Shown: positions 1 to 55,281 of the stretch, piece after piece
Position numbering within the stretch: the stretch's first letter is position 1
Layout: each line of letters opens with the position of its first letter
Assembly (NCBI GenBank): GCA_934597345.1
Contig: CAKTRJ010000014.1
Location: 1-55,281 of the forward strand
Direction of reading: 5' to 3'
From: an uncultured Oscillospiraceae bacterium
GTDB taxonomy: Bacteria; Bacillota; Clostridia; Oscillospirales; Oscillospiraceae
Length of the DNA stretch: 55,281 nt
Translations under genes and position numbers: made by a program
The notes under the pieces: generated by a model
Told to the model about the DNA's origin: nothing
Database searches by the model: none
What the model saw: only the letters and a program-made list of their open reading frames with translations

Positions 1-77
1 TCCCGAGTGGCCAAAGGGGACAGACTGTAAATCTGCTGGCAACGCCTTCGGTGGTTCGAATCCACCATCCCCCACCA
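1..77 (+). tRNA. tRNA-Tyr (GTA), 5' end cut off by window
   Basis: The sequence carries a long variable arm typical of class II tRNAs, the anticodon loop CTGTAAATC with anticodon GTA, a T arm GGTTCGAATCC and an encoded CCA end. The first few bases of the acceptor stem lie outside the window. The 3' acceptor strand ATCCCCC is visible. A hairpin terminator follows directly, so this is the last gene of its transcript. Confidence 0.95.
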
Positions 78-80
78 GAA

Positions 81-110
81 AAACCGTCTTGCTTTGCAAG
101 GCGGTTTTTC
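81..110 (+). terminator. Rho-independent terminator of tRNA-Tyr
   Basis: A stem pairing AACCGTCTTGC with GCAAGGCGGTT (one G-T pair) around a TTT loop is followed by a run of T. Confidence 0.85.
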
Positions 111-143
111 AATTGAATCCGCCCTTCGGGCAGGCCGGAAACT

Positions 144-252
144 TGTCATTCCGAGACAGTGACCGATGTCACTGTCGTGGGAATCCGTATCCTTCGATGA
201 TAGCCAAAAGAACGGATTGCCACGCCAGTCTGCTGACTGGCTCGCAATGACA
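144..252. repeat. Intergenic repeat family D, copy 1
   Basis: It begins with TGTCATTCCGAG and ends with CGCAATGACA, with a GTGGGAATCCG segment and a GCCAGTC..GACTGGC stem inside. A perfect hairpin (9-bp arms GACAGTGAC/GTCACTGTC) occupies 155-176. The same outline recurs at 10898-11002, and a shortened form at 24830-24871. Short ORFs across it are artefacts of the repeat. Confidence 0.75.
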
Positions 253-281
253 AAACAAGGAGGCTGTCGCGTCTACCGCGT

Positions 282-309
282 GCGGGCCGTCGGGGACGCT
301 GGCCCCTAC
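282..309. repeat. Intergenic repeat family B, short copy
   Basis: GCGGGCCGTCGGGGACGC followed by GGCCCCTAC is nearly identical to the segment at 33321-33350. The arms GGGCCGTC and GACGCTGGCCC-type complement can form a hairpin. Confidence 0.6.
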
Positions 310-386
310 AATTATTTACCGTGCATATGTGTTGAAATTTCTCCCCTCCTCTCGCCCTACCACACAAGTTTCTTGGCAACGATGTC

Positions 387-415
387 ATGATATCACAAGA
401 AGCTTGATTTGTCAA
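387..415 (-). promoter_or_regulatory. Divergent sigma-A promoter without an evident gene
   Basis: Reading the minus strand, TTGACA is followed by a 17-bp spacer and TATCAT. Operator 396-406 fills the spacer. A ribosome-binding-like AGGAGGGGAG follows near 345-354, but the only ATG after it opens a four-codon frame before family B and D repeats begin. The gene it once served may be gone. Confidence 0.5.
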
Positions 416-446
416 GCGCAAATTTACAAGTTTCTTGTTTTGATTC

Positions 447-475
447 TTGACACATTCCGATTAAGCCTGTAAAAT
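447..475 (+). promoter_or_regulatory. Promoter of the XRE/S24 repressor
   Basis: A consensus TTGACA and a TAAAAT box are separated by 17 bp, upstream of the AAAGGAGG ribosome binding site at about 503. Operators flank both sides. Confidence 0.8.
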
Positions 476-517
476 AGAGGACAAGAAAACAAGAAGCTTG
501 TAAAAGGAGGATGCCCC

Positions 518-1261
518 ATGAGCTTTGGCGAGCAATTGCGCAGACGGCGGGAGGAGCTGGGCATGAGCCGGGACGCGCTGGCGGAGATGCTGGGCGTCAG
601 CCGCAGCGCCATCGGCAACTATGAGACCGGCGTCAGCACGCCCAAGGAAGACGTGCTGCTGCGGCTGTTTGACGCCCTTCAGGTGGACCCCAACTATCTG
701 TACCGGGGCGCGTTCCGCCACGCCTTCACCTGCTCCGGCGAGGAGCAGCGGATGGTTGAGAAATACCGCGCCCTGCCGCTGGCGGGGCGGCAGATGGTAC
801 ATGCCGTGCTGGACGGCCTGACGGACTTGCAGGAGCAATGGCGGCAGGATACCCCGGCGGACAACATCCGCACCATCCCGCTGTACGCCTCCCCTGCCGC
901 CGCCGGCTTTGCCGCGCCGGTGTTTCTGGAGGACTATGAGCTGATCCCCGTCACGGGCGACGTGCCTATGGGCGCGGAGCTGGCGGTGCGCATCCAGGGC
1001 GACTCCATGGCGCCGTGGATCGACGACGGATCGGTGGTCTATGTGAACCATGACCCGCTGCAAAACGGCGACGTGGGCATTTTCTGTGTGGACGGCGACA
1101 TGCTGTGTAAGCAGTATTACCGGGACGCGCTGGGCATGGTGTACCTGTTCTCCCTGAACCGGAAGCGTGCCGATATGGACGTGGTGTTTCATCAGGGCAG
1201 CGGCCGCAGCCTTACCTGCTTCGGGCGGGTGATGATGCACGGCCTGCCCCTGCCGGAATAA
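518..1261 (+). CDS. XRE-type repressor with S24 (LexA-like) self-cleavage domain
   Basis: The 247-residue protein has an N-terminal helix-turn-helix of the XRE/Cro type (about residues 5-60, with the recognition segment SRSAIGNYETG) and a C-terminal S24/LexA-like peptidase domain (about 120-240). The catalytic Ser is S163 in GDSM and the Lys is K198 in LCKQY. An Ala-Gly scissile pair (A129-G130, in PAAAGF) has the form cut in LexA and CI. The family represses DNA-damage or phage functions and inactivates itself by autocleavage, usually stimulated by RecA; stimulation here is not shown. It has its own promoter with four operators. It could be a stand-alone stress regulator or a relic of a prophage, as no phage genes are nearby. 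Confidence 0.88.
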   Translation: MSFGEQLRRRREELGMSRDALAEMLGVSRSAIGNYETGVSTPKEDVLLRLFDALQVDPNYLYRGAFRHAFTCSGEEQRMVEKYRALPLAGRQMVHAVLDGLTDLQEQWRQDTPADNIRTIPLYASPAAAGFAAPVFLEDYELIPVTGDVPMGAELAVRIQGDSMAPWIDDGSVVYVNHDPLQNGDVGIFCVDGDMLCKQYYRDALGMVYLFSLNRKRADMDVVFHQGSGRSLTCFGRVMMHGLPLPE

Positions 1262-1319
1262 TATCCCATTGAAGCGGACATAATGCAGTCATTCCATATT
1301 GAATAAGGAGTGTGCTGCT

Positions 1320-1511
1320 ATGTACGCAAACGTGAACCAAAAGGCCTGCATCCAGTGCGGCCTGTGCCCCAGCATCTGCCCGGAGGTATTCTCGCTGGAC
1401 GACGGCGCGCCTGCCCACGCCATCACCGATCCCGTGCCGGAGGATTGCCGCCTGACGGCCCAGGAGGCCGCCGACAGCTGCCCCACCGGGGCCATCGAGA
1501 TCCGGGGATAG
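1320..1511 (+). CDS. Small [4Fe-4S] ferredoxin
   Basis: The 63-residue protein has the cluster motif CIQCGLCPSIC followed by PEVF and a distal Cys in DSCPTGAI, as in single-cluster ferredoxins of the Thermotoga/Clostridium type. It would carry electrons in the cytoplasm between oxidoreductases; its partner cannot be read from the sequence. The ATG at 1320 is preferred because AAGGAG lies nine bases upstream; an earlier in-frame start at 1299 would overlap that site. The extra Cys in the N-terminal half of the last motif may form a disulfide, as known for some relatives. It stands alone between the repressor and a block of intergenic repeats. Confidence 0.88.
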   Translation: MYANVNQKACIQCGLCPSICPEVFSLDDGAPAHAITDPVPEDCRLTAQEAADSCPTGAIEIRG

Positions 1512-1535
1512 AAGGGCTTTTGCCTTTGTCCTTTT

Positions 1536-1612
1536 GTAGGGGCGGACGACTCTGTCCGCCCGCAAGAAACCGTACAAACATCGTCAGGGCCGACAGAGTC
1601 GTCGGCCCCTAC
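1536..1612. repeat. Intergenic repeat family B, long inverted copy
   Basis: GTAGGGGCGGACGACTCTGT at the left end is the inverted complement of the right end (ACAGAGTCGTCGGCCCCTAC), with a central loop of about 35 bp. The same architecture with other arm sequences occurs at 21010-21085 and 28804-28879. Confidence 0.75.
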
Positions 1613-1643
1613 AACCGATTTAAGCAATCGGTGCGTTTATCGT

Positions 1644-1672
1644 GCGGCGGGGTGAGAGCACCCCGCCCTACG
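1644..1672. repeat. Intergenic repeat family C, short hairpin copy
   Basis: GCGGGGTG-AGAG-CACCCCGC followed by CCTACG forms an 8-bp hairpin. It is shared with copies at 13278, 20917 and 34424. Confidence 0.7.
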
Positions 1673-1715
1673 AAATTTTACTCCGAAAATCTCGCCGGAT
1701 CCCGCAAAATAATAC

Positions 1716-1744
1716 TTTACAACCTTGATTTTCTGTGATATTCT
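1716..1744 (+). promoter_or_regulatory. Promoter of rpsO
   Basis: TTTACA and TATTCT are separated by 17 bp. Transcription would begin near 1751, leaving a leader of about 105 nt. Confidence 0.65.
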
Positions 1745-1750
1745 ATTTAG

Positions 1751-1856
1751 GCACGTTAATGTGCGTGACTATGGCCGTCCGGCTTCGTTATGCGGATCAT
1801 TCACCTGTCCCACGACGCAGCGGCACGGCAAAATTCAAGAAAGGTGGAAACACACT
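1751..1856 (+). promoter_or_regulatory. rpsO 5' leader, candidate S15 autoregulatory region
   Basis: The untranslated leader opens with a small hairpin (GCAC-GTTAAT-GTGC at 1751-1764) and contains further GC-rich complementary segments before the AAAGGTGG ribosome binding site. S15 commonly represses its own mRNA through leader structures that differ between phyla. No known S15 leader class was identified by eye, so the regulatory role is inference. Confidence 0.35.
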
Positions 1857-2123
1857 ATGATGCTGAAAGACCAGAAGACCGCTATTATCGAGAACAACCG
1901 CACTCACGCTACCGACACCGGCTCCCCCGAGGTGCAGGTCGCCATTCTGACCGAGCGTATCAACCAGCTGACCGCTCACCTGAAGGTGCATCCCCATGAC
2001 TTCCACAGCCGCCGCGGTATGCAGATGATGATCGGTAAGCGCCGCCGTCTGCTGGACTATCTGGCCAAGAAGGACATCGAGCGTTATCGTGCCCTGATCG
2101 CCAAGCTGGGTCTGCGTAAGTAA
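1857..2123 (+). CDS. rpsO: 30S ribosomal protein S15
   Basis: The 88-residue product matches S15 over its full length, with the signature stretches [16 protein letters not shown] and [17 protein letters not shown] and the ending LGLRK. S15 binds the 16S rRNA central domain early in small-subunit assembly. The ATG at 1857 follows AAAGGTGG by nine bases; a second ATG three bases later is an alternative. The order rpsO-terminator-pnp is the one known from E. coli and many Firmicutes, and partial read-through into pnp is likely. Confidence 0.96.
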
Positions 2124-2135
2124 TTTGTTGAAACA

Positions 2136-2167
2136 GGGTGATGTGCGCACGCGCATCACCCTTCTTT
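2136..2167 (+). terminator. Terminator between rpsO and pnp
   Basis: GGGTGATGTGCG and GCGCATCACCC pair around a short loop, with a T-rich tail. It probably attenuates rather than fully stops transcription into pnp, for which no separate promoter is obvious. Confidence 0.75.
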
Positions 2168-2197
2168 CACGTTTTGCCGTCTGTGCCAAGACTGGCC

Positions 2198-2254
2198 TTT
2201 AGCAGTTGAAAATGTGCCGAAACGGCGGATTTCGGGGCGTTTTCAAGTGCTAAA
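2198..2254 (+). promoter_or_regulatory. Long stem-loop in the pnp leader
   Basis: TTTAGCAGTTGAAAA at 2198-2212 pairs with TTTTCAAGTGCTAAA at 2240-2254 with a single mismatch. A second stem CCGAAA/TTTCGG sits inside. In E. coli a comparable double-stranded leader is cut by RNase III, after which PNPase represses its own synthesis. The parallel is positional and structural, not sequence-based. Confidence 0.5.
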
Positions 2255-2308
2255 CGGTGGTGGCGGCATGGATGGCGAGGCCATATTTTTACAAAAAGGA
2301 GAAACGAC

Positions 2309-4459
2309 ATGTCGACTATTATCACCCATCGCCAATTCCCCCAGTACCACAAGTACACCATGGATCTGGCCGGCCGTCCTCTGACTCTTGAGGTGGGCAA
2401 GCTGGCCGAGCTGGCCAACGCCGCCGTCATGGTGGGCTACGGCGATACCCGCGTGCTGTGCTGCGTCACCGCCTCCGCCCGTCCCCGCGACGGTATCGAC
2501 TTCTTCCCCCTGAGCGTGGACTTTGAGGAGAAGATGTACTCCGTGGGCCGCATCCCCGGCAGCTTCAACCGCCGTGAGGGCCGCCCCGGCGAGAAGGGCA
2601 TCCTGACCTCCCGCGTCATCGACCGCCCCATCCGCCCGCTGTTCCCCTACGATTTCCGCAATGACGTGTCCGTGATGTGCACCGTCATGGCCGTGGATCA
2701 CGACTGCTCTCCCGAGATCGCCGCGCTGATCGGCACCTCCGCCGCGCTGGCTATCTCCGACATTCCCTGGAACGGCCCTGTGGGCGCTTTGAAGGTGGGT
2801 CTGGTGGACGGCAAGCTGGTGCTGAACCCTGACAGCGAGCAGCGCAAGGTCTCCGATCTGGACGTGACCGTGGTCTCCACCGGCAAGAAGGTGGTCATGA
2901 TCGAAGCGGGCGCCAACCAGGTCACCAACGACACCATGTTCGAGGCCATCAAGATGGCCCACGAGGAGAACCAGAAGCAGATCGCCCTCATCAACCAGAT
3001 GGTGGCCGAGATCGGCAAGCCCAAGTTCGACTATCCCCACGCCGACTTCGATCAGGAGCTGTTTGACAAGATCGTAAGCGCCACCATGGACGACGCCAAG
3101 GCCGCCATGGATACCGATGACAAGAACGTCCGCGAGGCCCGCTGGAACCAGCTGATCGAGAAGTGGCACGAGCTGTTCCTGGAGGACTATCCCAACATGG
3201 ATCAGTATCTGGACGAGATCACCTATAAGTTCCAGAAGAAGATCGTCAAGGCATGGCTGCTGGAGGGTCACCGTGTGGATGGCCGCCAGAAGAACGAGAT
3301 CCGTCCTCTGGATGCCGAGGTGGGCGTGCTGCCCCGCGTTCACGGCTCCGGCCTGTTCACCCGCGGCCAGACCCAGGTGCTGAGCGTCTGCACCCTGGAC
3401 ACCCTGTCCGCCAACCAGAAGCTGGACACCATCTGGGAAGAGACCGAGAAGCGCTATATGCACCACTACAACTTCCCCGGCTACTCCGTGGGCGAGGCCA
3501 AGCCCGCCCGCAGCCCCGGCCGCCGCGAGATCGGCCATGGCGCGCTGGCCGAGCGTGCCCTGCTGCCTGTGATCCCTCCCGTGGAGGAGTTCCCCTACGC
3601 CATCCGCGTGGTGTCTGAGGTGGTCAGCTCCAACGGCTCCACCTCCCAGGGCTCCATCTGCGGCTCTACGCTGGCCCTGATGGACGCCGGTGTGCCCATC
3701 TCCGCGCCTGTTGCCGGTATCTCCTGCGGCCTGATCCAGGACGACGAGGGCGGCTTCACCACCTTCATCGACATCCAGGGCGTGGAGGACTTCCACGGCG
3801 AGATGGACTTCAAGGTGGCCGGCACCAAGAAGGGTATCACCGCCATCCAGATGGATCTGAAGAACGACGGCCTGACCATGGAGATCATCCGCAATGCGCT
3901 GGATATCACCTATGACGCCCGCTGCCAGATCCTGGATCAGGTGATGCTGCCCGTCATCAGCGAGCCTCGCCCCGAGGTCAGCAAGTACGCCCCCAAGATG
4001 ATCACCATGCACATTGATCCCGACCGCATCCGCGAGGTCATCGGCAAGGGCGGCAGCGTGATCCAGAAGATCGTGGCCGAGTCCGGCGCCAAGGTGGACA
4101 TCGACGACGACGGCACTATCCATATCGCCTCCCCCGACGCGGAGAGCTGCGACAAGGCCAAGAAGTTCATCGACGACATCGTGTTCGTGCCCGAGGTGGG
4201 CAAGCTGTACTACGGCCGCGTCGTGCGCTTGATGACCTTCGGTGCTTTCGTGGAGATCGCCCCCGGTAAGGACGGTCTGGTCCACATCTCCAAGCTGGCC
4301 GACAAGCGCATCGAGAAGGTGGAGGACGCCTGCAAGGTGGGCGACATGATGTGGGTCAAGTTCATGGAGATCGACGAGAAGGGCCGCTGGAACCTGTCTC
4401 ACAAGGACGCCATGAAGGAGATCGCCGCCAAGGAAGCCGCCGGCGAGAAGATCATGTAA
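2309..4459 (+). CDS. pnp: Polynucleotide phosphorylase
   Basis: The 716-residue protein has the full PNPase domain order: an RNase PH-like domain (about 15-145), an all-helical linker, a second, catalytic RNase PH domain (about 325-550, with FTRGQTQVL and the SNGSTSQGSICG region), a KH domain with VIGKGGSVIQ (about 580) and an S1 domain beginning near YYGRVVRLMTFGAFVEI. It degrades RNA 3' to 5' using phosphate and joins the RNA degradosome. Length is normal. AAAAGGAG precedes the ATG. A terminator closes the unit downstream, and the leader hairpin suggests autoregulation. Confidence 0.97.
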   Translation: MSTIITHRQFPQYHKYTMDLAGRPLTLEVGKLAELANAAVMVGYGDTRVLCCVTASARPRDGIDFFPLSVDFEEKMYSVGRIPGSFNRREGRPGEKGILTSRVIDRPIRPLFPYDFRNDVSVMCTVMAVDHDCSPEIAALIGTSAALAISDIPWNGPVGALKVGLVDGKLVLNPDSEQRKVSDLDVTVVSTGKKVVMIEAGANQVTNDTMFEAIKMAHEENQKQIALINQMVAEIGKPKFDYPHADFDQELFDKIVSATMDDAKAAMDTDDKNVREARWNQLIEKWHELFLEDYPNMDQYLDEITYKFQKKIVKAWLLEGHRVDGRQKNEIRPLDAEVGVLPRVHGSGLFTRGQTQVLSVCTLDTLSANQKLDTIWEETEKRYMHHYNFPGYSVGEAKPARSPGRREIGHGALAERALLPVIPPVEEFPYAIRVVSEVVSSNGSTSQGSICGSTLALMDAGVPISAPVAGISCGLIQDDEGGFTTFIDIQGVEDFHGEMDFKVAGTKKGITAIQMDLKNDGLTMEIIRNALDITYDARCQILDQVMLPVISEPRPEVSKYAPKMITMHIDPDRIREVIGKGGSVIQKIVAESGAKVDIDDDGTIHIASPDAESCDKAKKFIDDIVFVPEVGKLYYGRVVRLMTFGAFVEIAPGKDGLVHISKLADKRIEKVEDACKVGDMMWVKFMEIDEKGRWNLSHKDAMKEIAAKEAAGEKIM

Positions 4460-4484
4460 TCAACGCGGAACACCGCGAAAATAA

Positions 4485-4519
4485 AGAGCAGGAGCGCTCA
4501 GGCGCTCCTGCTCTTGTTT
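4485..4519 (+). terminator. Terminator of pnp
   Basis: A perfect stem AGAGCAGGAGCGC/GCGCTCCTGCTCT with a short loop is followed by TGTTTG. Confidence 0.85.
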
Positions 4520-4539
4520 GTGCAGAGAATATATCCCCG

Positions 4540-4568
4540 TTGACAGTCCCCTGCCCGTCCTCTATACT
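4540..4568 (+). promoter_or_regulatory. Promoter of the zinc-ribbon membrane protein gene
   Basis: TTGACA, a 17-bp spacer and TATACT lie 32 bp upstream of the start codon. Confidence 0.75.
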
Positions 4569-4599
4569 GAAAGCATCACTATCACAGGGAGGAACACCG

Positions 4600-4932
4600 A
4601 TGGACGCGTATAAGATCTGTCCCCAGTGCGGCACGCATAACGACCCTCAGAACAGGCTGTGCGAGAATTGCCGGAAAACACTGATCGATGTACGGGTATC
4701 CGGCGATCTCTCCAAGCTGAAGCCGGAGAGAAATCCGGTGGCGCGGCTCCTGAAGATCTGCGCTGTGGTGATCTACGTCTTTGCCGCTGCGACCGGCATT
4801 AAGGAAACACTCAGCTACGGCGTTATATCCTTTTTGCTGCGGGACTGGGTGCTGGGCTTCATGGCGGGAACGCTGCTGCTGGGCTTTTCCGAGGTCGTCC
4901 GCCTGCTGCACGAGATCAATCAGAAGAAATGA
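4600..4932 (+). CDS. Small zinc-ribbon membrane protein, function unknown
   Basis: The 110-residue protein starts with a zinc-ribbon of the form CPQCG...CENCRK (residues 7-26), followed by a basic linker and two hydrophobic segments (about 50-66 and 77-97), so it should sit in the membrane with the ribbon in the cytoplasm. A GGGAGG site precedes the ATG. It is a single-gene unit with its own promoter and terminator. Zinc-ribbon plus two-helix proteins are common and mostly unstudied in Firmicutes; no function is assigned. Confidence 0.75.
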   Translation: MDAYKICPQCGTHNDPQNRLCENCRKTLIDVRVSGDLSKLKPERNPVARLLKICAVVIYVFAAATGIKETLSYGVISFLLRDWVLGFMAGTLLLGFSEVVRLLHEINQKK

Positions 4933-4934
4933 AA

Positions 4935-4959
4935 GAACTGCCTCCGGCGGTTCTTTTTT
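4935..4959 (+). terminator. Terminator of the zinc-ribbon gene
   Basis: GAACTGCC-TCC-GGCGGTTC followed by TTTTTT. Confidence 0.85.
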
Positions 4960-4986
4960 GCTTATACCTCCCACTTGAAACATCTG

Positions 4987-5016
4987 CTTTTCTTTTACCG
5001 GCACTTGTGGTATACT
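4987..5016 (+). promoter_or_regulatory. Extended -10 promoter of mnmE
   Basis: TATACT at 5011-5016 is preceded by TGG, giving an extended -10 element in the string TTGTGGTATACT; the -35 region is weak (CTTTTC). Near-identical strings precede parA and the structured RNA at 13.57 kb. Confidence 0.6.
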
Positions 5017-5055
5017 GCTATTTGTAAAACTATGCGCAAAAGGGAGGTTGTCTCC

Positions 5056-6423
5056 ATGTCTGATACCATTGCCGCCATCGCTACGGCGCAAAGTCCCAGC
5101 GCCATCGGCATCCTGCGGCTCAGCGGCCCGGATACCAAAACCGTGCTGGACGCGGTGTTTTTCCCGCGAAACGGCAGGCCCATGTCACAGCAGGCCGCCC
5201 GCACCATGGTGCTGGGCCGGGTGCTGGACGGCGAGGGCCGCGTGGTGGACAGCGCGCTGTGCGTGCTGTTCCCCGGCCCCGACAGCTATACCGGCGAGGA
5301 CTGCGCCGAGATCCACTGCCACGGCTCGCCCGTGGTGCTGAACGAGGGCTTGAAGCTGCTGCTGAGCCACGGCGCACGGCAGGCAAAGGGCGGCGAATTC
5401 ACCCAGCGGGCCTTCCTCAACGGCCGCATGGATCTTTTGCAGGCGGAGGCCGTGGCAGACATCATCGACGCCGAGACCGCCGAGACGGCCCGCAACGCCG
5501 CCGGACAGCTGGAGGGCGTGCTGAGCCGCAGCGTCCAGGCGGTGTACGACACGCTGATGGGCGTGACCAGCCGGTTCTACGCCATCGTGGACTATCCCGA
5601 CGAGGATATCGAGGACTTACAGCGGGAGCAGCTGCTGGACGCCCTGCGTGAAAGCGAGAACAAGCTGACGGAGCTGCTGGCCACCTTCTCCCGGGGCCAG
5701 CTGATGAAGCAGGGCGTTCCCACGGTGCTGCTGGGCAAGCCCAACGTGGGCAAATCCTCGCTGCTGAACGCGCTGGTGGGCTATGACCGGGCCATCGTCA
5801 CCGACGTGGCGGGCACCACCCGCGACACGGTGGAGGAGAAGCTGCTGCTGGGCCATGTGCTGCTGCGGCTGACGGACACGGCGGGCATCCGGGAGACGGG
5901 CGACGCTGTGGAACAGCTGGGCATGGATCGCAGCCGCAGGGCGGCGGAGCGCGCGGCGCTGGCCCTGCTGCTGCTGGATGGCTCCGCGCCGCTGGACGCG
6001 GAGGACGAGGCGGCCATGGCCGTGGCGGAGAAGGCGCCCCATCTGCTGGTGGTGGTCAATAAATGCGACCTGCCCCGGCAGCTGGACATCGGCGCGCTGG
6101 CCGACCGGTTCGACAATGTGCTGTCCGTCTCCGCCAAGACCGGCGAGGGCATGGCCGCCCTGTGCGAGGCCATCGGCGAGCAGTTTCCCGCCGGAACGGA
6201 GACCCAGGGCGAGCTGCTGACCAACGCCCGCCAGGCTGACGCGGTGGGTCGGGCGCTGAGCTGCGTGAAGAACGCCCGTGCGTCCCTGCGGATCGGCATG
6301 ACGCCGGACGTGGTGCTGACGGACGCCGAGGGCGCGCTGGAGGCCCTGGGCGAATTGAACGGAAAACACATCCGGGAGGATCTGGTGGACACCATCTTTT
6401 CCCGGTTCTGCGTGGGAAAGTGA
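5056..6423 (+). CDS. mnmE: tRNA modification GTPase MnmE
   Basis: The 455-residue protein has an N-terminal tetrahydrofolate-binding domain (starting DTIAAIATAQSPSAIGILRLSG), a helical domain, an inserted G domain with P-loop GKPNVGKS, switch residues DTAG and the specificity motif NKCD, and the conserved C-terminal FCVGK whose Cys is needed for activity. With MnmG it installs the carboxymethylaminomethyl group on wobble uridine of certain tRNAs. The ATG at 5056 follows GGGAGG and starts the conserved domain; an upstream in-frame ATG at 4975 overlaps the promoter. mnmG, its usual neighbour, is not present in this window. Confidence 0.96.
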   Translation: MSDTIAAIATAQSPSAIGILRLSGPDTKTVLDAVFFPRNGRPMSQQAARTMVLGRVLDGEGRVVDSALCVLFPGPDSYTGEDCAEIHCHGSPVVLNEGLKLLLSHGARQAKGGEFTQRAFLNGRMDLLQAEAVADIIDAETAETARNAAGQLEGVLSRSVQAVYDTLMGVTSRFYAIVDYPDEDIEDLQREQLLDALRESENKLTELLATFSRGQLMKQGVPTVLLGKPNVGKSSLLNALVGYDRAIVTDVAGTTRDTVEEKLLLGHVLLRLTDTAGIRETGDAVEQLGMDRSRRAAERAALALLLLDGSAPLDAEDEAAMAVAEKAPHLLVVVNKCDLPRQLDIGALADRFDNVLSVSAKTGEGMAALCEAIGEQFPAGTETQGELLTNARQADAVGRALSCVKNARASLRIGMTPDVVLTDAEGALEALGELNGKHIREDLVDTIFSRFCVGK

Positions 6424-6431
6424 GGAGAGCT

Positions 6432-7385
6432 ATGGACTGGCTGGAATTGAAGATCGACACCGCGCCCGCCGGCATCGACCCGGTGACGGAGATGCTGACC
6501 GAGCATGGCGTTACCGGCGTGATCATCGACGATCAGCGGGACTTTCAGGATTTTATGGCCCACAATCAGGCCTACTGGGACTATGTGGACGAGGATCTGG
6601 TGAAGGAGAAGGAGAACCTCTGCCGGGTGACCTTCTATGTGGAGAATTCCCCGGCGGGGTACGGCGCCATCGCCGCCATCCGCATGGCCATGCACGCCAT
6701 GAAGCAGAAGCATCCGGAGTACGCGCCGCTGCTGCTGACCATGGAAAACGTGAAGGACGAGGACTGGGAGAACAACTGGAAGCAGTTCTATAAGCCCATG
6801 GAGATCGGTGAGCGGCTGCTGGTGATCCCCGCGTGGGAGAAGGCCGACCCCAAGGGCCGCGTGACCCTGACGCTGAACCCCGGCCTCACCTTCGGCACCG
6901 GCAGCCATGCCACCACCCGCCTTTGCCTGACGGCGCTGGAGAGCCGCATCCACGGCGGCGAGAAGGTGCTGGATCTGGGCTGCGGCAGCGGCATCCTGTC
7001 CATCGCCGCGCTGCGGCTGGGCGCGGGCAGCGCCTTCGCCTGCGACATCGACGAGAAGTGCATCGACGTGGCCTATGAAAACGCCGCCCTCAACGGCATC
7101 AGCAAAAAGCAGCTGACGGTGCGGCAGGGCGACGCCACCAAGGAGGGGGCGCTGCGCGATGCCATCGGCACCGGCTATGACGTGGTGGTGGCCAACATCG
7201 TGGCGGACGTGATCATTTCTCTGGCCCCGCAGGTGCGCCACTTCCTGAAGGAGGACGGCTGGTTCCTGACCTCCGGCATCATCGACGACCGGGCCGACGA
7301 GGTGGCCGCCGCGCTGGTGGCCGCCGGGTGGAGCATTGTGGAATCCTGCACCAGCGAGGGCTGGTACTGCTATATCTGCCGCTGA
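6432..7385 (+). CDS. prmA: Ribosomal protein L11 methyltransferase
   Basis: The 317-residue protein begins MDWLELKIDT, typical of PrmA, with an N-terminal substrate-recognition domain (to about 80) and a class I methyltransferase domain. The SAM motif is VLDLGCGSGILSIAALRLGA and the NPPY-like position reads VVANIVADV. It trimethylates L11 on the ribosome. The ATG at 6432 follows GAGGAG and lies eight bases after the mnmE stop, so the two are cotranscribed. An in-frame start 12 bases earlier would overlap mnmE and lacks a ribosome binding site. Confidence 0.94.
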   Translation: MDWLELKIDTAPAGIDPVTEMLTEHGVTGVIIDDQRDFQDFMAHNQAYWDYVDEDLVKEKENLCRVTFYVENSPAGYGAIAAIRMAMHAMKQKHPEYAPLLLTMENVKDEDWENNWKQFYKPMEIGERLLVIPAWEKADPKGRVTLTLNPGLTFGTGSHATTRLCLTALESRIHGGEKVLDLGCGSGILSIAALRLGAGSAFACDIDEKCIDVAYENAALNGISKKQLTVRQGDATKEGALRDAIGTGYDVVVANIVADVIISLAPQVRHFLKEDGWFLTSGIIDDRADEVAAALVAAGWSIVESCTSEGWYCYICR

Positions 7386-7417
7386 GACGCGGCGACCGAC
7401 GAGAGGAGGCATTTCTC

Positions 7418-8800
7418 ATGAATCAATATGATGTCATTATCATCGGCGCGGGCCCCGGCGGCATTTTCTCCGCCTATGAGCTGGTGCAGCGCAAGCCGGA
7501 GTGGAAGGTAACCGTGCTGGAGGCGGGCAACCCGCTGGAGAAGCGCCGCTGTCCCATCGACGGCGTGAAGGTGAAGTCCTGCATCCACTGTAAGACCTGC
7601 GCCATTATGAACGGCTTCGGCGGCGCGGGCGCGTTTTCCGACGGTAAGTATAATCTCACCAACGCCTTCGGCGGCACCCTGTACGAATATATCGGCAAGC
7701 AGCAGGCCATGGATCTGATGCGCTATGTGGACGACATCAACATGGCCAACGGCGGCGCGGGCACAAAGCTGTACTCCACCGCCGACAGCGGCTTCAAGCG
7801 GCTGTGTTTGCAGAACAATCTCCACCTGCTGGACGCCTCCGTCCGCCATCTGGGTACCGACATCAACTATAAGGTGCTGGAAAACCTCTACGCCCAGCTG
7901 AAGGACAAGGTGGAGTTCCACTTCCTGACCCCGGTGAAGGCCTTGACCATCACCGACGACGGCCGGTATGAGGCTGAGACCGACAAGGGCGCCTTCGTGG
8001 GCCGCAAGTGCATCATCTCCGTGGGCCGCAGCGGCAGCAAGTGGATGGAGACCGTGTGCGGGGATCTCAGCATCCCCACCAAGTCCAACCGGGTGGACAT
8101 CGGCGTCCGGGTGGAGCTGCCCGCCGAGGTGTTCGCGCCCATCACCGATGAGCTGTACGAGAGCAAGATCGTGTATAAGACCGAGAAATATCAGGACAAG
8201 GTGCGCACCTTCTGCATGAACCCCAAGGGCGCGGTGGTCAATGAGAACACCAACGGCATCGTCACCGTCAACGGCCACAGCTATGAGGATCCGGCCCTGC
8301 ATACGGAGAATACCAACTTCGCCCTGCTGGTGTCCAAGCACTTTACCGAGCCCTTCCGGGACAGCAACGGCTACGGCGAGTCCATCGCCCGGCTCTCCAA
8401 TATGCTGGGCGGCGGCGTGATCGTCCAGCGGTTCGGCGATTTGATCCGGGGCCAGCGCTCCACCCCCAAGCGCATCGAAAAGGGCTTCATGACCCCCACT
8501 CTGGCCGCCACCCCCGGCGACCTGAGCCTGGTGATGCCCAAGCGAATTCTGGACGGCATCATCGAGATGATCTACGCCCTGGACAAGATCGCGCCCGGCA
8601 CCGCCAGCGACGATACGCTGCTGTACGGCGTGGAGGTGAAGTTCTACAACATGGAGGTTGCGCTGGATGAGCATCTGGAGACGCCTCACAAGGGCCTGTT
8701 CGTTATCGGCGACGGCAGCGGCGTCACCCACTCCCTGTCCCACGCCAGCGCCAGCGGCATCTTCGTGGCCCGCTATCTGGCGGAGAACGAAGCGGAATGA
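7418..8800 (+). CDS. FAD-dependent oxidoreductase of the COG2509 type
   Basis: The 460-residue protein opens with a Rossmann FAD motif IIIGAGPGGIFSAYEL and ends with the second FAD motif GLFVIGDGSGVTHSLSHAS. Between them lies CPIDGVKVKSCIHCKTCAIM, a Cys-rich segment characteristic of this family, followed by GFGGAGAFSDGKYNL. Members are cytoplasmic flavoproteins annotated as dehydrogenases, with no established substrate. AGAGGAGG precedes the ATG, 32 bp after prmA, so it probably belongs to the mnmE-prmA transcript. The four-Cys segment could bind a metal or form redox disulfides; this is inference. Confidence 0.82.
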   Translation: MNQYDVIIIGAGPGGIFSAYELVQRKPEWKVTVLEAGNPLEKRRCPIDGVKVKSCIHCKTCAIMNGFGGAGAFSDGKYNLTNAFGGTLYEYIGKQQAMDLMRYVDDINMANGGAGTKLYSTADSGFKRLCLQNNLHLLDASVRHLGTDINYKVLENLYAQLKDKVEFHFLTPVKALTITDDGRYEAETDKGAFVGRKCIISVGRSGSKWMETVCGDLSIPTKSNRVDIGVRVELPAEVFAPITDELYESKIVYKTEKYQDKVRTFCMNPKGAVVNENTNGIVTVNGHSYEDPALHTENTNFALLVSKHFTEPFRDSNGYGESIARLSNMLGGGVIVQRFGDLIRGQRSTPKRIEKGFMTPTLAATPGDLSLVMPKRILDGIIEMIYALDKIAPGTASDDTLLYGVEVKFYNMEVALDEHLETPHKGLFVIGDGSGVTHSLSHASASGIFVARYLAENEAE

Positions 8801-8857
8801 TATAACGCCGGGAACAGGTCTATAACCTGTCAAGAAACTGCCATACCGCGCTCATCC

Positions 8858-9080
8858 AAAGGCTCCCCTGTGTAAGGGGGGAGAGAGCCGTGCGCTGCCA
8901 GTGGCAGGTGAAGCACGGCGAACGAGTGGCAGCGGTCAAAATTTCGGCGGCTTAAATGCCGCTGCGAAATTTTGAGTACCGCAACAGGAGCTGTCGAGCG
9001 TAGCGAGACTGAGGGGTTGACCGCCGTTGACAATCCCTCCGGCGCTTCGCGCCACCTCCCTTTACACAAGGGAGGCTTTG
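8858..9080. repeat. Intergenic repeat family A, long composite copy
   Basis: The ends AAAGGCTCCCCTGTGTAAG and CTTTACACAAGGGAGGCTTTG are imperfect inverted complements. Inside are GAGCTGTCGAGCGTAGCGAG, ACTGAGGGGTTG and an unrelated-looking insert with two AAATTT segments around GGCGGCTTAAATGCCGC. Other members lie at 27414, 33180 and 44607, with variants at 13353 and 39241. The whole gap between the flavoprotein gene and noc is occupied by this element and the terminator. Confidence 0.75.
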
Positions 9081-9094
9081 AAGTAACGCCGCAC

Positions 9095-9124
9095 AAAAAA
9101 GAACCGCCTGCGGGCGGTTCTTTT
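9095..9124. terminator. Bidirectional terminator between convergent genes
   Basis: AAAAAAGAACCGCC-TGC-GGGCGGTTCTTTT has a T run on one side and an A run on the other, serving both the flavoprotein gene (+) and noc (-). Confidence 0.85.
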
Positions 9125-9148
9125 CGCATATTCTATACGTCGCTTCTT

Positions 9149-9961
9149 CTACGCGCGGGCGGCGCGGCTTTTGGGGATGCGGATGGTCAGGAAGATCTCG
9201 CTGTCGGTGTCCCGGCGGCCCAGATCCGCGTCCACGCCGCTCTGGCGCATCATTTGCAGACTGCGGTCGATGCTGTTGAGGAACAGCCGCACATCCTTGA
9301 TGATATAGGTGGCGCTGCGCTGGGGCGCGGGCTTCTCGGCCAGCAGGCGCTCCACATAGCCCTCCGTCTGGGCCACGTTCATCCCTCTGGCGGTGATGGC
9401 CGCCAGAGCCGCAAGCTGCGCCGCCTCGTCCGGCAGACGCAGCAGCGCGCGGGCATGGCGCTCCGTCAGGCCGCCCCGGCGCAGGCCCTCCCGCACCGGC
9501 TCCGTCAGCCGCAGCAGCCGCAGCTTATTGGCCACGGCGGACTGGGACTTGCCCAGCTTTTCCGCCGCCTGCTCCTGGCTGAGGGAATAGCGGCTGATGA
9601 GCCGGGCGATGGCGGCAGCCTCCTCAAAGCAGTCCAGATCACGGCGCTGGAGATTTTCGATCAGGGCCAGCATCCCGGCATCCTGCTCGTCCACCTGGGC
9701 CACAAGGCAGGGCACCTCCCGCAGGCCCGCGATGCGGGCGGCCCGCATCCGCCGCTCACCGGCGATGAGCTGATAGCCCTCCCCTGTCCGGCGCACCGTC
9801 AGGGGCTGCAATATGCCGTAGGCCCGGATGCTGTCGGCCAGCTCACGCAGCGCCGCCTCGTCGAAGCTGCGGCGGGGCTGCTGGGGATTGGGGGTCAGTT
9901 GGGACAGGGATATGTACTGGACACGGGTGGACAAAAACTCACCCTTTCGGCGGTTTCTCAT
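9149..9961 (-). CDS. noc: ParB/Noc family DNA-binding protein (nucleoid occlusion type)
   Basis: The 270-residue protein has the ParB N-terminal CTPase domain (conserved NPQQPRRSFDEAALREL, GILQPLTVRR and GERRMRAARIAGL near residue 70), then a KorB/helix-turn-helix region (KLGKSQSAVANKLRLLRL) and a C-terminal dimerisation part. A true parB lies at 23.9 kb beside parA, so this solitary second copy fits Noc, which binds its own sites and protects the nucleoid from septum formation. Its N terminus is basic (MRNRRK), reminiscent of the membrane-targeting start of Noc. AAGGAG precedes the ATG. A Noc-box-like site lies about 330 bp away. Confidence 0.8.
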   Translation of the reverse strand: MRNRRKGEFLSTRVQYISLSQLTPNPQQPRRSFDEAALRELADSIRAYGILQPLTVRRTGEGYQLIAGERRMRAARIAGLREVPCLVAQVDEQDAGMLALIENLQRRDLDCFEEAAAIARLISRYSLSQEQAAEKLGKSQSAVANKLRLLRLTEPVREGLRRGGLTERHARALLRLPDEAAQLAALAAITARGMNVAQTEGYVERLLAEKPAPQRSATYIIKDVRLFLNSIDRSLQMMRQSGVDADLGRRDTDSEIFLTIRIPKSRAARA

Positions 9962-10111
9962 GGCAGCTCACTCCTTTTTCTCCATTGTACGCCATGTCCC
10001 GCGCGGAAGGCGGCGCTTTCCGTCGGAAAGCTGAAAAAAGCCGACGCGGCAGCAAATGCGCCGCCCGCATTGTGATAAGTAATTCTAATGCCTGTTATTT
10101 CATATTTATGC

Positions 10112-10140
10112 TTCCCATCCTGAGAAAACCTTGCTATAAT
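10112..10140 (+). promoter_or_regulatory. Promoter of a short RNA or leader
   Basis: TTCCCA and a consensus TATAAT are separated by 17 bp. No start codon with a ribosome binding site follows before the terminator at 10207. Confidence 0.5.
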
Positions 10141-10145
10141 ATTTG

Positions 10146-10237
10146 GCAACGAAGTCGGGAGTGGTTCCGGCTGACGTTGACTCTTTGTGGTTTTATGGTG
10201 GAAAAGTACCCGCTCGGCAGCGGGTATTTTTCTTTTT
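10146..10237 (+). ncRNA. Candidate small RNA or attenuated leader, about 90 nt
   Basis: Transcription from the TATAAT at 10135-10140 would run to a strong terminator (TACCCGCT-CGGC-AGCGGGTA followed by TTTTCTTTTT at 10207-10237). The interior holds possible pairing GGGAGT/ACTC around GGTTCCGGCTGACGTTG. It resembles no riboswitch class I can name by eye. It could be a stand-alone sRNA or an attenuator for the lipoprotein gene at 10362. Confidence 0.4.
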
Positions 10238-10239
10238 GT

Positions 10240-10270
10240 CGGGAAATGGGAACATTTTCCCGGTTTTTTT
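10240..10270 (+). terminator. Second tandem terminator-like hairpin
   Basis: GGGAAATG-GGAA-CATTTTCCC with one bulge is followed by seven T residues. It stands directly behind the terminator at 10207-10237. Confidence 0.55.
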
Positions 10271-10284
10271 CGTCATATTTATGG

Positions 10285-10312
10285 TTGCATTTCATGGGAA
10301 ATGCGCTATACT
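10285..10312 (+). promoter_or_regulatory. Promoter with Noc-box-like palindrome in its spacer
   Basis: TTGCAT at 10285-10290 and TATACT at 10307-10312 are 16 bp apart. The spacer region carries the perfect palindrome GCATTTC-ATGG-GAAATGC (10287-10304). Its core ATTTCATGGGAAAT matches the B. subtilis Noc-binding consensus ATTTCCCGGGAAAT at 12 of 14 positions. Repression by the neighbouring Noc-like protein, or marking of a Noc domain, is inferred. Confidence 0.55.
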
Positions 10313-10361
10313 GTCGTCGCGCCTGAAAAGGGTGCCATACGAAGGAAAGGAATGATCGTAG

Positions 10362-10868
10362 ATGAAAAAGTTACTTAGTTTGCTGCTGTGCGCCGTGATG
10401 GTGCTGTCTCTGGCCGCCTGCGGCGGCGACAAAACGCCCCAGAACGATAATGACCAGCCCAGCGACCCCGCCCAGAGCGTGGATCTGAAGAAGGTGGCCG
10501 AGGACGCCATTGCCTCCATCGACAGCGAGGACGTGATCCTGCTGCCGGAGGAGAACCAGGAGACCATCGAGTCCCTGTATCCCGGCCTGACCGCCGTGGC
10601 CACCAAGCAGCTGGTGGTGTATCTGCCGCCGGTGGCGGGCAACGCCTGCGAGCTGGTGATGGCGGAGGCCGCCAGCCCCGCTGACGCCGAGACCGTGCGC
10701 GGCATCCTGCAGGCCCGGGTGGACAGCGCCGCCAACGACACCGTCTATCCCGACAATGCCGAGGGCTGGAAGAACGGCGCGGTGGTGACCGTCAACGGCA
10801 ACTATGTGGTGATGGCCGTGCTGCCCAGCGGCGTGGAGATGCCCGCCGCCTTCAAGGCGCAGTTCTGA
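10362..10868 (+). CDS. Putative lipoprotein, DUF4358-like
   Basis: The 168-residue protein has a lipoprotein signal peptide (MKKLLSLLLCAVMVLSLAAC, lipobox LAAC with the modified Cys at 20), a short acidic, Asn/Asp-rich linker, and a compact domain from about residue 40 ending in NGNYVVMAVLPSG. The pattern resembles DUF4358, a family of small exported Clostridia proteins without known function; this assignment is from memory of the family. AAGGAAAGGA lies upstream of the ATG. It would be anchored to the outer face of the membrane. Its promoter overlaps a Noc-box-like palindrome. Confidence 0.75.
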   Translation: MKKLLSLLLCAVMVLSLAACGGDKTPQNDNDQPSDPAQSVDLKKVAEDAIASIDSEDVILLPEENQETIESLYPGLTAVATKQLVVYLPPVAGNACELVMAEAASPADAETVRGILQARVDSAANDTVYPDNAEGWKNGAVVTVNGNYVVMAVLPSGVEMPAAFKAQF

Positions 10869-10897
10869 GGTTGGGCATTGCATAAAAGGCCCATCCC

Positions 10898-11002
10898 TGT
10901 CATTCCGAGGAGCGAAGCGACGTGGGAATCCGTCCGGACTCCCACCTCACTGCCAAAGGAAACAGATTGCCGCGCCAGTCTGAGGACTGGCGCGCAATGA
11001 CA
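10898..11002. repeat. Intergenic repeat family D, copy 2
   Basis: TGTCATTCCGAGG at the left and CGCAATGACA at the right, with GTGGGAATCCG, GGACTCCCAC and GCCAGTCTGAGGACTGGC inside. It matches copy 1 at 144-252 in overall order. Confidence 0.75.
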
Positions 11003-11022
11003 GGCTCTTTAGACCTTGCGCA

Positions 11023-11057
11023 AAGGGGAGAGGCGTTTGCCTCTCCCCTTCTTTTTA
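11023..11057. terminator. Terminator between lipoprotein gene and dnaC-like gene
   Basis: AAGGGGAGAGGC-GTTT-GCCTCTCCCCTT followed by CTTTTT. It probably serves both converging genes. Confidence 0.8.
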
Positions 11058-11064
11058 TCCTCTT

Positions 11065-12057
11065 TTACATCTGCTTGCGCCGCAGCTTGCGGATATCCTC
11101 CCCAAAGAAGGGCAGGATGCGGTACTCGCCCTCGAACCGGGACTGCACCTGGGGCGAATAGCGCTCGCCCAGCTGATAGGGGGTCAGATTGGTGTTGACC
11201 ACCGTCTTTTTCCCGCTGATGAGCCGCGCGTTCACCAGCTGGTACAGGGCGCTCTGAACAAAGCTGGTGACCATCTCCGTGCCCAGATCGTCCACGATCA
11301 GCAGGTCGCATTGCAGATAGCGCTGCACATCCTCACGGGCGGCGGCGGAATCGTCGGGCCGGAACTTCTCCTCCTCCATCTGGGAGAAGATGTGCTCCGC
11401 CGTGTCGTACACCACGCTGAAGCCCCGCTCGCTGACCACCCGGGCGATGCAGGCGGACAGATACGTCTTGCCCAGGCCCGGCTGGCCCATCAGCAGCAGG
11501 TTGTCGCTGCGGAGGGAGAACTGCCGGGCGTAATCCCGGCACACGTCATAGTTGCGCTCCATGTTCTCGCGGGGCGACAGCTTCCGCTCGCCCCGGTCGG
11601 TGCTGTACCAGTCGAAGGAAAAGCGCTCGAAGCTCTGGTTGCCCAGATCCAGCATCCGGGACAGCTCGGACAGCTGGGCCTTTTTATAGTACTCCCGCAG
11701 GCAGCGGCACACCTGCCCCTCGTGATAGCCGGTGTCGCCGCACAGGGCGCAGGCGGGCTTCTCCTCCAGATAGTCCTCCGGATAGCCCATGCCCTTCAGC
11801 AGGGTGGCCCGCTCCTTCTGCAGCTCCAGATTCTCGTCCCGCAGCACACGCACCGCCGGAACAGGGTCGGCGCCCCGCCGCAGGGCCGAGGCGATCAGCT
11901 TGGGCATAGTGGCCCGCAGCTGCTGCTCGATCTCCTTCAGGCGCGGCTCGGCGTCGTAAAGGCGGGCACGCCGCTGGTTGAATTCCGCGCTGCGGCGCTG
12001 CTTGTCCTCCTCGAACCGGGCCAGCGCCTGACGCATGATGCGTCCGTCATATGCCAT
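11065..12057 (-). CDS. DnaC/DnaI-type helicase-loading ATPase
   Basis: The 330-residue protein has a coiled-coil-rich N terminus (about 1-85), a zinc-binding cluster CALCGDTGYHEGQVCRC (near 105-120) as in DnaI-like loaders, and an AAA+ domain with Walker A GQPGLGKTYLSACIA (near 190) and Walker B LLIVDDLGTE (near 255). Loaders of this type deliver the replicative helicase DnaB to single-stranded DNA. AAAAGGAGG precedes the ATG. It follows dnaD on the same strand with 263 bp of repeat-rich spacer, and both have the same hairpin immediately upstream of their ribosome binding sites. Chromosomal rather than phage origin is likely from the context. Confidence 0.9.
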   Translation of the reverse strand: MAYDGRIMRQALARFEEDKQRRSAEFNQRRARLYDAEPRLKEIEQQLRATMPKLIASALRRGADPVPAVRVLRDENLELQKERATLLKGMGYPEDYLEEKPACALCGDTGYHEGQVCRCLREYYKKAQLSELSRMLDLGNQSFERFSFDWYSTDRGERKLSPRENMERNYDVCRDYARQFSLRSDNLLLMGQPGLGKTYLSACIARVVSERGFSVVYDTAEHIFSQMEEEKFRPDDSAAAREDVQRYLQCDLLIVDDLGTEMVTSFVQSALYQLVNARLISGKKTVVNTNLTPYQLGERYSPQVQSRFEGEYRILPFFGEDIRKLRRKQM

Positions 12058-12077
12058 ATGGGTACCTCCTTTTTATC

Positions 12078-12108
12078 CTGGCGAAAAATCTTCGATTTTT
12101 CTGCCAAA
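12078..12108 (-). repeat. Hairpin repeat family F in the dnaC-like leader
   Basis: TGGCGAAAAATC-TTC-GATTTTTCTGCCA (plus-strand reading) forms a long hairpin ten bases upstream of the AAGGAGG of the dnaC-like gene. The same unit stands before dnaD (13239) and after glyS (39118). Confidence 0.65.
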
Positions 12109-12320
12109 GGGATTGCGGCCGACTGCGCGCGTCCTGCGGACACACTGGCGGCCGAGAAGAATTTTTCTGACGCACATGTCGTCATAAAAATGATTTGATT
12201 TTTTCGCGGCGTCCGCGCCGCGAACTCTGCGAGGCATTTTGGTCGGCGGGCCACACGGGGCCCGCCGCATGGTATGCAAATAACGTCCGGTGATCGGTCG
12301 TAGGGGCGATGCCCACCACG
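12109..12320. repeat. Repeat-rich spacer between dnaD and the dnaC-like gene
   Basis: No gene is supported here. The spacer holds GC-rich complementary segments (CGCGGCGTCC/GCGCCGCG, GGCGGGCC..GGCCCGCCGC) and, at its right end, GTAGGGGCGATGCCCACC, which is shared with family C elements at 13327. Confidence 0.5.
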
Positions 12321-13217
12321 TTACATATACTCGTCCATCCAGTCGGTCTTGCCGGCGGCGGGGACGGCGTCCTTCTTGGGGGCCTTCCGCTCGCCGGACT
12401 CCACCTCCGCCGCCGTGTGCCAGCCCTGCTGGTGCCAACGGCGCAGTATGCCGTTGAGATACCGCCAGTTCAGCTCCTTCTTATAAAACACCGTCTTGTC
12501 ATAGGCCAGCGCCACCGTCTCCGGCGTGAAGCCCATGTCGATCCAGTCCAGGATATACCGCTGCTCGCTGTCCACCGGCGGCCGGCCGCCCAGCCGCAGG
12601 GCCTGCATATAGGCAGCGGTCTTTTCCAGCTTGCGGGCATAGTCGCTGAGATACCGGGCGGCGCTGTCCTGATCGCAGATGCCCAGCCGCGCCCAGTAGG
12701 CACCCTCCTTCTCGATCTGTCGCAGGGTGGGACGGCGGCCGGGGCCGAACCGGCGCTGCGCCCGCTCGATACAGTGGCACACCAGCAGATAGATCACATC
12801 CACCGGCAGGCCCATATCGTCGTACAGCGCCGCCAGGATCTGCAGGTCGGCGGTTTTCAGCCGCTTGCCCAGCTTCTCCTCCGTCTGGGGCACCAGCATG
12901 CGGAAGCCCTCGTCCGTCTCCAGCATGTCGGCCAGCTCGTCGGCGGAGTAGGCCCGGTGCTCGTCCGATGGGGCGGGCGGCTGCTGGCTGCGCTGCAAAA
13001 AGCCCATGTCCTGCAATGCCGTCTCCGCCGCGGCGCACCGCAGCAGGCTCCAGCCCAGTTTTTCCGCCAGCGCCTCCGGCGTCACGGGACCCTCCAGCCG
13101 CTGGAGCAGCAGGTACAGCAGCGCCGCGTCGCCGCTGCCGCCGCGCACCAGCGCGTCCACCTGCGGGGCGGAGAGCACCACGCTCTTTTCCTGTCCCCGT
13201 GTGATATAGCCTGCCAT
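12321..13217 (-). CDS. dnaD: DnaD/DnaB_2-domain replication initiation protein
   Basis: The 298-residue protein has an N-terminal winged-helix-like region (about 15-75) and two helical DnaD/DnaB_2 modules: one around residues 90-190 and one near the C terminus containing RYLNGILRRWHQQGW, the conserved YxxxI-W signature of the family. Such proteins remodel origin DNA and recruit the helicase-loader complex. The ATG at 13217 follows AAAGGAGGAG; an upstream in-frame ATG at 13295 would add residues encoded by repeat DNA. The neighbour downstream is the helicase loader, supporting a primosome role. Confidence 0.85.
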   Translation of the reverse strand: MAGYITRGQEKSVVLSAPQVDALVRGGSGDAALLYLLLQRLEGPVTPEALAEKLGWSLLRCAAAETALQDMGFLQRSQQPPAPSDEHRAYSADELADMLETDEGFRMLVPQTEEKLGKRLKTADLQILAALYDDMGLPVDVIYLLVCHCIERAQRRFGPGRRPTLRQIEKEGAYWARLGICDQDSAARYLSDYARKLEKTAAYMQALRLGGRPPVDSEQRYILDWIDMGFTPETVALAYDKTVFYKKELNWRYLNGILRRWHQQGWHTAAEVESGERKAPKKDAVPAAGKTDWMDEYM

Positions 13218-13238
13218 GGTGATCTCCTCCTTTCTATT

Positions 13239-13270
13239 CTGGCGAAAAGTCTGGCGACTTTTCTGCCAAA
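13239..13270 (-). repeat. Hairpin repeat family F in the dnaD leader
   Basis: TGGCGAAAAGTC-TGGC-GACTTTTCTGCCA sits about ten bases upstream of the AAAGGAGG of dnaD. The distance to the ribosome binding site is the same as at the dnaC-like gene. Confidence 0.65.
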
Positions 13271-13277
13271 GTGGGAT

Positions 13278-13352
13278 GCGGCGGGGTGAGGGCACCCCGC
13301 CCTACGGAGTTCTATCGTGCCTTTTCGTAGGGGGCGATGCCCACATCGCCCC
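13278..13352. repeat. Intergenic repeat family C, copy 2
   Basis: GCGGCGGGGTGAGGGCACCC then GCCCTACGGAGTTCTATC, followed by CGTAGGGGGCGATGCCCACA and TCGCCCC. It has the usual pattern of a hairpin, TACGGNGTTCTAT and a second hairpin. Confidence 0.65.
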
Positions 13353-13440
13353 GGCCCCCTCTGGGAGGGGGCTGTCGAGCGAAGCGAGACTGGGGGAGAG
13401 AACAAAAGCCTTTCATTCTCTCCCTCGCAGAGGGAGTCTT
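13353..13440. repeat. Intergenic repeat family A variant
   Basis: GGCCCCCTCTGGGAGGGGGC, GCTGTCGAGCGAAGCGAGAC and GGGGGAGAG at the left; CTCTCCCTCGCAGAGGGAGT at the right. The internal GTCGAGCGNAGCGAGACTG is shared with the copy at 8858. Confidence 0.6.
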
Positions 13441-13533
13441 CGGTCTTTACCCATCAAATTCTCCCCTATTCTACACGAAAACTCTTCCTTCGTAAAGCGC
13501 CACGGCGAGATTTTCGGAAATTTACAGAAAGTT

Positions 13534-13562
13534 CTTCCACCATATCGAATTTGTGGTATAAT
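13534..13562 (+). promoter_or_regulatory. Extended -10 promoter of the structured RNA/zapA transcript
   Basis: TATAAT at 13557-13562 is preceded by TGG within TTGTGGTATAAT; a weak -35 (CTTCCA) lies 17 bp upstream. The predicted start is near 13569, more than 300 nt before zapA. Confidence 0.7.
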
Positions 13563-13568
13563 GGATTC

Positions 13569-13760
13569 TGTATCAGTATAGGTACCATCGATTGACAAGG
13601 GCAGACACGGTTTTGACGGGCAGAAATGCGCCTATACCGCGTCAAGCCCCTTGACAATACGGCAAGTATTTTCGGCGGGCCTTTTCTTGTCTGGACACAT
13701 TTCTGCTCCGGCAAAACTGCAAAGCACCTGCCAGCGATGTATTTTCGAGTGATTTTTGGT
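13569..13760 (+). ncRNA. Structured non-coding RNA candidate (6S-like hypothesis)
   Basis: No coding frame is supported, but the transcript folds into one long interrupted helix. TACcATCG (13583-13590) pairs with CGATGTA (13735-13741); GGCAG (13600-13604) with CTGCC (13728-13732); GTTTTG (13610-13615) with CAAAAC (13712-13717); GCAGAAATG (13620-13628) with CATTTCTGC (13698-13706), nine perfect pairs; and CGCC (13629-13632) with GGCG (13674-13677). Two hairpins sit at the tip: GTCAAG-CCC-CTTGAC and AATAC-GGCAA-GTATT. A U-rich tail (GATTTTTGGTTTTTG) follows. 6S RNA is one hypothesis, because of the long bulged rod and because ssrS neighbours zapA in E. coli. It could also be an unknown class or a zapA leader. 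Confidence 0.6.
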
Positions 13761-13882
13761 TTTTGAGACGCAGGTGGGCTGGCGCCCACCAAGGCGAAAA
13801 GGGCAAAAAGCGCCGGAAAGACACGCTGTCAGGCGTGTTTGCCCCTGTCATTCGATGGTACAAGACATAGGAGGACTTTACC
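13761..13882 (+). promoter_or_regulatory. Structured leader just upstream of zapA
   Basis: Two hairpins are visible: GGTGGGC-TGGC-GCCCACC (13773-13790) and ACACGC-TGTCA-GGCGTGT near 13821-13839. An AGGAGG site follows ahead of the zapA ATG. No separate zapA promoter is evident, so zapA mRNA may come by read-through from the RNA upstream. Confidence 0.4.
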
Positions 13883-14209
13883 ATGGCGAACCGTGTGACG
13901 ATGACGATCTGCGGCCAGGATTACACCCTTGTGGCCGATGAAAGCGCCGCCTATATGCAGAAGGTGGGCGCACTGGTGGACGAGAAAATGACCGGGCTGA
14001 TGGAGGGCGCACACTTCAGCCGCAGCGACGCGGCGGTGCTGGCCGCCATCAATCTGGCGGACGAGCTGTTCAAGCAGCAGGAGGGCGGCGAGAACCTGCG
14101 CCGCCAGCTGAAAACCTATCTGGACGAGGCCACCGCCGCCAAGAACGAGGTCAGCGACCTGAAGCGCCAGCTGTTCAAGGCCCAGCAGCGCAACAACAAC
14201 GGCAAATGA
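13883..14209 (+). CDS. zapA: Cell division protein ZapA
   Basis: The 108-residue protein begins with the ZapA domain (NRVTMTICGQDYTLVADES), in which a short beta-rich head precedes a long helix, and ends in a coiled coil (about 60-105). ZapA bundles FtsZ filaments at the division ring. The length and layout are normal. AGGAGG precedes the ATG. Its stop overlaps the start of the U32 gene in ATGATGG, so the two are translationally coupled; this pairing is common in Clostridia. Confidence 0.9.
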   Translation: MANRVTMTICGQDYTLVADESAAYMQKVGALVDEKMTGLMEGAHFSRSDAAVLAAINLADELFKQQEGGENLRRQLKTYLDEATAAKNEVSDLKRQLFKAQQRNNNGK

Positions 14210-16281
14210 TGGAGCTGCTCTCCCCTGCCGGCTCCCGCGCCGCCCTTGAGGCGGCGGTGCAGTCCGGCGCGGACGCGGTGTATATGGGCTTCGGTGCCTT
14301 CAACGCCCGCCGCAATGCCAAAAATTTTACCGACGAGGAATTCGCCGACGCGGTGGCCTACTGCCACCTGCGGGGCGTGCGGGTGTTCCTGACGCTGAAC
14401 ACCCTGCTGACCGACCGGGAGCTGCCCCAGGCCGCCGAGGTGCTGCGGAAGGCCTCTCAGATGGGAGTGGACGCGGTGCTGGTGCAGGATTGGGGCGTGC
14501 TGACACTGGCCCAGGCGGTGACGCCCGACCTGCCCATCCACGCCAGCACGCAGATGAGCCTGTTCACCTCCGGCGGCGCACGCTGGGCGGAGCGCCTTGG
14601 CATGGAGCGGGTGGTGCTGGCCCGGGAGCTTTCCCGGGAGGACATCGCCAACGTGTGCCGCAATTGCGGCGCGGAGATCGAGGTATTCGTTCACGGAGCG
14701 CTGTGCATGTGCTATTCCGGACAGTGTACCATGAGCGCCCTCATCGGCCAGCGCAGCGGCAACCGGGGCGCCTGCGCCCAGCCCTGCCGCCTGCCCTACG
14801 GCGTCAACGGCCCGTGTAAGAACCAATTCCCCCTGAGCCTGAAGGACGCCAACCTGTCGGCGTATTTACAGGAGCTGGGCGATATGGGCGTGGCCTGCCT
14901 GAAGCTGGAGGGCCGCATGAAGCGTCCGGAGTATGTGGCGGTGATCACAGCCATCTACCGGCGGCTCATTGACGAGAAGCGCGGCCCCACGGCGGAGGAA
15001 AGCCGGGCGCTGGAGCAGGCCTTTTCCCGCAGCGGCTTCACCGACGGGTACTATCGCCATCGGAAGGGCCCCGCCATGTTCGGCACCCGGCCGGAAAACG
15101 CGCCGGAGCCGAAGGAGCTGTTCAGCGAGGCCCGGAAATTATACGAAAACGGCGAGCATAAGCAGATCCCCATCACCATGCAGGCCAATATCCGGACGGG
15201 ACAGCCTGCCGCGCTGACGGTCAGCGACGGCGTGCATGCCGTTACCGTCACCGGCCCCGTGCCCGAAGCGGCCCGGAATCGGGCGCTGACGGCGGAGGAC
15301 GCGGCGCAGCGGCTGCAAAAAACCGGCGGCACCGTGTTCCGGTGCGAGACGGCGGAGGTGGACGTGGGCGACGGCCTGATGCTGACCGCGGCGGCCATCA
15401 ATGGCCTGCGTCGGGACGCGCTGGAGGCGCTGGCGGCGGCCCGGACGGCTGTGCCCCAGCGGCGCAGTCTCCCCACCCCGGCGCTTCCCGAGGGCGAGAC
15501 CTTTTCCCCCGCCGCGCCCGGATTGACCTGCTCCATCGCGCGGCTTGACCAGCTGACCGAGACACTGGCCCATGGCGCGGAGATGATCTATGTGCCCATC
15601 GAGCTGCTGCCCGGTCTGAAGGACTATCGCGGCAGGGCGAAGCTCTGCGCCGTGCTGCCCCGTGTATGGCGGGACGGCGACGAGGCGGGCTTCCGGAAAA
15701 TTCTGGAAAATACTCCGGCCCTGTGGGCGGTAAGCATCGGCAACGCGGGCCACATGGCCATCGTGGAGGGCCTGCCGCTGGAAAGGCGGGGCGACTTCGG
15801 CCTGAACGTGTTCAACTCCCGTGCTGTGGCCTTCTGGCAAGGACAGGGACTTGACAGCGTGACCGTCTCCTTCGAGCTGCGGCACCAGCAGGTGCGGGAG
15901 CTGCGGAAGTACCTGCCCTGCGAGGGCATCGTGTACGGCCGCCTGCCGCTGATGGTCACGGAAAACTGCATGACCGGCAACGCCGGGAACTGCCGCGGCG
16001 ACAAGCGGCTGTGCGACGGGGAGAACGCCCTCACCGACCGCACCGGGGCGCGGTTCCCCCTGCTGGGGCAGTACGGCTGCCGGTGCGAGATCGAGAACAG
16101 CCGCACGCTGTTTCTGGCGGACAAGCCGGAGTGGCGGAGCTGCGGCCTGACCTGGGCCCGGCTGCGGTTCACCACCGAGAGTCCCACCCAGTGCGACGCG
16201 GTGCTGCGCCGCTATCAGGACGAGGGCGACTGGACGCCGGAGGAGTTTACAAGAGGCTTGTTCTACCGCGGCGTGGAGTGA
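14206..16281 (+). CDS. U32 family peptidase-like protein with DUF3656 (RlhA-like)
   Basis: The 691-residue protein has an N-terminal TIM-barrel-like U32 region (MELLSPAGSRAALEAAVQSGADAVYMG), the U32 signature EVFVHGALCMCYSGQCTMSA with its conserved Cys residues, CAQPCRLPY, and a long C-terminal extension including SLPTPALPEG, consistent with the DUF3656 insertion. E. coli RlhA, of this family, hydroxylates C2501 of 23S rRNA. Further Cys residues near the C terminus (NCMTGNAGNC and YGCRC) could ligate an iron-sulfur cluster, as proposed for relatives. True proteolysis is doubtful. It is coupled to zapA by start/stop overlap. Confidence 0.85.
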   Translation: MMELLSPAGSRAALEAAVQSGADAVYMGFGAFNARRNAKNFTDEEFADAVAYCHLRGVRVFLTLNTLLTDRELPQAAEVLRKASQMGVDAVLVQDWGVLTLAQAVTPDLPIHASTQMSLFTSGGARWAERLGMERVVLARELSREDIANVCRNCGAEIEVFVHGALCMCYSGQCTMSALIGQRSGNRGACAQPCRLPYGVNGPCKNQFPLSLKDANLSAYLQELGDMGVACLKLEGRMKRPEYVAVITAIYRRLIDEKRGPTAEESRALEQAFSRSGFTDGYYRHRKGPAMFGTRPENAPEPKELFSEARKLYENGEHKQIPITMQANIRTGQPAALTVSDGVHAVTVTGPVPEAARNRALTAEDAAQRLQKTGGTVFRCETAEVDVGDGLMLTAAAINGLRRDALEALAAARTAVPQRRSLPTPALPEGETFSPAAPGLTCSIARLDQLTETLAHGAEMIYVPIELLPGLKDYRGRAKLCAVLPRVWRDGDEAGFRKILENTPALWAVSIGNAGHMAIVEGLPLERRGDFGLNVFNSRAVAFWQGQGLDSVTVSFELRHQQVRELRKYLPCEGIVYGRLPLMVTENCMTGNAGNCRGDKRLCDGENALTDRTGARFPLLGQYGCRCEIENSRTLFLADKPEWRSCGLTWARLRFTTESPTQCDAVLRRYQDEGDWTPEEFTRGLFYRGVE

Positions 16282-16303
16282 GGGAGTGTTTTATGTCTAT
16301 TGT

Positions 16304-16379
16304 GCGGCGCGATGTGGGCATCGCGCCCTATGGAGTTCTATCGGTAGTATGCGTAGGGCGGCCTGCCCTCAGGCCGCCG
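16304..16379. repeat. Intergenic repeat family C, copy 3
   Basis: GCGGCGCGATGTGGGCATCG then GCCCTATGGAGTTCTATC, then GCGTAGGGCGGCCTGCCCTC and AGGCCGCCG. The two hairpins flank the constant GGAGTTCTATC segment. Confidence 0.7.
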
Positions 16380-16455
16380 AAGCTCGAGCCCCCGCTCCGT
16401 TCCGTATTATCCATCCAATTTTCTACAATCCGTAATCAAAAATCAGGAGAAAACC

Positions 16456-16905
16456 ATGATCTTAAAGATAAAAGCCCTGTCGCCCAAGATCGGCGATACC
16501 ATTCCCGCGCCCCATTTCGCTACCCCCGGCAGCGCCGCCATGGATCTGTGCGCCTGCCTGGAGGGCGACGTGACCCTGAAGGCCGGAGCGCGGCAGGTGC
16601 TGCCCACCGGCGTGGCCATTGCCCTGCCCAGCGCCGACTATGTAGCGCTGATCTGCGCCCGCAGCGGCCTTGCCTCCAAGCACGGCATCACCATGGCCAA
16701 CGGCGTGGGCGTCATCGACAGTGACTACCGGGGCGAGCTGCGGGTGGCCCTTTTCAACGAGTCCGACACCGACTACACCATCCATGACGGTGACCGCATC
16801 GCCCAGCTGATGGTGCTGCCGGTGGTGCAGCCCACGCTGGAATTCGTGGAGGAGCTGGACGAGACGGAACGGGGCGCAGGCGGCTTCGGCTCCACGGGAA
16901 GGTGA
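16456..16905 (+). CDS. dut: dUTP diphosphatase
   Basis: The 149-residue protein shows all five trimeric dUTPase motifs in order: TPGSAAMDL, ARSGLASKHG, GVGVIDSDYRGEL, GDRIAQLMV and the C-terminal RGAGGFGSTGR that closes over the active site. It converts dUTP to dUMP, keeping uracil out of DNA and supplying dTMP synthesis. A ribosome-binding GGAG precedes the ATG. It ends five bases before maf, and the mreC, mreD and PBP genes continue on the same strand. Confidence 0.95.
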   Translation: MILKIKALSPKIGDTIPAPHFATPGSAAMDLCACLEGDVTLKAGARQVLPTGVAIALPSADYVALICARSGLASKHGITMANGVGVIDSDYRGELRVALFNESDTDYTIHDGDRIAQLMVLPVVQPTLEFVEELDETERGAGGFGSTGR

Positions 16906-16910
16906 CACTT

Positions 16911-17480
16911 ATGGCAAGGATCGTATTGGCCTCCGGGTCTCCCCGGCGGCAGGAATTATTGGGCCGCATGGGCATCCGGGACTTCGTGGTGTCCGTGCCT
17001 CAGGTGGAGGAGGTCTGCCCCGAGGGGCTGACCCCGGAGGAGACTGTCTGCCATATCTCGCGGCAGAAGTCCGCCGCTGTACAGGCGGAGCCGGACGACA
17101 TCGTCATCACCGCCGACACCATGGTGTTTCTGGACGGCAAACGGCTGGGCAAGCCCCGTGACGAGGCGGACGCCCTGCGGATGCTTTCGGCCCTGCAGGG
17201 ACGGCACCACACCGTCTGCACCGGCGTGACGGTGCGGCAGGGTGAGAAGGTGCTGACCCGCGCCCAGTCCACGCAGGTCTGGTTCCGGACGGCCTCCACC
17301 GAAGAGCTGAAAAACTATATCCGCAGCGGCGAGCCCATGGACAAGGCGGGCGCTTACGGCGTACAGGGTCTGGGCGCGTTGCTGGTGGAGCGCATCGACG
17401 GCGACTTCTTCAATGTGATGGGCCTGCCGGTGCTGCTGCTGAGCCGCATGCTGGCCCAATTCGGCGTCACGCTGCTGTGA
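16911..17480 (+). CDS. maf: Maf-family nucleoside triphosphate pyrophosphatase
   Basis: The 189-residue protein opens with the Maf signature LASGSPRRQELL, followed by the ADTMVFLDGKRLGKPRD catalytic loop and GEPMDKAGAYGVQG. Maf proteins hydrolyse non-canonical or modified pyrimidine nucleotides, and overexpression in B. subtilis blocks septation. The ATG at 16911 is preferred over a GTG at 16902 that overlaps the dut stop. Position between dut and mreC is typical of Firmicutes. Overall length is normal. Confidence 0.94.
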   Translation: MARIVLASGSPRRQELLGRMGIRDFVVSVPQVEEVCPEGLTPEETVCHISRQKSAAVQAEPDDIVITADTMVFLDGKRLGKPRDEADALRMLSALQGRHHTVCTGVTVRQGEKVLTRAQSTQVWFRTASTEELKNYIRSGEPMDKAGAYGVQGLGALLVERIDGDFFNVMGLPVLLLSRMLAQFGVTLL

Positions 17481-17512
17481 TTCTTCCGATTCAATAACAA
17501 GGAACTGCTTTT

Positions 17513-18352
17513 ATGAAACGATTTTTTGCGAAATATGGTATCTGGCTGCTGGCCGGTCTGGCCACGGTGGTGGTGGCGCTGTGTGTCATCTCCGCCGTCA
17601 GCTCCGGCACGCCCTTCCTGCGGAACGCCGCCGGTGTGATCGCCTCCCCCTTCCGCTCGGCGGGCTCCGCCGTGGCCGGATGGTTCGGCGGCATCGGCGA
17701 CCACTTCGCCAGCGTGGAGGCCCTGCAGCAGGAGAACGACGATCTCCGCGCCCAGGTGGCCGATCTGGAACGGCAGCTGCGCCAGTCCCAGCAGGACCGG
17801 TCGGAAAACCAGCGGCTGCGTGACCTGCTGGAGCTGGAGAGTCAGCGGCGGGATCTGAAAACCGTGTCGGCCCGGGTGTCGGAGCGCTCCGTGGACAACT
17901 GGAGCAGCACCCTGACCCTGAACCGGGGCACCAGCGCCGGGATCGCCATCGGCAACTGCGCCATCGACCAGTATGGCGATCTGGTGGGCGTGGTGACGGA
18001 CGCGGGCCTGAACTGGTGCACCGTGACCACCGTGCTGGACACCTCCAGCGCCATCGGCGCCAAGGTGTTCCGCACCGAGCAGGTGGCGGTGGCCCAGGGC
18101 CAGCTGAGCCTGATGACCCAGGGCCAGCTCTCCCTGACCTATCTGGAAAGCGCCGAGGATCTCATCAGCGGCGACCTGGTGGTGACCTCCGGTCTGGGCG
18201 GCTATTACCCCGCTGGACTGACCATCGGCACCGTGGAGGAGCTGCGCACCGACGCCGACGGCCTGACCCAGTACGCGGCGGTGACCCCCAAGGCCGCCAT
18301 CGCCTCCCTGACCCAGGTGTTCCTGATCACGGAATTTGACGTGGTGGAGTAA
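17513..18352 (+). CDS. mreC: Rod shape-determining protein MreC
   Basis: The 279-residue protein has a short cytoplasmic N terminus, one membrane helix (about 9-30), a coiled coil (about 62-105, rich in Gln/Glu/Leu) and an extracytoplasmic beta domain from about 115. MreC links the MreB filament system to penicillin-binding proteins during cell elongation. AAGGAA lies upstream of the ATG. No mreB is present directly upstream, which is where it usually sits, so MreB must be coded elsewhere. Confidence 0.92.
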   Translation: MKRFFAKYGIWLLAGLATVVVALCVISAVSSGTPFLRNAAGVIASPFRSAGSAVAGWFGGIGDHFASVEALQQENDDLRAQVADLERQLRQSQQDRSENQRLRDLLELESQRRDLKTVSARVSERSVDNWSSTLTLNRGTSAGIAIGNCAIDQYGDLVGVVTDAGLNWCTVTTVLDTSSAIGAKVFRTEQVAVAQGQLSLMTQGQLSLTYLESAEDLISGDLVVTSGLGGYYPAGLTIGTVEELRTDADGLTQYAAVTPKAAIASLTQVFLITEFDVVE

Positions 18353-18356
18353 CGCC

Positions 18357-18863
18357 ATGACACGACGACTGATCACCATAAAATGGCTGTTTTACAGCCT
18401 GTGGACGCTGCTGTTCCTGCTGGTGCAGCAGCTGGTGCTGCCCTATATCCGCATCTGGGGCGTACACCCCTTTCTCCTTCCGGCGCTGGCGGCTGTCGCC
18501 GCCTCCTTCGAGGGCCGGTGGGAAGGTCCCATCTACGGCCTTGTGCTGGGGCTGATATGCGACCTGCTGTTTCCCGGCGCGTTCCCCTGCTTTTACGCCA
18601 TCACGCTGCTGCTGTCGGCGGTGGCGGCGGGCCTTGCCGCCCGCCGGGCCATCATGCCGGGCGCGGTGTGCTCGCTGGTGGTATCGGCGGCGGCCATGAT
18701 CCTGACGGATCTGCTGAACGCGACGGCCTCCTCCTACGCTTACGGCACGCCCTTCGGCGCGTCGCTGGGACTGATGGCGCGGGAGCTGCTGCTGTCCCTG
18801 CCGGCGGCCATGCTGGTGCATCTGGCCTTTTCCCACGTTCACCGGCGGTTTGCCGGACGGTGA
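18357..18863 (+). CDS. mreD: Rod shape-determining protein MreD
   Basis: The 168-residue integral membrane protein has about five hydrophobic segments and conserved MreD features such as the EGRWEGPIYGLVLGLICDLLFP region. It is part of the elongation complex with MreC. The ATG at 18357 is four bases after the mreC stop; an upstream in-frame start would overlap mreC by 17 bases. The downstream PBP gene follows after 32 bases. Identification rests on hydropathy, the conserved segment and its place in the mreC-mreD-PBP order. Confidence 0.88.
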   Translation: MTRRLITIKWLFYSLWTLLFLLVQQLVLPYIRIWGVHPFLLPALAAVAASFEGRWEGPIYGLVLGLICDLLFPGAFPCFYAITLLLSAVAAGLAARRAIMPGAVCSLVVSAAAMILTDLLNATASSYAYGTPFGASLGLMARELLLSLPAAMLVHLAFSHVHRRFAGR

Positions 18864-18895
18864 GCCTGATCCTCCGCTGAAAGGAGACGCATTTC

Positions 18896-20899
18896 ATGAT
18901 GAAGAATCCCCATCCCTCCCGCAGCCGCCTATATGTGCTGGCGGCTGCGCTGGGATTGATGATGCTGCTGTTCCTGATCGCGCTGTATGACGCCCAGATC
19001 CTCCACGGCAGCGAGAACCGGGCCAAGTCCATCGCCTCCAACGCCACCTGGCAGCAGGTGGAGGCCAGCCGCGGCATCCTTACCGACCGCAACGGCAAGG
19101 TGCTGGTGTCCAACCGCCTGGCCTATACCCTGACCTTTGACAAGACCGCCTTTGCCGATGACGACGCCCTGAACGACGCCATCTGGCAGCTGATCCAGCT
19201 GTGTCAGGAGACGGACACCGTCTGGGTGGACACACTGCCCATCGCGCAGACCTCGCCGTATCTGTATCTGGCCTCCCGCAACGAGGAGAGCTTCTGGAAT
19301 TATCTGGCGGACAACAAGCTGTCCCCGTCGCTGCCCTCTCGCCAGCTGCTGGGCGAGCTGCGAACGCTGTTCCACATCGACAGCAGCTATACCGAGGCCC
19401 AGGCCCGGCTCATCGCCGGTGTGCGCTATGAACTGCGCAGCCGCAGCAGCTATGTGTTTGCCGAGGATGTGTCCACGGAGCTGATCTCCCGGATCACCGA
19501 CGGCGACTTTCCCGGCGTCACCACGGGGCAGGACTCCCTGCGGGAATACAACACCACCTATGCCGCCCACATTCTGGGCCGCATCTCCCGCATCTACGCG
19601 GAGAACTGGCCGGAGTACCGGGACAAGGGCTATTCCATGGACGCGCTGGTGGGCGAGAGCGGCGTGGAGAAGGCCTTTGAGGACTGGCTGCAGGGCGAAA
19701 ACGGCACCCGCATCATCACCACCGACGACAAGGGCAAGATCACCGGCGAGTTCTTCAAGACCGAGCCCAAGCCCGGCGGTACCGTGGCGCTGACGCTGGA
19801 TCTCGATCTGCAAGCCGCCACAGAGGACGCGCTGGCCTCCACCATCGAGAGCATGATCGACAAGGACAGCGACCAGCGGGGCGGCGCCGCCGCCGTGGTG
19901 AAGGTGGGCTCCGGCGAGGTGCTGGCCATCGCCTCCTATCCCTCCTACGATCCCGCCACCTTTGCCCAGAGCTATAACCAGCTGCTGGCCGATGAGCGGC
20001 TGCCCATGTTCAACCGCGCCGTCAACGGCACCTACGCGCCCGGCTCCACCTTCAAGATGAACACTGCCGTGGCGGCGCTGGAATCCGGCATCATCACGCC
20101 CTCCTCCACCATTCAGGATAAGGGCGTCTATACCTTCTACGAATACCCCCAGCCCTGGTGCTGGGTGTGGCCGCTGGGCTATACCCACGGGCGGGTCAAC
20201 GTCAGCGACGCCATCACCGTGTCCTGCAACTACTTCTTCTATGAGGTGGGCCGCCTGACCGGCATCCAGACCATCAACGACTACGCGAAGCAGTTCGGTC
20301 TGGGCAGTTCCACCGGCATCGAGATCGGTGACAGCACCGGCGCGCTGGCCTCTCCGGAATACGCCGAGGCCCACGATCTGGAGTGGACCGACGGCCAGAC
20401 TCTGACCGCCGCCATCGGCCAGTCCTATAACCTGTTCACTCCCCTGCAGCTGGCCAACTATATCGCCACGCTGGTGGGCAATGGCGAGCACTATCAGGCC
20501 CATCTGCTGAAAAGCGTCAAGAGTTACGACAACAGCAGACTGCTGTACGTCTATGACGAACCGCCGCTGAATACGGTGGAAATGTCCGAAAGCACCATCA
20601 ACGCCATCACCAAGGGCATGCACGATCTGACCACCGGCTCCCTGGCCGGGGCCTTCGACAAGTGCGTGGTGTCGGCGGGCGCCAAGACCGGCTCGGCCCA
20701 GGTGGGCACCGAGATCGCCAACGGCGTGTTCGTGGCCTACGCCCCCTATGAAAACCCGGAGATCGCCGTGGCCATCGTCATCGAAAAGGGCGGCGCGGGC
20801 GCGGCGCTGGCCTCCACCGCCGTGGAGATCATCAACGCCTATTACGCCGACCACATGGCCGGCGGCGACGTGATCGGTGAGAACACGCTGCTGAAGTAG
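18896..20899 (+). CDS. Class B penicillin-binding protein (PBP2/MrdA type)
   Basis: The 667-residue protein has a cytoplasmic basic start, one membrane helix (about 12-32), a dimerisation domain with GILTDRNGKVL, and a transpeptidase domain. The catalytic motifs are STFK (Ser384), SCN (443-445) and KTG (597-599). It crosslinks peptidoglycan as the partner of MreCD, most likely for elongation; the sporulation-specific SpoVD type is an alternative that motifs alone cannot exclude. AAAGGAG precedes ATGATG. It ends the dut-maf-mreCD operon, and a repeat block follows. Confidence 0.92.
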   Translation: MMKNPHPSRSRLYVLAAALGLMMLLFLIALYDAQILHGSENRAKSIASNATWQQVEASRGILTDRNGKVLVSNRLAYTLTFDKTAFADDDALNDAIWQLIQLCQETDTVWVDTLPIAQTSPYLYLASRNEESFWNYLADNKLSPSLPSRQLLGELRTLFHIDSSYTEAQARLIAGVRYELRSRSSYVFAEDVSTELISRITDGDFPGVTTGQDSLREYNTTYAAHILGRISRIYAENWPEYRDKGYSMDALVGESGVEKAFEDWLQGENGTRIITTDDKGKITGEFFKTEPKPGGTVALTLDLDLQAATEDALASTIESMIDKDSDQRGGAAAVVKVGSGEVLAIASYPSYDPATFAQSYNQLLADERLPMFNRAVNGTYAPGSTFKMNTAVAALESGIITPSSTIQDKGVYTFYEYPQPWCWVWPLGYTHGRVNVSDAITVSCNYFFYEVGRLTGIQTINDYAKQFGLGSSTGIEIGDSTGALASPEYAEAHDLEWTDGQTLTAAIGQSYNLFTPLQLANYIATLVGNGEHYQAHLLKSVKSYDNSRLLYVYDEPPLNTVEMSESTINAITKGMHDLTTGSLAGAFDKCVVSAGAKTGSAQVGTEIANGVFVAYAPYENPEIAVAIVIEKGGAGAALASTAVEIINAYYADHMAGGDVIGENTLLK

Positions 20900-20916
20900 G
20901 ATTTTGCATTTGCTGA

Positions 20917-20993
20917 CGGCGGGGTGAGGGCACCCCGCCCTACGCAATTCCACCACACCCTTTCGTAGGGCGGCCTGCCCTCAGGCCGCCGCA
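20917..20993. repeat. Intergenic repeat family C, copy 4
   Basis: GGCGGGGTGAGGGCACCCCG then CCCTACGCAATTCCACCAC, then CGTAGGGCGGCCTGCCCTCA and GGCCGCCGCAC. The family B copy starts 17 bp further on. Confidence 0.7.
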
Positions 20994-21009
20994 CGTTGTT
21001 ATCCCTTCC

Positions 21010-21085
21010 GTAGGGGCGGCCCTTGCGGCCGCCCGCTTGATTACGGTTCCACGCCAATCCGGGCGACCGCAAGGGTCGCCCCTAC
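21010..21085. repeat. Intergenic repeat family B, long inverted copy
   Basis: GTAGGGGCGGCCCTTGCGGC at the left and GACCGCAAGGGTCGCCCCTA at the right are inverted complements with two mismatches, separated by a loop of about 27 bp. Confidence 0.75.
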
Positions 21086-21106
21086 ACATTCATTTTTACA
21101 ATTTCT

Positions 21107-22945
21107 ATGACCATCTTCAACTCCCGTGACACGAAATACAAATCCCCCTTCGGGGCTGTCAGCTGCGGCACGGCGGTGTCCTTCACCGTTACGCCGGGGC
21201 CGGTGTACTGCGCCTGTTCACTGGTGACCTACGGCGAATTTGCCGGTGTCCGCGCCGAAACGCCCCTCTCCCCCTGTCCGGAGGGCTTCACCGGCACGTT
21301 CACCGCACCGGACACGCCGGAGCTGGTTTGGTACACCTTCCGCTTCACCCGCACCGATGGCGGCAGCGTCTTTCTGGGCCGCAACGGCCTGGGCGGCGGG
21401 GACGACCGCCAGCCCTGGCAGCTGACGGTGTACGAGGAGCGTCCCACCCCGGCGTGGTTCGGGCAGAGTGTTACATACCAGATTTTTCCAGACCGGTTCT
21501 GCCGCGACGCCATTCCCGACCCCAAGGGGCTGCTGGGCCAACGCACGGTACACGACAATTGGGACGATGTGCCCCGACTGGGGGCTGACCCCCTGACCGG
21601 CCGCTGGAACAGCGATTTCTTCGGCGGAAGCCTGCGGGGTATCTGCGGGAAGCTGGATTATCTGCAAAGCCTGTCCGTCACCACCATTTACCTGAACCCC
21701 ATCTTCTACGCCGCCAGCTGCCACCGGTACGACACGGCGGATTACCGCACGATCGACCCCATGCTGGGCACGGAGGACGACCTGCGCACCCTGTGCGAGG
21801 AGGCGCAGAAGCGGGGCATCCATGTGATACTGGACGGCGTGTTCAACCACACCGGCGACGACAGCCGCTACTTCAACCGCCACGGCTTCTTCGACACCCC
21901 CGGCGCGTACCAGAGCAAGAACTCCCCTTGGTACGACTGGTTCTGCTTCCAGCACTGGCCGGACAAGTACGACGCCTGGTGGGGCATCGACACCCTGCCC
22001 GCCGTCAACGAGAACGCCGACGCCTACCGGGACTTCATCATCCGGGGCCAGGACAGCATCATCCGCCACTGGCTGCGGTGCGGTGCGGACGGCTGGCGGC
22101 TGGACGTGGCCGACGAGCTGCCTGACGATTTCATTGAGGAGATCCGCGCCGTGATGGAGCAGGAGAAGCCCGACAGCTTTCTGCTGGGCGAGGTGTGGGA
22201 GGACGGCAGCAACAAGATCGCCTACTCCCGCCGCCGCAGGTATCTGCTGGGCCGGGAGACCCACGGCCTGATGAATTATCCCCTGCGGACGGCGGCGCTG
22301 GACTTCCTTCGCGGCGGCAGCGCCGCGGCCTTCCGGGACACCATGGAGGAGCAGCGGGAGAACTACCCCCCTGCCGCTTTTTACAGCGGCCTGAACATTC
22401 TGGGCACCCACGACACGCCCCGCATCCTGACGCTGCTGGGCGCGGATGCCATTCCGGACAGCAAGGAGGCCCGGGCCGCCTATCACCTGTCCCCCGAAAA
22501 CCGGCGGCTGGCTGTCCGCCGCCTGACGCTGGCGGCCATGCTGCTGTATACCTTCCCCGGCTCCCCTACCCTGTACTACGGCGACGAGGCGGGCATGGAG
22601 GGCTTCGAGGATCCCATGAACCGCCGGGGCTTCCCCTGGGGCCGGGAGGATCAGCGGCTGCTGGCCCTGTACCGGACGCTGGGCAGGCTGCGGAAGGAGC
22701 GCCGCTCCCTGCAGGAGGGCGACATTACCTATCTGACCGCCGACGGCGGACTGCTGGTCTATTGCCGCACGCTGGACGGCGAGAGCACCTATACGGCGCT
22801 GAACACCGGCGATACCACCCGGACGGTGACGCTGCCGTGGGAGAACGGCTTCGCCACCGACGCCGTGTCCATGCAGCGGTTCTGGGTGCGGAACGGTGAG
22901 CTGCGCATCGACCTGCCACCCTGCGACGGCGTGGTGCTGATATGA
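21107..22945 (+). CDS. GH13 alpha-amylase/neopullulanase-like enzyme
   Basis: The 612-residue protein has an N-terminal beta-sandwich domain (to about 120), then a GH13 barrel beginning WFGQSVTYQIFPDRFC. The conserved regions are DGVFNHTGDD, WRLDVADE (nucleophile Asp333), LLGEVWED (acid/base Glu362) and GTHDTPR (Asp436); a C-terminal beta domain closes it. No signal peptide is seen, so it should hydrolyse imported maltodextrins or similar alpha-glucans in the cytoplasm. It resembles the neopullulanase/cyclomaltodextrinase group. No good ribosome binding site is visible before the ATG, which stands 21 bp after a family B repeat. Confidence 0.9.
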   Translation: MTIFNSRDTKYKSPFGAVSCGTAVSFTVTPGPVYCACSLVTYGEFAGVRAETPLSPCPEGFTGTFTAPDTPELVWYTFRFTRTDGGSVFLGRNGLGGGDDRQPWQLTVYEERPTPAWFGQSVTYQIFPDRFCRDAIPDPKGLLGQRTVHDNWDDVPRLGADPLTGRWNSDFFGGSLRGICGKLDYLQSLSVTTIYLNPIFYAASCHRYDTADYRTIDPMLGTEDDLRTLCEEAQKRGIHVILDGVFNHTGDDSRYFNRHGFFDTPGAYQSKNSPWYDWFCFQHWPDKYDAWWGIDTLPAVNENADAYRDFIIRGQDSIIRHWLRCGADGWRLDVADELPDDFIEEIRAVMEQEKPDSFLLGEVWEDGSNKIAYSRRRRYLLGRETHGLMNYPLRTAALDFLRGGSAAAFRDTMEEQRENYPPAAFYSGLNILGTHDTPRILTLLGADAIPDSKEARAAYHLSPENRRLAVRRLTLAAMLLYTFPGSPTLYYGDEAGMEGFEDPMNRRGFPWGREDQRLLALYRTLGRLRKERRSLQEGDITYLTADGGLLVYCRTLDGESTYTALNTGDTTRTVTLPWENGFATDAVSMQRFWVRNGELRIDLPPCDGVVLI

Positions 22946-22952
22946 CCCTGCG

Positions 22953-22990
22953 GAGAGGGATGTTTCACGTGAAACATCCCTCTCTTTTTT
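22953..22990 (+). terminator. Terminator of the amylase gene built around a parS site
   Basis: A perfect palindrome with arms GAGAGGGATGTTTCAC/GTGAAACATCCCTCTC is followed by TTTTTT. The centre is the parS sequence at 22961-22976. Confidence 0.85.
22961..22976. promoter_or_regulatory. parS site 1
   Basis: TGTTTCACGTGAAACA is the canonical bacterial parS palindrome bound by ParB, within the amylase terminator and upstream of parA. Confidence 0.93.
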
Positions 22991-23000
22991 CGTCTCCTTC

Positions 23001-23016
23001 TGTTTCACGTGAAACA
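23001..23016. promoter_or_regulatory. parS site 2
   Basis: TGTTTCACGTGAAACA again, exactly 40 bp from site 1 and 49 bp upstream of the parA -35 box. ParB spreading from here could affect parA expression. Confidence 0.93.
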
Positions 23017-23064
23017 TTGGCGTCCACTTTCTGCAAAAATTGTCACGCGCCGTTGAAAAAAGTA

Positions 23065-23092
23065 TTGAAACCTATCACTTTTGTGGTATACT
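23065..23092 (+). promoter_or_regulatory. Promoter of parA
   Basis: TTGAAA, a 16-bp spacer and TATACT with an extended TGG; the string TTTGTGGTATACT is shared with the mnmE and 13.5-kb promoters. Confidence 0.75.
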
Positions 23093-23129
23093 GTTTCTAT
23101 TATAAAAATAGTATGCGAGGATGAAAAAC

Positions 23130-23885
23130 GTGGCAAAAATCGTAGCGATCGTGAATCAGAAGGGCGGCGTGGGCAAGACCACCACCTGCGTCAATCTGGC
23201 GGCCGCCGTGGCCCAGACGGGCAAGCGGGTGCTGCTGTGCGACTTTGACCCCCAGGCCAACGCCACCAGCGGCATGGGCGTGGACAAAACCGTTTCCAAC
23301 GGTGTATATGACGTGATCATCAACGGCGTGGACACGGAAAAGGCCATCGTTTCTACCCCGTTCGGCGACGTGCTGCCCAGCAGCAAGGCGCTGGCCGGGG
23401 CAGGCGTGGAGATGATCAATCTGCCCGACCGGCAGTTCCTGCTGAAGAAGGCGCTGAGCCGCGTGGCGGATCAGTATGACTTCATCTTCATCGACTGCCC
23501 CCCCTCCCTGGAGCTGCTGACGCTGAACGCGCTGTGCGCCGCCCACTCCCTGCTGGTGCCGGTGCAGGGCGAGTATTTCGCGCTGGAGGGTCTCAGCGAT
23601 CTGATGAACACGGTGCGTCTGGTGCGCCGGGGCATGAACCCCGAATTGCAGATCGAGGGCGTGCTGCTGACCATGTTTGACGGCCGCACCAACCTGAGCA
23701 TCCAGGTGGCCCAGGAGATCAAGCGCTTCTTCCCCGGCAAGGTCTACGCCACCGTCATTCCCCGCAATATCCGTCTCAGCGAAGCGCCCAGCCACGGCAA
23801 GCCCATCTGCGGCTATGACTGCACCTGCCGGGGCGCGGAGGCCTACGCCGCGCTGGCGGTGGAGTTCCTGCGCAAGAACCGCTGA
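23130..23885 (+). CDS. parA: Chromosome partitioning ATPase ParA/Soj
   Basis: The product of about 251 residues starts AKIVAIVNQKGGVGKTTTCVNL with the deviant Walker A box KGGVGKTT, has Walker A' CDFDPQANAT and Walker B FIFIDCPPSLELL, and ends without a helix-turn-helix domain, as in chromosomal Soj. It cycles between ATP-dimer on the nucleoid and monomer, moving ParB-parS complexes and regulating DnaA. I prefer the GTG at 23130, nine bases after GCGAGG; an ATG at 23121 adds three residues (MKN) but abuts that site. parB follows after 35 bp. Confidence 0.94.
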   Translation: MAKIVAIVNQKGGVGKTTTCVNLAAAVAQTGKRVLLCDFDPQANATSGMGVDKTVSNGVYDVIINGVDTEKAIVSTPFGDVLPSSKALAGAGVEMINLPDRQFLLKKALSRVADQYDFIFIDCPPSLELLTLNALCAAHSLLVPVQGEYFALEGLSDLMNTVRLVRRGMNPELQIEGVLLTMFDGRTNLSIQVAQEIKRFFPGKVYATVIPRNIRLSEAPSHGKPICGYDCTCRGAEAYAALAVEFLRKNR

Positions 23886-23920
23886 GCGGTATCATTTCCA
23901 ACGAAAGGAGTACGGGATAT

Positions 23921-24781
23921 ATGGCAAAAATGAAGGGTCTCGGCAAGGGCCTTGACGCCCTGCTGGGCGACGATTTTACCAACGAGCCGGAGGTCAAGAG
24001 CAGCCTCTTCCTCCCCATCTCTCAGGTGGAGAGCTGCGCCTCCCAGCCCCGGAAGCAGTTCGATCCCGACGCGCTGGCCGATCTGGCGGACTCCATCCGG
24101 CAGCACGGCATTATCCAGCCGCTGACGGTGCGGAAGCTGCAATCCGGCTATTACCAGATCATCGCCGGTGAGCGCCGCTGGCGGGCCGCCCGGATGGCGG
24201 GCCTCAGTCAGGTGCCGGTGGTGGTCATCGAGGCCGACGACCGCAAGGCCATGGAGCTGGCCATGATCGAAAACCTCCAGCGTGAGGACTTGAACCCCAT
24301 GGAGGAGGCCGAGGGCTATCACACGCTGATGGAGCAGTACGGCCTGACCCAGGAGGAGACCTCCCAGCGGGTGGGCAAGTCCCGCAGCGCCGTGGCCAAC
24401 GCGCTGCGGCTGCTGAACCTCTGCAAGGAGGTACGCGCGCTGGTGGAGGAGGGCAAGCTGACCGGCGGTCATGCCCGGGCGCTGGTGCCGCTGACGGCGG
24501 AGATGCAGCAGAAGGCCGCCGCTGTGATCGTTAAGGACGATCTCTCCGTCCGCCAGACGGAGCTGCTGGTGAAGAAGCTGACGGCGGAGAAGAAGGACAA
24601 GCCCGCCAAGGACCCCACCGCCGTGGACTACGCCGCCGAGGCCGCCCGGGAGCTGGGTGAGCGTCTGGGCCGCCCCTGCAAGATCGTCACTGGAAAGAAA
24701 AAGGGCCGCATCGAGCTGGAGTACTTCGGCATGGACGATCTCAACGCCCTGCTGGAGGCCCTGCATCAGATGAAGCACTGA
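23921..24781 (+). CDS. parB: Chromosome partitioning protein ParB/Spo0J
   Basis: The 286-residue protein starts with the ParA-interacting segment MAKMKGLGKGLDALL, followed by the CTP-binding domain with QPRKQF, GIIQPLTVRK and GERRWRAARMAGL, a helix-turn-helix region (RVGKSRSAVANALRLLNL) and a C-terminal dimerisation domain. ParB loads at parS as a CTP-driven clamp and organises the origin region. GAAAGGAG precedes the ATG. parS sites lie on both sides of the operon, the last one one base after the stop codon. A paralogue (noc) is at 9.1 kb. Confidence 0.95.
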   Translation: MAKMKGLGKGLDALLGDDFTNEPEVKSSLFLPISQVESCASQPRKQFDPDALADLADSIRQHGIIQPLTVRKLQSGYYQIIAGERRWRAARMAGLSQVPVVVIEADDRKAMELAMIENLQREDLNPMEEAEGYHTLMEQYGLTQEETSQRVGKSRSAVANALRLLNLCKEVRALVEEGKLTGGHARALVPLTAEMQQKAAAVIVKDDLSVRQTELLVKKLTAEKKDKPAKDPTAVDYAAEAARELGERLGRPCKIVTGKKKGRIELEYFGMDDLNALLEALHQMKH

Positions 24782-24782
24782 G

Positions 24783-24798
24783 TGTTTCACGTGAAACA
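24783..24798. promoter_or_regulatory. parS site 3
   Basis: TGTTTCACGTGAAACA begins directly after the parB stop codon (TGAGTGTTTC), about 1.8 kb from sites 1 and 2. Confidence 0.93.
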
Positions 24799-24829
24799 TA
24801 GATTCCCTGTTGCGCTGCAAAACATGAAG

Positions 24830-24871
24830 TACGGATTCCCACACCAGTGTGAGCACTGGTTCGGAATGACA
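24830..24871. repeat. Intergenic repeat family D, truncated inverted copy
   Basis: TACGGATTCCCAC, ACCAGTG-TGAG-CACTGGT and TCGGAATGACA repeat in reverse order the ends of the copies at 144 and 10898. Confidence 0.6.
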
Positions 24872-24912
24872 GAAAAAACGACAACCTATATCACATAAGA
24901 GGTAGATCAACC

Positions 24913-26235
24913 ATGCTTGATATCAAATTTGTCCGGGAAAATCCCGATATTGTCAAAGAAAACATCCGCAAGAAGTTCCAGAACGCCAAGCTGCCGCTGG
25001 TGGACGAGGCCATCGCGCTGGACGCCCAGCGCCGCCAGGCCATCGCCGACGGCGAGGCTTTAAAGGCCGAGCGCAATAAGCTGTCCAAGGCCAACGGCCC
25101 GCTGTTCGGCAAGCTGAAGAAGTGCGCCGACGAGGCGGAGAAAGCCGCCATCCAGGCCCAGATCGACGCCAACAACGCCGCCGTCAAGGCCGACGCCGAC
25201 CGCATGGCCACGCTGGAGGCCCAGAAGGAGCAGGCCGAGGCCGCCCTCAACAAGATCATGCTGGTGATCCCCCAGATCATCGACGAAAGCGTCCCCATCG
25301 GCCCCGACGACAGCTGCAACGTGGAGGTGGAGCGGTTCGGCGAGCCGAAAACCCCCGATTTCGAGGTGCCCTACCACACTGATATCATGGAGCGGTTCGA
25401 CGGCATTGATCTGGACGCGGCGGGCCGGGTGTCCGGCAGCGGCTTCTACTACCTGCTGGGCGACATCGCCCGGCTCCATGAGGCGGTGCTGGCCTACGCC
25501 CGCGACTTCATGATCGACAAGGGCTTCACCTACTGCATCCCCCCCTTCATGATCCACGGCAACGTGGTGGAAGGCGTTATGAGCCAGACCGACATGGACG
25601 CCATGATGTATAAGATCGAGGGCGAGGATCTGTACCTGATCGGCACCAGCGAGCACTCCATGATCGGCAAGTTCATCGACCAGATCCTGCCGGAGGACAA
25701 GCTGCCCCAGACCCTGACCTCCTACTCTCCCTGCTTCCGCAAGGAGAAGGGCGCTCACGGCATCGAGGAGCGGGGCGTGTACCGCATCCACCAGTTTGAA
25801 AAGCAGGAGATGATCGTGGTCTGCAAGCCCGAGGACTCCAAGGCGTGGTACGAGAAAATGTGGCGTTACAGCGTGGAGCTGTTCCGCAGTCTGGATATCC
25901 CCGTGCGGCAGCTGGAGTGCTGCTCCGGCGATCTGGCCGACCTGAAGTGCAAATCCTGCGACATCGAGGCATGGTCGCCCCGCCAGCAGAAGTACTTTGA
26001 GGTGTGCTCCTGCTCCAATCTGGGCGACGCGCAGGCCCGCCGCCTGAAGATCCGCTATAAGGACGAAAGCGGCAAAATGCAGCTGTGCCACACCCTGAAC
26101 AACACCGTGGTGGCCCCGCCCCGCATGCTGATCGCCTTCCTGGAGAACAACCTGCAAGCCGACGGCAGCGTACTGGTGCCGGAGGTGCTGCGGCCCTATA
26201 TGGGCGGCAAGGCGCGGCTGCTTCCCAAGCATTAA
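24913..26235 (+). CDS. serS: Seryl-tRNA synthetase with unusual motif 2 and motif 3
   Basis: The 440-residue class II synthetase has the N-terminal helical tRNA-binding arm (about 25-110, a long coiled coil) and the catalytic core with TSEHSMIGKF, FRKEKGAHGIEERGVYRIHQ (motif 2) and the motif 3 region around NNTVVAPPRMLIAFLENN. It charges tRNA-Ser and tRNA-Sec. Motif 2 and motif 3 differ from the usual bacterial form (HTLNGSGLAVGR and GRDTRGLIRQHQF), and extra Cys residues occur (ECCSGDLADLKCKSC and CSCSN). Clustered with parAB, as serS often is. No T-box is visible upstream. Confidence 0.93.
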   Translation: MLDIKFVRENPDIVKENIRKKFQNAKLPLVDEAIALDAQRRQAIADGEALKAERNKLSKANGPLFGKLKKCADEAEKAAIQAQIDANNAAVKADADRMATLEAQKEQAEAALNKIMLVIPQIIDESVPIGPDDSCNVEVERFGEPKTPDFEVPYHTDIMERFDGIDLDAAGRVSGSGFYYLLGDIARLHEAVLAYARDFMIDKGFTYCIPPFMIHGNVVEGVMSQTDMDAMMYKIEGEDLYLIGTSEHSMIGKFIDQILPEDKLPQTLTSYSPCFRKEKGAHGIEERGVYRIHQFEKQEMIVVCKPEDSKAWYEKMWRYSVELFRSLDIPVRQLECCSGDLADLKCKSCDIEAWSPRQQKYFEVCSCSNLGDAQARRLKIRYKDESGKMQLCHTLNNTVVAPPRMLIAFLENNLQADGSVLVPEVLRPYMGGKARLLPKH

Positions 26236-26284
26236 CAATTTGTAATCGCATGACTATACACAATGTATATAAGGAGCGCCGCAT

Positions 26285-26710
26285 ATGAAAAAGTTTTTCG
26301 CAGAATTTAAGGAGTTTGCCATAAAGGGCAACGTGGTGGACATGGCCGTTGGCGTGGTGATCGGCGCCGCCTTCGGCAAGATCACCACCTCTCTGGTCAA
26401 CGATGTGATCATGCCACTCATTGGGCTTTTAGTGGGCGGCATCGACCTGACGACGCTGAACATCGTCCTGAACAGCGCCGCCGTGGAGGAGGCCGGCGCC
26501 GACCCCGTCCTGCTGGGCATCGGGAACCTGCTGGCGGTGATTTTGGACTTTCTGATCATTGCGCTGGCGCTGTTTGCGGTGGTAAAGGCCATCAACAAGC
26601 TGCGCAGCATCGGCAAGGAGCCGGAGGAGCCTGTCGAAGAGGAAGCGCCCTCACCCACCAGCGAGGAGCTGCTGACGGAGATCCGCGACCTGCTGAAGGA
26701 TAAGCAGTAA
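26285..26710 (+). CDS. mscL: Large-conductance mechanosensitive channel
   Basis: The 141-residue protein begins [32 protein letters not shown], covering the amphipathic N helix and the pore-lining first membrane helix with its Gly/Ala-rich face; the second membrane helix is about 78-100, followed by a charged cytoplasmic helix with [12 protein letters not shown]. MscL opens under membrane tension and releases solutes during osmotic downshock. AAGGAG precedes the ATG. The stop overlaps the rsmG start (TAATG). Confidence 0.95.
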
Positions 26711-27408
26711 TGGAGCAGACACTGCGCGAGGGTCTGGCGGCGCTGGGTCTCCCCTGCTCCGCCGTACCACAGCTGCTGGATTTCTCCCGCCGGCTGCTGG
26801 AGAAGAATCAGGTCATGAACCTGACGGCCATCACCGCGCCGAAGGACGTGGCCGCCCTGCACCTGCTGGACTGCGCCGCGCTGCTGACGCTGGCGGACTT
26901 CCGGGGCAAGTCGGTGGTGGACGTAGGCACCGGCGCGGGCTTCCCCGGCATGGTGCTGCGGATGCTGCAGCCGGACTTCGACCTGACGCTGCTGGACAGT
27001 CTGGGCAAGCGCATCGACTGGCTGCGGGAAACCTGCGACGAGATGGGCCTTGCCCGCGTGGACTGCGTCCACGCCCGGGCCGAGGAGTTCGCCGCGGCGC
27101 ACCGGCAGAGCTATGATATGGCCACCTCCCGTGCGGTGGCGGCGCTGCCGCTGCTGAGCGAGCTGGCGCTGCCGCTGGTGAAGCCGGGCGGCTGCTTCCT
27201 GGCCATGAAGTCCGTGGACAGCGACGCCGAGATCGACAGCGCCCGGGGCGCCATCGGCCAGCTGGGCGGAAAGGTCGAGGCCATCCGGGATTACACCATT
27301 CCCGGCACGGAGGTGACCCACCGGGTGGTGGTCATCCGCAAGGTGAAGGACACCCCGCCCCAGTTCCCCAGAAGCTGGGCGAGGATGAAGAAAGCACCGT
27401 TGAAGTAG
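26710..27408 (+). CDS. rsmG: 16S rRNA (guanine527-N7)-methyltransferase
   Basis: The 232-residue protein matches RsmG/GidB: NQVMNLTAITAPKDVAALHLLD, SAM motif VVDVGTGAGFPGMVLRML, and SYDMATSRAVAALPLLSELALPL with the conserved SRAV. It methylates G527 in the 530 loop of 16S rRNA; loss gives low-level streptomycin resistance in many bacteria. The TAATG overlap with mscL indicates coupling, unusual for a gene that normally follows mnmG. The C terminus ends with a basic tail. Confidence 0.94.
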   Translation: MEQTLREGLAALGLPCSAVPQLLDFSRRLLEKNQVMNLTAITAPKDVAALHLLDCAALLTLADFRGKSVVDVGTGAGFPGMVLRMLQPDFDLTLLDSLGKRIDWLRETCDEMGLARVDCVHARAEEFAAAHRQSYDMATSRAVAALPLLSELALPLVKPGGCFLAMKSVDSDAEIDSARGAIGQLGGKVEAIRDYTIPGTEVTHRVVVIRKVKDTPPQFPRSWARMKKAPLK

Positions 27409-27413
27409 AAAAT

Positions 27414-27547
27414 AAGGCTCCCTTGTGTAAAGGGAGCTGTCAGCCGCAAGGCTGACTGAGGGATTGACCCAAGCGCTCAATCTGCCCTTAACAACCCCTC
27501 CGTCACGGCTTACGCCGTGCCACCTCCCCTTACACAGGGGAGGCTTT
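27414..27547. repeat. Intergenic repeat family A, standard copy
   Basis: The ends AAGGCTCCCTTGTGTAAAGG and CCTTACACAGGGGAGGCTTT are inverted. GCTGTCAGCCGCAAGGCTGA, CTGAGGGATTG, ACCCCTCCGTCACGGCTTAC and GCCGTGCCACCTCCC lie inside. Confidence 0.8.
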
Positions 27548-27590
27548 GGCTGATCATTTGGCCGCAAACGAATCCGAAAGGAGAACCCTC

Positions 27591-28334
27591 ATGGGCAAGA
27601 TCATCGCCGTGGTGTCCGGCAAGGGCGGCACGGGCAAAACGTCCTTTACCGCCTGCGTGTCGCTGGCGCTGGCCGCCATGGGCCACACCACCCTGGCGCT
27701 GGACTGCGACATCACCCTGCGGAACCTTGACCTGGCGCTGGGCCTGTCCGACAGCGCCGCCATGGATTTCTCCGACGTGCTGGAGGGCCGCTGCACGCTG
27801 ACCGAGGCCGCCGTCCCCCACCGGAAGTACCCAAAGCTCTCACTGCTGGCCGCGCCGCTGGCCCCGGTAGGCGCCCGCTTCTCGCTGAGCGCCATGCAGA
27901 CGCTGGCGCAGGAGATCCGGGAACGATACGACTACTGCCTGATGGACGCGCCGGCGGGACTGGGACAGGGCTTCCAGCTGGCCACCGCCGTGGCCGACAG
28001 CGTGGTGGTGGTCACCACCACCGACCCCGCCGCGCTGCGGGACGCCCAGCGCACCGTTATGGAGCTGCGGCGCTTCCCCTCCGGGCAGGTGCATCTGGTG
28101 GTGAACCGGGTGCAGAAGAAAATGCTCAAGGCCCTGCACACCACCATCGACGACGCCATGGACACGGCGGGGCTTCCCCTGCTGGGCGTCATTCCCGAGG
28201 ACGGCGACATCCCGCTGGCGCTGAACCGGGGCATCCCGTTACGGGACATCAACTACTACGGCCAGCGGGCCTATGAAAACATTGCCAAGCGCATCACCGG
28301 ACAACGCGCGCCTCTGCTGCGGGCCCGGTGGTAA
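27591..28334 (+). CDS. minD: MinD-like ATPase
   Basis: The 247-residue P-loop ATPase has the deviant Walker A SGKGGTGKTSFTACVSLALA, Walker A' ALDCDITLRNLDLALGL and Walker B YCLMDAPAGLG. The C-terminal segment AYENIAKRI followed by basic residues could be a membrane-targeting helix. MinD-type proteins position the division septum by membrane recruitment of MinC. No minC or minE is visible next to it; the domain order and AADxxxxVTTTDPAALRDA pattern nevertheless fit MinD better than Soj or MRP. GAAAGGAG precedes the ATG, and an mgsA-like gene follows, an association also seen in other Clostridia. Confidence 0.75.
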   Translation: MGKIIAVVSGKGGTGKTSFTACVSLALAAMGHTTLALDCDITLRNLDLALGLSDSAAMDFSDVLEGRCTLTEAAVPHRKYPKLSLLAAPLAPVGARFSLSAMQTLAQEIRERYDYCLMDAPAGLGQGFQLATAVADSVVVVTTTDPAALRDAQRTVMELRRFPSGQVHLVVNRVQKKMLKALHTTIDDAMDTAGLPLLGVIPEDGDIPLALNRGIPLRDINYYGQRAYENIAKRITGQRAPLLRARW

Positions 28335-28361
28335 ACGATACAAGATAAGGAGTGAACCCAT

Positions 28362-28778
28362 ATGAATATCGCCCTGATCGCACATGACAACCGCAAAGAG
28401 CTGATGGTTCAGTTCTGCACCGCCTACTGCGGTATTCTGGCCCAGCATACCCTGTGCGCCACCGCCAATACCGGCAAGCAGGTGCAGGAGGCCACCGGTC
28501 TGCCCGTACACCGCTTCCTGACCTTCGAGAACGGCGGCGGCCAGCAGATCGCGGCCCGCATCGCCTATAACGAGATCGACATGGTGCTGTGCTTCGACGA
28601 TCCCAACAAGCGCACCACCCACGAGGACATTCTGTATATCGCCAAGCTGTGCGATAAGAACAACATCCCCTTCGCCAGCAACGTGGCCACCGCCGAAATG
28701 CTGGTGCTGGGCCTGGCCCGGGGCGATCTGGACTGGCGCGACATCGTCAACCCCAAGACCAAGCCCTTCACGGCGTAA
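28362..28778 (+). CDS. mgsA: Methylglyoxal synthase-like protein lacking the catalytic Asp
   Basis: The 138-residue protein aligns end to end with methylglyoxal synthase: IALIAHDNRKELMVQF, EATGLPVHRF and ASNVATAEMLVLGL. MGS converts dihydroxyacetone phosphate to methylglyoxal. Key positions differ: the GGDQQ motif that carries the catalytic Asp reads GGGQQ (Gly60), and the phosphate loop TGTTG reads TANTG. It may be inactive, altered in substrate, or a regulator. AAGGAG precedes the ATG, 27 bp after minD. Confidence 0.8.
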   Translation: MNIALIAHDNRKELMVQFCTAYCGILAQHTLCATANTGKQVQEATGLPVHRFLTFENGGGQQIAARIAYNEIDMVLCFDDPNKRTTHEDILYIAKLCDKNNIPFASNVATAEMLVLGLARGDLDWRDIVNPKTKPFTA

Positions 28779-28803
28779 GAACGGGGCGTTTTCCAAAGAT
28801 CTC

Positions 28804-28879
28804 GTAGGGGCGACCCTTGCGGTCGCCCGCACGACCGCGTAAAGCCTCCAAATCGGGCGACCGCAAGGGTCGCCCCTAC
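28804..28879. repeat. Intergenic repeat family B, long inverted copy
   Basis: GTAGGGGCGACCCTTGCGGT and ACCGCAAGGGTCGCCCCTAC are perfect inverted complements around a central loop of about 24 bp. Confidence 0.8.
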
Positions 28880-28921
28880 AGACAGGATAATACCCCACAC
28901 CATACAAGGAGAGAGAAAACA

Positions 28922-29410
28922 TTGATACAGACTGCATTGAACTGGTTGTACGACAACCTCTATAACTACATGATCCCCGTCTGCGGCCTGTGCGTGCTGC
29001 GTGTGGTCGTCAGCTTTCTGGAGCTGGCTCACATGAAGCGCCTGCGGGACAAGAAGTTTGTGTTCCGCCGGGTCAGCACCCAGTACCGGGACATCGGCGC
29101 GTTTACGGGCCTGTTCATCGGCAGCGTGCTGATCTGCCTGTTCCCCAAGCTGGGTCTGCTGTTCGCCGTTGTGGCGGCGGGCCTGACGGTGCTGGGCTAT
29201 CAGATCGGCAAGCGCAAGGGCGACGAGGCTGACCGCATCTGGCAGGCGGTGGTCAACGAGCTGTCCCAGAGCGAAGACGCCCACAAGGTCAACGCCATCA
29301 GCGTCGAGAGCAACCTCCATGGTCTCATTGACACGCTGGATGTGTTCGATAAGGAAAAAACGCCGGAGGCGCCTGTCGAAGCGGCAGCCGCCCCGGAAAG
29401 CGAAGAATAA
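28922..29410 (+). CDS. Membrane protein of unknown function (TTG start)
   Basis: The 162-residue protein has a hydrophobic segment at about 15-36 (YMIPVCGLCVLRVVVSFLEL), a basic loop (KRLRDKKFVFRRVSTQYRDIG) and a hydrophobic hairpin at about 60-97 before an acidic C terminus. It should be a membrane protein with a cytoplasmic tail. TTG at 28922 is chosen as the start because AAGGAGAG lies ten bases upstream and the preceding DNA is a family B repeat; an ATG at 28970 is an alternative. It precedes hisS by 17 bp and may be cotranscribed. I do not recognise the family. Confidence 0.65.
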   Translation: MIQTALNWLYDNLYNYMIPVCGLCVLRVVVSFLELAHMKRLRDKKFVFRRVSTQYRDIGAFTGLFIGSVLICLFPKLGLLFAVVAAGLTVLGYQIGKRKGDEADRIWQAVVNELSQSEDAHKVNAISVESNLHGLIDTLDVFDKEKTPEAPVEAAAAPESEE

Positions 29411-29427
29411 TGAGAGGAAGATACCCC

Positions 29428-30783
29428 ATGGAGAAAATGAAGCCCCGGACGCTATCCGGGTTTATGGAGCTGCTGCCCGCGCCCCAGCAGCAGATGGAGC
29501 GGATGATGGACATCCTCCGCGGAACGTACAGCCTGTACGGCTTTACCCCGCTGGATACCCCGCTGATCGAGGCCAGCGAGGTGCTGCTGGCCAAAGGCGG
29601 CGGCGAGACCGAGAAGCAGATCTACCGCTTCACCAAGGGCGACGCCGACCTGTCCCTGCGGTTCGACCTGACGGTGCCGCTGGCCAAGTATGTGGCGCTG
29701 CACTACAATGAGCTGAGCTTCCCCTTCCGCCGCTATCAGATCGGCAAGGTCTATCGCGGCGAGCGTGCCCAGCGTGGCCGCTTCCGGGAGTTCTATCAGG
29801 CCGACATCGATGTGATCGGTGACGGCAAGCTGGACATCACCAACGAGGCGGAGATCCCCGCCATCATCTACCAGACCTTTACCGAGCTGGGCTTGAAGCG
29901 GTTCCAGATCCGGGTCAACAACCGCCGCATCCTCAACGGCTTCTACGCCATGCAGGGTCTCACCGAAAAGTCCGGCGACATCATGCGCACCGTGGACAAG
30001 CTGGACAAGATCGGCGCGGAGAAGGTGCGCACCCTTCTCACGGAGGACGTGGGCCTCACCGGCGAGCAGGCAGCGGAGATCCTCAAGTTCATCGCCATCA
30101 CCGGGGATAACGCACAGGTCATCGCCGCCCTGGAAGGCTACGCAGGCCGGAACGAGGTCTTTGACGAGGGTCTCGACCAGCTGAAGACCGTGGTGAAGTA
30201 CCTCTCCTCCTTCGGCGTTCCGGAGGAGAACTTCGCCGTTGATCTGACCATCGCCCGGGGTCTTGACTACTACACCGGCACGGTGTACGAGACTACCCTG
30301 CTGGATCATCCGGAGATCGGTTCCGTCTGCTCCGGCGGCCGCTACGACAATCTGGCGGAGTACTATACCGACAAGCAGCTGCCCGGCGTGGGCATCTCCA
30401 TCGGCCTGACCCGGCTGTTCTATGTGCTGGGCGAGCAGAAGATGCTGAACGGCGACCTGCCCACCGCGCCCTGCGATGTGCTGGTGCTGCCCATGACGGA
30501 GGAGCTGTCCCCCGCCATCGACGCCGCCACCGCCCTGCGCCGTGCCGGTATCCGCACCCAGCTGTATACCGAGCCCAAGAAGTTCAAGGCCAAGATGAAC
30601 TACGCCGACAAGCTGTCCGTCCCCTACGTTCTGTTCCTGGGCGAGGATGAGATCGCCGCCGGTATGGTGTCCTGCAAGAACATGACCACCGGCGCGCAGA
30701 CCAAGCTCCCCGTGGCCGACGCCATCGTCATGATCCGTCAGGATCTGGCCGAGCGCAACAAGGGCAAGGTCATCGTGGAGTGA
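29428..30783 (+). CDS. hisS: Histidyl-tRNA synthetase (archaeal/eukaryote-like sequence type)
   Basis: The 451-residue class II synthetase shows motif 2 in YQIGKVYRGERAQRGRFREFYQADID, the HisA motif RGLDYYTGTVYE and SVCSGGRYDNL, and an anticodon-binding domain from about 340. It charges tRNA-His. The LRFDLTVPLAKYVA motif and FREFYQADIDVIG are closer to the eukaryotic/archaeal HisRS pattern than to the usual bacterial LRPEGT form. The ATG at 29428 follows GAGAGGAAG. It stands 17 bp after a small membrane protein gene. No T-box is visible upstream. Confidence 0.93.
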   Translation: MEKMKPRTLSGFMELLPAPQQQMERMMDILRGTYSLYGFTPLDTPLIEASEVLLAKGGGETEKQIYRFTKGDADLSLRFDLTVPLAKYVALHYNELSFPFRRYQIGKVYRGERAQRGRFREFYQADIDVIGDGKLDITNEAEIPAIIYQTFTELGLKRFQIRVNNRRILNGFYAMQGLTEKSGDIMRTVDKLDKIGAEKVRTLLTEDVGLTGEQAAEILKFIAITGDNAQVIAALEGYAGRNEVFDEGLDQLKTVVKYLSSFGVPEENFAVDLTIARGLDYYTGTVYETTLLDHPEIGSVCSGGRYDNLAEYYTDKQLPGVGISIGLTRLFYVLGEQKMLNGDLPTAPCDVLVLPMTEELSPAIDAATALRRAGIRTQLYTEPKKFKAKMNYADKLSVPYVLFLGEDEIAAGMVSCKNMTTGAQTKLPVADAIVMIRQDLAERNKGKVIVE

Positions 30784-31317
30784 GAGGTTTCGCGCTTCCG
30801 AGCGCGAGTCACTTTTGGCCACTGTCCCAAAAGTGACCAAAAAGACAGCTTAAACCTGCGGTTTAAGAATCCGCCCACGCTATACCCTGTTCTTACTTGA
30901 CAATTTTTACCGCGCGTTCACAGAACACGGTTGATTTCGCTGCGTATGACGCATCGACTTCCCTCCTGCGCCGCTGCCGCTGACGTTCTCAACGGTAGAA
31001 CCAACAGCGTTGTTCGGCGCAGGCATCAGCGGCAGCGGCGCCGGTGCTGAGACGATCCTATTTACCATACGAAAACGAATATCTCACGCAAACGTGCGGT
31101 AAGTCTTTTCAAATCAGCACACAGTATAGCGCGCAAGGAGGTGCAGGAACCTTGGTTCCTGCTGGCGTTCTTTCCCCCTTTCTTTCGCTACTGAAAGAAA
31201 GGGGCCGTCGGAGACCGCTCCCGTGGCCGTAGCCACGAAAAGCCCCAGAATCAACAACAGCCAGTAATATCATTCTATATTTATACAAAACATTATCATA
31301 AAAGGAGAAAAAACAGT
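30784..31317. repeat. Repeat-rich 530-bp gap between hisS and aspS
   Basis: No gene is supported. The gap has a short palindrome around CTTTTGGCC..CCAAAAGTG (30807-30834), a 16-bp perfect inverted repeat GCGCCGCTGCCGCTGA at 30968-30983 with its complement at 31026-31041, and a hairpin CCCCTTTCTTTC-GCTACT-GAAAGAAAGGGG at 31175-31204. A TTGACA at about 30897 has no convincing -10. The aspS AAAAGGAG lies at the right end. Confidence 0.6.
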
Positions 31318-33096
31318 ATGATGCAGATGCGTACACATACCTGCAACGAGCTGCGCATGGAGCATGTGGGCCAGCAGGTGAAGATCGTGGGCTGGATGGA
31401 AAACGTCCGCACGGTGGGCCAGAACTTCGCCTTTGTGGTGCTGCGTGACTTCTACGGCACCACCCAGGTGGTGGTGGAATCCGAGGAGATGATGAACATC
31501 ATCAACGGCCTCAACAAGGAGTCCACCATCTCCGTAGAGGGCGTGGTGCGGGAGCGCGCCAGCAAGAACCCCAAGCAGGACACCGGCGACGTGGAGGTGG
31601 TCCCCAGCAAGATCGAGGTGCTGGGCCACTGCCGCTACAACTCCCTGCCCTTCGAGATCAACCGCAGCCGCGAGGCCGACGAGACCGCCCGTCTCAAGTA
31701 CCGTTTCCTGGATCTGCGCAACCCCGCCGTGAAGCAGAATATCATCCTGCGCTGCCAGGTGGTGGCCGCCCTCCGCGCCGCCATGACCGAGCACGGCTTC
31801 CTGGAGATCACCACCCCCATCCTGACCGCCAGCTCTCCCGAGGGCGCCCGCGACTATCTGGTGCCCGCCCGCAAGCACCCCGGCAAGTTCTACGCCCTGC
31901 CCCAGGCCCCCCAGCAGTTCAAGCAGCTGCTGATGACCTCCGGCTTTGACCGCTATTTCCAGATCGCGCCCTGCTTCCGTGACGAGGACGCCCGCGGCGA
32001 CCGCTCCCCCGGCGAGTTCTATCAGCTGGATATGGAGATGGCCTTCGCCACCCAGGACGACGTGTTCGCCGTGCTGGAGGACGTGCTGCCTCCTATCTTC
32101 GCCAGGTTCGGCACCTACAACGTGGCCTCCAGCGCACCCTTCCGCCGCATCCCCTACACCACCTCCATGGAGACCTACGGCTCCGATAAGCCCGACCTGC
32201 GCATCGACCTGACCTGCAAGAACGTCACCTCCCTGTTCGCTGACAGCGACTTCGAGGCGCTGAAGGGCCAGACCGTGAAGATGGTGGACATCTCCGACTG
32301 CACCCTGACCCGCAAGCAGATTGAAAAGCTGCTGACCGACTGCGAGGTGCAGTCCGGCTCCAAGGCCTACTGGTTCAAGGTGGACGAGAACGGCGAGCTG
32401 GCCGGCGGTATCGCCAAGTTCGTCGCACCCATCAAGGAGGAGCTGGCCAAGGTGCTGGCGCTGAAGCCCAACACGCTGGTGTTGGTGGCCGCGGGCCAGT
32501 ACGCCACCAAGTCCGTGGGTGTGCTGATCAAGACCTTCGGCGCCGCCTGCGAGGGCCACATGGACAAGGAGCGCTATGAGTTCTGCTGGATCGTGGACTT
32601 CCCCATGTACGAGATCGGCGACGAGAGCGGCGAGCTGGAGTTCTGCCACAACCCGTTCTCCATGCCCGCCGGCGGCATGGACGTGCTGCTGAAGGCCGAA
32701 CGGGGCGAGATCGACCCCCTGACCATCACCGCCGACCAGTACGATCTGGTGTGCAACGGCGTGGAGCTCAGCTCCGGCGCTGTCCGTAACCACGATCCCG
32801 AGATCATGATCAAGGCCTTCGAGCTGGTGCGTCTGGGCGAGGAGGACGTGAAGAAGAAGTTCCCCGCCATGTACAACGCCTTCTGCTACGGTGCGCCTCC
32901 CCACGCCGGTATCGCGCCGGGCGTGGACCGCATGGTGATGCTGCTGGCGGGCGAGAGCTCCATCCGCGAGATCATCCCGTTCCCCATGAACAAGAACGCA
33001 CAGGATATCATGATGGGTGCACCCTCCACCGTCGAGCAGAAGCAGCTGGACGAGCTGCACATCGCCATCGTCGGCGAGGTCGAAAAGGACGACTGA
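31318..33096 (+). CDS. aspS: Aspartyl-tRNA synthetase
   Basis: The 592-residue protein has the bacterial-type layout: an OB-fold anticodon domain (about 1-105), the class II core with FLEITTPILTASSPEGARDY, FRDEDARGDRSPGEFYQLDM (motif 2), a bacterial GAD insertion (about 290-410), and the motif 3 segment GIAPGVDRMVMLLAG. It charges tRNA-Asp, possibly also tRNA-Asn if it is non-discriminating, which depends on residues I cannot judge. Motif 2 has the extra residues SPG compared with the usual RADRQPEF. AAAAGGAG precedes the ATGATG start. Confidence 0.95.
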   Translation: MMQMRTHTCNELRMEHVGQQVKIVGWMENVRTVGQNFAFVVLRDFYGTTQVVVESEEMMNIINGLNKESTISVEGVVRERASKNPKQDTGDVEVVPSKIEVLGHCRYNSLPFEINRSREADETARLKYRFLDLRNPAVKQNIILRCQVVAALRAAMTEHGFLEITTPILTASSPEGARDYLVPARKHPGKFYALPQAPQQFKQLLMTSGFDRYFQIAPCFRDEDARGDRSPGEFYQLDMEMAFATQDDVFAVLEDVLPPIFARFGTYNVASSAPFRRIPYTTSMETYGSDKPDLRIDLTCKNVTSLFADSDFEALKGQTVKMVDISDCTLTRKQIEKLLTDCEVQSGSKAYWFKVDENGELAGGIAKFVAPIKEELAKVLALKPNTLVLVAAGQYATKSVGVLIKTFGAACEGHMDKERYEFCWIVDFPMYEIGDESGELEFCHNPFSMPAGGMDVLLKAERGEIDPLTITADQYDLVCNGVELSSGAVRNHDPEIMIKAFELVRLGEEDVKKKFPAMYNAFCYGAPPHAGIAPGVDRMVMLLAGESSIREIIPFPMNKNAQDIMMGAPSTVEQKQLDELHIAIVGEVEKDD

Positions 33097-33110
33097 GACT
33101 GATTACCGAA

Positions 33111-33139
33111 AAAGGAAGCCCGCCGGGCTTCCTTTTTTT
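33111..33139 (+). terminator. Terminator of aspS
   Basis: AAAGGAAGCCC-GCC-GGGCTTCC followed by TTTTTTT. Confidence 0.88.
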
Positions 33140-33179
33140 GCTGCGTCAAAATCGTCCTTTTATCTTTTTCGCAGGGGCC

Positions 33180-33299
33180 AAAGCCTCCCTTGTGTAAAGG
33201 GAGGTGGCAACGCGAAGCGTTGACGGAGGGGTTGTCAATGGCGGTCAACTCCTCAGTCAGCCTTACGGCTGACAGCTCCCCTTACACAGGGGAGCCTTT
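33180..33299. repeat. Intergenic repeat family A, standard copy (inverted orientation)
   Basis: AAGCCTCCCTTGTGTAAAGG at the left and CTTACACAGGGGAGCCTTT at the right, with AGTCAGCCTTACGGCTGACA near the right end, the reverse of the copy at 27414. Confidence 0.8.
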
Positions 33300-33320
33300 A
33301 TAAATGCGCTCCCGCAACAC

Positions 33321-33360
33321 GGCGGGCCGTCGGGGACGCCGGCCCCTACGGAGTTCTATC
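33321..33360. repeat. Intergenic repeat family B, short copy
   Basis: GGCGGGCCGTCGGGGACGCC then GGCCCCTACGGAGTTCTATC. It joins the family B hairpin to the GGAGTTCTATC tag of family C. Confidence 0.6.
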
Positions 33361-33414
33361 GTACCCTTTTCCCCACTCCGCCCTCTATGCACACCCCGGC
33401 GCACCATTTCCCTA

Positions 33415-33443
33415 TTGCGCTCACCACGGCCCTGTGCTACAAT
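33415..33443 (+). promoter_or_regulatory. Promoter of nadE
   Basis: TTGCGC, a 17-bp spacer and TACAAT, 30 bp upstream of the ATG. Confidence 0.65.
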
Positions 33444-33473
33444 AAATCAAATTTGAACAAGGAGGCTCTCTCC

Positions 33474-34256
33474 ATGGAATTCAACGTACAATTACAGCTT
33501 GCCGGACTGCTGGAATGGATGCACCAGCAGATGGCCGCCTGCTACGGCAAGACTGCCGTCATCGGCATCTCCGGCGGTAAGGACAGCTCCACCGTGGCCG
33601 CGCTGGCCGTGGCCGCCTACGGCAAGGAGAACGTCATGGGTGTGCTGATGCCCGACGGCGTACAGCCGGATATCGACTACTCCAACAGTCTGGTGGACGT
33701 GCTGGGCATTCCCCATGTGACCATCAACATCCACGACGCCGTGCAGGGCGTGGTGAAGGAGATGGAGCGCGCGGGCCTGACCCCCAGCCGCCAGACGCTG
33801 GTGAACCTGCCCAGCCGCGTCCGCATGGCCACCCTGTACGCCGTGGCTCAGACGGTGGAGCAGGGCATCGTCATCAACACCAGCAACCTCAGCGAGGACT
33901 GGGTGGGCTACTGCACCATTTACGGCGACAGCGCCGGTGCCTTCTCCCCCCTGGGCATGTACACCACCGAGGAGGTCATTGCCCTGGGCCGTGCCCTGGG
34001 CCTGCCGGAGAAGTTCCTCATCAAGCCGCCGTCCGACGGTCTGACGGGCCTCACCGACGAGGACAATCTGGGCTTCACCTATCACGCCGTCAACGAGTAC
34101 ATCCGCCGCGGCGTGGTGGACGAGAAGATCAAGGCGGACATCGACCGCAAGCACGCCGTCAGCCGCTTCAAGTTCCAGACCCTGCCGGTATACCAGAACG
34201 GCCTGCCCATCGTGCTGGAGGAGCCTACGGACTACTACAACCCCAACAAGAAGTAA
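33474..34256 (+). CDS. nadE: Ammonia-dependent NAD synthase
   Basis: The 260-residue protein has the ATP-pyrophosphatase loop GISGGKDSSTVAAL, ATLYAVAQ, NTSNLSEDWVGYCTIYGDSAG and FLIKPPSDGLTGLTDEDNLGF. It amidates deamido-NAD to NAD using ammonia, as it has no glutaminase domain. The ATG at 33474 follows AAGGAGG; frames further upstream lie in the promoter. A terminator follows immediately, so it is a single-gene unit. Confidence 0.94.
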   Translation: MEFNVQLQLAGLLEWMHQQMAACYGKTAVIGISGGKDSSTVAALAVAAYGKENVMGVLMPDGVQPDIDYSNSLVDVLGIPHVTINIHDAVQGVVKEMERAGLTPSRQTLVNLPSRVRMATLYAVAQTVEQGIVINTSNLSEDWVGYCTIYGDSAGAFSPLGMYTTEEVIALGRALGLPEKFLIKPPSDGLTGLTDEDNLGFTYHAVNEYIRRGVVDEKIKADIDRKHAVSRFKFQTLPVYQNGLPIVLEEPTDYYNPNKK

Positions 34257-34257
34257 T

Positions 34258-34285
34258 GAAAAAGCTGCCCTTCGGCAGCTTTTTC
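34258..34285. terminator. Terminator of nadE
   Basis: GAAAAAGCTGCC-CTTC-GGCAGCTTTTTC is a perfect stem with T and A runs on opposite sides. Confidence 0.85.
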
Positions 34286-34289
34286 ATTA

Positions 34290-34569
34290 CCAGAGAAGAG
34301 ATAAAAGTGAAAAGTGAAAAACTGTTGTGTGCCGCTTTGCGGCACAACTCAATTCATGCCGCCAACACGCGGCGGGGCACATTGGCCCCGCCCTACAGTC
34401 GTTTTACCGGCGGCGTCCTGATACGGCGGGGTGAGGGCACCTCGCCCTACGGCGTTCTATTGGTGGTATGCGTAGGGCGGCCTGCCCTCAGGCCGCCGCA
34501 CATTTAAATCATGCCGCCGCTGGCGGCATACCGCAACTCTTCACTCTTCTCTTTTCACTTTTCTCTGCC
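34290..34569. repeat. Composite repeat: family E arms around a family C core
   Basis: The left end CAGAGAAGAGATAAAAGTGA and the right end TCTCTTTTCACTTTTCTCTG are inverted complements with short gaps. Family C DNA lies between them. A related right arm with TTAAATCATGCCGCCGC occurs at 41880. Nesting suggests that one element inserted into another. Confidence 0.6.
34424..34501. repeat. Intergenic repeat family C, copy 5
   Basis: CGGCGGGGTGAGGGCACCTC then GCCCTACGGCGTTCTATTGG, then GCGTAGGGCGGCCTGCCCTC and AGGCCGCCGCA. Confidence 0.7.
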
Positions 34570-34578
34570 ATCGGCACT

Positions 34579-35439
34579 TCACCCCAGCAACCCTGTGATG
34601 TCCTCCACGGTCAGCCCCTCCTGCAAGGCCATGGTGATGCCGTAACCCATCAGCCGCCCCAGCTCCCGCACCTTTTCGTCGATGTCCCGGGGCGTCAGGA
34701 AGAGGGGATCGTCGTCCTCCATGCCCTCCCCCAGCAGACTGGCGGCGATCACCGTAGGCACCCCCACCGCGATCACCGGAACCCCCAGCGTTTGGGCGTT
34801 GATGGCCTTCCGGTGGTTGCCCACGCCGCTGCCGGGGATCAGCCCCGTGTCCCCCAGCTGGATGGTGGCGCACAGCCGGTCGCGGCTGCGGGCGGCCAGC
34901 GCGTCGATGGCGATGACGGCGGCGCAGCCGGAGGCCTGCACCGCGCCCCGCAGCAGCTCCAGCGTCTCCATGCCGGTGGCTGCCAGCACGCCGGGGGACA
35001 CCGCCGCCACCGGCGTAAAGCCCCGGAACTGCCCCGGCAGCGACCGCACCATGTGCCGGGTCACCAGCAGATTCTCCAGCGCCAGCGGCCCCACCGCGTC
35101 GGCGGTCATACCCCGGTTACCGAGACCCGCCGCCAGCACAGGGAAGTCCTCCCCCACTCCCGGCAGCATCCGCCGCAGCTCCTCCGCCAGACACTCCGCC
35201 GAGCGGCGGAAGAAGCCCTCCTCCCGCCGGAAGCAGGGCCGCAGGTCGATGGTCACATACCGGCCCTCCGGTTTTCCCAGCGTCTCCGCCGCCTGCCTGG
35301 TGGTGACGCGCACCTCCGTCACGCCGCAGCCGTGGCGGGTATACTCCGCGGCGCTGACGCCTGCCAGACGGGAAATACCGCCGCCCGACCGCAGCTCCTC
35401 CATGGATTCCAGCGCCAGATCCGTCCGTGTGATCCGCAT
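34579..35439 (-). CDS. gpr: Spore germination protease GPR
   Basis: The 286-residue protein starts RITRTDLALESMEEL, where a TDLALE segment resembles the autoprocessing site that itself mimics SASP sequences. It continues with VLAAGLGNRGMTADAVGPLA and VPVIAVGVPTVI, hallmarks of this aspartic-type peptidase. GPR degrades small acid-soluble spore proteins during germination, so the organism is likely an endospore former. An ATG at 35439 is chosen with AAAGGAG upstream; a GTG four codons earlier lies too near that site. It is divergent from rpsT, a common arrangement in spore formers. Confidence 0.92.
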   Translation of the reverse strand: MRITRTDLALESMEELRSGGGISRLAGVSAAEYTRHGCGVTEVRVTTRQAAETLGKPEGRYVTIDLRPCFRREEGFFRRSAECLAEELRRMLPGVGEDFPVLAAGLGNRGMTADAVGPLALENLLVTRHMVRSLPGQFRGFTPVAAVSPGVLAATGMETLELLRGAVQASGCAAVIAIDALAARSRDRLCATIQLGDTGLIPGSGVGNHRKAINAQTLGVPVIAVGVPTVIAASLLGEGMEDDDPLFLTPRDIDEKVRELGRLMGYGITMALQEGLTVEDITGLLG

Positions 35440-35547
35440 GTTTGTGGTCACGCTCCTTTCCCAAACACAAAATCTTGTGGGTGACGGCGCAATTTCCCGC
35501 CGCCAAAACTTTTTCGCGAAAAAAAGAGACAAATATCAAAAAAAAGC

Positions 35548-35576
35548 TTGCAATTTCTAGGCAAAGATGCTAAAAT
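35548..35576 (+). promoter_or_regulatory. Promoter of rpsT
   Basis: TTGCAA, a 17-bp spacer and TAAAAT. The leader to the start codon is about 52 nt. Confidence 0.75.
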
Positions 35577-35634
35577 ATCATCCTGCGTGGGACTTTGTAT
35601 CTACGTTAATGTCATAACCGAGGAGGTGTTTGGT

Positions 35635-35898
35635 TTGCCGAATATCAAGTCTGCTAAGAAGCGTGTTCTGGTGGCAGAGGCGCGCAATGCCCGCAACAAA
35701 GCCGAAAAGTCCGCACTGAAGACTGCTATCAAGAAGTTCGAGGCTGCTGCCGTTGACGGCGATCGCACCGAGGCCGAGGGCACTTACAAGGTGGCGGTCA
35801 AGGCCATCGACAAGGCTGCTGCCAAGGGTTTGATGCACAAGAACAACGCGGCTCACAAGAAGTCCGCTCTGACCCTGAAGCTCAACAAGATCGGTTAA
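35635..35898 (+). CDS. rpsT: 30S ribosomal protein S20 (UUG start)
   Basis: The 87-residue protein reads PNIKSAKKRVLVAEARNARNK and ends AAHKKSALTLKLNKIG, matching S20 throughout. S20 binds 16S rRNA near helices 9 and 44 during small-subunit assembly. The start is TTG at 35635, preceded by GAGGAGGTG; no ATG in frame gives a normal N terminus. E. coli rpsT also uses UUG, where the weak start takes part in autoregulation. The terminator follows directly. Confidence 0.95.
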   Translation: MPNIKSAKKRVLVAEARNARNKAEKSALKTAIKKFEAAAVDGDRTEAEGTYKVAVKAIDKAAAKGLMHKNNAAHKKSALTLKLNKIG

Positions 35899-35911
35899 CA
35901 AACCACATGCA

Positions 35912-35939
35912 ACAGACGTCCGTTGGACGTCTGTTTTTG
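35912..35939 (+). terminator. Terminator of rpsT
   Basis: ACAGACGTCC-GTT-GGACGTCTGT followed by TTTTG. Confidence 0.88.
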
Positions 35940-36043
35940 TTTTGCTTACTTTTGATCTCTTCCCCGCTCCCCTGTTGCCCTGTTTCATGCAACAGCGCCG
36001 GAAATTCCTCCCATGGTCAAACACAACAAAGGAGGCTGTTTCC

Positions 36044-36358
36044 ATGAAAGGATCCAAAAAGCCCGGCGTGATGCTGTATTTCGAGCTGTACCCCATGCTG
36101 AAGCAAATGACGGTGGAGGACGTCCATGCCCTCATCATGGCCATTTTCGAGTATGCCCAGAACGGCGTACTGCCCCGATTTTCCAGTCAGGCGCTGGTGT
36201 ATGTGTGGGAGTTCGTGCGGCTGAACATCGACCGGGATGATCAGCGGTATCTCAAGGTGGTGGAGCAGAAGCGCAAGGCCGCGGAAAAGCGCTGGAACAA
36301 GCGATCCCCCGCTCAGGAATCCGCCGAGGATACATTTGCAGCACTTGCATGCAAATAA
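36044..36358 (+). CDS. Small DUF6291-like protein
   Basis: The 104-residue protein has GVMLYFELYPMLKQMTVED, ALIMAIFEYAQNGVLPRF and VWEFVRLNIDRDDQRYLKVV, a pattern resembling DUF6291, a family of small proteins often found near phage or mobile replication genes. The C-terminal quarter is basic and Ala-rich. AAAGGAGG precedes the ATG at 36044. There are no phage neighbours here. Function unknown; the family name is from pattern memory. Confidence 0.7.
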   Translation: MKGSKKPGVMLYFELYPMLKQMTVEDVHALIMAIFEYAQNGVLPRFSSQALVYVWEFVRLNIDRDDQRYLKVVEQKRKAAEKRWNKRSPAQESAEDTFAALACK

Positions 36359-36536
36359 TGCCAACACCAACGTCAACCACAACATCAACACCAACTTACA
36401 ACATCATCTTCAACACCATGGCTGTGGCAGCCGCCGCATGCGTCTGCCAGCCCCGCCGGAGAAAAAGAAGATAAATCTCTTTGGGAACATTTTGCCCACT
36501 GGCAGCGTCTAATAGACAGAAAGGTTGGTGCTTCCC

Positions 36537-37289
36537 ATGAAACGTTCTGTCTCCCTCATTCTTCTGACAGCGGTGTGCGCGCTGGCGCTGGCGGCTGCCG
36601 TTACCCTCAGCGGCTGCACCGTGAAGCCGCAGCCCTCCGATCCCACCGGAAATGTGGATACGCCCGATCCGCAGCCCGCCCTCACCGGCGAGACTGCCGA
36701 ATACACCAGCGGCTATGTGGACATGGCCCTGACCATCCCGGATGGATGGCAGTGGGAGTCGGTGCAGGACAGATCCATGAACACCGAGGGCATCCGCTTC
36801 CGGAAAACCGATGACAAGGCCGTGTCCTTTGAGCTGCTCTGCTGGCGAAACGGCTACGGCATCTGCGGCACCGGCGTCACCAGCGAGGAACTGACCCTGT
36901 CCGGCGGCCAGAAGGTCTGGCAGCATACGGAGGAAAACGACGGCAGCCTGTGGCTGAACCTGTATTTCGAGAACACTCCCGGCGACTATGTGTGCGCGCC
37001 CACCGGAACGATGACGAAAGAGACCTGGGACAGCTGCCGGGATGAGGTGCTGGCCATCCTGAATACCGCTCAGTTCGGCCGCGATGCCATAACGGAGCAG
37101 GCGGCTATCGACATGGCCAAGACCCAGTATGACGGCCCTTATGACGAGACCTATGGCCGCTACGACATAAAGACCGGCGTCTGGACGGTGACCTTCGTGG
37201 AGGCGCAGCGGCCCACCGCCAGCATCGACATCAAGCCCGACGGCACCGCAGGCTCCCTTCTGCTGATCGACAGCGCCGCGAAAAAATAA
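36537..37289 (+). CDS. Putative lipoprotein of unknown function
   Basis: The 250-residue protein has a lipoprotein signal peptide with lipobox LSGC (Cys near residue 27), a Pro/Asp-rich linker (about 28-55), a domain with DMALTIPDGWQWESV and WRNGYGICGTGVTSEEL, and a C-terminal region from AIDMAKTQYDG that resembles a PepSY-type fold (AGSLLLIDS ending). AGAAAGG precedes the ATG. It is followed by the promoter of the glycine T-box. I do not recognise its family beyond the weak PepSY likeness. Confidence 0.7.
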   Translation: MKRSVSLILLTAVCALALAAAVTLSGCTVKPQPSDPTGNVDTPDPQPALTGETAEYTSGYVDMALTIPDGWQWESVQDRSMNTEGIRFRKTDDKAVSFELLCWRNGYGICGTGVTSEELTLSGGQKVWQHTEENDGSLWLNLYFENTPGDYVCAPTGTMTKETWDSCRDEVLAILNTAQFGRDAITEQAAIDMAKTQYDGPYDETYGRYDIKTGVWTVTFVEAQRPTASIDIKPDGTAGSLLLIDSAAKK

Positions 37290-37299
37290 AAGCGCCCGC

Positions 37300-37328
37300 T
37301 TGACACCCGCCGGAAAACGTGCTATTCT
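37300..37328 (+). promoter_or_regulatory. Promoter of the T-box/glyS transcript
   Basis: TTGACA, a 17-bp spacer and TATTCT, beginning ten bases after the lipoprotein stop. Confidence 0.8.
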
Positions 37329-37334
37329 AGGCAA

Positions 37335-37500
37335 AGCTACAGGCGATGAAGGGCGTGGCTGCCCGGAGCCGCGGGAGGAAATGCCCGCCGGACGCCCCGT
37401 TACCGGCAATAAGAGTGTGGAATCATCCAAATTCAGGTGGAACCACGGACTATTTGTTTAGTTCGCCCTGATACCGTTATTGCGGTATCAGGGCGTTTTT
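37335..37500 (+). promoter_or_regulatory. T-box riboswitch (glycine)
   Basis: The leader has the T-box core CAGGTGGAACCACGG at about 37435-37449, preceded by stem I elements starting GGCGATGAAGGGCG. It ends in a strong terminator: GCCCTGATACCG-TTATTG-CGGTATCAGGGC with a T run at 37464-37500. The TGGA in the core is complementary to a UCCA tRNA end, fitting tRNA-Gly (U73). Uncharged tRNA-Gly would stabilise the antiterminator and allow glyS expression. The specifier codon could not be assigned with confidence. Confidence 0.9.
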
Positions 37501-37505
37501 ATATT

Positions 37506-37634
37506 ACTTGGAAAACGTTGTTTTCCAAGTAGAGACTCGCATTTATCGCAGCACCTACGGTGCCTTGGTCGATGCGAGAGCTCCCGTTGGTCGCTTCTAT
37601 GGTGTTTTTGCCACGGATAAACCGCGGCAAAAAC
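37506..37634 (+). repeat. Three hairpins between the T-box terminator and glyS
   Basis: ACTTGGAAAAC-GTT-GTTTTCCAAGT (37506-37530) is a perfect hairpin. CTCGCAT (37536-37542) pairs with ATGCGAG (37572-37578) around GCACC-TAC-GGTGC. GTTTTTGCC-A-CGG pairs with CCG-C-GGCAAAAAC (37604-37634). They may be leader structures or inserted repeats. Confidence 0.5.
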
Positions 37635-37692
37635 CGATTTAAATATAAGTAACCGAGAAGGAATCATAATAACGAATAAAGGAGATATCGAC

Positions 37693-39114
37693 ATGAAAAA
37701 CACCGAAAAGACCATGGATAAGATCGTGGCGCTGTGCAAAAACCGCGGCATCATCTTCGCAGGCTCCGAGATCTACGGCGGCCTGGCCAACACCTGGGAC
37801 TACGGCCCCCTCGGCGTGGAGCTGAAGAACAACATCAAGAAGGCATGGTGGAAGAAGTTCGTCCAGGAGAACCCCTATAACGTGGGCCAGGACGCCGCCA
37901 TCCTCATGAACCCCCAGACCTGGGTGGCCAGCGGCCATCTGGCAGGCTTCTCCGATCCTCTGATGGACTGCAAGGAGTGCAAGGAGCGCTTCCGCGCCGA
38001 TAAGCTGATCGAGGACTGGTGCCAGCAGAACGGCTTCGAGCTGCCCAAGCCCATCGACGCCTTCTCCCAGCAGGAGATGAAGGACTTCGTGGAGGAGAAG
38101 AACATCCCCTGCCCCAGCTGCGGCAAGCATAACTTCACCGACATCCGCCAGTTCAACCTGATGTTCAAGACCTTCCAGGGCGTTACCGAGGATGCCAAGA
38201 ACACCGTGTACCTCCGTCCCGAGACGGCACAGGGCATCTTCACCAACTTCGTCAACACCCAGCGCACCACCCGCCGCAAGCTGCCCTTCGGCGTGTGCCA
38301 GATCGGTAAATCCTTCCGCAACGAGATCACCCCGGGCAACTTCATCTTCCGCGTCCGCGAGTTCGAGCAGATGGAGCTGGAGTTCTTCTGCAAGCCCGGC
38401 ACCGATCTGGAGTGGTTCAACTACTGGCGCACCTTCTGCCACAACTGGCTGCTGGGCATCGGCCTGAAGGACGAAAACCTGCGGCTCCGTGACCACGACC
38501 CCGAGGAGCTGTGCTTCTACTCCAAGGCCACCACGGACTTTGAGTTCCTGTTCCCCTTCGGCTGGGGCGAGCTGTGGGGCGTGGCCGACCGTACCGACTA
38601 TGACCTGACCCAGCATCAGACTGTGTCCGGCAAGGATCTGACCTATTTCGACCCCGAGACCAACGAGCGCTATATCCCCTACGTCGTCGAGCCGTCTCTG
38701 GGCGTGGAGCGCAGCGTGCTGGCCGTGCTGGTGGACGCCTATGACGAGGAGGTCGTGGACGAGGCCAAGAACGACGTCCGCGTGGTGCTGCACCTGCATC
38801 CCGCGCTGGCGCCCTACAAGGCCGCTATCCTGCCCCTCAGCAAGAAGCTCAGCGAGCCTGCCCGCAAGATCTATGAGGAGCTCAGCAAGGAGTGGATGAT
38901 CGACTTCGACGAGACCGGCTCCATCGGCAAGCGCTACCGCCGCGAGGACGAGGTGGGCACCCCCTACTGCATCACCGTGGACTTCGACACCGTGGGCGAC
39001 GCGGAGAAGGCCGGTGACAACTGCGTCACCGTCCGTGAGCGTGACTCCATGGAGCAGGTGCGCATTCCTATCAGCGAGCTGAAGGCATATCTGGCGGAGA
39101 AGCTGGCGTATTGA
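37693..39114 (+). CDS. glyS: Glycyl-tRNA synthetase, homodimer type
   Basis: The 473-residue protein is the single-chain alpha-2 GlyRS rather than the GlyQ/GlyS heterotetramer: [56 protein letters not shown] (motif 2 and the adjoining helix), [16 protein letters not shown] (motif 3), and a C-terminal anticodon domain ([15 protein letters not shown]). It charges tRNA-Gly. A zinc-like cluster [15 protein letters not shown] sits in the insertion around 95-145. AAAGGAG precedes the ATG. A T-box controls it. Confidence 0.96.
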
Positions 39115-39117
39115 TGC

Positions 39118-39150
39118 TGGTGCAAAATCTGACGATTTTTCTGCCAAAAA
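39118..39150. repeat. Hairpin repeat family F, downstream of glyS
   Basis: TGGTGCAAAATC-TGAC-GATTTTTCTGCCA, matching the leaders of dnaD and the dnaC-like gene. It could act as a weak terminator for glyS on the plus strand. Confidence 0.55.
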
Positions 39151-39240
39151 GCATAAGAAAAAGAGAGCCGCAATAGGCGGCGGCATGAGACAGTGAACAG
39201 GCACAGCAGTATGATATGCTTGATGTACCGTGCGAGCATC

Positions 39241-39554
39241 CCTTGCCTCTCCCTTTGGGAGAAGTGGCCGAGCGCAGCGAGGACGGAGAGGGTCGACACG
39301 TTAAGAAAATATGCCGGTGGCATATTTTTAGTGTCGATCTCGGCGGCTATACCCTGTTGCGGTGCCCAAAATTTTGCTGTGGCATTTGAGCCGCCAAAAT
39401 TTTGACCGCTGCCACTCGCTCACCTCGCTTTTTCTGCCGCTGGCAGCGCTCGGATCGCTCCCCGCCGTAGCATCTATCCGGATTTGCACCGCACTATCTT
39501 GGATCCCCTCTCAGTCACCTGCGGTGACAGCTCTCCCAAGGGGAGAGCCAAGGG
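39241..39554. repeat. Intergenic repeat family A, largest composite (about 310 bp)
   Basis: The ends CCTTGCCTCTCCCTTTGGGA and CCCAAGGGGAGAGCCAAGGG are inverted. Inside are GGCCGAGCGCAGCGAGGAC, GTTAAGAAAATATGCCGGTG (shared with the copy at 44607), CCAAAATTTTG palindromes and AGTCACCTGCGGTGACAGCT. No gene is supported between glyS and the carboxypeptidase. Confidence 0.65.
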
Positions 39555-39580
39555 CCTGTACCCTGACATAGCATGAGAAA

Positions 39581-39608
39581 TGGAGCGTATCGGTACCGAT
39601 ACGCTCCA
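39581..39608. repeat. 28-bp perfect palindrome
   Basis: TGGAGCGTATCGGT and ACCGATACGCTCCA are adjacent arms with no spacer. It stands just before a small terminator. Confidence 0.65.
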
Positions 39609-39628
39609 TTCACTGTTTTACGACCACA

Positions 39629-39651
39629 CACCGCAAGGCGGTCTTTTCGTT
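39629..39651 (+). terminator. Terminator-like hairpin facing the carboxypeptidase gene
   Basis: ACCGC-AAG-GCGGT followed by CTTTTCGTTT. On the plus strand this would end transcripts from the glyS direction. Confidence 0.5.
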
Positions 39652-39662
39652 TACCATCTCTC

Positions 39663-40556
39663 TCACTTCTTCACCTGGGCCAGGTATTCCTCCAGACACA
39701 GGTCGTTGTCCATGATGTACCTGGCGGCCTCCATGCCCACATAGCGGTAGTGCCACGGCTCATAGATCACGCCGGTGATGTCCTCCTTCCCCTCCGGGAA
39801 GCGGAGGATGAAGCCGTAGTCGGCGCAGTGCTCCATCAGCCAGGTATAGGCCGGGGTGTTGGCGAAGGTCTGCTCCAGCGTATAGTCGCCGCTGCCGCCC
39901 ACGTCCATGGCAAGGCCGCAGTTATGCTCGCTGAAGCCGGGACGCTTGACGATGGTACCGCCCACCTTCTGGGCCTCCAGATCGGAGTATCCCTTGTCGG
40001 TGTACTGCTGCACCTTTCGCCAGTAGAGGGTGTTCTGCTCGCTCTCGGGCCGGTAGGCGCTGACCACCGCCAGATCATAGGCGCTGGCGTCCTCCAGCAT
40101 CCGGTTCACCGCGTCGATGATGCGGCTGTCCACCTGCTTGCCGCCGCTGACGGTGGTGAAGGTCACGCCGTCGTCATACCCGGCGGGCAGGGGGTTCCAG
40201 TCGTTCACCAGCAGCAGCTGCCAGTCCGGCTCGCCGCCGCCCTGATAGCTGTCAGCCTGCACATAGTGGCCCTTGGTGTCGTATTGCAGCAGGCCGTTGG
40301 CGTCGATGTACGGCTCGTTGGTGGCCAGACTGGGATCGTTGGTGTTGGTGTCGTCCGGTGTGTTGTCGGGCGTGTCGGTATCGTCCGGCGTATCGGGCGT
40401 CACGATCTGATCAGGATCAGTGTCCGGGGTCTTGTCCTTCCTGCCCAGGCCCACCAGCACCAGCACCACCGCGGCGATCAACACCACAAGGGCGATGAGC
40501 CACACGATAGGGGCGGGACGGCGGCCATGATAAACCCGTTTTCCACGTTGTGTCAT
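39663..40556 (-). CDS. VanY-type D-alanyl-D-alanine carboxypeptidase (M15B)
   Basis: The 297-residue protein has a basic cytoplasmic start, a membrane helix (about 17-38), an Asp/Thr/Pro-rich low-complexity linker (about 40-75) and an M15 peptidase domain. The zinc-binding and catalytic set is visible: SAYRPESEQ, SEHNCGLAMD (SxHxxGxAxD) and YEPWHYRY (ExxH). It trims D-Ala from peptidoglycan stem peptides outside the cell. Its start overlaps the alaX stop by four bases (ATGA), so the two are coupled. Antibiotic resistance is not implied. Confidence 0.9.
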   Translation of the reverse strand: MTQRGKRVYHGRRPAPIVWLIALVVLIAAVVLVLVGLGRKDKTPDTDPDQIVTPDTPDDTDTPDNTPDDTNTNDPSLATNEPYIDANGLLQYDTKGHYVQADSYQGGGEPDWQLLLVNDWNPLPAGYDDGVTFTTVSGGKQVDSRIIDAVNRMLEDASAYDLAVVSAYRPESEQNTLYWRKVQQYTDKGYSDLEAQKVGGTIVKRPGFSEHNCGLAMDVGGSGDYTLEQTFANTPAYTWLMEHCADYGFILRFPEGKEDITGVIYEPWHYRYVGMEAARYIMDNDLCLEEYLAQVKK

Positions 40557-41719
40557 TCGTTCAATCCTCCAAAAAAGTCATGGATGTCCGCTTCCGCGCA
40601 GGCGGCGCTGCCCTGGGCAAAGCCGTCCCGGCCGCCGCCCCGTCCGTGGAGGGCGGCGTTCATGGTCTTGACCAGCTCCCGGATGTCCGCGCCGGGATGG
40701 ATGACGGCGTACTTGTACGCGCCCTCGTCCCCGGCGAACACGGCGCAGCGTCCGCCGCAGCTCTGGGCCACCGCGTCGCACAGCCGCCGCACGGCATCCG
40801 GCTCCATGGCGGGACGCACCAGCACCACGTCGCCCGCGCCCGCGTACTGCTGCGCCAGCGCGGCAAAGCTTTCCGTCTCCAGCGTGTCGCACTTCTGCTT
40901 TACCGCCGCCAGCTCGTCCTTCAGCCGCGTGACGGCGGCGTGGGTGGCGTCGGGCTTCACCGACAGCTCACGGCCAATGGCGCTGTTCTGCTGCCAGTTC
41001 ATGGTCAGATAGTCCACCGCCCGCTGGCCGCACAGCAGCTCCAGCCGTACGCCGCCCCGGAACTTCTGCCAGCCGATGAACTTCACCAGTCCGATCTCGG
41101 CGCTGGAGCCCACATGAGTGCCGCAGCAGGCGCATGTGTCCGCGCCGGGGAACCGGGTGATCCGCACGGGACCCTCCAGCGCCCTCTTGCTGCGGTAGGA
41201 CAGGGCCTCCAGATTCTCCTGCGACGGCCACCAGATCCGGGGCACATGGTTCTCCTGTATGTAGCGGTTGGCCCGCCGCTCGATCTCCAGCACGCCCTCC
41301 CAGGGGATCTCGGCGTTATAGTCGATGGTCACCACGTCGGCCCCCATGTGGAAGCCCACGTTGTCGCAGTGATACGCCTCGCACAGCATGCCGGAGACGA
41401 TATGCTCGCCGGAGTGCTGCTGCATGTGGTCAAAGCGCCGCGCCCAGTCGATGCGGCCCACCACCGGGGCCGTCACCATCAGGGAATGGGCCACGGTGTG
41501 ATAGATGATGCCGTTTTCCTCCTGCACGTCCAGCACCGGCTCGCTGCCCAGCCGTCCCAGATCGCAGGGCTGGCCGCCGCCCTCCGGATAAAAGGCGGTG
41601 CAGTTCAGCTTGATGCGGTAGCGCTTGCCGTCGGGGATACAATTCAGCACCACCGCCTCGAACTCCTTCATATAGGGGTCGTCATAATACAGGCGGATGG
41701 TTTCCAGTTCTCGTTCCAT
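40553..41719 (-). CDS. AlaX-type alanyl-tRNA editing protein
   Basis: The 388-residue protein resembles the editing and C-terminal parts of AlaRS without its synthetase core: AFYPEGGGQPCDLG, the zinc site HMQQHSGEHIVSG (HxxxH) and CACCGTHVGSS (C and H ligands), then a coiled coil and a DHHA1 domain ending in GGRDGFAQGS. Such free-standing AlaX-L proteins hydrolyse Ser or Gly wrongly attached to tRNA-Ala. The N-terminal start is preceded by GGGAGAAG. Coupled to the downstream carboxypeptidase gene by overlap, an unusual pair. Confidence 0.9.
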   Translation of the reverse strand: MERELETIRLYYDDPYMKEFEAVVLNCIPDGKRYRIKLNCTAFYPEGGGQPCDLGRLGSEPVLDVQEENGIIYHTVAHSLMVTAPVVGRIDWARRFDHMQQHSGEHIVSGMLCEAYHCDNVGFHMGADVVTIDYNAEIPWEGVLEIERRANRYIQENHVPRIWWPSQENLEALSYRSKRALEGPVRITRFPGADTCACCGTHVGSSAEIGLVKFIGWQKFRGGVRLELLCGQRAVDYLTMNWQQNSAIGRELSVKPDATHAAVTRLKDELAAVKQKCDTLETESFAALAQQYAGAGDVVLVRPAMEPDAVRRLCDAVAQSCGGRCAVFAGDEGAYKYAVIHPGADIRELVKTMNAALHGRGGGRDGFAQGSAACAEADIHDFFGGLNE

Positions 41720-41801
41720 TTGCTTCTCCCTTTTTCGGAAAATATTCCTCCGTCTAGTATGCTACAAACCGGCGGAAAAGGCAACTTGTTTTTTAGGATG
41801 T

Positions 41802-41878
41802 GCGGCGGGGTGCCCTCACCCCGCCCCACGGCGTTCTACTGGTGTATGCGTAGGGCGGCCTGCCCTCAGGCCGCCGCT
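41802..41878. repeat. Intergenic repeat family C, copy 6
   Basis: CGGCGGGGTGCCCTCACCCC then GCCCCACGGCGTTCTACTGG, then GCGTAGGGCGGCCTGCCCTC and AGGCCGCCGC. Confidence 0.7.
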
Positions 41879-41879
41879 C

Positions 41880-41949
41880 GTTTTTAAATCATGCCGCCGC
41901 AGGCGGCATACCTCACCTTTTCACTTGTCTCTCTTCATTCTTCACTGAC
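41880..41949. repeat. Intergenic repeat family E, partial copy
   Basis: TTTTTAAATCATGCCGCCGC, AGGCGGCATACC and TTTTCACTT..TTCACTGA repeat the right arm of the element ending at 34569. Confidence 0.55.
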
Positions 41950-41950
41950 A

Positions 41951-41979
41951 AAAAAACCGCCCGGGCAGGGCGGTTTTTT
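41951..41979. terminator. Terminator of the rpmH-jag operon
   Basis: AAAAAACCGCCC-GGG-CAGGGCGGTTTTTT, a stem with A and T runs that works for the minus-strand operon ending in jag and possibly in both directions. Confidence 0.82.
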
Positions 41980-41982
41980 CTG

Positions 41983-42825
41983 TCAGTTGTTCTCGCCCCG
42001 GTCGTAGGCCACCACCACACGGCGGTTGGGCTCGGTACCCACGGAATAGGTGGTGACACCCTTCACGTCCTGCAGGGCGGCGTGGATCACATGGCGCTCG
42101 TAGGCGTTCATGGCCTCCAGCGTGACGCTGCGGCGGTACTTCTTCACCTTGGCGGCTACCTTCATGGCCAGGCTCTCCAGACTGGCCTCACGGCGGGCGC
42201 GGTAGTTCTCGGCGTCCACATGGACACGGATGCGCTTCTCATTGCCGCTGTTGACGGCGTAGTTGGTCAGCTGCTGGATGGCGTCCAGGGTCTCGCCCCG
42301 GCGGCCGATCAGCGCGCCCAGCTTCTGGCCCTCCAGAATGACCTTATAGCGGCCCTTCTCCTCGTACACCTTCACGGCGGCGGGGCTGCCCATATGCTCC
42401 AGCAGGCCGGTCAGGAACGCGGTGATGCGCACGGCGTTGCCGTCGGTGCACTCCGGCAGATCCACGGCGGGGGCAGCGGGCTTTTCCACACGCTCCTCGC
42501 GCTTGGGCTTGGGCTGTCTGGGCTGCCGCGGCTTGGGCTGACGGGGCTGCTGGGGTTTCGGCTGAGGCTTGGGTTTGGGTTCTTCCTTCTTTTCGGGCTT
42601 CTCAACGACAGCAGGCTTGACGGGTACGGCGACCTCCTCCATGGGAGCCTCGTCGGGGCCATAGGTCACGCGGACACGGGCGGGCTTGGCGCCCATGCCC
42701 AGAAAGCCGCTCTTGGCCCGCTCCAGGATCTCCACGGACACATCGTCACGATCCATGCCCAGCTGGGCAAGGGCGTTCTGGATGGCCTCTTCCTCGGTCT
42801 TGCCTGTTACATCGATATAACTCAT
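41983..42825 (-). CDS. jag: Jag/KhpB RNA-binding protein
   Basis: The 280-residue protein has an N-terminal Jag domain (SYIDVTGKTEEEAIQNALAQLG, to about 55), a very Pro/Lys/Gln-rich low-complexity linker (about 75-115), a KH domain (with GALIGRRGETLDAIQQ) and a C-terminal R3H domain (ERHVIHAALQ). Jag/KhpB binds RNA with KhpA and affects cell envelope growth and, in Bacillus, sporulation. ATG at 42825 is chosen with AAGGAG eight bases upstream; a TTG at 42831 lies too close. It ends the rpmH-rnpA-yidD-yidC-jag cluster. Confidence 0.93.
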   Translation of the reverse strand: MSYIDVTGKTEEEAIQNALAQLGMDRDDVSVEILERAKSGFLGMGAKPARVRVTYGPDEAPMEEVAVPVKPAVVEKPEKKEEPKPKPQPKPQQPRQPKPRQPRQPKPKREERVEKPAAPAVDLPECTDGNAVRITAFLTGLLEHMGSPAAVKVYEEKGRYKVILEGQKLGALIGRRGETLDAIQQLTNYAVNSGNEKRIRVHVDAENYRARREASLESLAMKVAAKVKKYRRSVTLEAMNAYERHVIHAALQDVKGVTTYSVGTEPNRRVVVAYDRGENN

Positions 42826-42837
42826 AGACAAAACTCC

Positions 42838-43938
42838 TTATTCGTCGTAATGCTTCTCGCTGTACGCGCGTCCGCGGGCGTAGGGACGGTTGCCCACACG
42901 GCCTGCCTCGGTGGTGGAGGCGCGCTTTTCCTTGGGTTCCTCCTTGGGCTGCTTTTTCTTGCTGCCCTGCTGGGGCTTTTTGGCGACGTTGGCCTGCTCC
43001 AGCTGCTTGTTGTAGTTCTCGCGGGCGGCCTGCATCTTGGCGGCGCGCTTTTCCCGCTTCTCCCGCTCCTTCTCGGTCTCCTCCTCCTCCAGCTTCTTGC
43101 TGAAGTACTTGTTGATCACCAGCTCCTGAATGGATGAGAAAGCGGCGTTGGCGATCCAGTACACGCACAGGGCGGCAGGGAACATGAAGCCCATCCACAC
43201 CGTCATCAGGGGGAACAGGTACATCATCATCTTACTCTGGCTGTTCATGGTGTTGGAGCTGGCCTTCATGGACAACATGCTCATCAGCAGCTGCAGGGCA
43301 GCGGCGATGAAGGGCATGATCAGCAGGCCCCACACCGGCCAGCCGCCGCCGGGGAACTGGCTCATGACCTGAGAGGGCTGGCTGGCCAGGTCCACGCCCA
43401 GGAAGCTGTAGTCCAGATCGATCAGACCCTCGAATTTACCGGCAAAATCCGCCCAGTGGTCATGGATGAAGTCGGTCAGATAGATCTGCTCATAGGCGTT
43501 GTTGCTGGCGGGCGCGGTATAGCCCAGAGAGGTGGCCAGGGTGGTGATCTCGGCGATCACCTCGTTGGACAGGTTCATGAAGAACCGCAGGGGGGTACGG
43601 ATGATATAGTACAGGGCGATCAGGATGGGGAAAGGCAGGAAGGACCACAGGCAGCCGGACATGGGGTTGACGCCCTCCTTGGCGTACAGGTCGGCCATCT
43701 CCTGCTGCTGCCGCTCCTTGTTGTTGGCGAAGCGGGTCTGGATATCCTTGATCTTACCCTGCATCCGGTTCATGCGCAGCATGCTCTTCTTGCTCTTCAT
43801 CTGGAAGGGCAGGATCACCAGCTTCACCACCAGGGTGAACAGGATCAGCGCCACGCCGTAGGAGCCGGTCAGGCTGTAGAACATTCTCGTCAGCCACGCG
43901 AAAGGCACACAGATATAATATCCGATTTGTGCAAACAT
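42838..43938 (-). CDS. yidC: Membrane protein insertase YidC/SpoIIIJ
   Basis: The 366-residue protein lacks a lipoprotein signal and has a large soluble loop. YidC hallmarks are present: SYGVALILFTLVVKLVILPFQMKSKKSMLRM, MQGKIKDIQ, LYAKEGVNPMSGCLW and, after a second cluster of membrane helices, PAALCVYWIANAAFSSIQE. The basic C-terminal tail is long (about 285-366) and Lys/Glu/Gln-rich, consistent with ribosome contact. It inserts membrane proteins alone or with Sec. In sporulating Firmicutes a YidC homologue (SpoIIIJ) is needed in the forespore. Start follows GGAGG. Confidence 0.94.
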   Translation of the reverse strand: MFAQIGYYICVPFAWLTRMFYSLTGSYGVALILFTLVVKLVILPFQMKSKKSMLRMNRMQGKIKDIQTRFANNKERQQQEMADLYAKEGVNPMSGCLWSFLPFPILIALYYIIRTPLRFFMNLSNEVIAEITTLATSLGYTAPASNNAYEQIYLTDFIHDHWADFAGKFEGLIDLDYSFLGVDLASQPSQVMSQFPGGGWPVWGLLIMPFIAAALQLLMSMLSMKASSNTMNSQSKMMMYLFPLMTVWMGFMFPAALCVYWIANAAFSSIQELVINKYFSKKLEEEETEKEREKREKRAAKMQAARENYNKQLEQANVAKKPQQGSKKKQPKEEPKEKRASTTEAGRVGNRPYARGRAYSEKHYDE

Positions 43939-44026
43939 TGTTTTTCCTCCGTAGGTCGTTTACTTGTGTTGGAAATGTGATCGCGGATGGGAAAAAATGA
44001 TGGGAAAACACCTCAAACGTATCGGC

Positions 44027-44239
44027 TTATGGTACGGGGTCGTACCACCCGCCCTTGTGGAACGGATGGCACCGGAGAAAACGGCGGAGGGCCAGCCAGC
44101 CGCCCTTCCATGCGCCGTACTTTTCCACCGCCTCCAGCGCGTACTGGGAGCAGGTGGGGATAAAGCGGCACCGGGGCGGAAACAGGGGCGACACCGCCGT
44201 CTGGTAAAACCGGATGGCCTTTAAAAGCGCCCGCTTCAT
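44027..44239 (-). CDS. yidD: Membrane protein insertion efficiency factor YidD
   Basis: The 70-residue protein matches Yid[46 protein letters not shown], with the conserved PTCSQYA, and [15 protein letters not shown]. It aids YidC-dependent insertion from the cytoplasmic face, anchored by an amphipathic helix. Its start overlaps the end of rnpA by four bases, indicating translational coupling. Size is typical. Confidence 0.93.
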
Positions 44240-44580
44240 GCCTGAGGCTCCAGCAGGCCCAGCGCCTCCAGGGCACGAACATACTGCCTGTCCATTCTGG
44301 CATAGGGCGTGTGGACGGCCTTGACGCGGCCCACCAGGATCACGTCATAGCCCTTCTTCATCTCCGGCAGGTGCAGACGGTACATCTCACGCAGCTGGCG
44401 GCGGACGCGGTTGCGCACCACGGCCTTGCCCAGCTTCGTGCTGACGGTGACGCCCAGACGGGTGCGGCCCTGCCTGTTCTTCTGGCAGTAGACCACCATA
44501 CAGGGCTGCACGCTGGACTTGCCCTTCCGGTAAATGCGCCGGAACACATAATTTTCTTTTACGGTCACGGCAGCCTTCAT
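44236..44580 (-). CDS. rnpA: Ribonuclease P protein component
   Basis: The 114-residue basic protein has the RnpA core: [39 protein letters not shown] with the signature RNRVRR, and DVILVGR. It binds the catalytic RNase P RNA and aids removal of tRNA 5' leaders. The ATG at 44580 follows AAAGGAG; an upstream ATG at 44604 adds residues with no conservation. Order rpmH-rnpA-yidD-yidC-jag is the near-universal oriC cluster, although here a family A repeat of about 210 bp separates it from rpmH. Confidence 0.94.
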
Positions 44581-44606
44581 GGTTTCTCCTTTGCGGGGAT
44601 GCAATC

Positions 44607-44820
44607 AAAGGCCCCCTTGTGTAAAGGGGGCTGTCAGCCGCAAGGCTGACTGGGGGATTGTCGGGACGTTAAGAAAATATGCCGGTGGCATATTTTTAGT
44701 CCCGATCTCGGCGGCTATGCCGCCGTAGCATCCATCTTGGCTTGCTCTGCACAACCAATCGGTCAACCCCTCCGTCACGGCTTACGCCGTGCCACCTCCC
44801 CTTACACAGGGGAGGCTTTG
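44607..44820. repeat. Intergenic repeat family A, composite copy between rpmH and rnpA
   Basis: AAAGGCCCCCTTGTGTAAAG and CTTACACAGGGGAGGCTTTG are the ends. It carries the GTTAAGAAAATATGCCGGTG core shared with the element at 39241, plus CCTCCGTCACGGCTTACGCC. Its insertion parts the two genes. Confidence 0.75.
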
Positions 44821-44930
44821 AAAAAGATCCCCGCATTTTCAAAAATGCAAATACCAACAGGGACGGCAGTTTTCCCTTCCACCGTCCCTGGCTTATTTAA
44901 GCATGTTTGGGGTGCACTTTCCGCCTCTCC

Positions 44931-45065
44931 TCAGTGGGTCAGGCGGGCACGGCCCTTGGCGCGGCGACGGGCGAGAACCTTGCGGCCATTGCTGGTAGCC
45001 ATTCTCTTACGGAAGCCGTGTACCTTGGAGCGCTGGCGCTTCTTGGGCTGATAGGTACGGAACAT
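44931..45065 (-). CDS. rpmH: 50S ribosomal protein L34
   Basis: This 44-residue frame reads [19 protein letters not shown], then [20 protein letters not shown] and ARLTH, the full L34 sequence. L34 is a small basic protein of the large subunit. GGAGGTG lies nine bases upstream of the ATG. A near-consensus promoter lies about 120 bp upstream. The usual upstream neighbour, dnaA, is absent; a restriction-modification island stands there instead. Confidence 0.96.
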
Positions 45066-45186
45066 TGCATGACACCTCCATCTTCAAAATATCGCCTCCG
45101 CACATGCATGCATGGCGGCGCGTACTCGACAGCGGACTTGCGTCCGCCGCAGTCGACTTGGAAAAATGCGCAAACGCGCAACTGAT

Positions 45187-45216
45187 ATTATACAGAAAAA
45201 CAGTAAGGTTTGTCAA
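45187..45216 (-). promoter_or_regulatory. Promoter of rpmH
   Basis: On the minus strand TTGACA, an 18-bp spacer and TATAAT. The leader is about 120 nt and contains GCGCGTTTGCGC. Confidence 0.82.
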
Positions 45217-45237
45217 CAACTAAATATTGTGTGGCTA

Positions 45238-45385
45238 TCTAAAATCTGATGTGGGATTTTTTTGTTTTAGAGTTTTTGAGAAAGGCGGTTGCTCTAAAGT
45301 CTTATGTGGGGTTTTCTCGTTTAGGGATGTTCGGGGAAAAGCGGTCGCTGTAAAGTTTTTTGTGGGATTTCGCAGAAGAATGTAG
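45238..45385. repeat. Degenerate tandem repeat of about 55 bp, 2.5 copies
   Basis: Units start at 45238, 45293 and 45349 with TCTAAAATCTGATGTGGGAT, TCTAAAGTCTTATGTGGGGT and TGTAAAGTTTTTTGTGGGAT. The segments between share GTTTTAG/GTTTAGG and AAAGGCGGTTGC/AAAAGCGGTCGC. An inverted single copy appears at 55135-55175. The rest of the gap to 45480 holds no gene; ACACCTCCATCTT at about 45399 duplicates the rpmH leader at 45071. Confidence 0.6.
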
Positions 45386-45480
45386 TTTCTCCAAAAAAAC
45401 ACCTCCATCTTGAGTGTTAGGTGCTGGTGCTTTTCAGAAAGCTGGGCATTGCTACAGCTATGTATGTTTTGGGAAAAGCG

Positions 45481-45524
45481 CAGAAGAAGCCGGTGGACAT
45501 CCCCAATCGGAGTTGCCCACCGGC
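45481..45524 (-). terminator. Terminator of the type I RM operon
   Basis: On the minus strand GCCGGTGG and CCACCGGC pair around a 20-nt loop with some inner pairing, followed by TTCTTCTG. Confidence 0.6.
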
Positions 45525-45531
45525 TTGTATA

Positions 45532-46170
45532 TTATTTGCAAATTTTTCTTTGAACATTAGAATATTTCTCCCGAAGAGTGCGGTAGTTAATCGGCACAGG
45601 AGAGATTCGCTGAATTACTGTCCATAACCCGTTTTTTTCAAAAGGATAGTTGTCAAGATAGTCTACAAATGGCATTCGCAAAAGCTGTTGAGTCTGGAAG
45701 TCGAACCCCATCCCCGTTTCGACACCATAGGTCAGCTTTGGGGTCGATTTTGTAACGACATCAGTAGAAAGGACAATCGGGTAAGAGGCATTGGTAATAC
45801 CTGCGGAATTCGGTAACGGCATATAACAGGCCAAGTCGATAACCTTATCATCTACTGTTACCCATGAGTGGTCGAACGGGCTCATATCCGGGCTGCCTAT
45901 CTCGCCAACACAAAGCTCCGTTTTGAATCCCTGCTCAGACAGAGCAACATACATTGCAGACGCGGTAGCATGGCAACCACCGAGAAGATTATTCTTCTTC
46001 ATGTAACGAAGCATGGCGCAAATCGTATCAGAAAGTTTGCTGGGATATCCGTTTTCAGCGACTGTGTCCTTAATGCACTGATAGATGTCAGGAACATCCT
46101 TGCTCAGACAGCACTTCTTATACTTTTTGCCACTTCCACAAGGGCAGGGGCCATTCCGTCCAATTCTCAT
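45532..46170 (-). CDS. SEC-C plus transglutaminase-like cysteine-peptidase-fold protein
   Basis: The 212-residue protein starts with a SEC-C zinc motif (GRNGPCPCGSGKKYKKCC; ligands C9, C11, C20, C21) and continues with a transglutaminase/papain-like domain: GGCHATASAMYVALSEQGF (Cys66), FDHSWVTVDDKVIDLA (His101 and Asp112) form a Cys-His-Asp triad. SEC-C motifs often tether proteins to other partners or to RNA/ribosomes. The ATG overlaps the hsdS stop by one base (TAATG), so it is the fourth gene of the restriction-modification operon. It could be a regulator or peptidase acting on RM subunits, an immunity protein or an unrelated passenger. I know of no described function for this pairing. Confidence 0.75.
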   Translation of the reverse strand: MRIGRNGPCPCGSGKKYKKCCLSKDVPDIYQCIKDTVAENGYPSKLSDTICAMLRYMKKNNLLGGCHATASAMYVALSEQGFKTELCVGEIGSPDMSPFDHSWVTVDDKVIDLACYMPLPNSAGITNASYPIVLSTDVVTKSTPKLTYGVETGMGFDFQTQQLLRMPFVDYLDNYPFEKNGLWTVIQRISPVPINYRTLREKYSNVQRKICK

Positions 46171-47345
46171 TAAATATCACGCCCCTTCACCTTGACCTGT
46201 CCGTTCATCAGCATGGGAAGGAGGAAGTCACGGAGAGAGGTAAGTTCGGCATTTTCTTCCCGGACTTGAATTTGCTTTTGCACCCATGTATCGAATTTTA
46301 TTGCCATATTTTTGAGGCAATCATCTTGGGGTAATACAACTTTGAATTTTGAAATATAATCCTTGTTGGCATGAGGAACGGTAGAACCGGTATTGACTTT
46401 CTTGAATACAGATTGATATTTTTGCATGATTACATATACAAAACTATCTGTCACTCTACCATTAACCTTTTCCAATTTTGCAAATGTAGACCCCAACGCA
46501 CCATAATGACCTACATAAGTTTCACTGCTGGCAGCGCCGTCCATAACCATGATTGTATCTCCTGCCGTCGTAATCATCCCTTGCTTTTTACAATACGATG
46601 TCGGCACGGCGTTCACGGCTTCAATTGTAAGATATGGAATAAGATTGTTCCCGTCGTTTGTATCGAATACTTCGGTAGGAATACGGCCTTTTACAAAACG
46701 GAAAAGTTCATCAAGTTGATAAACCTCCCACCCCTCCGGGATTTCTCTTTTCAGCTCCTCATTCCAGACCATCTTGCCGCCGCTGCTCTTGTAGGGTTTG
46801 CCGTTCTCGTCGGGGAAGTCGAACTGAACGAACCAGTAATCGTAGAGGTCCTTCGCCATGCCTTCCAGCTCGGCGGCAATGGCGTTGTTGTTGTCAATTT
46901 TTGCGTCGATGGCCGACAACAAAGTAGCAACGTCTTTTTGACATTGTACGTCAGGAATGTCGATTTCAAGACGGCTCAAATTCTCTTGTGTTAATTTCGG
47001 CTGTGCAGACCCGGTAATATATCCAGATAGGTCCAACCCTTTTAACAGGTAATAAATATATGTCAGGTTGGTTCCTGCTTTTTCACCCAAAATATGGGCG
47101 TGATTGTTGACCCAAAACTTTCCTTTTGCGAAAGTAACAATACTATTTTTCCTTGAACGTAGGTTTTCCCCATCTTCTGCAACCAGCAGATATTCTCCAT
47201 CGAAAATGTAATCATCAACATAGTCAACAATTCCCTGTGCTCCGTAATATGGATACAGTTTTTCTAAATCTGCCCTGTCCTTTTGGGCAATAGGAACCCG
47301 CTTATAGTCAAGGTTCTCTGTCACATCTCCGAGTTTAGCCCTCAT
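46170..47345 (-). CDS. hsdS: Type I restriction-modification specificity subunit HsdS
   Basis: The 391-residue protein has two target-recognition domains, each followed by a conserved helical spacer: SRLEIDIPDVQCQKDVATLLSAIDAKIDNNNAIAAELEGMAKDLYDYWF for the first, and FDTWVQKQIQVREENAELTSLRDFLLPMLMNGQV for the second. It gives the DNA target to the methylase and nuclease. The ATG at 47345 is preferred (GAGGTG six bases upstream); one four codons earlier is possible. It overlaps the end of hsdM by about ten bases. The two halves differ, so the target should be a bipartite asymmetric site. No inverted hsdS copy or recombinase gene is seen, so there is no sign of phase variation. Confidence 0.92.
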   Translation of the reverse strand: MRAKLGDVTENLDYKRVPIAQKDRADLEKLYPYYGAQGIVDYVDDYIFDGEYLLVAEDGENLRSRKNSIVTFAKGKFWVNNHAHILGEKAGTNLTYIYYLLKGLDLSGYITGSAQPKLTQENLSRLEIDIPDVQCQKDVATLLSAIDAKIDNNNAIAAELEGMAKDLYDYWFVQFDFPDENGKPYKSSGGKMVWNEELKREIPEGWEVYQLDELFRFVKGRIPTEVFDTNDGNNLIPYLTIEAVNAVPTSYCKKQGMITTAGDTIMVMDGAASSETYVGHYGALGSTFAKLEKVNGRVTDSFVYVIMQKYQSVFKKVNTGSTVPHANKDYISKFKVVLPQDDCLKNMAIKFDTWVQKQIQVREENAELTSLRDFLLPMLMNGQVKVKGRDI

Positions 47346-48993
47346 AGAACACCTCATTAAGCTGTCTTAAAATGTTCTTTTCCAGCTCGTGACCCTCAAC
47401 AAACCGCTCACTTAGACGAGCCTTGTAGTCATCCATCTTGGACTGGAATTCTTCCGGGGTGATGTCGATATGTTCGATTTTTACCTCGAAATACTGACCT
47501 GCGGAGAACGAGTAGTTCTTCTCGGTCATCTCATCATAAGGAACAGATACGCTGAAATCATCCTCGACCTTACGATTGGTGAATACATCAATGATGCAAT
47601 TCACTTCTTCGTCGGAAAGGACCGTGCGCTGATTCTTGCCATCCTTCACCTTCTTGCCAAGGCTGGAGGCGTCCACCAAAAAGGCTTCCTCTTGTGCGTT
47701 AGCATTGTCAAGGAAAAGAATCGAGACATTCGTCCCGGTATTCGCAAAAATATTGGATGGCATACTGATAACGCCTTTGATGATATGCTTGTCTACCATC
47801 CGCTGCCGGATGGCATACTCAATCTTGCTCTTTGCGGTCAGAAATCCCGTGGGGACAACGATGGCAGCCTTACCGTTATCTTTCATGCAGTACATGATAT
47901 GCTGAATGAACAGCAGATAAATCGCCATAGATTCCTTCTTGCTGGCAGGAATTTTCGGAACGCCCGCAAAGAAACGGTCCGTCTCAGACCACTTCTGCTC
48001 GATGGCATCACGGGTGGAGGAAAAGTCCAGCTTGAAGGGCGGATTAGCTGTCTGGTAGGCATACTTTTTCAAGCCGGAGGTCGGCTCATGCTCTGTCTGG
48101 AAATGGGCGGGATTCAGCAGCGTATCGCCTTGAATGATATGCCCCAAAGACTCTGTCATGCCGTTGAGCATCATGTTCAAGCGCAGGAACCGAGTGGATT
48201 TGGAAGAGATGTCCTGCGTATAAACAATGGCACGGTTCAGGCCGTTCTCTTGACCGAGTTCATGGGCCAAATGCAGCACCAAGGACCCGGAGCCGGCAGC
48301 GGGGTCGGAAATCTCCGATGCCTCAACTTTGTCACTCATTCCAACAAGACAACGGGCGATGATGGAACTCACAGCCTGCGGAGTAAAATATTCCGCATAC
48401 ACGCCGCTTGCCACATTATAGTCTTTGATGAGGTACTCAAAAATGGTGGAATAGAAGTCAAAAGAACCCGCAAACGCACTGGAGAAATCAAATTTATCCT
48501 GTGCGATGATGCCAAAGATGTTCTTGGCAAAGTTGTTGCGGTTGGAAGGCTCAACGGGAGTGGAAATCGGTTCAAACAGGGGTCTGTAGCTGCCCTCAGC
48601 CGTCTCCACAGCAAAGATGTCATTCCGGGTATTCTGGGCTATGCGAACCAGCGCATCATCGAACTGCTTGTAGAAATCGGCCTGCTCTACATGGTTGATG
48701 AGGTACTGGATGGTATCTTCATATCCGAATGCCACATCACCGGAAGTGGTATCATAGAATGCGTCCAGCTCGTCATTCTCGTTTTTCAGAATTTCCTCGA
48801 TGGTCTCACCGATTTCTTCCGCAAACTTGGACAGGTTATACATGAACTTATCGTTCAGGAACTTATAGAGGAACACAGAAGTAATGATGCGCTCCTCCTC
48901 GCCCTGATTGGCAAGGCCAGCCTGTGCGCTCAGAGCTTTCAGCTCATCAATGATTTGCTTGATTTTGGTTTCTGTTTCAAAAATGTTGGACAT
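47335..48993 (-). CDS. hsdM: Type I restriction-modification DNA methylase HsdM
   Basis: The 552-residue protein has an N-terminal helical HsdM domain, a SAM-binding motif SDPAAGSGSLVLHLA (about residue 232) and the adenine-methylase catalytic motif TANPPF (about 320). It transfers methyl groups to N6 of adenine at the HsdS target. Located 15 bp after hsdR. A GGGGAG-like site precedes the ATG. Codon use is less GC-biased than in genes left of 45 kb, suggesting recent transfer. Confidence 0.94.
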   Translation of the reverse strand: MSNIFETETKIKQIIDELKALSAQAGLANQGEEERIITSVFLYKFLNDKFMYNLSKFAEEIGETIEEILKNENDELDAFYDTTSGDVAFGYEDTIQYLINHVEQADFYKQFDDALVRIAQNTRNDIFAVETAEGSYRPLFEPISTPVEPSNRNNFAKNIFGIIAQDKFDFSSAFAGSFDFYSTIFEYLIKDYNVASGVYAEYFTPQAVSSIIARCLVGMSDKVEASEISDPAAGSGSLVLHLAHELGQENGLNRAIVYTQDISSKSTRFLRLNMMLNGMTESLGHIIQGDTLLNPAHFQTEHEPTSGLKKYAYQTANPPFKLDFSSTRDAIEQKWSETDRFFAGVPKIPASKKESMAIYLLFIQHIMYCMKDNGKAAIVVPTGFLTAKSKIEYAIRQRMVDKHIIKGVISMPSNIFANTGTNVSILFLDNANAQEEAFLVDASSLGKKVKDGKNQRTVLSDEEVNCIIDVFTNRKVEDDFSVSVPYDEMTEKNYSFSAGQYFEVKIEHIDITPEEFQSKMDDYKARLSERFVEGHELEKNILRQLNEVFYEG

Positions 48994-49008
48994 GATTATT
49001 CTCCCCGG

Positions 49009-52000
49009 TTAGAAAATCCTCATGTTGGAATAGGTCTCGCCGAGGAAGTCGGCATACCAGTCCTTGAGGTTCAATTTTTTATAGAGGCCCGATTTCAAAA
49101 GCTGAGTAGTAGTGTTTTTCTTGACTGTGTTCACGAAGGATTCCCGCCCATGCAGAATGAGGATGTTGGAACCCTCGATGTCTTTGACGGCAGCGTAGGC
49201 CACATCTGTCAATTTTGCGAGGTCTTCTTTGTCGAACTCAGGGTGCATCTCCACCACATCAGAATAGGTTTTGACGAATGCGTAATTGCCGCCATAACGG
49301 GCGGCCAGACGCTCGTTTTCCTCGTTGATGCAGCGAAGGTCTTCCAAGATTTTCAGCAGCTTTCCGTTGACCTCCGAGAGATTGTTGAGGTCAATGTACT
49401 CCAGCTCGACGAAGATTTTTTTGAGCAGGTCTTCCAAGCTGACAATCTTCTCGGCCCCTGTGTTTTTGTTCCGTCGGATTTCTTTCTGAATATCCGTGAC
49501 GGCATCTGTGAACTGCTTATAGCCGTCAATATCAGAGACATCCTTGAAGGCTTTCGTCAGCTTGCTCATATCCATGATGCTGATTTTGACCTTGAAGAAC
49601 TCATAGACGATTTTGACGACTTCCTCATTTGAGACAACAGCCATCAGGTCGATGGGTTTTGTAGTAAGGTTCAGGAAGTCGATACGATTTTGCACTTCCC
49701 GCAACAGCTTCTTGATGCGGTCTTCATCAATCTGCGCCGCCAGTGTCATGGCTCTTGACAGCAGGAATTCCGTACGGCAGTCCTTGATACCGTTCAGGTC
49801 GCGTCGGATTGCCAGCAATGTATCCCTATCCAGCTTTACAAGCTGCTGAGAAAACAGTTCCAGATTCACAGAGGTATCAACCAAAGTGTTCATGTGGGCT
49901 TGGTATGCATGATACTTTTTGTCGATATCCTCAGGGCCGATGACCAGACCAGCCAGAGAGAAATGCTCATCGGAGTCATCGTTGAAATCGTCCTCCATCT
50001 CCTTGAGGTACATTTCGATGGTACGGTCATATTCCTTTTCGATATCGACAAAGTCCACGATGTAGCCGTACTGATAAACCTTGCCTGTCTTGGGGTTCTT
50101 GTAAGGACGGTTTACCCGGCTGATGGTCTGGAGCAAAGTGTGCTCCTTGGCGTTTCTGAGCAGGTACATCTTTTTGAGCCGGGGCACATCGTAGCCCGTG
50201 GTAAGCATTTGGTGAACAATCAGGATGTCCGGCTTGAGTGTCTTGCGGAACGCCTTTTGTGTCTCTTTGTTGATGTCGCTGCGTGGAGCATCTTCGTCCG
50301 AAATGACCAATCCCGTTTCGAGCGTGGAAACATTCTTATCAAACCACTCTTTGACTTTGCGAGCCTGCGGGTTAGAGGAGCATACAATCATTCCACCAAT
50401 GGTAGAATCAGCGTTCACAAGACGGAAGTTCAGGAAGTCGGTCTCTATAAACTTACCGAGGCTGCTGATATACGCCCCGTCCGTTCGCATAGTGTCTTTC
50501 TTGGCATCAATTTGGGACTTTTCAAACTGAAGATTTCTATGGATATCCGCCCGGACGGTGGTATCAATCTCCTCCTTTTTGATGCGGAGGGTGTATCCGT
50601 CAGAGATGGATTTGTCGTAGAAATACTTATGGATGTAGTCTCCAAATTTCAGATTAGAACGCTCTTTTTTGGAAAGAAGCGGAGTACCGGTCATAGCGAT
50701 ATAGATGGCGTTGTCATCCACCAGCATCAGGTTCTTGAAAAACTGACCTGTCTGCTTATAAGAGCGGTGGGCTTCGTCCACGAAGAAGATGCGCTGAATT
50801 TTGGCATCGTACACATTGCTGACCTGAGGGAGTGCATCGGTGAATTTCTGAATATTCACCACCACGATTTCACCGTTTGAGCGAAGGTCTCCCCGTTTTG
50901 GAAGCGGGCGCTTGAGTTCCTTTTCAAAGTCGGAGCGGCTATTGACCTCAATCGCATTCAGCCCACGGTTACGCATTTCGTCACGAACCTGAATAAGCAG
51001 GTCCAGACGGTCTACCACATAATAGAACTTAGCGGTGATGCCTCGTTCAGAGTAGTAGTCTCTGATGATTCTGGTAGAGAAAGCTGACAGTTCCGTCTTG
51101 CCGCTGCCCTGCGTATGGAAGATGATGCCAGACTTCCCACCACCGTCAATGCGCTTCAGGATAGCTTGGCTGGCAAAGAACTGTGGGTAGCGCATGATGT
51201 GTTTCTGAGTAACGGGCTGCCCTGTCTTTTCATCAATCGTATCGACATAAAAGAAACCGTATTGCAGCAGATACATCATACGAGGGATATCGAAGAAAGA
51301 GGTCACGAACCGATTGCATGGTGTGCTCGGCTGTAAGTTGGTCTGAAATTCCTCCGTATCCGCATAGCTGGGGCTATACCCGTTGTCTTTAAGGATATAC
51401 CGCACCTCATCCATATAGATTTCCTTGAACCCAGAGGTCTTCGGATTCTCCTCACGGAAGAAGGAGAAGAAGGTGCGGTTCCCATTTGGCGTAGAATAGA
51501 ATGAACCAGCCCGCACTTCTTCGGCAGGGGCGGCGTCATTGTCAGTCTCATACTCCATGTTATTGCTGAAGGTAACAAACTGGAGCATATTGAAGTATTT
51601 CTTGAATTCTGGTACTTGAAGCCGCTCGTCCAGCATACGGTGGAATTCTTTCTGGATACCACCCTCGTTGTTTGGCTTCTTCACTTCGAGGAATCCAAGA
51701 GGAATACCATTGACAAGAACGGTCACATCCGGGCGGAAAGACCCCTTTGCTTCCGGTCCAAAGGTCAGTTCATCAACGACAGCAAAATCGTTATCTTCGG
51801 GATGGTCAAAGTCAATGAGCTTGATGTCTGCGGTCTGGTCCAGCAGTCGGCCCAGAAACTCCTTACCCATATCATTGTTCTTAATGATGCCATGGATTTC
51901 CTCAATCGTTGCCAAAATCTGCTCGACAGTCAGGTTCTTATCACGGTTGATTCGTTGGATTGCAGGGACAAAACGGTTGAGAAAGATTCTGGTTTCGGGG

Positions 52001-52104
52001 TGGATATCCGCATCCTTCAAAGACTGGTACTCATAACCCAGCCGCATGAATTGTACTGTTGCGGGAAATTTTACTCGCATATCTTCATTCCAAGGAACTC
52101 TCAC
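49009..52104 (-). CDS. hsdR: Type I restriction endonuclease subunit HsdR
   Basis: The 1031-residue protein has an N-terminal PD-(D/E)xK nuclease domain (D126, E140 and K142 in RPDVTVLVNGIPLGFLEVKK), a DEAD-like ATP-driven translocase with Walker A GSGKTEL (about 330) and Walker B VDEAH (about 445), further helicase motifs (MTGTPL, TTGYDVPRL, SRVNRPYK), and a C-terminal helical domain. It translocates DNA and cuts unmodified targets. The start is GTG at 52104 with AAAGGGG eight bases upstream; an ATG eight codons later is possible. Length is near that of type IC subunits. Confidence 0.94.
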   Translation of the reverse strand: MRVPWNEDMRVKFPATVQFMRLGYEYQSLKDADIHPETRIFLNRFVPAIQRINRDKNLTVEQILATIEEIHGIIKNNDMGKEFLGRLLDQTADIKLIDFDHPEDNDFAVVDELTFGPEAKGSFRPDVTVLVNGIPLGFLEVKKPNNEGGIQKEFHRMLDERLQVPEFKKYFNMLQFVTFSNNMEYETDNDAAPAEEVRAGSFYSTPNGNRTFFSFFREENPKTSGFKEIYMDEVRYILKDNGYSPSYADTEEFQTNLQPSTPCNRFVTSFFDIPRMMYLLQYGFFYVDTIDEKTGQPVTQKHIMRYPQFFASQAILKRIDGGGKSGIIFHTQGSGKTELSAFSTRIIRDYYSERGITAKFYYVVDRLDLLIQVRDEMRNRGLNAIEVNSRSDFEKELKRPLPKRGDLRSNGEIVVVNIQKFTDALPQVSNVYDAKIQRIFFVDEAHRSYKQTGQFFKNLMLVDDNAIYIAMTGTPLLSKKERSNLKFGDYIHKYFYDKSISDGYTLRIKKEEIDTTVRADIHRNLQFEKSQIDAKKDTMRTDGAYISSLGKFIETDFLNFRLVNADSTIGGMIVCSSNPQARKVKEWFDKNVSTLETGLVISDEDAPRSDINKETQKAFRKTLKPDILIVHQMLTTGYDVPRLKKMYLLRNAKEHTLLQTISRVNRPYKNPKTGKVYQYGYIVDFVDIEKEYDRTIEMYLKEMEDDFNDDSDEHFSLAGLVIGPEDIDKKYHAYQAHMNTLVDTSVNLELFSQQLVKLDRDTLLAIRRDLNGIKDCRTEFLLSRAMTLAAQIDEDRIKKLLREVQNRIDFLNLTTKPIDLMAVVSNEEVVKIVYEFFKVKISIMDMSKLTKAFKDVSDIDGYKQFTDAVTDIQKEIRRNKNTGAEKIVSLEDLLKKIFVELEYIDLNNLSEVNGKLLKILEDLRCINEENERLAARYGGNYAFVKTYSDVVEMHPEFDKEDLAKLTDVAYAAVKDIEGSNILILHGRESFVNTVKKNTTTQLLKSGLYKKLNLKDWYADFLGETYSNMRIF

Positions 52105-52175
52105 CTGTTGATGCCCCTTTCTTTAGCTTCTACAGCAATAATCATCCTAAAAGGCCAGTGTTTTCAGAGGGATAT

Positions 52176-52214
52176 CATGCCTCTGCATAGAGGCATGAAA
52201 ACGCCGGCGTTTTC
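52176..52214. promoter_or_regulatory. Two palindromes in the hsdR leader
   Basis: CATGCCTCT-GCAT-AGAGGCATG (52176-52197) and GAAAACGCCGGCGTTTTC (52197-52214, an 18-bp perfect palindrome) lie head to tail between the hsdR promoter and its start. They could be operators or hairpins delaying restriction; inference only. Confidence 0.5.
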
Positions 52215-52225
52215 CCGATAATATA

Positions 52226-52253
52226 AATATACCACTTTTCCATATTATTTCAA
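52226..52253 (-). promoter_or_regulatory. Promoter of the hsdRMS operon
   Basis: On the minus strand TTGAAA, a 16-bp spacer and TATATT. The leader is about 115 nt and includes two palindromes. Confidence 0.65.
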
Positions 52254-52318
52254 GTATTTGCGTCCCGCAAAAGTGCAAATCAGATAACTATTTCGCCACA
52301 CTTTTTTGCAATATTCTC

Positions 52319-52347
52319 TTGCAAGTATAGAACGCTTGTACTATACT
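52319..52347 (+). promoter_or_regulatory. Promoter of the transposase gene
   Basis: TTGCAA, a 17-bp spacer and TATACT. An inverted repeat GCAAAAGTG/CACTTTTTTGC (52267-52309) lies just upstream and may be part of an IS end. Confidence 0.65.
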
Positions 52348-52396
52348 ATAAACGAGGCGGCGGTCGCCTTAATTTCACTATCGGAGGGCTGTACTT

Positions 52397-53974
52397 ATGG
52401 CAAGGAATCATACAGATATTACCCAACTGGAAGAAGTGGACATGAGGGAGGTTGCCCAAAAGCCCTGCTTGAATCTGGAAGGCATCATCGAGGAATCCTG
52501 CCTTGAGCCCATAAACAGCGATGACTACTGGCTTTTCAAGTGCCGCATAGAGGACTATCGTAATCGCCGATGTCCCCTTTGCAAAGGCACCGCCGTCCAC
52601 AGTCATGGGGATTATGGAAAACCGCGACTGATTCACGATATCAATGTCGGGAAAAAGCGCGTGGATATTCTGCTGAAGGTAAAACGATACCTCTGCGATT
52701 CGTGTGAAAAGACATTTACAAATATACCGGAATGCATCCTCGAAAACCGGCAGATGACAGACCGGCTTTTTGAGCTGATACAACGAGAATCTTTTCGGCA
52801 CCCGTTCACCGAGGTGGCGGAAGAATACGGTTATTCCATCACCACTATCGCTACTATATTCGACGACTACGGCGCGAAGCTGGAGGCCAAGCGCGGCCCA
52901 GTCGTTGCGCCACGGGTACTCGGTATCGACGAAAAACACATTGTAAACAATATGCGTGCGGTCTTTGTGGACGGTGAAAGCGGCTGCCTGTTGGAAATGT
53001 GCGAGGACAACAAACGCGACACTATCCTGCATACGATAGAAAACATGGTCGATTACGACACAAATATTGAGATAGTCACAATGGACATGGCCTGCGGATA
53101 CCGCAGTTATATACAGGAATGCCTGCCCCGTGCAACCATTGTCGTGGACAAATTCCATGTGTACCAAGACTTTCTCACAAAGGTCGGCACGGTGAAAACG
53201 AAAATCACTGAACGCATCAAAAGCCGCATCAATGCCATGCCGGAGGGTTCTGAGAAAGAGCGCCTGAATGCCATAATGAAGATGGCGCAAGCGAACAACT
53301 ATCTGTTCAAATATGGGGAGGAGAAAATAGCGGAGGACTCCAGTCGCCTCTCCAAGATGGCTAATATCTGTGAGGCTTTCCCTGAGTTCAACCACCTGCG
53401 GCTTATCCGCACCGGCTTTGAGCGCATCTACGCTTCCACAGATAGAGCTTCCGCAGAAGCTGTCTGTGACAAGTGGGCGAAGCTGATTCCGCCTGCAGGT
53501 CAAAAGCAAATCACCGCATGGGAAGAGCACTTCCATGTGGATGCAGAGCTATTTGCAGAGCTCAGACCCTTTCGCAACACGATTACTCGCAACTGGCGGA
53601 ATGAAATTTTCAACTACTTCAATGTGAACTGCCAGTTCACCAACGCGGTGGCAGAAGGATTGAACTGCTTTATTGAGAGGATTAACCGGCAGGGAAACGG
53701 ATACGGTTTCAAACGGCTACGTATCAAAGCGCTGTTCTGGGATACCGCAGGTGAGCGGGTCAAATATGTAGTAAAGGAAAATCGGCTCTGGAAGTCGTCC
53801 AAGCCTGTTCATTCCTTCTTTACCGGTTCCGGCAGCAGCTTTTCCTTCAATAATGGGCACTATGAGACCACCTATAGCATCGAACCGGAGGAAATCCCGC
53901 GAAGGCGGACGGCACCATTCTCCGTTTTGGAGTATTATCAGCTACTCAAGGACGCCGGCTTCAATATACTTTAG
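52397..53974 (+). mobile_element. ISL3-family transposase (intact ORF)
   Basis: The 525-residue protein has the ISL3 layout: an N-terminal zinc finger (CPLC at 59-62 and CDSC at 100-103), a helix-turn-helix region (TEVAEEYGYSITTIATIF), and a DDE core with GIDEKH (D178), TMDMACGYR (D230), VVDKFHVYQ and EGLNCFIERINRQGNGYGF carrying the Glu. GGAGGG precedes the ATG. Terminal inverted repeats could not be paired with confidence, so the element limits are open. Lower GC than the surrounding chromosome. Confidence 0.88.
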
Positions 53975-53990
53975 TGAGGGGGAAATTATT

Positions 53991-54218
53991 ATGGCAATGG
54001 CAGATGTACGGATTGACATGGAAACCGCCCTGTACGAGCAAATGGCCGCGCTGTGCGCCAAACTTGGCACCACCGTTGAGGCGGTGGCGGGACGGTTCTG
54101 CGAGGAATTCGTGCGGATGGAAGCGCCTCCCGTGCCTGAGTCCTACGCCTCTATGAGCGTGGAGGACAAAATCGACTTTATTGCTCAGAATATTCTGAGG
54201 GAGTACAATTCCAAGTAA
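53991..54218 (+). CDS. Small RelB/DinJ-like protein
   Basis: The 75-residue protein has ADVRIDMETALYEQMAALCAKLGTTVEAVAGRFCEEFVRM, which resembles the ribbon-helix-helix N terminus of RelB/DinJ antitoxins, followed by a short tail with SVEDKIDFIAQNIL. GAGGGG precedes the ATG, 16 bp after the transposase stop. No toxin gene is adjacent: the next genes are on the other strand. It may be an orphan antitoxin, a remnant or a transposon passenger. A strong terminator follows. Confidence 0.65.
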   Translation: MAMADVRIDMETALYEQMAALCAKLGTTVEAVAGRFCEEFVRMEAPPVPESYASMSVEDKIDFIAQNILREYNSK

Positions 54219-54229
54219 CGCGAAAAGAT

Positions 54230-54266
54230 ACCCCTGTGAGGATTGACCTCACAGGGGTTCTCTTTG
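54230..54266 (+). terminator. Terminator after the RelB-like gene
   Basis: ACCCCTGTGAGG-ATTGA-CCTCACAGGGGT followed by TCTCTTTGTT; a 12-bp perfect stem. Confidence 0.85.
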
Positions 54267-54270
54267 TTCT

Positions 54271-54666
54271 TCAGGCACCGAGCGTACCGCTGCGTAGTGC
54301 CTCCACCAGCGGCAGCACCTGCCACTTGGGGATGGTGTACTCGTTGCCATCCAGCAGCAACAGCCAGTATACCTGCCGCTCCAGCAGCAGGGTCTTGTCC
54401 GCGTTCCATCGCTTGATGCCGACCTCGTAGACGCCATCTCCCTGCAACTCCACATCGAACCGTCGGCCTTTTGGTGTCTTTGGCGGCCACTGGTATTGCA
54501 GGAACTTGCGGGCAAAGCGGTACTTGGGGTCTGGACCCATGATGCGGGACACATAGGGATACGCCCGCGTGTCGGGGATATGCGGCACGAATATGGAGTA
54601 GCCCCAGTACCAAATGTCATCGTCGTCCTCGCACGGAGGAACATTGTTTCTGTGGCTCGTGTCCAT
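54271..54666 (-). CDS. Unknown 131-residue protein
   Basis: The protein is rich in Trp, Tyr and Pro (IWYWGYSIFVPHIPDTRAYPYVSRIMGPDPKYRFARKFLQYQW) and ends with YTIPKWQVLPLVEALRSG; the middle has ERQVYWLLLLDGNEY. It has no signal peptide or membrane helix. ATG at 54666 with AGAGGG upstream is preferred; a TTG at 54696 would overlap the upstream gene. It lies 19 bp after that gene on the same strand. No family recognised. Confidence 0.6.
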   Translation of the reverse strand: MDTSHRNNVPPCEDDDDIWYWGYSIFVPHIPDTRAYPYVSRIMGPDPKYRFARKFLQYQWPPKTPKGRRFDVELQGDGVYEVGIKRWNADKTLLLERQVYWLLLLDGNEYTIPKWQVLPLVEALRSGTLGA

Positions 54667-54685
54667 CGGAGTTGCCCTCTGCCGC

Positions 54686-55000
54686 CTACGACTCAAACCC
54701 CGGCGGCGTCAGCTTCCGAAGGATTTCCGCCGCTTCCTCGGCGGTGTAGTGCTTGTAGAGACCTGCTGACGGATTACTCTTTTCCTCATAGAGTATGTTT
54801 GCGATTTCAAGGTTTTCCTCGTCGCCCATGTTACGAGCCTTGTTTCGCAAGCGTCCCAGTTCACGAAGCTCTACTTCTTCAACAGAGAGCTCACCAGAAA
54901 GGATTGCCTTTTGCCTGTCGCTGTAAAACGGCGCAAAGGGTGCCACATAGTCTGGACTATCCTTGTTCGTGTAAAGGAAATGCGGCGTACCTTTTTTCAT
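54686..55000 (-). CDS. Unknown 104-residue protein
   Basis: The protein starts MKKGTPHFLYTNKDSPDYVAP and continues with AILSGELSVEEVELRELGRLRNKARNMGDEENLEIANILYEE, mostly helical with many charged residues. No motif is recognised. AGGAGG stands before the ATG, but inside a large palindrome that could hide it. It probably forms a unit with the 131-residue gene downstream. Confidence 0.6.
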   Translation of the reverse strand: MKKGTPHFLYTNKDSPDYVAPFAPFYSDRQKAILSGELSVEEVELRELGRLRNKARNMGDEENLEIANILYEEKSNPSAGLYKHYTAEEAAEILRKLTPPGFES

Positions 55001-55005
55001 AAAAA

Positions 55006-55041
55006 CACCTCCTGTCATAGAAAATTCTACAACAGGAGGTG
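55006..55041. promoter_or_regulatory. Palindrome that can sequester the ribosome binding site
   Basis: CACCTCCTGT (55006-55015) and ACAGGAGGTG (55032-55041) are 10-bp perfect arms; TAGAA and TTCTA pair inside. In the minus-strand mRNA the AGGAGG of the 104-residue gene falls in the stem. Another hairpin GTGCT-TTGT-AGCAC follows at 55043-55056. It could also be an operator or recombination site. Confidence 0.5.
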
Positions 55042-55134
55042 CGTGCTTTGTAGCACATAACTTTGAAAATGCAGTCTTTCTTTTTTTTGGTGCTAAAAAC
55101 ACAATCATTCACTTATGGAACGACCACGCTTCCT

Positions 55135-55175
55135 TCCCCCAATCCCACATCAAATCTTAGATATCCATATTGTGT
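55135..55175 (-). repeat. Inverted copy of the left-edge repeat motif
   Basis: On the minus strand GGATATCTAAGATTTGATGT followed by GGGATT matches GGCTATCTAAAATCTGATGT followed by GGGATT at 45233-45258, in opposite orientation, at 23 of 26 positions. Confidence 0.6.
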
Positions 55176-55224
55176 GTCTGTCGAAAGGTGGAAACAAGAG
55201 AGGGATACAGATACATTTATCTTT

Positions 55225-55281
55225 GCGGCGGCCTGAGGGCAGGCCGCCCTACGTACTGACCACCGATAGAACTCCGTAGGG
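55225..55281. repeat. Intergenic repeat family C, copy 7, cut by window end
   Basis: GCGGCGGCCTGAGGGCAGGC, CGCCCTACGT and CCGATAGAACTCCGTAGGG are the reverse complement of the order seen at 34424 and 16304. No gene is seen from 55042 to the end of the window. Confidence 0.7.

Follow-up and report, generated by a model that had tools for sequence, protein, structure and literature searches.

A SEC-C and transglutaminase-like gene coupled to a type I restriction-modification operon: a predicted accessory with relatives beside unrelated defence systems

Introduction

PrrC is a tRNA anticodon nuclease encoded by an accessory gene within the EcoprrI type I restriction-modification (RM) locus, where it serves as a back-up that senses the failure of restriction. 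Genes for FRG, DUF3800, and DUF4917 are also frequent in defence regions. To our knowledge, SEC-C proteins of the YecA/YchJ and SecA kinds have no transglutaminase-like domain and are not part of RM operons. Transglutaminase-like peptidases have been placed in a conflict or defence setting in the giant HEPN-transglutaminase-helicase-Vsr proteins (PMC3710099), and such domains occur, rarely, in the ternary VMAP systems (PMC7159879).

Here we describe a 55,281-nucleotide stretch of DNA (the window) from an uncultured Oscillospiraceae bacterium, in which a type I RM operon ends in a fourth gene. Our best reading is that this gene adds to the operon a predicted accessory, composed of a SEC-C motif and a transglutaminase-like domain, that swaps partners among defence systems. 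In the limited set of papers searched, including passages of PMC3710099, PMC10952713, PMC12707154, PMC12278908, PMC8076867, PMC7159879, and PMC10799925, we found no account of RM, Hachiman, or Gabija operons that include a gene of this SEC-C/transglutaminase type, in line with the preliminary description of this DNA, to which no system of such a make-up was known.

Results

The open reading frames on the minus strand of the window give the order hsdR-hsdM-hsdS, followed by a gene of 212 codons (45532..46170). HsdR (49009..52104, 1,031 aa, GTG start) has the helicase motifs GSGKT and DEAH and a PD..ExK nuclease motif; HsdM (47335..48993, 552 aa), an N6-adenine methyltransferase, has DPAAGSG and NPPF, and its gene overlaps hsdS by 23 nt; and HsdS (46170..47357, 395 aa) has two target-recognition domains. 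Pfam matches to HSDR_N, SWI2_SNF2, and ResIII in HsdR, N6_Mtase in HsdM, and Methylase_S in HsdS (the ids found in the hsd genes include PF04313, PF18766, PF02384, and, in two stretches, PF01420) were all far over their cut-offs. Judged by these motifs, the hsd genes look intact and encode a predicted type I RM system, and their order is, by eye, that of the HsdM relatives L185-L192. The hsdS stop codon and the start codon of the fourth gene have one base in common (TAATG), so the coupling that had been described at the outset is borne out. A hairpin on the same strand (45487..45526, -30.8 kcal/mol) begins 5 nt past the stop codon of the fourth gene and is unusually stable (z -5.5; 0 of 200 shuffles equally stable); because a clean T run is absent after it, we regard it as a possible, not a certain, terminator.

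The operon is enclosed by a candidate transposon (45233-55166) and is probably cargo of this 9.9-kb element, which we assign to the ISL3 family. An ISL3-family transposase gene (52397..53974, plus strand; PF01610, E 4.6e-28) adjoins hsdR and is divergent from it, and the left terminal inverted repeat (45233..45258, plus strand) is identical at 23 of 26 positions to the right one (55141..55166, minus strand). The inverted repeats are abutted by two exactly matching 9-bp direct repeats (45224..45232 and 55167..55175), which we read as a target-site duplication. Transposase, terminal inverted repeats, and a short target duplication are those of ISL3-family transposons in general; the element differs from the norm in carrying a four-gene defence operon as cargo and in the length of the duplication, which in ISL3 elements is usually 8 bp. 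No plasmid was found to carry DNA closely related to the operon or to the transposase end of the element.

The protein encoded by the fourth gene consists of a SEC-C motif (residues 5-22; 46105..46158, minus strand), a transglutaminase-like domain (Pfam match at residues 38-112), and a C-terminal half which has no Pfam match yet contains conserved positions, including an LW motif. The SEC-C motif follows the pattern CxCx8C[CH] and scores 32.7 bits against PF02810 (cut-off 20.4); C9, C11, C20, and C21 are the likely metal ligands. Transglut_core3 (PF13471) scores 24.8 bits, 1.2 bits below its cut-off of 26, but at E <= 0.1 it matches each of the 17 proteins in a transglutaminase-only alignment (the best at 7.9e-9) and is present in the precomputed annotation of P0001, a protein nearly identical to that of the window. 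A triad of Cys66, the predicted nucleophile (codon 45973..45975), His101 in the motif FDHSW (45868..45870), and Asp112 (45835..45837), all on the minus strand, had been called intact, and it holds up well: the three residues are invariant in all 34 rows of a first alignment (33 of 38 family proteins plus the window protein, with five short ones omitted and two rows with a broken C terminus) and in 156 of 156 proteins of a wider set. A pseudogene or a chance assembly was rejected in view of the triad and of conservation across the family. In the predicted structure (pLDDT 90.7), Cys66 is the first residue of a helix, His101 lies in a strand, and Asp112 is at the end of the next strand; this arrangement of the model, a Cys at a helix start with conserved His and Asp on adjacent strands, is that of the transglutaminase-like superfamily. 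A Foldseek search of the PDB with this model returned no matches at E <= 0.001, one against viral models gave a single weak match, and among PDB sequences a profile search found one match, at E 0.76; sequence matches among solved structures were mostly to the zinc motifs of SecA and YchJ.

Annotators have labelled distant relatives as lasso peptide biosynthesis proteins or as N-acetyltransferases, and PF13471 also contains the McjB-type lasso leader peptidases. Such labels would suit an enzyme that processes a subunit, or else a NAT-like acyltransferase that acts on a small molecule, a reading to which we give very little credence: the lasso peptide B2 model (NF033537, McjB leader peptidase) scores 14.4 bits against the window protein with a cut-off of 33, by which a role in lasso biosynthesis was rejected for this protein, and the sequence FDHSWV..D around the histidine is closer to transglutaminase and peptidase cores. 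The window protein does not match the arylamine N-acetyltransferase family PF00797 at E <= 1, whereas 4 of 17 relatives match it weakly.

To place the gene, we kept 38 of 105 proteins (P0001-P0038); matches to the remaining 67 cover 6-53% of the query, and these proteins, from the 6 of them whose sequences were read, seem to have mainly SEC-C in common. One of 80 loci was kept in a first set (L001), the other 79, in which a profile scan found no transglutaminase-like open reading frame, serving as control loci, and 9 of 80 in a second (L081-L089); L081 and L082 are 99.97% identical and L086 and L087 about 86-91% identical in aligned pieces, so each pair was counted once. The genome sets that we searched overlap in part: one search gave matches in 3 of 397 genomes, of which two (L169 and L170) were dropped because some 50 residues matched and the proteins were different ones that look secreted, and further searches gave 1 of 396 (seed G001), 2 of 398 (G001 and G832), 1 of 59 (G832), 2 of 391 (G001 and G1546), and 0 of 2. 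A search of the phylum to which a Vibrio genome belongs gave 0 of 339; without a positive genome, such an empty answer is uninformative. Proteins from Vibrio, Pseudomonas, and Pantoea are among the matches listed in a protein search, 120 of 381 of which were used.

Outside the window, relatives of the fourth gene adjoin type I RM systems at three loci, of which one also has GmrSD, and others adjoin a Hachiman locus, a Gabija locus, an AbiH gene, and a TIR gene. The relative lies 1 nt 3' of hsdM in locus L001, follows HamAB in the Hachiman locus L085, 17 nt 3' of hamB, and stands one gene past GajAB in the Gabija locus; the TIR match in L177 scores 23.9 bits in Pfam (cut-off 28) and 63.6 bits in the PADLOC candidate family PDC-S35. 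A same-strand defence gene no more than 73 nt away was found in all seven loci with context in the window's strict tree branch, a small sample formed once the tree was known, and in 8 of the 11 loci of a wider Bacillota set. This set comprises the window and ten loci, namely those bearing SEC-C and three SEC-C-free ones that adjoin the window in the tree, which is midpoint-rooted, carries no support values, and omits seven short proteins. The set is a practical group and not a clade, because L161 and L162 are 28% identical to the window, the same as L086 (28%), and L177, L084, and L162 branch among the distant loci of the midpoint-rooted tree. Our controls for the association are weak, being mostly housekeeping loci, and the marker set was drawn from the tested gene's own neighbours. 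SEC-C itself is optional: forms with and without it are found among the relatives, and in the tree two RM-linked members group with the Hachiman one in a single clade that lacks SEC-C.

The preliminary description had tied the gene to the type I complex, and this part of it is not supported by the comparison. In the available flanks of HsdM relatives from a collection of viral contigs (43-59% identity; L188 extends only about 490 nt past hsdS), the fourth gene was seen in 0 of 9 cases, and on that count we set aside the idea of a fourth subunit belonging specifically to this RM family. HsdM matches occur on plasmids as well. With the same type of gene following HamAB and standing one gene past GajAB, two of the roles proposed at the outset, processing of an Hsd subunit and replacement of ClpXP in the control of HsdR, are now less likely. 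A broader form of the second would make the product a regulator of whichever primary system it accompanies, that is, a protease or modifier of HsdR (or of HamB or GajA/B) that averts self-attack in place of restriction alleviation of the ClpXP type. Coupled translation with hsdS and the close spacing to hsdM in L001 and to hamB in L085 are consistent with such control, as is the presence of an ATP-dependent DNA helicase or translocase in all three of type I RM, Hachiman, and Gabija, and degradation of HsdR by ClpXP is an established control of this kind (PMC12707154). We nevertheless consider a regulator unlikely, as the partners have no homologous subunit in common beyond generic helicase domains, the genes that it adjoins at the loci with AbiH and TIR do not encode helicases, and it was seen beside none of the nine HsdM relatives.

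The link to defence is recurrent in the window's branch and in the Bacillota set, though not confined to RM, and it weakens with distance. Three of the 11 Bacillota loci (L084, L161, and L162) have no defence neighbour on the same strand, 3 of 4 other SEC-C loci lie away from defence genes, and 8 of 8 distant, SEC-C-free loci, which are on plasmids or phage-like contigs, have no recognised adjoining defence system; the Bacillota and distant loci combined give a defence link in 8 of 19. The notion that homologues sit mostly away from defence genes thus fails in the window's branch and holds among the distant relatives. Neighbours of the distant loci were identified by a Pfam scan of 10 proteins (from L086, L088, L163, L164, and L165) and otherwise by annotation or by eye. 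More remote signs of defence at these loci are an AbiEii-type toxin gene in L165, at a distance of about 3.7 kb, a Fic gene in L202, at about 4.5 kb, and, by eye, a C5-methyltransferase-like open reading frame in L089, at about 1.7 kb.

Since 3 of 11 and 8 of 8 loci adjoin no defence gene on their own strand, the gene might have a general role on mobile DNA. A rival reading, a stand-alone defence gene or toxin that gathers in defence islands and whose co-transcription with its neighbours is incidental, would fit the plasmid and phage-like copies that have no recognised defence neighbour, the diversity of the neighbours, and the coexistence of SEC-C-bearing and SEC-C-free forms; against it, seven loci have an overlap or a gap of at most 18 nt to the neighbouring gene, which suggests that joint expression has been selected for, and we think it improbable. 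Under another rival, the gene would serve mobile elements in counter-defence or in protection of their carrier, directed at host or rival defences, and would have been caught in mobile defence cargo. The window operon does lie on a candidate transposon, and relatives are found on plasmids of Bacillus, Pseudomonas, Salmonella, and Escherichia and on phage-like contigs, but in the window's branch the gene is inside or directly beside defence operons, and an inhibitor co-transcribed with its own target would defeat the system; we rate this the less probable of the two. Neither the window protein nor the relative in L164 found a match in a tblastn search of phage records. No inhibitor gene, of the kind that a toxic effector might need, was recognised next to the fourth gene, a point against the back-up effector that we favour below.

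Discussion

With relatives beside quite different anti-virus systems, the fourth gene looks like an add-on common to bacterial immunity. We tentatively favour, at somewhat under even odds, an accessory of defence operons that moves between unrelated systems, most likely a back-up cysteine enzyme acting on protein and not a dedicated type I subunit; the back-up effector, one of the roles named in the preliminary description, is our preferred reading. As a back-up, the product would be made together with the primary defence system and would form a second line, triggered by failure of the primary attack or by damage to the cell. Through Cys66 it could then attack or modify proteins, by cleavage or by deamidation/transamidation, and the SEC-C motif, dispensable as it is, may steer the enzyme to nascent or unfolded chains. 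The logic would be that of PrrC in EcoprrI, by analogy, with a protein as the target in place of tRNA. A bolder proposal, which we hold to be rather unlikely, is that one small predicted Cys-His-Asp protein-modifying enzyme is a component independent of the system it joins, supplying type I RM, Hachiman, Gabija, AbiH, and TIR loci alike with a common second strike directed at protein, or with a common safety control.

If such a module exists, defences of unrelated origin have it in common, and it would connect systems that are at present studied separately. A thiol enzyme whose catalytic residues are conserved, by sequence, and whose gene recurs near those of type I RM, Hachiman, and Gabija could represent another kind of back-up besides PrrC, or a common off-switch, and one active-site change in E. 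coli or B. subtilis makes its role directly testable.

The locus can be set against several known systems. Its hsdR-hsdM-hsdS part is complete, as in type I RM systems in general, and the fourth gene is the addition. That gene resembles the transglutaminase-like superfamily, and PF13471 in particular, in the order and spacing of Cys, His, and Asp, and differs from it in its SEC-C leader, its conserved C-terminal half, and its hsd neighbours; the SEC-C motif is of the type found in YecA/YchJ and in the C-terminal metal-binding domain of SecA. In the HEPN-transglutaminase giants and the VMAP systems, the transglutaminase-like domain is within a large protein, whereas here it is in a small, separate protein that bears SEC-C and changes partners. 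A further parallel is PrrC in EcoprrI, which the fourth gene matches in its placement in a type I RM operon, to which it is coupled by the TAATG overlap as a PrrC/RloC-type gene would be, and in its proposed second-line role. The likeness stops at the protein: the ATPase and HEPN anticodon nuclease of PrrC/RloC were not found, so that no domain in common with PrrC was seen, the domain matches of the fourth gene being SEC-C and transglutaminase-like only, and its relatives also accompany Hachiman and Gabija.

Results

The restriction-modification (RM) operon in the window was read as a single minus-strand row of ORFs, hsdR (49009-52104), hsdM (47335-48993), hsdS (46170-47357), and a fourth gene of 212 aa (45532-46170), in which hsdM and hsdS overlap by 23 nt and hsdS and the fourth gene overlap at TAATG. 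All expected domains and motifs were present in hsdR, hsdM, and hsdS, and the preliminary description was right that a SEC-C/transglutaminase-like gene is coupled 3' of hsdRMS. A hairpin (-30.8 kcal/mol; z, -5.5) begins 5 nt past the fourth-gene stop, a position that fits the end of a transcription unit, and is followed by no clean T run. At the window edge (1-74), a weak, truncated tRNA match (29.9 bits versus 29) was found, with no tRNA called there by ARAGORN.

The operon and an ISL3-family transposase gene (52397-53974, plus strand) are enclosed by 26-bp terminal inverted repeats (45233-45258 and 55141-55166; 23/26 identical), both abutted by exact 9-bp direct repeats. G+C content in 2-kb steps is 45 to 52% inside 45233-55166 and 55 to 66% in the rest of the window. 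Together, the two kinds of repeats and the low G+C content are good evidence for a single 9.9-kb insertion, a candidate ISL3-family element that carries the operon. No second copy of the terminal repeats was found among the collected loci, nor any near match to the transposase end on plasmids. By eye, a TAAA.T.T.ATGTGGG-like motif occurs about three times at the left end (45233-45420), resembling subterminal transposase-binding repeats. Two overlapping minus-strand ORFs between the transposase gene and the right inverted repeat (54271-54696 and 54686-55108), for which a Pfam scan gave no family above cutoff, are possibly additional cargo.

The fourth gene is scarce among the genomes searched (partly overlapping sets of 397, 396, 398, 59, and 391): besides the seed genome G001, three genomes gave new matches (G257, G832, and G1546). 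The nearest protein cluster (P0001; 386 member sequences) is 97% identical.

Neighbors could be read at 19 nonredundant loci, one of them the window itself. In the window's branch of the tree, all seven loci have a same-strand defense gene within 17 nt. The relative lies 1 nt 3' of an HsdM gene in L001; 5 nt 5' of an HsdS gene, with RhuM upstream, in L178; 10 nt 3' of a GmrSD-like gene, itself after hsdM-hsdS-hsdR, in L083; 17 nt 3' of HamB in the HamA-HamB pair of L085 (PADLOC E values, 2e-172 for HamA and 0 for HamB); 8 nt 5' of AbiH in L081; and 8 nt 5' of an NgoFVII-like PLD nuclease gene in L184, where GajA and GajB lie upstream (PADLOC E values, 1.9e-205 and 5.5e-183), separated from the relative by one gene without a Pfam family. 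The L085 region (3821-12307), on a contig filed as viral, also holds a Shedu-C-like match below cutoff and a C5 DNA methyltransferase gene alongside HamA-HamB and the transglutaminase-like gene. Directly upstream of GajA, L184 encodes a 392-aa protein (2577-3755) whose N terminus looks SEC-C-like by eye and which has no Pfam match at an E value of ≤0.001 or PADLOC match at ≤0.0001; this locus may thus contain two SEC-C-type genes.

Adding four further SEC-C loci gives a wider, not strictly monophyletic set, in which 8/11 loci have an adjoining defense gene. L177 lies 73 nt 3' of a TIR-domain gene (below the Pfam cutoff; PADLOC candidate PDC-S35, 63.6 bits), L162 is separated by 577 nt from a type IIG-like gene in divergent orientation, and no defense gene was found next to L084 or L161. 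As a rough control, homologues of the same marker proteins occur in 1/79 loci matching SEC-C only, a figure to be taken as a guide only, since most of these are housekeeping loci and the markers are not an independent set.

Eight distant loci (L086, L088, L089, L163, L164, L165, L166, and L202), all without SEC-C and located on plasmids or phage-like contigs, are 25 to 28% identical to the window protein (seven aligned), and none adjoins a recognized defense system. The FRG, DUF3800, and DUF4917 genes beside L088 are suggestive only. Since defense neighbors occur in the window's branch but not at the distant loci, the link belongs to that branch rather than to the whole superfamily. The L166 gene (7992-8501), annotated as an acetyltransferase, belongs to an IncX1 conjugative plasmid, where hha and an H-NS-like gene are its neighbors. 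The window protein also has matches in plasmid records from Salmonella (37) and Escherichia (4), among which the context was read for L166.

In a 156-sequence tree (FastTree, midpoint rooted, read without support values), RM-linked members fall in three places: the window, L083, and L001 with L178, the last two in a clade without SEC-C that also includes Hachiman-linked L085. In agreement with this change of partners, 0/9 HsdM relatives (43 to 59% identity) have a fourth-gene homologue in the flanks covered, which at L188 reach only about 490 nt past hsdS. By eye, 8/9 keep the window's hsdR-hsdM-hsdS order, L187 and L190 with small additional ORFs between M and S and L185 with hsdM as two separate ORFs; L193 has hsdM-hsdS only. 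After the HsdM relative, L186 and L189 carry, as judged by eye, a recombinase-like gene and fragments of hsdS in both orientations, resembling phase-variable type I systems. With relatives of the gene also accompanying Hachiman and Gabija, and none seen in the flanks of the nine HsdM relatives, the proposed tie to the type I complex is not supported.

Discussion

Because the partners share no common subunit, trimming or control of one particular subunit is the less likely role, and an enzyme that responds to a trigger of its own or acts on a general target is likelier. Transglutaminase-like peptidases fused to HEPN, helicase, and Vsr domains have been interpreted in one account as a further line of defense acting by protein cleavage (PMC3710099), and VMAP systems are described as rarely containing such peptidases (PMC7159879). 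The absence of a common subunit, these peptidases of conflict proteins, and the PrrC precedent lead us to favor, with moderate confidence, a fourth-gene enzyme that would deliver a protein-directed second strike behind the primary defense. Serious rivals are that the product regulates its partner system or that it acts independently of its neighbors. SecA's small metal-binding domain is reported to bind SecB, with nearly the same domain in YecA and YchJ (PMC8076867); SEC-C could direct the enzyme to polypeptides that are nascent or unfolded. This guidance role is qualified by the L001, L178, and L085 relatives, which lack SEC-C.

The precedent for a backup embedded in an RM locus is PrrC of the EcoprrI type I locus, described as a tRNA nuclease that becomes active upon inhibition of restriction (PMC12707154). 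The parts of the arrangement reported here are already known; their combination is new and recurrent, and it belongs to the accessory-gene kind.
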